A DNA stretch of 26,922 bases from a virus, in IMG/VR virus record IMGVR_UViG_3300032223_002123, positions 1-26,922 of that record; one strand, written 5' to 3'. Every line of letters begins with the position of its first letter. Within the stretch, counting starts at the first letter, position 1. Shown piece by piece: positions 1-26,922 of the stretch. The notes under the pieces were generated by a model that did not search any database, was not told the origin of the DNA, and saw nothing but the letters and a program-made list of their open reading frames with translations. A program made the position numbers and the translations under genes.

Positions 1-1
1 A

Positions 2-307
2 AATGCAAAACTAAAGGAAGAAGTAATGCGTATGAGGAATGACGATTACAAGGAAGGCGACATTCTTCAGAAATGCTGTGAACATCAGAAAAACCGCATT
101 GCCCGCCTCAAGGCCGAGGTCGAAAGGATGACCGCCTTTACAACCCGCACCATCATCCCGAACGAGGAACTGCAAGCACAGGTCGAGCAATTGACCGAAG
201 CAGGTGATTTGATGTTTTTATCTTTTAAAAAGAAAATCAATCCCTTGCTTTACGCTGTCACCAAACGACGCTGGAACGCCGCCAAGGAGGGCAAGAGCCA
301 GCCGTGA
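2..307 (+). CDS. coiled-coil early protein, 5' end cut by window edge
   Basis: Small hydrophilic protein of unknown function. The frame is open to the left edge: codons from base 2 read NAKLKEEV and continue a heptad-like pattern into MRMRNDDYKEG, so the gene may begin before the window. The first internal ATG is at 26, with a GGAAG tract upstream. Two heptad-rich stretches (around the NRIARLKAEVERM and NEELQAQVEQL segments) suggest a coiled coil. A short AT-rich patch (about 203-243) interrupts the otherwise GC-rich coding sequence. The stop overlaps the next start by 4 nt (GTGA). Coding is likely from context and overlap; the function is not recognised. Confidence 0.6.
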   Translation, partial: NAKLKEEVMRMRNDDYKEGDILQKCCEHQKNRIARLKAEVERMTAFTTRTIIPNEELQAQVEQLTEAGDLMFLSFKKKINPLLYAVTKRRWNAAKEGKSQP

Positions 308-549
308 GCCTTCCGCAGAATATCCGCGACCAGGCGGCCCGTATGCCACGCGAATCTCACGCCCTTTTCGTCGTGATCAACGGCGAACCCCAAAATGCCG
401 AATTCTGCGTCTGGGGTAAGGACGATTTCCTGAAGGAATGGTGGAAATGGCGCAACGGCACCCGCCCAAATATGCAGGGCAAAAACGTCGAATATTGGGC
501 CAAGATGGGCCGCGAATTCGTACGCGTTAATCCCGACGCTGTCGGCTGA
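304..549 (+). CDS. hypothetical early protein, 81 aa (possible paralogue of next gene)
   Basis: Unknown function. It starts with GTG overlapping the preceding stop (GTGA), with AAGGAGGG about 13 nt upstream, one of the few SD-like sequences in the window. The protein is rich in Trp and Lys/Arg around KEWWKWRNGT. It shares a pattern with the following gene: SH, then a hydrophobic strand, a G-x-P turn, AE, and a WR pair. This suggests a small alpha/beta domain that was tandemly duplicated. No signal peptide or membrane segment is visible. Membership of the early operon is inferred from overlap and spacing. Confidence 0.6.
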   Translation: MSLPQNIRDQAARMPRESHALFVVINGEPQNAEFCVWGKDDFLKEWWKWRNGTRPNMQGKNVEYWAKMGREFVRVNPDAVG

Positions 550-550
550 T

Positions 551-805
551 ATGACGCCCATTAAGAAACAGACCCCGCCCCCTCCGGGCATCGTGAAGCT
601 CGCCGCGTCCCACCCCGGTCCGTTCCTGCTGCTGATCTACCTCGACGGCATACCTTATGCCGAGGTACAGGCCAAGACCGACAAGGCATTTAAGGCTGCT
701 TACGAAGATTGGCGCCGTACCAACCTCGCGCAGCTGAACCCGACGAAGGTCAACGTACGCTTTTACGCCCGCACCCCCAAAGGCCTTAACGAATTCAAAC
801 CATAA
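551..805 (+). CDS. hypothetical early protein, 84 aa
   Basis: Unknown function. It starts one base after the preceding stop (TGATATG). After a proline-rich N-terminus (KKQTPPPPG) comes a hydrophobic strand (FLLLIYLDGIP), then an AE motif, a Lys-rich helix and a DWRRTN segment. The layout parallels the preceding protein, so the two may be tandem paralogues. The small basic C-terminal half could bind nucleic acid or protein, but nothing specific is visible. Confidence 0.6.
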   Translation: MTPIKKQTPPPPGIVKLAASHPGPFLLLIYLDGIPYAEVQAKTDKAFKAAYEDWRRTNLAQLNPTKVNVRFYARTPKGLNEFKP

Positions 806-812
806 CCTCACG

Positions 813-1154
813 ATGCCCAACCTCGAAAAAATCCAGCGCCTGCTTAACCTGATCGGCGACCGCCTCGATTCCCTGGAATACTACTGCGAAACCGAGATCG
901 TCGGCGACGATACGCGGCACCTGCTTACCGACATCAAGGGCGCTCAGCGCCAGCACGTCCGCACCCCCGCCCAGGGCGTGCAGGAGTCTTACGACGTTAA
1001 ACCCCTGTACGACCGCCTTAAGTGCATCCAGACCTCCCTGCGCGTCTTGCGCAATAACCTCGACCTTTCCGATAAGGCCGTCGGCGAGGCCCTCGAGGCC
1101 TGCGGTACAATCTCGAACGAGGTCGAGGAAATCGAAGGTAACGACGACCTCTGA
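813..1154 (+). CDS. hypothetical helical early protein, 113 aa
   Basis: Unknown function. The composition suggests an all-helical protein, with two heptad-like helices (residues about 3-25 and 66-108, ending in a very acidic tail, EVEEIEGNDDL). The ATG is preceded by CACG with no SD. The gene lies between two small early genes and the exonuclease. A 45-nt pyrimidine-rich spacer separates it from the next gene. It could be an anti-host or regulatory protein, but no motif supports that. Confidence 0.6.
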   Translation: MPNLEKIQRLLNLIGDRLDSLEYYCETEIVGDDTRHLLTDIKGAQRQHVRTPAQGVQESYDVKPLYDRLKCIQTSLRVLRNNLDLSDKAVGEALEACGTISNEVEEIEGNDDL

Positions 1155-1199
1155 GTTTCTTTCGCTTCCCGCCGATCGTCCCGTTCAATCCCCTTTCCT

Positions 1200-2021
1200 A
1201 TGCCCAACTATGAAATCCTAAGCCGCGCCGATTATGACGCGGTTCCCGGCGCCCTCAATTTCACGCGCCTGAAAGAGCTGCTGAAATGCCCCGCCGCCTA
1301 TAAGCTATCCCTCGAAACGCCCCGCGAGGAAACCAAGGCCCTGCGTCTCGGCATTATGGCCCATATGGCGACCCTCGAGGCCCCGCGCTTCCTGGCTAGC
1401 TATTGCCCGGCGATGAAAACCGATAAACGCACTAAGGAGGGCAAGGCCGCAGCTGAGGCCTTCGCCGCGTCCCTGAAGCCCGGGCAGGTCGCCGCCGACC
1501 CCGAGGAGTACGATCTCGCCGTCGCCCTCTCCCGCAAGTTTAACAAGCTCGCCGACGACGTCGGCGCCCGCCCGTACGTTAAGACCGAATATATGTTCGC
1601 CGTCGAATATAACGGGATTCAATTCAAGGCCGCAATCGACGCGATTTCAGCCGACGGGTACGCCTACGACCTGAAAACGGCAGAATCGGCCTCGCCGCGA
1701 GATTTTACCCGCAGCATAATCGCCTATAAATATGCCCTGCAGGCCGTCATTTATCGCACCCTTTACGAGGCCTTTACGGGCCAGCGCCTGAAAGGTTTCC
1801 GCATTATCGCCGTCGAGAAGGATACGCTCCTCGGCGCCGTTTACGAGATCGGGCCCGAGCTCACGACCCGCGCCCTGATGGATTTCGAGGACGCTATGCG
1901 GACTTATAAGGAGTGCCTCGCGACCGATATCTGGCCCGGGTACGCCTTCGACCCGAGCGTGCCCGTCGTGCTCGACGTCGACGCCAAGCCCGCCGCCGCC
2001 GCGCCTATCAATTTCGCATAA
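1200..2021 (+). CDS. RecE-like PD-(D/E)XK exonuclease
   Basis: Predicted 5'-3' double-strand DNA exonuclease of the RecE/Cas4-like PD-(D/E)XK superfamily, used in phage recombination and end resection. The motifs are in the expected order. The helix with RLGIMAH (residues 49-55) gives the family's G-x-x-x-H metal-binding His55. Asp147 (KAAIDAI) is the motif II acid. D157-L-K159-T is the D-x-K core. SIIAYKYALQAVIY downstream matches the Q-x-x-x-Y helix of exonuclease-type members. The length of 273 aa fits the stand-alone catalytic domain of RecE. It is followed 1 nt later by an SSB-like gene. Clear family assignment; the exact substrate is inferred. Confidence 0.85.
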   Translation: MPNYEILSRADYDAVPGALNFTRLKELLKCPAAYKLSLETPREETKALRLGIMAHMATLEAPRFLASYCPAMKTDKRTKEGKAAAEAFAASLKPGQVAADPEEYDLAVALSRKFNKLADDVGARPYVKTEYMFAVEYNGIQFKAAIDAISADGYAYDLKTAESASPRDFTRSIIAYKYALQAVIYRTLYEAFTGQRLKGFRIIAVEKDTLLGAVYEIGPELTTRALMDFEDAMRTYKECLATDIWPGYAFDPSVPVVLDVDAKPAAAAPINFA

Positions 2022-2022
2022 T

Positions 2023-2523
2023 ATGGAACCCTATAACAACGAACGTAAGCCCCTGGTCGATATCACCCGCAACGGGTCGTATATCCTCAAACTCATTCGC
2101 CCGAAGGACGACAAGATCGCGACGCGGTTCAAGCGCAACGCCCAAGGGTTCGCCTACTGTCGCCTTTTCTTCCTCGACGGCGACGGCAATTGCCTGACGA
2201 AGAAATTCAACGTCGGCGGCATCAACAAGGAAAGCAACCAGGTCGAACAATGGGGCAAGGGCCTCGCGATGCTCGTCGGCAAGCTGACCGGGCAATTCTG
2301 CCCCGCCCCGCCCGCCGATATCACCGAGGAAAACCTTTTCCGATACGTCGAACCCGCCTTCGGAAAAAAGGCGACGTTCCATATCGAGGTTACGCCCGAC
2401 ACCCCTTGGGGTGACAAGCCTCAGTACCGATACAAGTTTACCAAGATCGAGCCTATCGCCGAGGTCGGCTATCGTGCTTCCGATCAGGCCGAACCGCCCG
2501 CCCCGGAGGATGTCCCCTACTAA
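2023..2523 (+). CDS. putative single-stranded DNA-binding protein
   Basis: A 166-aa protein with a beta-rich body and a disordered acidic C-terminus ending PAPEDVPY. That end resembles the D-D-x-P-F-type tip of bacterial SSBs that recruits partner proteins. The strand pattern (GSYILKLIRP, FAYCRLFFLDGDG, ATFHIEVTPD, YRYKFTKIEPI) fits an OB-fold. Its position directly after a RecE-like exonuclease supports a role in protecting or handing over the exonuclease's ssDNA product. I do not recognise the exact family. It could instead be the single-strand annealing partner. The stop codon overlaps the next ATG by one base (TAATG). Confidence 0.55.
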   Translation: MEPYNNERKPLVDITRNGSYILKLIRPKDDKIATRFKRNAQGFAYCRLFFLDGDGNCLTKKFNVGGINKESNQVEQWGKGLAMLVGKLTGQFCPAPPADITEENLFRYVEPAFGKKATFHIEVTPDTPWGDKPQYRYKFTKIEPIAEVGYRASDQAEPPAPEDVPY

Positions 2524-2768
2524 TGGACATCGGAGAACAGCGCCGCGCCTGGCTCGATCGTCGGCAATTCCTGCTGACCGCCTCGCGCTTCCTGCAGCTC
2601 GGGCACAAGCCCCGGCATATCCGCAAGGCCCTGCACCTGTCGGCCCGCCAATTCGGCAAGGCCGTGCAGCACGCCGCCCGCAGCCGTCGCCTTATGCGCG
2701 ACATTGTCGACGGTATGAAGGACCCGAGCAATTACCTCGACCCCTCCAAATGCCCACCCTCGTCCTGA
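2523..2768 (+). CDS. small basic helix-turn-helix-like protein, 81 aa
   Basis: Arg/Lys-rich helical protein. The stretch HKPRHIRKALHLSARQF looks like a helix-turn-helix with a recognition helix (LSARQFGKAVQHA). It is probably a small DNA-binding regulator or accessory replication factor, but the family is not recognised. The start overlaps the preceding stop by one base (TAATG), and the 3' end overlaps the next gene by 19 nt, so it is translationally linked to its neighbours. Confidence 0.55.
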   Translation: MDIGEQRRAWLDRRQFLLTASRFLQLGHKPRHIRKALHLSARQFGKAVQHAARSRRLMRDIVDGMKDPSNYLDPSKCPPSS

Positions 2769-3343
2769 TCACCGGATACGCCCGCAGCGGTAAGGATACG
2801 TTCGCGACGGGCATCCTCGAGGCCGTCCGACGTTCCGACGCCGCCCAGATCAACTTCGCAGACGGGCTGAAGGAATCGGCTAATAAATTCCTCGAATGGG
2901 TCGGCCTGCACGACGGCGACGAAACCGATTTCTTCGACGACGATTACAAGACGAAGCATCGGCATATCCTCGTCGAGCTCGGCAGGTTCGCCCGATCGCA
3001 CGATAAGGACATTTTCGCGAAGATGCTTTGCGACGACGCGACCGAATTCCATATCGAGAAGCGCCGCGAGCAGACCGTGCGCGATACCCTGGTCGTCGTT
3101 TCCGATTGGCGTTATCTGAACGAGCTGCGCGTCGCCGAGCGCTCCCTCGGGGCCGACGGATGGCGCATCATCAAGGTAAGGGTCGACACGGTCGGAACCT
3201 GGGCGGCGAACGAGGAGGAAGGCCTATCGATCGGGGAGATCACCCGCGAGACGGCGCCGGACTATTCGTACGTTTTCGCGCCGGGTAGCGCGAACTGCAT
3301 CCTCGCCGAAGGGCGGTTCCTCGCCCGGACATTAGGGCTATAA
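2750..3343 (+). CDS. deoxynucleoside monophosphate kinase
   Basis: Predicted P-loop kinase that phosphorylates dNMPs to dNDPs to feed phage DNA synthesis in the cytoplasm (phage dNMP kinase family, as T4 gene 1). The Walker A loop is G9-YARSGKD-T17, directly after the first strand (LVLITGY). A helical lid region follows, then a conserved strand and acidic turn (LVVVSDWRYLNE) typical of the family's substrate site. The protein is 197 aa, near the usual length. I chose ATG 2750 because it places the first strand at residue 4. Further upstream the frame is open but gives low-complexity, non-homologous sequence that shadows the two preceding genes. Confidence 0.8.
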   Translation: MPTLVLITGYARSGKDTFATGILEAVRRSDAAQINFADGLKESANKFLEWVGLHDGDETDFFDDDYKTKHRHILVELGRFARSHDKDIFAKMLCDDATEFHIEKRREQTVRDTLVVVSDWRYLNELRVAERSLGADGWRIIKVRVDTVGTWAANEEEGLSIGEITRETAPDYSYVFAPGSANCILAEGRFLARTLGL

Positions 3344-3344
3344 G

Positions 3345-3731
3345 GTGCCCGACGACCCCGCCGATATGGTTTGCAACAACGAATCCCGTCGGCGTCTCGA
3401 TTTCGTCGAAAGGGCTCAGGTGCTCGGTATATCGATTCCGCGGGCGATGTTCCTCGCTCAATGCGCGCACGTGCCAAGGGCGAAGGAACGAGGCCTGCCC
3501 GCTATGTCGATTCCGTACGATCCCGACGTGCAGCTCGCCGAGGCCGCCCGCCTTGGAATCTCGGCCCGCGATACCGCCGAAATGATGGGCCTCCCTTACG
3601 AGCTCGTCGTCGCCTCAAGCCACCCTTTCCCGCGCCGTTCGACCGTCAAACGCCCGCCCGGGCAGTCCCACTACTGCCTTTTTCAGTACGAGCCCCATTA
3701 TAAGAAAACCATCTATGGCAAAGATTATTAA
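3345..3731 (+). CDS. putative DNA-binding protein with two HTH-like segments, 128 aa
   Basis: It starts with GTG one base after the preceding stop. Two similar segments, AQVLGISIPRAMFLAQ and AARLGISARDTAEMMGLP, each read as a helix-turn-helix with an LGIS turn, so the protein may contain an internal duplication of a small DNA-binding motif. The C-terminus is basic and aromatic (YKKTIYGKDY). The last 17 nt overlap the next gene. It is a probable early regulator, but no family is recognised. Confidence 0.5.
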   Translation: MPDDPADMVCNNESRRRLDFVERAQVLGISIPRAMFLAQCAHVPRAKERGLPAMSIPYDPDVQLAEAARLGISARDTAEMMGLPYELVVASSHPFPRRSTVKRPPGQSHYCLFQYEPHYKKTIYGKDY

Positions 3732-4488
3732 ATTCGTCGCGGCTGGCGATAATCACGGGCATCTCGGCTGCCCAGATACGACCGAGGCCCTCGCGACGTT
3801 CGTCGGCAAATGGAAACCCTCGGTACGCATACACCTGGGAGACCTGAACGATTTCGGCGCCTGGCGCAAAGGCGCCTCGCCCGACGAACAGGAGGAAGGC
3901 ATCGACGAGGACCTTAAGGCTGGAAACTATTTCCTGCGAAAAGTTTTGCGACCGACAATCTACGTGCAGGGAAATCACGATATCCGAGCCGAGGAAATGA
4001 TGCACTCCCGAAACGGAGATCGGGCCGACAACGCCCGCCGAGCCGTCCAATCCGTAGCCGACACCCTCGCCGAGGTCGGCTGCCGCGAGGTCCATCGTTA
4101 TTCCGTCAAAGGCAAGAAGTCCGAGGACGTAAACCGCTTCCGCATCGGCAAGCTGACCGGGACACACGGATTCCGCGTCGGAGTAAACGCGACCCGCGAG
4201 ACGGCCCGCACCCTCGGGCGACCAGGCGACGTCGTCCTTCACGGGCATACGCACGATTTTTCCCTCTGCACGATTGAGCACCTCGAGCAGCCAATCGTCG
4301 GAATTTCGGGTATGTGTTGTATGGATATCGATAAGGCCGATTACGCCCTTAGGCGCCTTGCGACGACCAAATGGTGCAACGGTTGGTTGCACGGCGTAAT
4401 CGACGAATCGACGGGCGATTGCAAGGTATGGACCGCCCACCGATTCCAAGGCCGCTTTATCTACTCGACCGCTTACGAGCTGATCTGA
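3715..4488 (+). CDS. calcineurin-like metallophosphoesterase
   Basis: A complete set of metallophosphoesterase motifs is present: D12-x-H14 (GDNHGH), G42-D43 (LGDLND), G86-N-H88-D (QGNHD), a GTHG histidine, and G177-H-T-H180. These residues bind the two-metal centre that hydrolyses phosphomono- or phosphodiesters. Phage members act on nucleotides, DNA ends or RNA; the substrate cannot be read from sequence. The 257-aa length is normal. It lies downstream of dNMP kinase and recombination genes, so a nucleic-acid or nucleotide substrate is likely. The start has CTATG context, and the stop overlaps the next ATG (TGATG). Confidence 0.85.
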   Translation: MAKIIKFVAAGDNHGHLGCPDTTEALATFVGKWKPSVRIHLGDLNDFGAWRKGASPDEQEEGIDEDLKAGNYFLRKVLRPTIYVQGNHDIRAEEMMHSRNGDRADNARRAVQSVADTLAEVGCREVHRYSVKGKKSEDVNRFRIGKLTGTHGFRVGVNATRETARTLGRPGDVVLHGHTHDFSLCTIEHLEQPIVGISGMCCMDIDKADYALRRLATTKWCNGWLHGVIDESTGDCKVWTAHRFQGRFIYSTAYELI

Positions 4489-4970
4489 TGAAGCCGCGAG
4501 AATACCTGCGAGAAGTTATCCGAGAAACTCAAGGGGTGCAGGCTATCCGGGCAGACGACCGACGACCCGCCCAGACCGACGACCGCCCCTGGTACTCTAC
4601 CCGCGACCTTATCTCCGTCCTTAAGGTCAATTACCTCGGCAGCGCCGCAATCAAGGCCGACCAGATGGTAAGGACAGGTTTCGTCGAAATCCAAAACAAT
4701 TACCGAGGCCGCAAGTTTTACCGCCTCAAGCCCGGCGTCAGCTCCTGGGATAAGGCCGTCGATCAGATGCAGGCCGCCAAGGCCGATAAGGTGCCCGAAG
4801 GATGGGTATCCCTGTCCGAGCTCGCCCGCGAGCTGCGTAAGACCGTACGGGGCCTGCAATACCTCGTCGATAGGCATTGGCTGACCTACAGGACCTTTAA
4901 TCTCCCGAGGCCGACGCGATGCTATCGCCGGGCCGATTTCAAGAAACACCGAGGCAGGAAAGACCCTTGA
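4488..4970 (+). CDS. putative winged-helix DNA-binding protein, 160 aa
   Basis: Basic protein with two apparent helix-turn-helix units: residues about 36-66 (YSTRDLISVLKVNYLGSAAI followed by a wing-like FVEIQNNYRGRKFYRL), and about 105-145 (VSLSELARELRKTVRGLQYL then a beta wing). This resembles phage replication initiator accessory or regulatory proteins. The start overlaps the preceding stop (TGATG). It immediately precedes the replicative ATPase gene after 33 nt, so a role in replication initiation or control is plausible. The family was not identified. Confidence 0.6.
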   Translation: MKPREYLREVIRETQGVQAIRADDRRPAQTDDRPWYSTRDLISVLKVNYLGSAAIKADQMVRTGFVEIQNNYRGRKFYRLKPGVSSWDKAVDQMQAAKADKVPEGWVSLSELARELRKTVRGLQYLVDRHWLTYRTFNLPRPTRCYRRADFKKHRGRKDP

Positions 4971-5003
4971 CCTCCTGCGGGTAAGGCCGCAAAACCCAAC
5001 CCT

Positions 5004-6371
5004 ATGCCCAACCCTCTGCCCGGGTCGCCCGACGTCGAGCGATACCTGCTCGGCGCCCTTCTACGCGACGCCGCCCCTTTCCCGCCCTCCCTGCGGGCCG
5101 ACGACTTCCTCGAGCCCCTGCATCAGGATATCGCCCTTGCTATGCTCGAGGTCGAGGCAGGCGGCAAAAACGCCGACGAGCTTACCGCGTCGGAAATGGC
5201 CCGTATGCGCGGGCTCAAGGTCGGCGCTCACGAAATAAACGGCATCGTCAAGGCGGTCGGGGAATCCCTGTTCAACCCCGATTGGGTCACGATCATATCC
5301 CGCGACGCCAAGCTACGCCAAGTTATCGAGGCCGCCAACCGCGCCGCCGAAATCGCCGCCCGCCCAGGCGCCGACCCCGACGACGTCCGCAGCCGAGCCG
5401 CGAAGGCCCTCGCCGAGATCGGGCAACTGACCGACCCCGCCGCCGAGGCCGACGACGAGACGGAGATTATGACCGGGCAGGCCCTGCTCGCCTTCGACCC
5501 GGCGAACGACCCCGATTGCCTCATCGGTCGCCGATGGCTATGCAAGGGCGGTTCGCTTATCCTCGTCGGGCAGGCAGGCACGGGCAAATCGTCTTTGGCT
5601 ATGTCCTTCGCGATCGCCCTTGCGACGCATCGCCCTTGGTTCGGCATCACCGCCAAAAGAGCGCTGAAAGTATTGATTTTGCAGGCCGAGAACGACATAG
5701 GGGATTGCGCCGAGCAGTACCAGGGCGCCGTCGGCGGGGCCAATCTCACGATTCCCGAGCGGGCGATGCTCGACGAAAACCTGCTTATTACCCGCAACGT
5801 CTCTGCGGTCGGCCCGCGGTTCATCCCAACCCTTGAGCGCCTGATTAATCGGCATCAGGCTGATTTCGTTATCGTCGACCCGATTCTCTCGTTTTGCGGT
5901 ATCGACGTCTCAGATCAGAAAGAGGTCACGGAATTCCTGCGTATGCAGCTGAACCCGATGCTTAAGCGAACGGGCTGCGTACTCTGCGCGATGGCCCACA
6001 CCCCTAAGCCCAGGTCCGCAGGCGACCGCGACGGCGAGACGCAGGCCGACCTCGCCTATAGTATGCAAGGAAGCGCAGAGTGGGCCAATTATTTTCGGGA
6101 GGTCGGTTGTTTGTTTCGGCAGCAGGGCGACGCCCCCGTTTTCAAACTGTCCTTCACCAAGCGCAAAGCCCGCTCGGGTATGCGCAACGCTTTTAACGAT
6201 TACGCAAACGATATCTTTATCCGGCACGCCCGCGAGCCCGGCGTTATCCGATGGGAATACGCGACGACCGACGAGATCGCGCCGAAGCCACAAACCGCCG
6301 CCCAAGGTGACCGCCAGAAGGCCCAAAAGACCCCTCAGGAAGCCCCTCAGAAGCCCTTTCGCCTCGGCTAA
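5004..6371 (+). CDS. replicative helicase / RepA-like AAA ATPase with DnaB-type N-domain
   Basis: Predicted replication ATPase of 455 aa. Residues about 8-50 (DVERYLLGALLRD, DDFLEPLHQDIALAML) match the DnaB helicase N-terminal domain. The RecA-like core has Walker A G189-QAGTGK-S196 after a beta-strand (GSLILV) and Walker B in DFVIVDPIL. A sensor-like segment (CVLCAMAHTPKP) gives the pattern of RepA/AAA_25 helicases. The C-terminus is Pro/Gln/Lys-rich and probably disordered. It probably unwinds the phage origin, possibly the repeats just downstream at 6452-6538. The start is CCTATG without SD. Confidence 0.8.
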   Translation: MPNPLPGSPDVERYLLGALLRDAAPFPPSLRADDFLEPLHQDIALAMLEVEAGGKNADELTASEMARMRGLKVGAHEINGIVKAVGESLFNPDWVTIISRDAKLRQVIEAANRAAEIAARPGADPDDVRSRAAKALAEIGQLTDPAAEADDETEIMTGQALLAFDPANDPDCLIGRRWLCKGGSLILVGQAGTGKSSLAMSFAIALATHRPWFGITAKRALKVLILQAENDIGDCAEQYQGAVGGANLTIPERAMLDENLLITRNVSAVGPRFIPTLERLINRHQADFVIVDPILSFCGIDVSDQKEVTEFLRMQLNPMLKRTGCVLCAMAHTPKPRSAGDRDGETQADLAYSMQGSAEWANYFREVGCLFRQQGDAPVFKLSFTKRKARSGMRNAFNDYANDIFIRHAREPGVIRWEYATTDEIAPKPQTAAQGDRQKAQKTPQEAPQKPFRLG

Positions 6372-6409
6372 GGGTATCTGACCGCCCCCAAACCCGCAAA
6401 CCCCTCTCA

Positions 6410-6559
6410 ATGAGCCGCCTAAGCCCTAATCCTGACCTTTTCGCTCAGGGTGGAACTTCCGTAGGAACTTCCGTAGGATTTTCCGTACCTTCTTACGAAG
6501 GGCGGTATATCGGCCCCGCGCTACGCTTACGCTACGCTCGGCCTCATACCTGGCGCTGA
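6410..6559 (+). CDS. possible 49-aa ORF with GTSV tetrapeptide repeats (doubtful)
   Basis: A short open frame from ATG 6410 to TGA 6559 spans the repeat region. Because the direct repeat there is exactly 12 bp, it encodes an in-frame tetrapeptide repeat (GTSV, GTSV, GFSV), followed by a basic C-terminus with alternating Arg. There is no SD and the -1 base is A. The repeats may be DNA iterons that happen to be open, or the ORF may be real and the repeats a coding feature. I favour the DNA-site reading. Confidence 0.2.
   Translation: MSRLSPNPDLFAQGGTSVGTSVGFSVPSYEGRYIGPALRLRYARPHTWR
6452..6487 (+). repeat. three tandem 12-bp repeats, candidate origin iterons
   Basis: GGAACTTCCGTA occurs twice in perfect tandem (6452-6463, 6464-6475), followed by a third copy with two changes (GGATTTTCCGTA, 6476-6487). 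Each perfect copy contains the small palindrome GGAACTTCC. Tandem sites about one helical turn apart, directly downstream of a replicative helicase gene, are typical of initiator-binding iterons. Confidence 0.5.
6519..6538 (+). repeat. 9-bp direct repeat CGCTACGCT, two copies
   Basis: CGCTACGCT at 6519-6527 and 6530-6538, separated by TA, so the period is 11 bp. It lies 32 bp beyond the 12-bp iterons in the same intergenic region and may be part of the same origin or regulatory complex. Confidence 0.45.
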
Positions 6560-6593
6560 CGCGACGACGCCGACCCCCTCGAGCCCCGTACCT

Positions 6594-6992
6594 ATGTCGA
6601 CCGACAAACCAGCCCGCAAACGCCCGACCAAAGGCCGCCGTGAAATCGAGCGCCTAAAGGGATATCAAATCCTTTGGGACACCGATCGGGCAAGGATGGA
6701 ACGAGCCCGGGCTAACGCCGTCGAGGGTTCAATCTACAACCGCCGCCAGCAGGCCGCCAACCTACGCGAGCTCGTCACCGGGTGGCCCTCCCTTATGACC
6801 TCGAGAGAATTCGCCGACCGATGCAGGTACGTCGCCGCCCAAGTACGCGGCAAGGACGGAAAAACCCGACGATGGGGAAAGCACCGCTTCAAGCCTTACG
6901 ACCCGGATAGCGTACGCCGACGCCTGCAGCGCGAGCGCCTGGTAAGGTTCGACGGCATCGTATGGGTCAATCTTCTTTCGCCTGTTGCGTAA
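6594..6992 (+). CDS. basic putative DNA-binding protein, 132 aa
   Basis: Strongly basic protein. The N-terminus is a Lys/Arg/Pro-rich tail (KPARKRPTKGRREIERLK). The C-terminal half looks like a winged helix: MTSREFADRC helix, a basic loop (GKTRRWGKHRF), a recognition-like helix (DPDSVRRRLQRE) and a strand (RLVRFDGIVWVN). Its position right after the repeat region suggests an initiator-type or regulatory protein that may bind those repeats; this is inference. The start context is CCTATG. Confidence 0.6.
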   Translation: MSTDKPARKRPTKGRREIERLKGYQILWDTDRARMERARANAVEGSIYNRRQQAANLRELVTGWPSLMTSREFADRCRYVAAQVRGKDGKTRRWGKHRFKPYDPDSVRRRLQRERLVRFDGIVWVNLLSPVA

Positions 6993-7020
6993 TTGCTTAC
7001 CAAGGGCATAACGTAGATAG

Positions 7021-7695
7021 GTGCCCGAAAACATCGCCCGACAATATCGGCGTTGGTGGAAAACCTTAACGCCCGTCGAACGTCGCAACCTGATTGATTC
7101 GGGTATGTTCCGCGCCGATCTGATGCTCGAGGAGCTGCCCGGCAATAACGACCGCATCAATCGCAACCCCGTCGATTTGGCAGGAATGGAAATCAGGCAA
7201 TCGGGCGAACATAAGCATACGACCTTCGGGGAAGATTGGACGCCCATCAATGAGGACCTGACGACGACGCGGGATCTCGTCGAGAAGGCCGAGGAGATTC
7301 AGGACCCTAAGCAGCAGGCCCTCGAGCTCGCATCGCTCAGGCTTAGGGCCACGTTGCACTTCCTCCTTGAAGGCCTGGACCGCTCTACCGATCAGGCCGT
7401 GCGCCTGCACGCTGATATCATCAGGCTCGTCGTCGGTGAGGGTTGCCCGCCCCGTATGACCGAGCTTGCCCGGCGTCACGGGGTGACGCGTGCAGCTATC
7501 TCCCTGCGTTGCAGGAAGCTCTTACGTCGTTTGGGCCTCGAGCCCTCGCGGTTTATGCGACCGCAGAATGAAGTGAATAATATGCGGATAGCCTCGATCC
7601 TTCGCGGTAAGCCTAAGGCCGAAGCTGCTGCGCATAAAACTCCTGCGAAAAAAACATCACGTACCAAAGCCCCCCTAAGGAATCTTTTTAAATGA
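7021..7695 (+). CDS. sigma region 4-like helix-turn-helix protein, candidate late regulator
   Basis: A 224-aa protein starting at GTG. A helical body precedes a helix-turn-helix at residues about 146-176 (MTELARRHGVTRAAISLRCR, then KLLRRLGLEP). This pattern resembles sigma-70 region 4 (x-E-L-A-x-x-x-G-V-T-R-x-A-I). The C-terminal tail is Lys/Ala-rich (KPKAEAAAHKTPAKKTSRTK). It is the last gene before the packaging and structural region, the usual place for late activators such as lambda Q. It is therefore my best in-window candidate for the factor that reads the five TTGACTCCCGCGCTA motifs, but that link is not shown by sequence. Confidence 0.6.
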   Translation: MPENIARQYRRWWKTLTPVERRNLIDSGMFRADLMLEELPGNNDRINRNPVDLAGMEIRQSGEHKHTTFGEDWTPINEDLTTTRDLVEKAEEIQDPKQQALELASLRLRATLHFLLEGLDRSTDQAVRLHADIIRLVVGEGCPPRMTELARRHGVTRAAISLRCRKLLRRLGLEPSRFMRPQNEVNNMRIASILRGKPKAEAAAHKTPAKKTSRTKAPLRNLFK

Positions 7696-7811
7696 CGGCA
7701 TATGAGCGCAACTGAGGCCGACTTCGTAAGAATTACGTGAAATAACGCCCAAAAACCTCGGGTATCAGGGTTGAGGCTTAAAACCCCCTTTACGACAGTC
7801 ATATAACTCCG

Positions 7812-7844
7812 TTAACCAATCATTAACCAATCGTAACCAATCGA
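7812..7844 (+). repeat. three tandem AACCAATC repeats before terminase genes (candidate packaging or control site)
   Basis: TTAACCAATC, TTAACCAATC and TAACCAATC occur with the AACCAATC core at 7814, 7825 and 7835, so the spacing is 11 and 10 bp (one helical turn). The block is AT-richer than its surroundings and ends 19 bp before the small terminase ATG. Phased repeats next to terS are typical of terminase-binding sites (cosB or pac). An operator for the terminase transcript is the alternative. Confidence 0.45.
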
Positions 7845-7863
7845 TTAAACGAACGATAAAACA

Positions 7864-8517
7864 ATGGCCCTTTCTACCGCCCAGGTCGCAGCGCATTTCG
7901 GATTTTCCGAGGCCCGGGCGTATAAGCTGATCAGGGAGGGTATGCCTCTGACGTCGCTCGAAGATGCGCAGGCCTGGCGCGATGCCCGAGCGCTGCGGGC
8001 AAGGCAGGGTCGCCCGGCGATTCCCTCGACCGTCCGCGTCGACCCGTCGGCGATTGTGCCCGACGAGAGTTTCGAGCAGACCGTCGAACGTCACCGCGAG
8101 CTGAAGGAAGCCGCCCGTCAAAGGTACATCGTCGCCCGCGAGGGAGGCCTCGCCGAGGAATCTAAACTATACACGACGTACCAGAATATCCTTAAGACCC
8201 TGGTCGTCGTCGAGCGCGAGGCCTTGGCCCGCAAGCTTGAAGCTAAGGAGCTGATCAAGACGGCGCAGGCTCTGGACAGGTTTCAGCGCGTGCTCGGCGA
8301 GATCAAGGCCGACGTGCTCGGGCTCGGGCTCGAGGTCGCCCCGATCGCGAACCCCGATTCGCCGGGCACGGCCCTGAAGGCGGTCGACGATAAGGTGCAG
8401 AAGCTCCTCGAGAAATGGTCGGCGTCGGCCCGCGAGGCCGTGCATATCGTCGGCGGGGTCGAACCTGGCGCCGATGCCCCGCCGCTCGACGCGTTCGACG
8501 AGGAGGCCGACGAATGA
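7864..8517 (+). CDS. terS: terminase small subunit (Nu1-like)
   Basis: The small terminase recognises phage DNA and delivers it to the large subunit for packaging. The N-terminus (residues 3-40: LSTAQVAAHFGFSEARAYKL, then IREGMP and an AWRDARA helix) matches the winged helix of lambda gpNu1. The middle is a long charged helical region (ELKEAARQRYIVAREGG, ALARKLEAKELIKTAQAL) probably used for oligomerisation. The C-terminus is acidic (DAFDEEADE), the usual site of contact with the large subunit. At 217 aa it is slightly longer than lambda Nu1. Its stop overlaps the large subunit start (ATGA). Phased repeats directly upstream may be its DNA target. Confidence 0.75.
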   Translation: MALSTAQVAAHFGFSEARAYKLIREGMPLTSLEDAQAWRDARALRARQGRPAIPSTVRVDPSAIVPDESFEQTVERHRELKEAARQRYIVAREGGLAEESKLYTTYQNILKTLVVVEREALARKLEAKELIKTAQALDRFQRVLGEIKADVLGLGLEVAPIANPDSPGTALKAVDDKVQKLLEKWSASAREAVHIVGGVEPGADAPPLDAFDEEADE

Positions 8518-10370
8518 GCGCCGACGATGCCTTTACCCTGGCGCTGCGCTCGGCGCTGACGCCGGACCCGCACCGCGACCCGGTCGATTTCCTCGAGCAT
8601 AATATCCGCTCGATTCCTTACTCCCCTTTGTCGGGGCCGTTCCGAATCTCAAACGCCCCTTGGCTCGCCGAGCCTTTGCGCTGCCTGACCGACCCGGAGG
8701 TTCAGGAGGTAGGCGTGATGGGCAACGTGCAATCGGGTAAGAGCTGGATCATAGAAGGCGCGTCGTGCATCCTTCCCGTATTGGCGCCGGGCCCGACGTT
8801 GATGCTCAACGATATCGACCGTAATAGCGAAGATTGGCAGGAGACGCGTCTGCGCCTGCTCTGGGAATCCGTGCCTGCGGTCAAGGCCCTGATCGGCCCC
8901 GACGGTATTCCCAAGAAAGGCGTGATTCAATTCCGAGGCAATTCCTGCTGGGTGCTCGGGGCGAACAATGAGAAGAATCTGCAGCGCCGTTCGATTCGTT
9001 ATGTGCTCGGCGACGAGCTCTGGCTCTGGCCTGTCGGGGCGCTCAAACAGGCGCTTGCCCGAATCACCGCGTACAAATGGCAAAGCAAGGTCGTGCTATG
9101 TTCCCAGGGAGGAACGGAGGGCTCGGATTGGGCCGAATGGTTCGCGAGCACCGATCGCCGGGTATGGTCGTTCTCGTGCCCGAGCTGCGGGGAGTACCAG
9201 CCCTACCAATGGGAACAGGTGATTTTTCCGAAAGAGGCTAAGACGGCGTCGGGCTGGAACCTCGACGGGGTACGCAAGGGGACGAAGTATCAATGCAAGG
9301 CTTGTTCGGCCTACCTGCCCGATACGAACAAAGTACGGACCGACCTGAACAAATCGGGCCGTTACATCGTGACGAATCCCGACGCCCCGAAATCTCGGCG
9401 CGGATTCAATTACAACGCCCTTGCGATGCAATGGGGCCTTACCTGGGGCGAGCTTGCGGTCGAATGTATCGAGGCCCGCAACGCGTACGACGATCGGGGC
9501 GAGAATCAGCTGCGGGTCGAATTCATCAACAAGCGCCTTGCGCAGACGTACCGCGAGGAACCCGACGAGATCAACATCGAGGGCAAGGTAGGCGGTTTCA
9601 GGCTCGGCGACGATTGGGCCGAGGAAGGCGGGTTTGTCAAAGGCAAGCCTACGCCCGGGCGGCAGCTTAATGCCGAGCTCAGGGCGGCGCCTGATTTTGT
9701 TCGTATGCGTTTCCTTTCCGTAGACGTGCAACGGCGCGGATTTTATTACGTTGTCCGGGCTTGGAACGGCGAAGGCCTCTCGCGGTTGTACGCCTGCGGT
9801 TTCTGTTTCACCTGGTCCGAGCTTATCGAGATTCAGCAGAAAAACGGGGTGCACGCCGCAAACGTATTCGTCGATTCAGGCGACCAGACCGACGAGGTTT
9901 TATCGATGTGCGGTAAGAATGGCTGGAACGCGACCCGCGGCGACGCGCGAAACGAGTTTGCCTGGAAGGTCAAAACCCCTGCGGGCGTTAAGACCGAAAT
10001 CAGGCCGTACTCCCCGCCCGTGATCGAGGCCTCGGGTACCAAACGCATTAAGCGATTTTACTTCTCCAACCTTCGCCTGAAGGACACCCTCGCGCTGCTC
10101 ATTCGCCGAGGTAAGCACGCCCGGGCCGACGACGTGCCCGAGGAATACCTGGCGCAGATGCAGGCCGAGCGCCGCACGATTGGGCAGGGCGGCAAGCCGC
10201 TCTGGGAACAGATCGGAAGCCGGGCCAATCATTTCTGGGATTGTGAGACGATGGGCCTTATTCCCGCCCTCGGTTGGAAGCTCACGGGGAAGGGCGCAAT
10301 CGCCGACGAGGCCGCCGAGCTCGCCCAAGGCGGAGAAACGAGCGCCGAAGGCGAGGCCTCTGCCCGTTGA
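8514..10370 (+). CDS. terL: terminase large subunit (GpA family)
   Basis: ATP-driven packaging motor and nuclease. At 618 aa it is close to lambda gpA. The Walker A-like loop is G70-NVQSGK-S77 and the Walker B strand is YVLGDE (acidic pair near D167-E168). A putative zinc-binding pair, C222-x2-C225 and C261-x2-C264, lies between the ATPase and nuclease domains. The C-terminal RNase H-like nuclease shows FLSVDVQRRGFYY and a second acid in NVFVDSGDQTDEV. The start at ATG 8514 overlaps the small subunit stop. The GpA family is usually associated with cos packaging, so cohesive ends are expected. Confidence 0.9.
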   Translation: MSADDAFTLALRSALTPDPHRDPVDFLEHNIRSIPYSPLSGPFRISNAPWLAEPLRCLTDPEVQEVGVMGNVQSGKSWIIEGASCILPVLAPGPTLMLNDIDRNSEDWQETRLRLLWESVPAVKALIGPDGIPKKGVIQFRGNSCWVLGANNEKNLQRRSIRYVLGDELWLWPVGALKQALARITAYKWQSKVVLCSQGGTEGSDWAEWFASTDRRVWSFSCPSCGEYQPYQWEQVIFPKEAKTASGWNLDGVRKGTKYQCKACSAYLPDTNKVRTDLNKSGRYIVTNPDAPKSRRGFNYNALAMQWGLTWGELAVECIEARNAYDDRGENQLRVEFINKRLAQTYREEPDEINIEGKVGGFRLGDDWAEEGGFVKGKPTPGRQLNAELRAAPDFVRMRFLSVDVQRRGFYYVVRAWNGEGLSRLYACGFCFTWSELIEIQQKNGVHAANVFVDSGDQTDEVLSMCGKNGWNATRGDARNEFAWKVKTPAGVKTEIRPYSPPVIEASGTKRIKRFYFSNLRLKDTLALLIRRGKHARADDVPEEYLAQMQAERRTIGQGGKPLWEQIGSRANHFWDCETMGLIPALGWKLTGKGAIADEAAELAQGGETSAEGEASAR

Positions 10371-10460
10371 CAATGGCACCCCGTGCCTCAATCTGTCTGA
10401 GCGCTTCCTGGTGCTCGGGCATAGGGTTTAGGAAGTGGCACCCCTCCGCTGCCCATCGCA

Positions 10461-10487
10461 GGGCAGATTGGCGGGGCCTGCCCTTTT
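10461..10487 (+). terminator. hairpin plus T4 directly joined to late motif copy 1
   Basis: GGGCAG (10461-10466) pairs with CTGCCC (10478-10483) over an 11-nt loop and is followed at once by TTTT (10484-10487). The last two Ts are the first bases of the TTGACTCCC motif. The T-tract is short, so this is a weak intrinsic terminator at the end of the terminase operon. Confidence 0.45.
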
Positions 10488-10503
10488 GACTCCCGCGCTA
10501 TTT
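10486..10503 (+). promoter_or_regulatory. late start-associated motif, copy 1
   Basis: TTGACTCCCGCGCTATTT, identical over 18 bp to copies 2, 4 and 5. It lies in the 161-nt gap between the large terminase and the gpW-like gene, right after a hairpin/T-tract. An ATG occurs exactly 19 nt from the motif's first T (10505), and a second in-frame ATG at 10532. No sigma-70 -10 box lies at the correct distance, so this is a phage-specific promoter or start signal. Confidence 0.6.
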
Positions 10504-10531
10504 TATGGGAAGCCGCGCCACGGGTTGTTTT

Positions 10532-10774
10532 ATGATTCTAACGCAATCGCAGATCGAGGCGATCCGCGACAAGGCCGTTGAGCAGTTACTGCAGGGCCGC
10601 GTTCTTATGGCGTACACCGATTCCGGCACGTCCGTCCAGAAATCCTGGCCGATGGATATCCAGAGCGTCCTTGTGGAATGTCGCTATTCGCTGCAGGTCA
10701 AGGACCCCCAGCAATATGGGGCTATCGACCGCGTCCGCGTCTATAACGGCCTCTGGAATTTCCGAGGCCTCTAA
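10532..10774 (+). CDS. gpW-like head-tail joining protein
   Basis: An 80-aa protein between the large terminase and the portal, exactly where lambda gpW lies. gpW stabilises packaged DNA in the filled head and forms part of the neck. A leading helix (LTQSQIEAIRDKAVEQLLQG) is followed by a beta-hairpin (RVLMAYTDSGTSVQKSW) and a second helix, the gpW arrangement. I prefer ATG 10532 because the protein then begins as gpW relatives do. ATG 10505 is in frame, adds MGSRATGCF, and sits at the same 19-nt spacing from the late motif as two other genes, so it cannot be excluded. Confidence 0.7.
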   Translation: MILTQSQIEAIRDKAVEQLLQGRVLMAYTDSGTSVQKSWPMDIQSVLVECRYSLQVKDPQQYGAIDRVRVYNGLWNFRGL

Positions 10775-10777
10775 TTT

Positions 10778-12346
10778 ATGTCCAAGCCCCGCAAGAAGTC
10801 GGTGAAACCCGACAAGCTTAAGAATATCGCCCGCGCCAAGCGCGGCAACCTGAAGGCACGGGCCGACGGGTTCGGCGGTACCGGGTCGGGCATCTATTCG
10901 CAATTTGAGGCCGCCAAATTCTCGAACAAGCGGCAATATGTCTGGTCGCCTTGGCCCGCCGATTTCAAGAAGGTAATGACGACCTTCGACCGCCAGGAGC
11001 TTACCCGCAAGGTACGCTGGCTGTCGGTCAATTCGGGCCTCGTCCGCGAGATCGTGAATTCGTACTGTATGTACGCGGTCGGCGACGGAATCAAGGTTCA
11101 GCCCGCGTCGGGCAATCCCGCCTGGGATGCCAAGGCCGCGAAGTATTTCGAGGATTGGGCGAGCCGACCCTGCGAGCTGACCGGGCGCTATAATTGGCAC
11201 GAAGTGCAGCAGCTCGTCTGCCGAAAGATTGACGTCGACGGAGAGATTTTCGTGCTCAAGACCTACGGGCAGAATTCCTTCCCGCTCCTGCAGCTTATCG
11301 AGTCGCATCGCGTCGGTATGTCCAACGGTATGCCCGATCCTGCGGGCGCCTTCGACGGAGTGATTTTCAATAAGTATTCGCGCGTGATCGGCTACAACGT
11401 GATTCGTTCCGACGGCACGGCCCGCGTCGTCAGCGCGAACGCGATTATGCACGTGCACAACCCCGAGCAGGTCACGGGCGCCCGGGCTTATTCTCCCCTG
11501 GTCAGCGCGATTAACGGGATTATCGACGTGCTCGAGCTCCTGAGCCTCGAGAAGGTCGCGGCGAAGTCTAACGCGGATATCGTACGTACGATCACCCGCG
11601 ACAACGGCGGTCAATTCGACACGGGCGATTTCGAGGCCTTCGGTATGCGTCCGCAGGATTATCCGAACGGCGTTTACAACAACCCCGAACAGATCGGTTC
11701 GTTCGTCGGCGGCAAGGTGCTTGCTCTCGCGCCCGGGGAGAAGCTGGAATCCTTCGAGTCAAAACGCCCCAACCAACTTTTCTCGGGATTTATAGATTTC
11801 AATAATCGGGACAGCTGTATGGGCTCGGGGCTGCCTTGGGAATTTGTCTGCAATCCTTCGGCTGCTGGCGGCGCTGCTATGCGCTTCATCGTCGCGAAGG
11901 CCGAACGTGCTTTCTCGAATCGTCAGAATATTCTCATCAATCATCTTTGCGTCCCGACCTGGGGATACGTGATCGGCAACGCCATCGCCAATGGCGAGCT
12001 TGAGCCTAACGAGAATTGGCACCGCGTTAATTGGGTCACCCCTCGCCGGGTGAGCGTCGACGCGGGCCGCGAGGCCGCCGCCAACCAGAAGGACCTTGAG
12101 CAGGGCATTAAGACCTATTCCGATGATTTCGCCGAGCGCGGTATGAGCTACGCGACCGAGGTCGACCGACGCGGCGCCGACGCCCGCCTGGCTATCGACG
12201 CGGCGAAGAAATGGAACGTGCCCCTCTGGATGATTACCAAGCCTTCCAATACGCCTAACGCGGATATCGATTCCGCGTCGCAGGATGCGGTCGGCCCGGA
12301 ACCCGACAAAGAATTCACCCCCTTCCCGTCCGCGGGTAACCCCTAA
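10778..12346 (+). CDS. portal protein (lambda gpB-like)
   Basis: Dodecameric ring through which DNA enters and leaves the head. At 522 aa the length and position match lambda gpB. Typical features include the N-terminal helical stretch (ELTRKVRWLSVNSGLVREIV), the central GEIFVLKTYG wing-type strand region, SHRVGMSNG, and late conserved segments PNQLFSGFIDFNNRDSCMG and LPWEFV. A basic N-terminal tail (SKPRKKSVKPDKLKNIARAK) precedes the body. The start is TTTATG without SD, 3 nt after the gpW-like stop. It assembles with the protease and scaffold encoded next. Confidence 0.85.
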   Translation: MSKPRKKSVKPDKLKNIARAKRGNLKARADGFGGTGSGIYSQFEAAKFSNKRQYVWSPWPADFKKVMTTFDRQELTRKVRWLSVNSGLVREIVNSYCMYAVGDGIKVQPASGNPAWDAKAAKYFEDWASRPCELTGRYNWHEVQQLVCRKIDVDGEIFVLKTYGQNSFPLLQLIESHRVGMSNGMPDPAGAFDGVIFNKYSRVIGYNVIRSDGTARVVSANAIMHVHNPEQVTGARAYSPLVSAINGIIDVLELLSLEKVAAKSNADIVRTITRDNGGQFDTGDFEAFGMRPQDYPNGVYNNPEQIGSFVGGKVLALAPGEKLESFESKRPNQLFSGFIDFNNRDSCMGSGLPWEFVCNPSAAGGAAMRFIVAKAERAFSNRQNILINHLCVPTWGYVIGNAIANGELEPNENWHRVNWVTPRRVSVDAGREAAANQKDLEQGIKTYSDDFAERGMSYATEVDRRGADARLAIDAAKKWNVPLWMITKPSNTPNADIDSASQDAVGPEPDKEFTPFPSAGNP

Positions 12347-12357
12347 TTTCCTAAATA

Positions 12358-13923
12358 ATGAAATCCCTTATTCGAGATATCCGCGGTAAGCGCCCCCTGC
12401 TTATCTCCCCTTCGCAGGCCGAGGCCTATCTGGCCCGGACCGCCGACGTCGCTATGCCCCTCGGGGCCAAGCTGTCGGATATGGGCGATATGCTCGCGGC
12501 GATCTTCGGCGCTAAGGAGACGATCGAGAAGTTTCCTCCCTTCGCGATTATCCCCGTCAAAGGCTGCATCGGTAAGGGCCTAAGTGACCTCGAAGCGGCG
12601 TGCGGCGCCTGCGATATCGAGGCCGTCGAGGAAATGCTCGAGGAAGCCGAGCGCGACCCGACCATTAAGACCATTATCCTCGACGTCGATTCCCCGGGCG
12701 GCACGTCGGTCGGGGTTCCTGAGCTCGCGAACCGTATTCGCAACTGCTCCAAGGAAGTAATTTCCTTTACCGACGGCGAGGCCTGCAGCGCCGCCTATTG
12801 GATCGCCTCGCAGGCTAAGTCATTTTACGCGACGGGGAGCTCGTCCGTCGGTTCCGTCGGCGTGTATATCTGTTTCACCAATTCCGAGAAGCTCTATGAA
12901 AACGAAGGCCTTCGACAGGAGCTGGTAAAGGCCGGAAAATATAAGGGCATCGGCCTGGACGGCCTCGGCATCAGCCCGGAGCAGCGCGATCTGCTGCAGG
13001 CCGAGGTCGACGACATTCACGCCGATTTCAAGGCCGCCGTCACGTCGGTCCGCGAATTCGTTTCCGACGAATCTATGCAGGGTCAATCCTTCTCGGGCAA
13101 ACGGGCCGCCGAGGCCGGGCTTGTTACCTCCCTGGTCAACGGGTTTGACGAGATGATGCAGGCGCTTAACGCCCAGGTCGCCGAGCAGATGGAAGCCGAC
13201 GAGGAAAACGACGCCCGTCACGAGATCAGCGAGATTGTCGGCGGCGAGGAACCCGAGCGCGAAGATGAGGCCTTGTCCCGCTTCGCCGCAGGTCGTGCCC
13301 TCAAGGGTATGCCTCAGGCCGCCGCGGTCATTTCCGGCAAGCTGAAGCCTAAGGCCGAAACCGCCGTCGGCGAGGAGCCGACCGAGGAAATGAAGAATCG
13401 CGACCCGCAGGACCCGGTCGACCCGCAGGACGAACCCGACGAGGAACCTGAAATGAAGTGCGTCGTTTCCGATTTCGACGGCACGATCCGAACCGAGGAC
13501 GACGACGATAAGCCCGTCGAGCCCGTCATTAAGCACCTGATGCAGATGCAGGAGAAGGGTAAGCAGATTCACGTCGTGACGGGCCGTATGGAATCCCGCC
13601 GCGCCGAAACCGCCGCTTTCCTCGACGCCCAGGGCCTGAAGGTCGCCGGGTTGCATATGAAGGCCGACGGCGCTCAGCCGATGCCCGAATATAAGGTCGG
13701 CGCCGTCAAGGCGATCGAGGCCGAGCACGGCAAGGTTAAGCACATCCTCGAAAATAATTCCGATTGCCTCGAGGCCTATAAGGCCGCCGGGTATAACTGT
13801 ATTCACCCCGACGACCTGGCCGCCGCGGTCGACGCCGCCGACGCCGGAGAGCGCGGGCTGGATACCGACAAGAAGGCCGACAAATCCGAGCTCGAGAAGC
13901 ACCGCGGCGGGTCGATTGCTTGA
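12358..13923 (+). CDS. S49-family head maturation protease fused to a HAD phosphatase-like domain
   Basis: Residues about 60-275 form an SppA/ClpP-like S49 protease (lambda gpC type): S112-PGG after DVD, the nucleophile region GEAC-S144-AAYW, and SSSVGSVGVY. Residues about 300-368 are an acidic, Pro-rich linker. Residues about 366-500 carry a HAD hydrolase signature: motif I D372-F-D374-GT, motif II Thr408 in VVTGR, a motif III Lys (K446), and motif IV acids E465 and D469 in LENNSDC. In lambda this C-terminal region encodes the nested scaffold Nu3, so the HAD domain replaces or accompanies it. Internal in-frame ATGs at 13391 and 13453 could give a separate short product. The stop overlaps late motif copy 2. 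Confidence 0.8.
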   Translation: MKSLIRDIRGKRPLLISPSQAEAYLARTADVAMPLGAKLSDMGDMLAAIFGAKETIEKFPPFAIIPVKGCIGKGLSDLEAACGACDIEAVEEMLEEAERDPTIKTIILDVDSPGGTSVGVPELANRIRNCSKEVISFTDGEACSAAYWIASQAKSFYATGSSSVGSVGVYICFTNSEKLYENEGLRQELVKAGKYKGIGLDGLGISPEQRDLLQAEVDDIHADFKAAVTSVREFVSDESMQGQSFSGKRAAEAGLVTSLVNGFDEMMQALNAQVAEQMEADEENDARHEISEIVGGEEPEREDEALSRFAAGRALKGMPQAAAVISGKLKPKAETAVGEEPTEEMKNRDPQDPVDPQDEPDEEPEMKCVVSDFDGTIRTEDDDDKPVEPVIKHLMQMQEKGKQIHVVTGRMESRRAETAAFLDAQGLKVAGLHMKADGAQPMPEYKVGAVKAIEAEHGKVKHILENNSDCLEAYKAAGYNCIHPDDLAAAVDAADAGERGLDTDKKADKSELEKHRGGSIA

Positions 13924-13937
13924 CTCCCGCGCTATTT
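13920..13937 (+). promoter_or_regulatory. late start-associated motif, copy 2
   Basis: TTGACTCCCGCGCTATTT overlaps the protease stop codon (TGA 13921-13923) and ends 11 nt before ATG 13949. The bases after it (CAAA) match copy 4, so copies 2 and 4 form a subclass that extends to CTATTTCAAA. Confidence 0.6.
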
Positions 13938-13948
13938 CAAATCGTACG

Positions 13949-14413
13949 ATGACCCTCGAACAGACCCTTAAAAACCTCAAGGCCGCTTTTACCTCCAAGA
14001 GCACCGAGGCCGAGGCCTTCGCGAAAGAGCTGTCGGAATTCAAGGCGAAAAATGAAACCCTCGCCGCCGAGCTCGCCGCCGCCAATGAGCAGCTGAACGC
14101 CGCCGCCGCCTTCGTCACCGAGCGCGAATCGCTCGTCGCCCAGGTCGTCGAAATGACCAAGGCTCTCGCCGCCGCCGAAACGCAGAAGGCTCAGGCCGTC
14201 GAGCAGATCGAGCAGGCCGCCGTCGTCGGCGCCAAGATCGCCGCGTCGGTAGGTGTCGCCCCGGTCGAGATCGCGATTTCCGATACCGCGACCGCCGCCA
14301 AGACCCCCGGAGAAATCTGGGAAGAATACGTTTCGATTCAGGACCCCGCCGCCAAGCTCGCGTTTTACAATAAGAACCGCGCCGCCTGTCTCGCTCACCT
14401 TAACATCAAGTAA
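13949..14413 (+). CDS. putative scaffold or head accessory protein (coiled coil)
   Basis: A 154-aa protein between the protease and the capsid gene. Residues about 1-95 are Ala/Glu/Lys-rich with continuous heptads (KELSEFKAKNETLAAELAAA onwards), a long coiled coil as in scaffolding proteins. The C-terminal 45 residues (TPGEIWEEYVSIQDPAAKLA and following) look like a small folded module that could bind the coat protein. The position fits lambda Nu3/D, so a scaffold is more likely than a decoration protein given the coiled coil. I chose ATG 13949; an upstream TTG frame would read through the promoter-like motif. Confidence 0.6.
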   Translation: MTLEQTLKNLKAAFTSKSTEAEAFAKELSEFKAKNETLAAELAAANEQLNAAAAFVTERESLVAQVVEMTKALAAAETQKAQAVEQIEQAAVVGAKIAASVGVAPVEIAISDTATAAKTPGEIWEEYVSIQDPAAKLAFYNKNRAACLAHLNIK

Positions 14414-14447
14414 TTTTCTTCAACCCCTAATCTCATCCTAACAAGTT

Positions 14448-15365
14448 ATGTCTACTAACTCCGTTCTCAATCAGGGCCTCGCCCCGCAGTTCGTCGCCGC
14501 CGAAACGCTGCGCACGCTCGTCCCGGTGCTCGCTCCTCTCAACAAGGTCGTTACCACCGACTTCAGCGCGTACGTCGCTGAAAAGGGCCAGGTCGTCCAC
14601 ACCCGTTACGCCGACGCTTTCAGCGCTTCGACCTACGATCGTTCTACCGGCTTCGTCGATTCCGACGCCGTCGCTCACGACGTCGCGATCACGCTCTCGG
14701 CTCACAACTACGTTTCCACTTCGTACACCGATACCGAGGTCGCAACCATCTCCCTCGAGATGCTCAAGCGCACGTTCCTGGCCCCTATGGCAAACGCCAC
14801 GGTCAAGAGCCTGTTCGACGCCGTGCTCGCCGAAACCACCGTCGCCAATTTCTCCGGCGTCGCTTACTCCGGCAACAAGGCTAACTTCAACCGCGCCGCG
14901 ATCGCCAACGTCTCGACGAACCTCACGCTCGCTAACCTTCCGTACGAAGGCCGCTCGATGCTTCTCTCTCCTGGCGCTTACGGCCAGCTTCTGCAGGATC
15001 CGTCCGTCGCTCAGTACCTCTCGTACGGTGATCGCGCTCCGATCGTCGACGGCGTCGTCGGTCGCCTGCACGGCATCAACCTGGTGGAATACAACGGTTG
15101 GTCTGCGGGCCCTTCTGGCGAGCATCTCCAGGGCATCGCTGGTTGTCGCGAAGGCCATATGGTCGTGACTCGAATTCCCGCTGCGCCTCTCAGCGGCGGC
15201 GGCGAGCAGATCACCGTGCAGGACCCTGATAGCCAATTCGCCTTTGCTCTCCGCAATTGGTACGATTGGTCCAAGGGCCTCACCAAGATCAGCGCTTCGT
15301 GGATCGTCGGCACCTCTGTCGGCAACCCGAACGCCGCTCAGCGCATCGTCATCACCGACCTCTAA
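14448..15365 (+). CDS. major capsid protein
   Basis: A 305-aa protein directly before a strong terminator and after the protease and scaffold genes. Its sequence is Ala/Ser/Thr/Val-rich as in HK97-fold coat proteins: an N-terminal arm (LAPQFVAAETLRTLVPVLAP), a beta-rich body, a SMLLSPGAYGQLLQDP helix region and FALRNWYDWSKGL near the C-terminus. The overall style resembles the P22-type coat group more than lambda gpE; the subfamily is uncertain. Codons shift toward GCT/TCT/CGT compared with its neighbours, consistent with very high expression. The start is GTTATG after an AT-rich, pyrimidine-rich 34-nt leader. Confidence 0.75.
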   Translation: MSTNSVLNQGLAPQFVAAETLRTLVPVLAPLNKVVTTDFSAYVAEKGQVVHTRYADAFSASTYDRSTGFVDSDAVAHDVAITLSAHNYVSTSYTDTEVATISLEMLKRTFLAPMANATVKSLFDAVLAETTVANFSGVAYSGNKANFNRAAIANVSTNLTLANLPYEGRSMLLSPGAYGQLLQDPSVAQYLSYGDRAPIVDGVVGRLHGINLVEYNGWSAGPSGEHLQGIAGCREGHMVVTRIPAAPLSGGGEQITVQDPDSQFAFALRNWYDWSKGLTKISASWIVGTSVGNPNAAQRIVITDL

Positions 15366-15391
15366 GCCGAAAGGTAAAAAGTCGGCAAACG

Positions 15392-15419
15392 GACCCCGGG
15401 CAACCGGGGTCTTTTTTTT
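15392..15419 (+). terminator. intrinsic terminator after capsid gene
   Basis: A perfect 8-bp stem, GACCCCGG (15392-15399) with CCGGGGTC (15404-15411), closes a GCAA (GNRA-type) tetraloop and is followed by eight Ts (15412-15419). This is a textbook Rho-independent terminator. Its last Ts are also the first bases of late motif copy 3. Confidence 0.9.
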
Positions 15420-15435
15420 GACTCCCGCGCTACAG
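15418..15435 (+). promoter_or_regulatory. late start-associated motif, copy 3
   Basis: TTGACTCCCGCGCTA (15418-15432) is identical to the other copies over 15 bp, then diverges (CAG instead of TTT). It is fused to the T-tract of the preceding terminator, and ATG 15437 lies exactly 19 nt from the first T. A terminator followed at once by this motif is the best single argument that it restarts transcription. Confidence 0.65.
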
Positions 15436-15436
15436 T

Positions 15437-15778
15437 ATGAGCTTCACCGAGGAATGGGCCGCCGACGCCGCCGAGATTCTCGCCGAGATTCCGAAGGCCG
15501 TCACCGTCCGCAGGAACCTCTCGGGCACGCCGACTTCGTTCAATGTCCTGATGGGACCGCCGATGGTGCAGCAGGACCTCGAAACGGGCGGCTTCCTCAA
15601 CGCCGCGTCTTACGACGTGAAATTCCTTCGGGCCGACACCGTCGCCCACCCCGGCGTCGTGATTTACGGAAACCTCGTCGCCTACAACGGGCAGGATTAC
15701 CGCATCGTCGCGATTAACGACCGCCCGCCGAGCGCCTGGGTAATCGTGAAGGTCGTGAGCTCCGCGGGTCCTGCCTGA
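15437..15778 (+). CDS. head-tail connector (FII-like)
   Basis: A 113-aa protein directly after the capsid operon's terminator. A helical N-terminus (FTEEWAADAAEILAEIPKAV) precedes a beta-rich body (SYDVKFLRADTVAHPGVVIY, GQDYRIVAINDRPPSAWVIV). Size, beta-sandwich pattern and position match lambda gpFII and other head-tail attachment proteins that form the interface to the tail. There are only 4 nt between the motif core and the ATG and no SD. Its stop overlaps the next start (TGATG). Confidence 0.65.
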   Translation: MSFTEEWAADAAEILAEIPKAVTVRRNLSGTPTSFNVLMGPPMVQQDLETGGFLNAASYDVKFLRADTVAHPGVVIYGNLVAYNGQDYRIVAINDRPPSAWVIVKVVSSAGPA

Positions 15779-16680
15779 TGGCCCTAAAGAATCAAAAAGG
15801 GGTTCAGGTCGACGCCCGAGGCCTCGAGGCCCATCTTAACGATTTCGCAATCGTGATGGGGCGTAGCCTTTCCGAGGTAGTCCAGCAGCAGGCCGGGCTA
15901 TTCTGTACCGATATGCTCAAGTATTCCCGCCCCTTCGACGGGAAGGTGCCCGGCGCCGGGCTTACCCCTGGGGCAAAGCAGCACGGGATGGAAAACGTCA
16001 ATAACTCCCTGCTTAAGGTATTTCGCCCCATCGCCTACGCGACGGGCTCCCAGATTGCCAACCTTGACCGCTACGACGTGTTTAAACGGTACCAGGAGGC
16101 CAAGGGAGGCACGGGTAGGGGTAAGGCCCTCAAGATGCGCTGGACGGCCTTTAAAGCCAAGTACGGCAACGGGAACGCGGCACTCCCGTTCGTCGAGTCA
16201 GGCGATACCGCCACGATGGCCCGGATTCACGCCGGGCTGCGCGACGACGGCGGGCACGGCGGGCTTAAGCGCTCGGCCCAAGACTCTAAAGAGCCTTTCG
16301 CCCTCGTCGCCGACGATAAGACGATGAAGGCTTATATCCTGCAGAAGCAAAAAGATGTCGGTATGCTTAAATCGGCCTATTGGCACGCCGCCAAGCTGAT
16401 CAGGTCAAAGGTCGCGGGCGGCAGCTGGGTACAGCACCCCGAGGGCGCCGCCCAAGCTATCGCCGTCGACCATCTTATGCAGGCCGCCAAGCCCGAGGTA
16501 ACCGTCGGCAACAAGATCGGCGGCAAGGCGGGTAATGACCGTTTCGTCCAGCTCGCGATTAATCACCGGGCCTTTGCTATGCGCAACGCGATGCTGCGCG
16601 AAATGAACAAACAGAAACTGTCGGCCTGGGAGAAATCCGCGGCGGTCCTTAATTCTTACCAATATTTCCAAGCCTCCTAA
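15778..16680 (+). CDS. minor tail / connector protein (Z-like position)
   Basis: A 300-aa basic, helical protein between the FII-like and U-like genes, the place of lambda gpZ and HK97 gp10-type tail completion proteins. The N-terminal helix (ARGLEAHLNDFAIVMGRSLS) and the RPFDGKVPGAGLTPGAKQHG segment fit such neck proteins. It is rich in Lys/Arg with no membrane segments. The function (tail completion, joining to the neck) is inferred from gene order and composition. The start overlaps the preceding stop. Confidence 0.55.
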   Translation: MALKNQKGVQVDARGLEAHLNDFAIVMGRSLSEVVQQQAGLFCTDMLKYSRPFDGKVPGAGLTPGAKQHGMENVNNSLLKVFRPIAYATGSQIANLDRYDVFKRYQEAKGGTGRGKALKMRWTAFKAKYGNGNAALPFVESGDTATMARIHAGLRDDGGHGGLKRSAQDSKEPFALVADDKTMKAYILQKQKDVGMLKSAYWHAAKLIRSKVAGGSWVQHPEGAAQAIAVDHLMQAAKPEVTVGNKIGGKAGNDRFVQLAINHRAFAMRNAMLREMNKQKLSAWEKSAAVLNSYQYFQAS

Positions 16681-16684
16681 ACCT

Positions 16685-17194
16685 ATGGTCCTTAACAATC
16701 CCGACCTCCCCCCCGTTTTCCTCGGGCATTATAGCATCAATACGATTGTCGAGCTGAACCTCGCCGCCTGGTTCAATACCTACGGCCCGGATATGCTTCC
16801 CGGCGTGCAGATCAACGTCGGTCAGGGTACCGACCTGCGCTCCCTCCCCGTCGTCATTCTTTCCTCGGAAAGCGCTCACGGGCACCCCGACCTCGGCGCG
16901 GCCCCCTTGGGTAACTTCGAGGTTACGGTGCGCCTGTATGTCTATTCCTCGGGCGACGACGAGCTCGCGGGCAATCCCGCCCAGGCCCTCGAGCTGCATC
17001 GGCAGCGAATCATTAACACCGAGTCGATTATGACCTCGGTCGACGGCCTCAAGGCCGCCTGGACTAACGGCGAGCTGTATGCCTGCTGGTTTGTCTCTAA
17101 CGAGGTCGTCACCGCCGAGCGCCGTCTCGGTAATGTCCTGACGTATAACCTGGTCGCCCGTTACCCCGAGGGCATCGTTCCCCCCGGCCCCTGA
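16685..17194 (+). CDS. tail terminator (U-like)
   Basis: A 169-aa alpha/beta protein. Features of tail terminator proteins include an early helix (INTIVELNLAAWFNTYG), a beta-strand pair (FEVTVRLYVYSSG), a helix with LELHRQRIINTESIM, and a late strand (LTYNLVARYPEG). Such proteins cap the growing tail tube as a hexamer. The position before the tube gene and after the Z-like gene agrees. The start is CCTATG, 4 nt after the preceding stop. Confidence 0.6.
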   Translation: MVLNNPDLPPVFLGHYSINTIVELNLAAWFNTYGPDMLPGVQINVGQGTDLRSLPVVILSSESAHGHPDLGAAPLGNFEVTVRLYVYSSGDDELAGNPAQALELHRQRIINTESIMTSVDGLKAAWTNGELYACWFVSNEVVTAERRLGNVLTYNLVARYPEGIVPPGP

Positions 17195-17200
17195 GGTCCC

Positions 17201-17218
17201 TTGACTCCCGCGCTATTT
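17201..17218 (+). promoter_or_regulatory. late start-associated motif, copy 4
   Basis: TTGACTCCCGCGCTATTT begins 6 nt after the tail terminator stop and ends 16 nt before the tail tube ATG (17235). It is followed by CAAA as in copy 2. It would allow the highly expressed tube gene its own transcript. Confidence 0.6.
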
Positions 17219-17234
17219 CAAAGACTAACCCGCT

Positions 17235-17582
17235 ATGGCATCCCTTCCTCAGACTTTCGGAACCCCTCACGTTTGGGCCCTCTACGGCGAAAAGGATTTC
17301 GTCACCCTTCAGTCAGACGACTTCGATTTTAAGCCCGCCCTCGACGTCGAAGTTATGAACGAAACGGGCGTCGTCGTGACCGACCGTATCGACGACCTGC
17401 GTACCGAATGGACCCTTTCCGGCGTCCTGAAGCCCACGGGCACCCGCCCGGCTGTCGGCGACGTGATCGAATACAATTCCGTCAAGGGCATTGTTAAAGA
17501 TATTTCCGACGTCGGCGCTAATAATCAGTTCCGCAAGTTCACCGCGAAAATGACCACTTACCAGGGCATCACGCTCTCGTAA
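17235..17582 (+). CDS. putative major tail tube protein
   Basis: A 115-aa beta-rich protein (FVTLQSDDFDFKPALDVEV, RTEWTLSGVLKPTG, GDVIEYNSVKGIVKDIS, FRKFTAKMTTYQGITLS). The position between tail terminator and chaperone/tape measure is that of lambda gpV, but the protein is smaller than most tube proteins. It has its own copy of the late motif upstream, as expected for a highly expressed structural gene. A minor tube or tail-tip protein is the alternative. The start is GCTATG without SD. Confidence 0.5.
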   Translation: MASLPQTFGTPHVWALYGEKDFVTLQSDDFDFKPALDVEVMNETGVVVTDRIDDLRTEWTLSGVLKPTGTRPAVGDVIEYNSVKGIVKDISDVGANNQFRKFTAKMTTYQGITLS

Positions 17583-17602
17583 TTGGTCACCGCCTCGCCG
17601 CC

Positions 17603-18184
17603 GTGTCGATTCGGTGGAACCAGGCAGCCACGATGCTCCCGCCGACCCTCAAGGTCTGCGGGCGCACTCTTTTACCCTTCTGCATCAGGCACCGCGTCGC
17701 CCTCGAGGCTATCCGTTCCCCGATCATCACGCCCGAGAAACCTATTACGGTTTCCGATGTGATGTTCGCGGCCCGGGTGCTTTCGACGTACGACCTTAAG
17801 GACACCCGCAAGCCCTCGACGCTGCGCGAGAAGGCCCTCGCCGCCTGGTACACCCTAAGGCCGGACAAGCTCGCCGCAGAGGTCCTTGCCTTGCGAATCT
17901 ATTTCGACGCGCAATCCCTTTGGCCCCGTTTCTGGGAAAAGGAAGAAAAGGCGAATTCGGGCGGCATCCCTTGGCAACTTACGATCATCGCCGGGCTTGC
18001 CCGTAACGGAATCCCGCTTGAGCAGGCCTGGACGATGCCCGAATCCGAGGCTGTCTGGCTTTATATCGCGAATTGCAAAGCCGAAGGGTCGAAGATTGAT
18101 TTGATTACCGACGAGGAATTCGAGGCTATGGAACGTGAAAAGGCCTCGAACCCCGAACCCGAAACCAAAAACACCCGCAACTAA
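17603..18184 (+). CDS. putative tail assembly chaperone (position-based)
   Basis: A 193-aa protein between the tail tube and tape measure genes, the place of lambda G/GT chaperones. Helical segments include VSDVMFAARVLSTYDLKDTR, KALAAWYTLRPDKLAAEVLA, and the PWQLTIIAGLARNGIPLEQA helix with a MPESEAVWLYIANC motif. The C-terminus is acidic and disordered (EREKASNPEPETKNTRN). Two starts are possible: GTG 17603 (used here) and ATG 17633, which would give MLPPTLKVCG. I see no convincing slippery heptamer plus downstream frame, so no G/GT frameshift is called. The stop overlaps the tape measure start. Confidence 0.5.
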   Translation: MSIRWNQAATMLPPTLKVCGRTLLPFCIRHRVALEAIRSPIITPEKPITVSDVMFAARVLSTYDLKDTRKPSTLREKALAAWYTLRPDKLAAEVLALRIYFDAQSLWPRFWEKEEKANSGGIPWQLTIIAGLARNGIPLEQAWTMPESEAVWLYIANCKAEGSKIDLITDEEFEAMEREKASNPEPETKNTRN

Positions 18185-19392
18185 TGGCTGACGACGTAAA
18201 AGTTAAATTCGGCGGCGACTTCTCGGATATCGCGAAGGGCGCCGGGGCCGCCGCTAAGCACGCGGGCAATATGCTCGAGACGTCGGTTACCAATTACGCG
18301 ACCGGGCTCGCCGGATCAATCGGATCGATGTTCACCCTCGAAAGCATCGTCGAAAAGATTCAGGAAGGTTTTAAAGGGGCCGCCGAATATTTCAAGGAAG
18401 TTTCCCGGGGCATCAAGACGTCGGGCGTCAACGCCGAGGAATTCCAGAAGATTATTGAAATGGGCAAGCCTGTCGGCGTCACCGATATCGGCACGATTAG
18501 CAAAGGCCTTGGAATCTTCGAGAAAAGCATCAGCTCGGCCTCTAAGGGAGCGGAATCTTATCGCAAGGTACTGCGCGAGCTTGGTTACTCTAACGAGGAA
18601 ATCTCGTCGGGCTCCATCACGGCATCTTCGGCGCTTCAGGCTTTGGCGAAACAATGGGAAAACCCTGCGCTCCGTAAGAATGTCGCCTCGAATATCGGGG
18701 TGCTTTTCGGAGGTAAATCCGGCAAGGAATTCAAGCCGATCGTGCAGGCGGGTTCCGCTTACATCAATCAACAGCTGCGTGACGCGAAGGTTTATTCCCA
18801 GGCTCAGATTGAGATTACCGACGCAGCCGAACGAGACGATGCCCGCCGATCTGGTCGAACCAAGAAGTTTTTCAAGAGCGCCGAGATGCGCCTGGATTAC
18901 GAGAAAACCCTCGGCGTTATGACCGGGGCGATGGCTGAGACTCAAAACGCTTTTGAAAAGGCAGGCAAAAAGGACATTTCGCAGACCTCTACGGAATTCC
19001 TCGACGCGTATATCGAAAACCTGAAGGGAAAAGGCGTCACCCTTCGCGCTACCCTCGAGATTATCCGTTCCCTTACGGAAGGCGGCGAATATTCGCACGC
19101 AGCCGAACGCAAATCGATTGATTTCCGAAAGAATATTATGGGCGCCCTTGGGAAGTACGGCGCCAAGCTGATGCAGGAACAGATTCCCGATATCGAGGAA
19201 GCAAACCCTGGTCGCATCGCCCTCACGGCCTCGTCGATTCAGGCGATCGGCGGCGGCGACATTAACTCCGTATTGGCCGCTTCTTATCAGGCCGATATGC
19301 TCGACGCGACGCGCCAGGTCGCCGAGAATACCCGCAAGATGGCTGAACAGACCTCGCCCGGCGCCGAAGCCCCTGCCAAGGCAGGCCGATAA
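18184..19392 (+). CDS. tape measure protein (short)
   Basis: A 402-aa Ala/Gly/Lys-rich helical protein following the chaperone-position gene. It contains long helices (SIVEKIQEGFKGAAEYFKEV, DARRSGRTKKFFKSAEMRLD), a Gly/Ala hydrophobic patch near residues 35-50 (TGLAGSIGSMFTLESIV), and a C-terminal helix (DMLDATRQVAENTRKMAEQT) ending in a disordered tail. Tape measures set tail length at roughly 0.15 nm per residue, so about 60 nm would be predicted. That is short for a siphovirus. A minor tail protein is an alternative. The start overlaps the preceding stop (TAATG). Confidence 0.6.
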   Translation: MADDVKVKFGGDFSDIAKGAGAAAKHAGNMLETSVTNYATGLAGSIGSMFTLESIVEKIQEGFKGAAEYFKEVSRGIKTSGVNAEEFQKIIEMGKPVGVTDIGTISKGLGIFEKSISSASKGAESYRKVLRELGYSNEEISSGSITASSALQALAKQWENPALRKNVASNIGVLFGGKSGKEFKPIVQAGSAYINQQLRDAKVYSQAQIEITDAAERDDARRSGRTKKFFKSAEMRLDYEKTLGVMTGAMAETQNAFEKAGKKDISQTSTEFLDAYIENLKGKGVTLRATLEIIRSLTEGGEYSHAAERKSIDFRKNIMGALGKYGAKLMQEQIPDIEEANPGRIALTASSIQAIGGGDINSVLAASYQADMLDATRQVAENTRKMAEQTSPGAEAPAKAGR

Positions 19393-19395
19393 CTT

Positions 19396-20277
19396 ATGCC
19401 CACCTCCTCCCCCACCCGAAAAGATTTCGGCGATAACCTCGTCGGCCTCGGAGGCCTGCGCCAGCCCTCCGGCACGATCGAAATCGACGCGTACGGCGTC
19501 GCCCAGGCTCAGCTTACCTTCGCCCTTGATTCGTCGAATACGAACATCGCGACGAACATCGAGCATTTCAAGCTCGGCGTGCTGCACCCCGATTCAATCG
19601 ACCTCGGGTTTAACCTCTGGTCCTATCGTTACCACATCACGAGCGCCAAGGGCGGCGTTTCTATGATCACGGTCGATTACCTCGGCATCGCCCGGGAAAG
19701 CGGTCATAGCGACTCCCAGATTCACGGCGTGATCAACACGACGGCGCAGCCTATCGAGACTCATCCTAACTTCACGGTCAAACCGACCGATTCGGGTTAC
19801 GAAAACGGACCCCTCGCCGGATATTCCGACGACGTGACCAGCCAGAAGAATAACGCTATGTGGGGCGACGAGGACGCCCAGGGCAACCGACCTTTCCGCG
19901 GTTTCGGCATCACCAAGAAGGATCAGGAGATTAACAAGAAGGCCGGGATTCGTCAGTATCTGCGCTGTATGCAGACTATCCGCGGCGTTATGTTCTTCTC
20001 CGGGTCAGAGGCTACGAATACCGTCAAGCTGCTATGCGAGAACGTCGGTTGTTATATGAACAACCTCGACACGCAGACCCTCGCCCAGCCGAACAACATT
20101 TACCCGCAGATCGTTAACGGGCAATTCTGGCTGATGACCGCGGCTAACGTCGAATGTATCGGCACCCCGACGTCCTCGGGCCATTTCGCGGCGTTGAAGG
20201 TCACCTATGACCTGATGCACGGTGGCGAAGATGGCTGGGATAAGGATATCTACCTCGAAGGCCCCTCGATCTTCTAA
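19396..20277 (+). CDS. tail-tip / baseplate-like structural protein, 293 aa
   Basis: Beta-rich protein directly downstream of the tape measure, where distal tail and hub proteins are usually encoded. It contains a repeated strand pattern (TIEIDAYGVAQAQLTFALDS, HFKLGVLHPDSIDLGFNLWS) and an aromatic C-terminus (FAALKVTYDLMHGGEDGWDK). No enzymatic motif is visible. The specific family is unrecognised; a structural role is inferred from context. The start is CTTATG, 3 nt after the preceding stop. Confidence 0.5.
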   Translation: MPTSSPTRKDFGDNLVGLGGLRQPSGTIEIDAYGVAQAQLTFALDSSNTNIATNIEHFKLGVLHPDSIDLGFNLWSYRYHITSAKGGVSMITVDYLGIARESGHSDSQIHGVINTTAQPIETHPNFTVKPTDSGYENGPLAGYSDDVTSQKNNAMWGDEDAQGNRPFRGFGITKKDQEINKKAGIRQYLRCMQTIRGVMFFSGSEATNTVKLLCENVGCYMNNLDTQTLAQPNNIYPQIVNGQFWLMTAANVECIGTPTSSGHFAALKVTYDLMHGGEDGWDKDIYLEGPSIF

Positions 20278-20281
20278 GGCC

Positions 20282-20944
20282 GTGCTACGCGACTCTGGCA
20301 TTTCCGGGCAACCCTCTCGGTTCAATGAGCGCTTCAAGGCCGGGGCCCCTATCTCGGCCCAGGACCTTAACGCCCTGGCGGCGGGCATCACGGCGACGAC
20401 CCCTCAGTTTTACCTCGGGGAAGGCCCGCAGATTTCTCTCGGCTCCGGCGGGGTGCAGATCGTCGATAACCGCGATATCGGCATTTCCAAGCCGACCCCC
20501 TGGAAGCCCCGCGACAACGGCGACGGCAGCTTTTGGATGTACCCGGGCACGGTCAACTCCCTGATCCCGTGCATCGGCGACCCTGGGATTGAAAACCTGC
20601 TTACGTTCAAGGGAACCCCGAAACCGTACGAAACCTATTCGTTCAATTCGGCGGGCGACTGTTATATCTACCTTCAATGCGCCATCGGTTCGGGCACGCC
20701 GCCCCAATGGCCCGAGGTCGACCCGACGAACGTCAATTACCCGACTATCTACGCGTTCGACTCCCCGCAGACCGACGACGATACGTACGGCTTTATCTTG
20801 CTCGCCCTGGCGCAGAAGGACCCGGCCTCGACGGCGACGAATCCCCCCGTCACCTTTACGCAATTCGTCTTTAATTCCCTCTGGACCGAGCGGCACAAGT
20901 ATTCGCAGCCTAATTCGGCCCTGTATTACTTCTACCGGGTATGA
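20282..20944 (+). CDS. tail structural protein, 220 aa
   Basis: Unknown tail protein rich in Pro, Gly, Thr and aromatic residues (KPTPWKPRDNGDGSFWMYPG, SAGDCYIYLQCAIGSGTPPQ). A motif near the N-terminus, FKAGAPISAQDLNALAAGI, resembles the start of small tail-fibre or tip proteins. I chose GTG 20282, which lies 4 nt after the previous stop. The longer GTG 20222 would overlap the upstream gene by 56 nt. The stop overlaps the next ATG by 4 nt (ATGA). Confidence 0.5.
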   Translation: MLRDSGISGQPSRFNERFKAGAPISAQDLNALAAGITATTPQFYLGEGPQISLGSGGVQIVDNRDIGISKPTPWKPRDNGDGSFWMYPGTVNSLIPCIGDPGIENLLTFKGTPKPYETYSFNSAGDCYIYLQCAIGSGTPPQWPEVDPTNVNYPTIYAFDSPQTDDDTYGFILLALAQKDPASTATNPPVTFTQFVFNSLWTERHKYSQPNSALYYFYRV

Positions 20945-21978
20945 TCGACAGCGGAACCTTCCCCGCTTGTCTGCGTAAGGCTAATTACTTCTACGCGCCG
21001 AGCTTCCCGAACCCGACGCCGGACCCGAGCGCCGACCCGCCCATCGTCGCGGACCTTCCGATTATATCCGTGCTCGGGTATTACGTCGTCGGCGCAGGGT
21101 CTGGTTCGTTCACGATTGCGAGCTCGGGGTCGGTGACCTTCAATGTCCCCCTGACCCCTCCCGACACGTTCAAGGTCGGCTGGCCCGTGATCGCGTACGG
21201 CGGCAGCACGTTCGGCCCGACGGCCCAATGGGTCCTTGCCCGGATTACCGACGTCAATACCTCGGCGAATACCCTTACCCTGGACGTCTATGATTCCAAG
21301 GGGTCAGGCACCTATGCGGATTGGTACATTGTGCCCCAATTCGCCGCGGGCGCTTGGAATTACATCCAAAACGAGAATTATTCCGCGTACGATACCCCGG
21401 TGCGATGGTCGACGAACGGCGGCAGCATCGGTATCAATTTCCCGTCTAACGCTACGAGCACCAATTACGTCACGATTAACACCCCGACGCATAAGGTAGG
21501 TTATACCGAAATAAATTTCAAGATGAGCATCTCGGTCGTCGAATCCGAATATGAATATCATCGGCCCTATGTCGGAAAGACCCTTAACGCCAAGCGCACG
21601 CTGACGACGACGGTCAGGTCGTACGCTTATCCAGGGCCTGAGGTAGTCACGACAAGCTCGGTCGATATCTCGCAAACCTATGCCTTCGGCGACGGCGATT
21701 TTAGTACCTTACATCCGGGTTATGTCGCCGGGGATCCCGCGGTATATGATTCGGCGACGGGCTATATCGTGAGCTACCCGACCCCGAGCAGCTGCACGAC
21801 GCAAAACCTTTCGGCCTCGGATAGCACGTATAACTCATACGAATACGACGATACCTATTCGACGCTTGAGCCTGGCGGTCCGCTCGTCCTTACAGCGTAC
21901 GTCCGAACATCGCGGGCTTTTACGAGCGACGTGACGTATTCGACCCCCTCGCCGACGAGCTTCTTCTGGCCCGGCTAA
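20941..21978 (+). CDS. Ser/Thr/Tyr-rich tail structural protein, 345 aa
   Basis: A beta-rich protein dominated by Ser, Thr, Tyr, Gly and Pro, with a strand-turn pattern (SGSFTIASSGSVTFNVPLTP, NTSANTLTLDVYDSKGSG). It resembles central tail tip or fibre-adaptor proteins. The segment ending IVPQFAAGAWNYIQ may be a conserved junction. There is no enzymatic motif and the exact family is unrecognised. It overlaps the preceding gene by 4 nt. A late motif copy starts 15 nt after its stop, so it is the last gene of this transcription block. Confidence 0.5.
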   Translation: MIDSGTFPACLRKANYFYAPSFPNPTPDPSADPPIVADLPIISVLGYYVVGAGSGSFTIASSGSVTFNVPLTPPDTFKVGWPVIAYGGSTFGPTAQWVLARITDVNTSANTLTLDVYDSKGSGTYADWYIVPQFAAGAWNYIQNENYSAYDTPVRWSTNGGSIGINFPSNATSTNYVTINTPTHKVGYTEINFKMSISVVESEYEYHRPYVGKTLNAKRTLTTTVRSYAYPGPEVVTTSSVDISQTYAFGDGDFSTLHPGYVAGDPAVYDSATGYIVSYPTPSSCTTQNLSASDSTYNSYEYDDTYSTLEPGGPLVLTAYVRTSRAFTSDVTYSTPSPTSFFWPG

Positions 21979-21993
21979 GGCTTTCGGGCGGGT

Positions 21994-22011
21994 TTGACTC
22001 CCGCGCTATTT
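21994..22011 (+). promoter_or_regulatory. late start-associated motif, copy 5
   Basis: TTGACTCCCGCGCTATTT ends 1 nt before ATG 22013, which lies exactly 19 nt from the first T as in copies 1 and 3. A weak stem (GCCCG 21969-21973 with CGGGC 21985-21989) precedes it. With the ATG this close there is no room for an SD, so a transcript starting here would be leaderless or nearly so. Confidence 0.6.
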
Positions 22012-22012
22012 T

Positions 22013-22339
22013 ATGGCGGCACCGACTGTAACCTGGAAACGAGGGCAAACCTTTACGGCGACGGGGCCTTACGTGCCCGGAACGGGCGACCCTGCGGATT
22101 TGGCGGGCGTCACCGTGCAGGCCGAGGTTCAGGATCGTGCCCTTCGGCGCTGGCCCCTGACCGTCTCGGTCGGTTCCGATAACCTTACCGTCACCCTTTA
22201 CGCCGACCCTTCCGTTACCTCTCAATGGGACGTCGGCACGGCCTCAATCGATTTGCGCTGCACGTACGGCGGGGTCGTTTTCTCGACCACTACCGTCCGT
22301 TTCATCGTCGAGCCCGAGGTTACCCTTTCCAATGGCTAA
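22013..22339 (+). CDS. small beta-sandwich tail/baseplate protein, 108 aa
   Basis: A 108-aa beta protein with the pattern VTWKRGQTFTATG, a loop, a GVTVQAEVQDRALRRWPLTV strand pair, and DVGTASIDLRCTYGGVVFST near the C-terminus. Proteins of this shape are common next to tail fibre genes and form an Ig-like or baseplate adaptor domain. Its gene begins immediately at the late motif and overlaps the tail fibre start by 8 nt, so the two are co-translated. Function is inferred from neighbourhood. Confidence 0.6.
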   Translation: MAAPTVTWKRGQTFTATGPYVPGTGDPADLAGVTVQAEVQDRALRRWPLTVSVGSDNLTVTLYADPSVTSQWDVGTASIDLRCTYGGVVFSTTTVRFIVEPEVTLSNG

Positions 22340-24137
22340 CATCAACCTGACCCTTACGCCCGCCTCGCCGACGGGTTCCCTCGTCTTTACGATCGGAACG
22401 CCCGGACCGCAGGGTCTGCCAGGTCCGCAAGGCCCAGCTGGACCGACCTTTATTGGCGGCCCCATTACGTCCCCAATCACTTATACGGTCGGGACGAATA
22501 CCACCGTCTTTGAGAATGGCGACATTTACACCGAGAACACCGCGACGGGGGCATACGGCGTTGTTTACATCAATGGCTTAGAAGCCTCCGACGGAACGCA
22601 CACCCTTGCGATGACGGCTTCGGGCATCACGTTCGGGGATTCCACTTTTCAATCTACGGCCTTCCCAGGCTCGGCGGCGTTCTACCCTTCTACGGGCAAC
22701 CCTTCGGGCTTCCTGACGGCTTCGGCGCTGACCCCCTACCTCCTCAGCTCGACGGCGGCTTCGACCTACCAGACTTTGGCCGGAATGTCCGCCTATCTGT
22801 CGAAGGCTGGCAATCTGTCGGGGCTATCCAGCACGGCCACGGCCCGCACGAACCTCGGCCTTGGGACGATGGCTACCGAGACCGCGTCAAACTACCTGAC
22901 TGTTTCAGCTGCGGCCTCCGGCTATTACCCGCTTTCAGGCAACCCTTCTGGCTTCCTGACCGACGCCCCTTCTGACGGATCGCAGTACGCTCGCCAGGAC
23001 GGCGCATGGTCTGTCGTCACGGGTGGCGGCGGCACGTTCAACGGCGGCACGATCACGAACCCGCTGACAGTCCTTGCGGCTGGTACGAGCTCCGTTGAAG
23101 TCAACACGACTGGCATCATCGCCAGCGACCTTACCTCTGGCGGCTCCGTCGGTGGCACGTTCGATTACGCTGGTCTTAGCCTGTTCGCCAGCACGGACTC
23201 CTTTAACGTCTATCCGTCCTACGCGGAGACGCAGGATTCGTCGAACGGCTACTACGCGGTCATCTACCCGAACGGCGTCCAGGCTGGCGATGCTTCGGTG
23301 CAGACCATCATCTCGTCGGCTGGCGTGACGTTCCCCGACAACAGCGTGCAGACGACGGCGGCCGTCTCTGGCTTCGTTCCTGGCAGCGGAGACCTGAACC
23401 TTGGCGGCTATTCCATCACCGACGGAAACTTCTCGTCCCCCGCCGGACAGGTCAACGCCCAGAATGTGACGCTGACCTCCGGCGACGGCGGCGCGATCAC
23501 CTTCGCCGACGGCACGACGCAAACCACGGCGGCGACGGGTGGGGGAAATCTTCCCGATGGTTATGCAAAACAATCTTATCTTTCCCCAGACCCTCTGACT
23601 GGAGTCGCTTTTGCATATACAAATAATATCGCAGCATTAAATAGTTTTAATCAACTTGCTCCAGGTGGTTTTATTGATGTAAGCACATTGCCTTTCGTTG
23701 CATATCCTCAAGTTTCTTATTTTGATTTGATTGTATATTCTCAACAATATATTGGAATTATCGGAGCATATCCAAACGGAGGTAATGCGATATATAATCC
23801 AACATATGATACTTCTATTGTTATTCGTATTTATTTTTCTCCGTCAGGTAATAATTATTGGATTTCTAACAACTCAGTTCTGCTGACCTACGGACAGATT
23901 GTATATATCTCACCCGGAGGTTATACGCCAAACATTGATCTTGGCCCCGACGATTTTGGTTTGGAAATGTATGTTTATACTTACTCCGCTTCATATTCTG
24001 ACGGATACACCGGATACTATGCTTCTCCGTATTACCAGCCTTACGGAACCAACATCAGCAACGGCGGCTCTTGGATTGTCGGCGGCACTAGGGGCTATTG
24101 GTATTCCGACGGCTCTGGCGGACAATACTTCGCTTAA
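22332..24137 (+). CDS. modular tail fibre / receptor-binding protein
   Basis: A 601-aa trimeric fibre candidate. After a short N-terminal domain comes a collagen-like stretch (GPQGLPGPQGPAGP, residues about 24-38). Three copies of an I/V-T-F-x-D-x-T/S-x-Q-S/T-T-A motif follow (near residues 98, 331 and 387), together with repeats around NPSGFLT. Both are typical of phage fibre shafts. Residues about 405-573 are encoded by AT-rich DNA unlike the rest of the window and are Tyr/Asn/Ser/Gly-rich, as in receptor-binding tips. The C-terminus (GGSWIVGGTRGYWYSDGSGG) is aromatic. It overlaps the preceding gene by 8 nt. Confidence 0.75.
   Translation: MANINLTLTPASPTGSLVFTIGTPGPQGLPGPQGPAGPTFIGGPITSPITYTVGTNTTVFENGDIYTENTATGAYGVVYINGLEASDGTHTLAMTASGITFGDSTFQSTAFPGSAAFYPSTGNPSGFLTASALTPYLLSSTAASTYQTLAGMSAYLSKAGNLSGLSSTATARTNLGLGTMATETASNYLTVSAAASGYYPLSGNPSGFLTDAPSDGSQYARQDGAWSVVTGGGGTFNGGTITNPLTVLAAGTSSVEVNTTGIIASDLTSGGSVGGTFDYAGLSLFASTDSFNVYPSYAETQDSSNGYYAVIYPNGVQAGDASVQTIISSAGVTFPDNSVQTTAAVSGFVPGSGDLNLGGYSITDGNFSSPAGQVNAQNVTLTSGDGGAITFADGTTQTTAATGGGNLPDGYAKQSYLSPDPLTGVAFAYTNNIAALNSFNQLAPGGFIDVSTLPFVAYPQVSYFDLIVYSQQYIGIIGAYPNGGNAIYNPTYDTSIVIRIYFSPSGNNYWISNNSVLLTYGQIVYISPGGYTPNIDLGPDDFGLEMYVYTYSASYSDGYTGYYASPYYQPYGTNISNGGSWIVGGTRGYWYSDGSGGQYFA
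22695..22717 (+). repeat. fibre-internal 23-bp repeat, unit 1
   Basis: A 23-bp segment encoding part of NPSGFLT recurs at 22938-22960 with one mismatch (C/T at the third base of a codon). It reflects duplication of a shaft module in the tail fibre and could support recombination between fibre genes. Confidence 0.6.
22938..22960 (+). repeat. fibre-internal 23-bp repeat, unit 2
   Basis: The second copy of the NPSGFLT-coding segment, 22 of 23 bases identical to 22695-22717. Both copies are in the same frame within the tail fibre gene. Confidence 0.6.
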
Positions 24138-24153
24138 TCTTACCTAACTTTCT

Positions 24154-24378
24154 ATGACCCTCAACGACATCGTCATCCCCGCTGGCTGGACGGCTTTCTA
24201 CGATCCCGCCACTAAGAAGGCTAACGGCTACATGGCCTTTCCCAACGGAGGCAAAGCCAAGACGGCCTTGTCCCTCCTCTCCGCTGACACGGAAGCGAAC
24301 CTCCGCGCCGCCGCCGCCGCCCAAGGCATCACGCTGCCTGCCGCCGCCACGGAGCCGACCAAGCCCGCCGTCAAATAA
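24154..24378 (+). CDS. small fibre-associated protein, 74 aa
   Basis: Unknown function. The N-terminal strand-turn (LNDIVIPAGWTAFYD) and a C-terminal Ala/Pro/Lys tail match the layout of the next gene (TDVILPAGKTCVLVD), so these are probably paralogues. Genes directly after tail fibres often encode fibre assembly chaperones or caps. The start is TCTATG. It contains one of only two CATG tetramers in the window (24231-24234). Confidence 0.55.
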   Translation: MTLNDIVIPAGWTAFYDPATKKANGYMAFPNGGKAKTALSLLSADTEANLRAAAAAQGITLPAAATEPTKPAVK

Positions 24379-24383
24379 TTCCT

Positions 24384-24614
24384 ATGGCTAATCCTACCGA
24401 CGTTATCCTCCCCGCTGGCAAGACTTGCGTCCTCGTCGATGCCGGTTCCGTCCAGCTCGTCAAAGACGCTGGCGCATCCGCCACCCGCATCTTCACCGCC
24501 TGGGAGTCGCACATCTACGACTCTAACGCCGCCGCGCTCGCCGACATAGCCGCCAAAGGCTGGAAGTACGTTCCCGCCAAGGCCGCTCCTGTCGTCCCTT
24601 CCGCCAAGAAGTAA
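24384..24614 (+). CDS. small fibre-associated protein, 76 aa (paralogue of upstream gene)
   Basis: Unknown function. It shares with the upstream gene an N-terminal D-V/I-x-P-A-G-x-T motif and an Ala/Lys/Pro-rich tail (KAAPVVPSAKK). Its codon preference resembles that of the fibre more than the early genes. It is possibly a fibre chaperone, cap or decoration protein. The start is CCTATG, 5 nt after the preceding stop. Confidence 0.55.
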   Translation: MANPTDVILPAGKTCVLVDAGSVQLVKDAGASATRIFTAWESHIYDSNAAALADIAAKGWKYVPAKAAPVVPSAKK

Positions 24615-24626
24615 CATCCTCCCATT

Positions 24627-24758
24627 ATGATCGCTTTTCTCCTCGGCCTTATCCTCGGCATCGTCGGCGCCGTGCTCGTGATTCGCAACAATGCGGCCCG
24701 GGCCGCCAAGCTCGACGACCAGGGAAAGAAGCTCCTCGACGCTCTCAAGGGCAAATAA
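24627..24758 (+). CDS. 43-aa single-pass membrane protein
   Basis: A short gene between the fibre module and the lysis genes. ATG 24627 (context ATTATG) begins a hydrophobic segment (IAFLLGLILGIVGAVLVI, residues 2-19) followed by a charged cytoplasmic-type tail (RNNAARAAKLDDQGKKLLDA and three more residues). It ends with TAA, 7 nt before the lipoprotein start. This resembles small phage membrane proteins with holin-accessory or lysis-timing roles. The ORF is small, but the spacing, TATG start and composition support it. Confidence 0.55.
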   Translation: MIAFLLGLILGIVGAVLVIRNNAARAAKLDDQGKKLLDALKGK

Positions 24759-24765
24759 GACGCCG

Positions 24766-25500
24766 ATGCGCCTCGCCGTCCTGATTGCGCTCGCCTGCCT
24801 TTCGGGGTGCTCGCTGCTCGACAAGCCCGAGCTACCCAAGCAGCCCGAGGCCCCGGTCGGCAACAATATGGCAAAGGTAGGCGACCAGATTGACAAATCG
24901 GATTCCCGCGTCGCCGCCGCCGTCACCGTCGCGCAGCGCAACGCCGATAAGCCCGAGGTCGTAAAGGCCGAGACGTCGGTCGCCTTGTCCTACCTTCCCA
25001 AGCCTTCCGAGGGCGACGTCGCGTACGCGGTTGCCCGGGCCGCCCGTAACGACGGGAAGGAATACGAGGCCGCCAGGGAGTACGGAAAGAAGCTGCTCGC
25101 CCATATCGACGCGAATTGGGCGAAGATGGAAGCCGACCAGGCCGAGGCCCTGCGGGTATCCAAGCTGAAGGACGCCCGGATCGCCGAGCTCGTCGCCGAG
25201 GTCGAGCGCGTACGCCGCGAGGCCGCCCGCAATATCTGGACCCTCACGGGCGCCGGGCTTGTCGCCGTCGGGGCCATCGCCTGCGCCCTTATCTCGGTCC
25301 GCGTCGGCCTCGGGCTGCTCGTCGGCGGGGCCTTCGCGGGCTCGATTCCGTACATCCTCGACAGTATCTGGTTCCCCTGGGTCGCCGGAACGGTGATCGT
25401 CGGCCTCGCCCTGTTCGCCGCCTTCCTCGCCTGGGAACGGTTCGGAAAGAAGCCCACCCCCACCCCTTCCGTTCCCGATGGGCCTGAAAAAGAAAGTTAA
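24766..25500 (+). CDS. lipoprotein with three C-terminal membrane segments, unimolecular spanin-like
   Basis: A 244-aa protein. Residues 1-15 form a lipoprotein signal ending in the lipobox LSGC (Cys15), so the N-terminus is probably anchored in the outer membrane. Residues about 35-150 are charged and helical, with coiled-coil character (KLKDARIAELVAEVERVRRE). Residues about 157-225 hold three hydrophobic segments (around IWTLTGAGLVAVGAIACALI, GLGLLVGGAFAGSIPYIL and FPWVAGTVIVGLALFAAF). A periplasmic linker with one end in each membrane is the u-spanin plan, and an odd segment count would put the C-terminus in the cytoplasm. T1-type u-spanins have a single TM, so this one is unusual. ATG 24766 places the signal at residue 1. 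Confidence 0.65.
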   Translation: MRLAVLIALACLSGCSLLDKPELPKQPEAPVGNNMAKVGDQIDKSDSRVAAAVTVAQRNADKPEVVKAETSVALSYLPKPSEGDVAYAVARAARNDGKEYEAAREYGKKLLAHIDANWAKMEADQAEALRVSKLKDARIAELVAEVERVRREAARNIWTLTGAGLVAVGAIACALISVRVGLGLLVGGAFAGSIPYILDSIWFPWVAGTVIVGLALFAAFLAWERFGKKPTPTPSVPDGPEKES

Positions 25501-25735
25501 GATTCGGGAGGTACACTTGCCCGACCCCAAGCTCGGCGATACCTCGAAGGAAGGGGAATCGTACGTCATCAGGATTAACCCGAAGCATTATTCCGAGCGC
25601 TCGCGCCTGAATACGACCGTGCACGAGGCCCTTCACGTCGGGGATTGGGACCTTACCGAAAAGCATATCCGCACCCTTACCGCGTACGTCGTCGACGTGC
25701 TCTGGCGCGAGGGTTACCGCAGGACCGAGAAATGA
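25478..25735 (+). CDS. small HExxH metallopeptidase-like protein, 85 aa
   Basis: It contains H49-E50-A-L-H53 in TTVHEALHVGDWDLTE, a zincin-type HExxH motif followed by an acidic residue that could be the third ligand. The fold would be minimal. The N-terminus is basic (GLKKKVKIREVHLP). It overlaps the preceding gene by 23 nt and the next by 4 nt, so it is embedded in the lysis cassette. It could be a peptidase acting on the cell envelope or on virion proteins; the substrate is unknown. Function beyond the motif is inference. Confidence 0.6.
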   Translation: MGLKKKVKIREVHLPDPKLGDTSKEGESYVIRINPKHYSERSRLNTTVHEALHVGDWDLTEKHIRTLTAYVVDVLWREGYRRTEK

Positions 25736-26112
25736 GCGCCACCCCTATCGACCCGGACTCAATAAGCCCGGACATCAAACAAGGCCTTATCGCGGGCCTG
25801 CTCGGTATGCTCGGTATGGCCGTCAAAATCATCCTAACCGACGAGCGCCTAAAGGTCGGCAAGGTCCTGATGCACCTTTTCGTCGCGATGATTGTCGCCG
25901 TGCTTTCGGGGTTCGCCCTCGACGGTTACATTACTAACAAAAAAATGCTTTGGGCCCTTAACGGGGTGTCGGGGTATATGGCCTTGCAGATCGCCGCCTG
26001 GGCCGAGCAGGTCGTCGCCGCCCGGCTCAATAAGGAATTAAACGCCGCCAAGGGGAAGCCCGGCAAACCGAGGAAAACCGTCAATGCAAAGCCCGGCAAA
26101 AGAAAGCGCTGA
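25732..26112 (+). CDS. holin
   Basis: A 126-aa membrane protein with three hydrophobic segments (GLIAGLLGMLGMAVKIILT, VLMHLFVAMIVAVLSGFALD, LNGVSGYMALQIAAWAEQVV). A short polar N-terminus and a highly basic C-terminus (KGKPGKPRKTVNAKPGKRKR) complete the class I-like holin pattern. It forms inner-membrane holes that trigger lysis. It overlaps the peptidase-like gene by 4 nt (ATGA) and the next gene by 29 nt. I chose ATG 25732, which follows the preceding stop overlap. Confidence 0.65.
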   Translation: MSATPIDPDSISPDIKQGLIAGLLGMLGMAVKIILTDERLKVGKVLMHLFVAMIVAVLSGFALDGYITNKKMLWALNGVSGYMALQIAAWAEQVVAARLNKELNAAKGKPGKPRKTVNAKPGKRKR

Positions 26113-26404
26113 CACAAATCTGCTTTGGGCGGTCGCAATCCTTACCGCGGCAGCGGCGACCGCGGCCTGCGCGTCGGCCTACATTTCGGGCTACGTGCTC
26201 AATCAGCTGCAGAATACCGAAGCCCTCGCCCTGATTGTTACCGACGGCGGCCTGCGCAGCGATTCAAAATCCCTTGAGCACAATATGAGTGCCGCGACGG
26301 TCGCCCTTGAATCGGTCCGGGATTTGGGTTGGGCCCTGGCGGCAGGTTGCCTGGCGGTCGGGGTTGCGGTCGCCGTACGGGCTTTCCGGGGCCGGGAGGG
26401 GTAA
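26084..26404 (+). CDS. two-segment membrane protein, possible antiholin or second holin
   Basis: A 106-aa protein with two hydrophobic segments (residues about 13-40, LLWAVAILTAAAATAACASA; and about 80-98, LGWALAAGCLAVGVAVAVRA) separated by a polar loop, with a basic C-terminal RAFRGREG. It overlaps the holin by 29 nt, so the two are co-translated. Paired membrane proteins after a holin are often antiholins, second holins or inner-membrane spanins, but no family is recognised. Confidence 0.55.
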   Translation: MQSPAKESADTNLLWAVAILTAAAATAACASAYISGYVLNQLQNTEALALIVTDGGLRSDSKSLEHNMSAATVALESVRDLGWALAAGCLAVGVAVAVRAFRGREG

Positions 26405-26409
26405 CTTAC

Positions 26410-26446
26410 CCCTGCGGGCAGGCAAACCCGCCTTGGCGGGGCAGGG
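26410..26446 (+). terminator. stacked hairpins after the lysis cassette
   Basis: CCCGCC (26427-26432) pairs with GGCGGG (26435-26440) over a 2-base TT loop. An outer stem CCCTGC (26410-26415) pairs with GCAGGG (26441-26446), with an 11-nt bulge on one side. It begins 6 nt after the last lysis gene, where late transcription should stop. There is no T-tract, so intrinsic termination is not assured. Confidence 0.45.
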
Positions 26447-26486
26447 CGAGGCCTCAAATCGGGCACCCTTGGGCGACCTGCCCGCG

Positions 26487-26509
26487 TTAATAACCCCCCC
26501 GGTTATTAA
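26487..26509 (+). repeat. perfect 9-bp inverted repeat with five-C loop
   Basis: TTAATAACC (26487-26495), five Cs, then GGTTATTAA (26501-26509). It is AT-rich in a GC-rich genome and lies 78 nt before the next gene. It could be an operator for a dimeric regulator, a transcript hairpin, or part of an origin or control region. Confidence 0.5.
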
Positions 26510-26572
26510 TACGAAAGATTGTTGATAAATACCCTTGCCCTAATGCAATTCACAACCCAAGGTTATCCCGTA

Positions 26573-26591
26573 CCCAATAACGATCCTATGA
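26573..26591 (+). promoter_or_regulatory. repeated leader element, copy 1
   Basis: CCCAATAACGATCCTATGA includes the ATG of the 71-aa gene at 26588 and is repeated exactly before the next gene at 26809. It lacks an SD sequence. Confidence 0.45.
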
Positions 26592-26803
26592 CAACCGCCG
26601 AAACCATCACCAAGCTCGAAACCTACATCGCCGAACATCGCGCGACGATTGACGCGCTCGTTTCCGAAATCGCCCGTTACCGCAAGGCTGGCGGTTCCGA
26701 CGTCGAGCGCATCGAGCGCCTGCAGGACGCCGTCGACCGCGAGGAAGATAGTTACATCACCGCCGTTAACGTGCTTAACGACCTGCGCCGCCGCTCCCGC
26801 TAA
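26588..26803 (+). CDS. coiled-coil early protein, 71 aa
   Basis: Small charged helical protein (ITKLETYIAEHRATIDALVS, RIERLQDAVDREEDSY) with coiled-coil character. I chose ATG 26588 because it carries the same 19-bp leader as the next gene. A longer alternative frame from 26519 would read across that leader. It begins another block of small genes after the lysis cassette. Function unknown. Confidence 0.6.
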   Translation: MTTAETITKLETYIAEHRATIDALVSEIARYRKAGGSDVERIERLQDAVDREEDSYITAVNVLNDLRRRSR

Positions 26804-26808
26804 TCTCT

Positions 26809-26827
26809 CCCAATAACGATCCTATGA
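26809..26827 (+). promoter_or_regulatory. repeated leader element, copy 2
   Basis: CCCAATAACGATCCTATGA is identical over 19 bp to 26573-26591. It includes ATG 26824 and begins 6 nt after the stop of the preceding gene, so it acts within an operon rather than at its head. Confidence 0.45.
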
Positions 26828-26922
26828 AAACCAGCCATATCGAACAGCACCCCCACAACGCGACCGCCTCGACATACGAGAAGGCAATCGCCGCCGCCGC
26901 TGAGCTCAACCTCAAGGCGCAG
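26824..26922 (+). CDS. hypothetical protein, 3' end cut by window edge
   Basis: ATG 26824 opens a frame of 33 codons to the right edge (begins MKTSHIEQHPHNATASTYEK, then an Ala-rich helix). It starts in the repeated 19-bp leader, which supports translation. Too little is visible to assign function. Confidence 0.5.
   Translation, partial: MKTSHIEQHPHNATASTYEKAIAAAAELNLKAQ

Follow-up and report, generated by a model that had tools for sequence, protein, structure and literature searches.

Five matched elements at the late gene boundaries of an uncultured bacterial virus are probable late promoters of one phage-specific kind

Background

What does a short sequence do that stands, letter for letter, in front of each of five groups of structural genes in one viral genome? 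The window (i.e., the whole stretch of DNA analysed here) is a 26,922-base virus record, classed linear, from an uncultured bacterial virus whose host is probably Verrucomicrobia-like and whose nearest isolate is the Verrucomicrobia phage P8625 (capsid 28.5%; PMC4642752). A comparison of gene order with relatives suggests that about 6 kb are absent between its right and left ends. Early replication genes occupy the left side of the window, and the other genes identified include those for the terminase small subunit (7864-8517), portal (10778-12346), head protease (12358-13923) and major capsid protein (14448-15365, + strand), all assigned by PHROGs, as well as the terminase large subunit (8514-10370, tblastn). 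Joiner, scaffold, connector and tail tube are names that we gave from gene position and general knowledge. The C-terminal domain of the head protease gene product matches polynucleotide kinase/phosphatase families (phrog_415, E 1e-12). This fusion is unusual, and the gene ranges from 352 to 521 aa across relatives.

Results and discussion

The initial annotation had reported five exact copies of the 15-mer TTGACTCCCGCGCTA, at 10486, 13920, 15418, 17201 and 21994, on the + strand only and each at a late gene boundary, with the identity extended by TTT in four of the five, and all of these observations were reproduced. No further site with up to three mismatches occurred on either strand of the whole window, window shuffles gave 0.98 ± 0.98 hits with none of 100 reaching five, and the earlier judgement that five copies could not be chance agrees with 200 order-2 Markov simulations of the window, in which no 15-mer exceeded two copies. 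The true unit is longer than the 15-mer first noted, namely 20 bp ending in A. Element 1 (10486..10505, +; TTGACTCCCGCGCTATTTT followed by A) heads the joiner/portal/protease unit, and its A is the first base of the ATG of the joiner-like gene (10505-10774). Element 2 (13920..13939, +; TTGACTCCCGCGCTATTTC followed by A) ends 10 nt upstream of the scaffold-like gene, whose ATG is at 13949, and a TGA within it doubles as the stop codon of the upstream protease gene. In element 3 (15418..15437, +; TTGACTCCCGCGCTACAGT followed by A), the A is again the first base of an ATG, that of the connector-like gene (15437-15778), while element 4 (17201..17220, +; the same spelling as element 2) ends 15 nt upstream of the tail-tube-like gene, whose ATG is at 17235. 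Element 5 (21994..22013, +; spelled as element 1) ends on the first base of the start codon of the gene that precedes the tail fibre (22013-22339). The description of the motif as phage-specific, start-associated, oriented and confined to the late region thus stands, as does the division of the late genes into joiner/portal/protease, scaffold/capsid, connector, tail and fibre units.

A dispersed host repeat does not account for the motif: a search for its exact spelling gave 74 single hits, in scattered taxa, across 257 Gb of contigs from bacteria and archaea, none of them with two copies, and none of the 84,980 species genomes had multiple copies. Rfam held no match for the element. Two other repeats were seen in the window. 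One is a tandem GGAACTTCCGTA repeat at 6452-6478, which is non-coding, lies between the helicase gene and the next gene, and is surrounded by a region (6361-6594) rich in small inverted repeats. The other is the 19-bp repeat CCCAATAACGATCCTATGA at 26573-26591 and 26809-26827, which adjoins and includes the ATG; its copies precede two consecutive genes at the right end of the window, and it is possibly a second, early-gene start-associated sequence.

Having defined the element in the window, we then looked for it in relatives, of which the capsid protein search provided 60 loci (52-91% identity) and the portal search nine. The same five boundaries are marked in related phages, at the homologous places before the joiner, scaffold, connector, tail-tube and pre-fibre genes. 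The spelling of the window is kept only in its two or three nearest relatives; the others each have a spelling of their own (e.g., TTGACTCCCGCGTAGG, TTGACTGTGGCGGAGG and TTGACACTTGGCTAAA), repeated three to five times, and the six closest relatives of about 32 kb carry their own variant exactly five times per genome and nowhere else. One relative (G008; L197/L198) has a diverged element, TTRAC...GGCT. As judged from these sequence comparisons, the elements are real, conserved late-unit start elements.

The copies within a genome vary in concert. Across 27 dereplicated genomes, positions 6-19 had an identity of 0.83 between the boundaries of one genome and 0.50 between genomes, at the same or different boundaries, and the observed within-genome identity was reached by none of 2000 permutations. 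The flank shows the reverse pattern, as the 14 bases directly upstream were 28% identical within a genome versus 38% at the same boundary across genomes. This concerted variation is explained by selection that a single trans-acting reader in each phage exerts, and not by the shared ancestry of individual sites alone. It also bears on the idea that the element is a boundary sequence aiding module exchange between related phages: the element does sit exactly at module borders, but recombination of this kind predicts spellings mixed across boundaries and phages, whereas those observed are matched within each genome, and we give this idea next to no credence.

The anatomy of the element was derived from 140 distinct sites. 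Among these, TTGAC at positions 1-5 is nearly invariant, with close to 2 bits per base, and is followed by T or A at position 6. Positions 10-12, mostly GCG, are conserved as well (1.1-1.4 bits), positions 13-16 are phage-specific, and positions 19-20 are pyrimidine-A, with A20 at 1.75 bits. On the aligned sites, the element is therefore described as having three parts, i.e., the invariant TTGAC (box 1), a phage-specific box at positions 10-16 (box 2; GCGCTAT in this phage and another sequence in each relative), and the pyrimidine-A at 19-20. The centres of the two boxes are about one helical turn apart, and the 140 sites share no block from -70 to -2, nor downstream beyond position 22.

Across relatives, A20 coincides with the first base of the start codon at three boundaries. 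At the other two, scaffold and tube, it mostly precedes the ATG by 2-20 nt; the element there stands up to 21 nt upstream, and the ATG is further downstream than A20 at all sites but one. In the 72 leadered sites, where A20 does not belong to the start codon, it is nevertheless A in 97% and position 19 is a pyrimidine in 98%, so A20 is not simply the start codon. Y19A20 was present in 119 of 134 sites versus 18 of 288 TTGAC occurrences elsewhere in six genomes, a signal that holds with the nearest TTGAC chosen without preference for Y-A. A20 is thus fixed relative to TTGAC and not to the ATG and, as it coincides with the A of the ATG or lies a short distance upstream of it, resembles a transcription start.

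The closeness to start codons at all five places could instead suggest a translation-initiation element, and the initial annotation had named the start-associated sequences (SAS) of cluster K mycobacteriophages as the closest analogue, while noting that their sequence is unrelated. The latter remark is correct, and the analogy fails on sequence, Shine-Dalgarno (SD) content, copy number and gene class. Cluster K SAS have a 13-bp consensus, GGGATAGGAGCCC, with an AGGAG/SD core, and occur in 11-19 copies, 3-7 bp before the start codons of non-structural genes (PMC3203893). Like them, the motif described here is a short oriented repeat just upstream of genes; unlike them, all five of its copies head structural units. 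SD sequences are essentially absent from the late genes of this phage group, whether the element is present or not, and the motif genes pair with the anti-SD more weakly than random 17-mers do (for an assumed anti-SD sequence). A ribosome-binding role was rejected because the late genes of the group lack SD sequences altogether. Furthermore, a translation signal is hard to reconcile with an element that lies up to 21 nt before the ATG at two boundaries while A20 keeps its distance to TTGAC, or with a concerted change of spelling that has no ribosomal partner, which makes it a most improbable reading. Some Verrucomicrobia are reported to be SD-scarce (PMC10783764), with which leaderless and short-leader mRNAs are compatible.

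The sequence upstream of two boundaries is informative in another way. An intrinsic terminator follows the major capsid gene (15391..15419, +), with a 9-pair stem (GGACCCCGGG/CCGGGGTCT) and then a T run that ends inside the TTGAC of element 3, and the ATG is 20 bases further, so that the whole signal between terminator and ATG is the element. A terminator-like hairpin with a CCTTTT tail follows the terminase large subunit gene (10437..10485, +; z -4.2 in the window), directly 5' of element 1. When the 50 bases before the element were folded against mononucleotide shuffles in relatives, mean z values were -2.5 at the joiner and -2.6 at the connector boundary, about 0 at the scaffold, tube and fibre boundaries, which have no common upstream structure, and mostly between +0.1 and -0.9 at control gene starts (-1.25 at the capsid start).

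These terminators bear on the possibility that a long late transcript is cut at pyrimidine|A into leaderless or short-leader mRNAs. Pyrimidine-A is a common cleavage dinucleotide, its fixed position would place 5' ends at the ATG, and the TGA overlap at the scaffold and tube sites implies that the element lies at translated ends. However, the terminators found immediately upstream of the element at two boundaries would leave the following unit without a promoter; no upstream structure is common to the scaffold, tube and fibre sites; and an unknown phage nuclease would be required. We consider RNA processing very unlikely. Still less probable is an operator or stoperator-like site for a phage repressor or activator that is not itself a promoter. 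The element is short, asymmetric, oriented, boundary-placed and phage-specific, as are the stoperators of cluster A mycobacteriophages (PMC9283540, PMC6550527), but there are only five copies, all heading units, their fixed spacing to Y-A and ATG is not needed by a roadblock, and no other promoter-like conservation is found nearby.

We therefore consider it probable that all five elements serve as late promoters and belong to a single phage-specific type, with transcription starting at A20. The lack of an SD role, the two sites 10-20 nt before the ATG and the terminator before two boundaries speak for a late promoter over a translation signal. The best reading of the aligned sites is a compact, undescribed promoter type that gives leaderless or short-leader mRNAs; we found no described equivalent in the open-access literature. 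The A of the pyrimidine-A would be +1, which would place box 1 (TTGAC) at -19 to -15 and box 2 at -10 to -4. At three boundaries, +1 would be the A of the start codon and the mRNA would thus be leaderless, and at the other two there would be a short leader, 10 and 15 nt in this phage. The terminators after the terminase and capsid genes would end the preceding transcript, and each unit would thus be started separately.

Several known promoter types share features with the element. With sigma-70 promoters it shares their -35 consensus core, which is box 1, yet a scan found no sigma-70 promoter at any copy, with no -10 box at 16-18 bp, and the place where that box would be expected is coding sequence without a conserved block in the 140 sites. 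Sigma-54 geometry (GG-N10-GC) does not fit the spacing. Like promoters of T7-type single-subunit polymerases, the element is compact (~20 bp), would end at +1, is phage-specific and has no separate -35 and -10 boxes; unlike them, it has an unrelated sequence, and no such polymerase was found in near-complete relatives. Closest in use and evolution are the late promoters of phage sigma factors (phiEco32, 7-11; T4 gp55, SPO1), which are likewise few, well conserved, phage-specific and placed at the head of structural units, with the host polymerase retargeted, and whose spelling diverges between the related phages 7-11 and phiEco32 (PMC4331800). They differ in that those phages have a recognisable sigma factor, whereas here no region 2 was found and the candidate is only region-4-like, and in that the inferred start here lies about 19 bp, rather than 35 bp, downstream of TTGAC.

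Phage P8625 has homologous portal, terminase and capsid genes, and its late genes too are preceded by TTGACA near the ATG; unlike the element, however, the TTGACA-N17-TATTGG (or variant) is standard-spaced there, and the 20-bp element is unmatched in P8625. At 5412-5448, 10736-10772 and 15558-15594 of P8625 (L171), TTGACA-N17-TATTGG/TATCTG is followed by an ATG about 7-10 nt on, with GTATCC...GGATAC inverted repeats in between. These sites look like standard-spaced, near-leaderless promoters. As they stand before late ATGs, we offer as a suggestion only that a standard promoter may have been the origin of the compact element, or may have been replaced by it.

Which factor reads the element? 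A T7-type polymerase (PF00940) was absent from five near-complete relatives, with a positive T7 control (the window itself lacks part of the genome), sigma region 2 (PF04542) was absent from 12 records, with positive controls, and the ORF lists of two near-complete relatives from the group of the window (31.8 and 32.6 kb) contained no unassigned polymerase-sized gene. As no phage polymerase was found in near-complete relatives, the host RNA polymerase would be used, together with a phage-encoded factor reading the element. The candidate for this trans-acting factor is a 224-aa protein (7021-7695, +) with a sigma-region-4-like C-terminal helix-turn-helix (residues about 92-173), whose gene adjoins that of the terminase small subunit and which lies beside terminase in 10 of 11 relatives. 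Among the loci listed, the element is present in all 31 that have both this protein and the joiner. The relative with the diverged element (G008) has no detectable copy of the protein and may use another factor.

An AlphaFold model of the candidate, built on a 38-sequence alignment, had a mean pLDDT of 74.7 (>90 in the C-terminal domain), and nearly all of its best 50 matches were to region 4 of primary sigma factors. The best fold match, to E. coli residues 529-600, had a Z of 6.6 (4.2 Å over 70 residues, 27% identity), and a Z below 8 is not proof of kinship; the best Foldseek E was 0.15. By sequence, sigma region 4 gave no significant match (Pfam E 0.24 in one member). In sigma factors, recognition of the -35 box TTGACA is the task of region 4, and this protein is therefore a natural candidate for TTGAC, although TTGAC is not at the standard distance for such a reading. 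Motif distance tracked the sigma-4-like protein better than TerL/TerS in 21 loci (r 0.78; partial 0.69). In a test of 25 proteins in nine genomes, however, the protein was not singled out, as scaffold, exonuclease and capsid did equally well or better, and its covariation with the motif was -0.30 within the six closest genomes. Because this second test was not specific, we name the protein only tentatively, as a possible reader of the element. More speculative, and on balance doubtful, is the fuller proposal that a lone sigma-region-4-like phage protein captures the host RNA polymerase at a TTGAC placed only some 19 bp upstream of the start, with no standard -35 and -10 boxes, that transcription starts on the A of the ATG, and that box 2 is matched to the lineage.

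Alternatively, the host RNA polymerase may be guided by an unusual host sigma factor, with the spelling varying with the host. That the universal -35 box has TTGAC as its core, that neither a phage polymerase nor a full sigma factor was found, and that late promoters in the distant isolate P8625 appear to be of the ordinary TTGACA-N17-TATTGG type would all be in keeping with a host factor. On the other hand, eleven positions change together while proteins are still 70-80% identical, which is fast for a regulon-wide factor, and the species genomes searched (exact spelling only) held no multi-copy motif. A host sigma factor thus seems unlikely, and we favor late promoters read by a phage-encoded factor.

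Conclusions

Few phages have had their late promoters worked out in detail, and we found no such case among those that infect Verrucomicrobia. Here they would be readable from sequence alone: each genome offers five matched sites with a fixed start base, and natural variants number in the dozens. If this reading is true, the elements would constitute a compact, portable promoter-specificity set and would allow one to test whether initiation can be directed by a lone sigma-4-like domain, and leaderless late mRNAs would be predicted in hosts that seldom rely on Shine-Dalgarno sequences.
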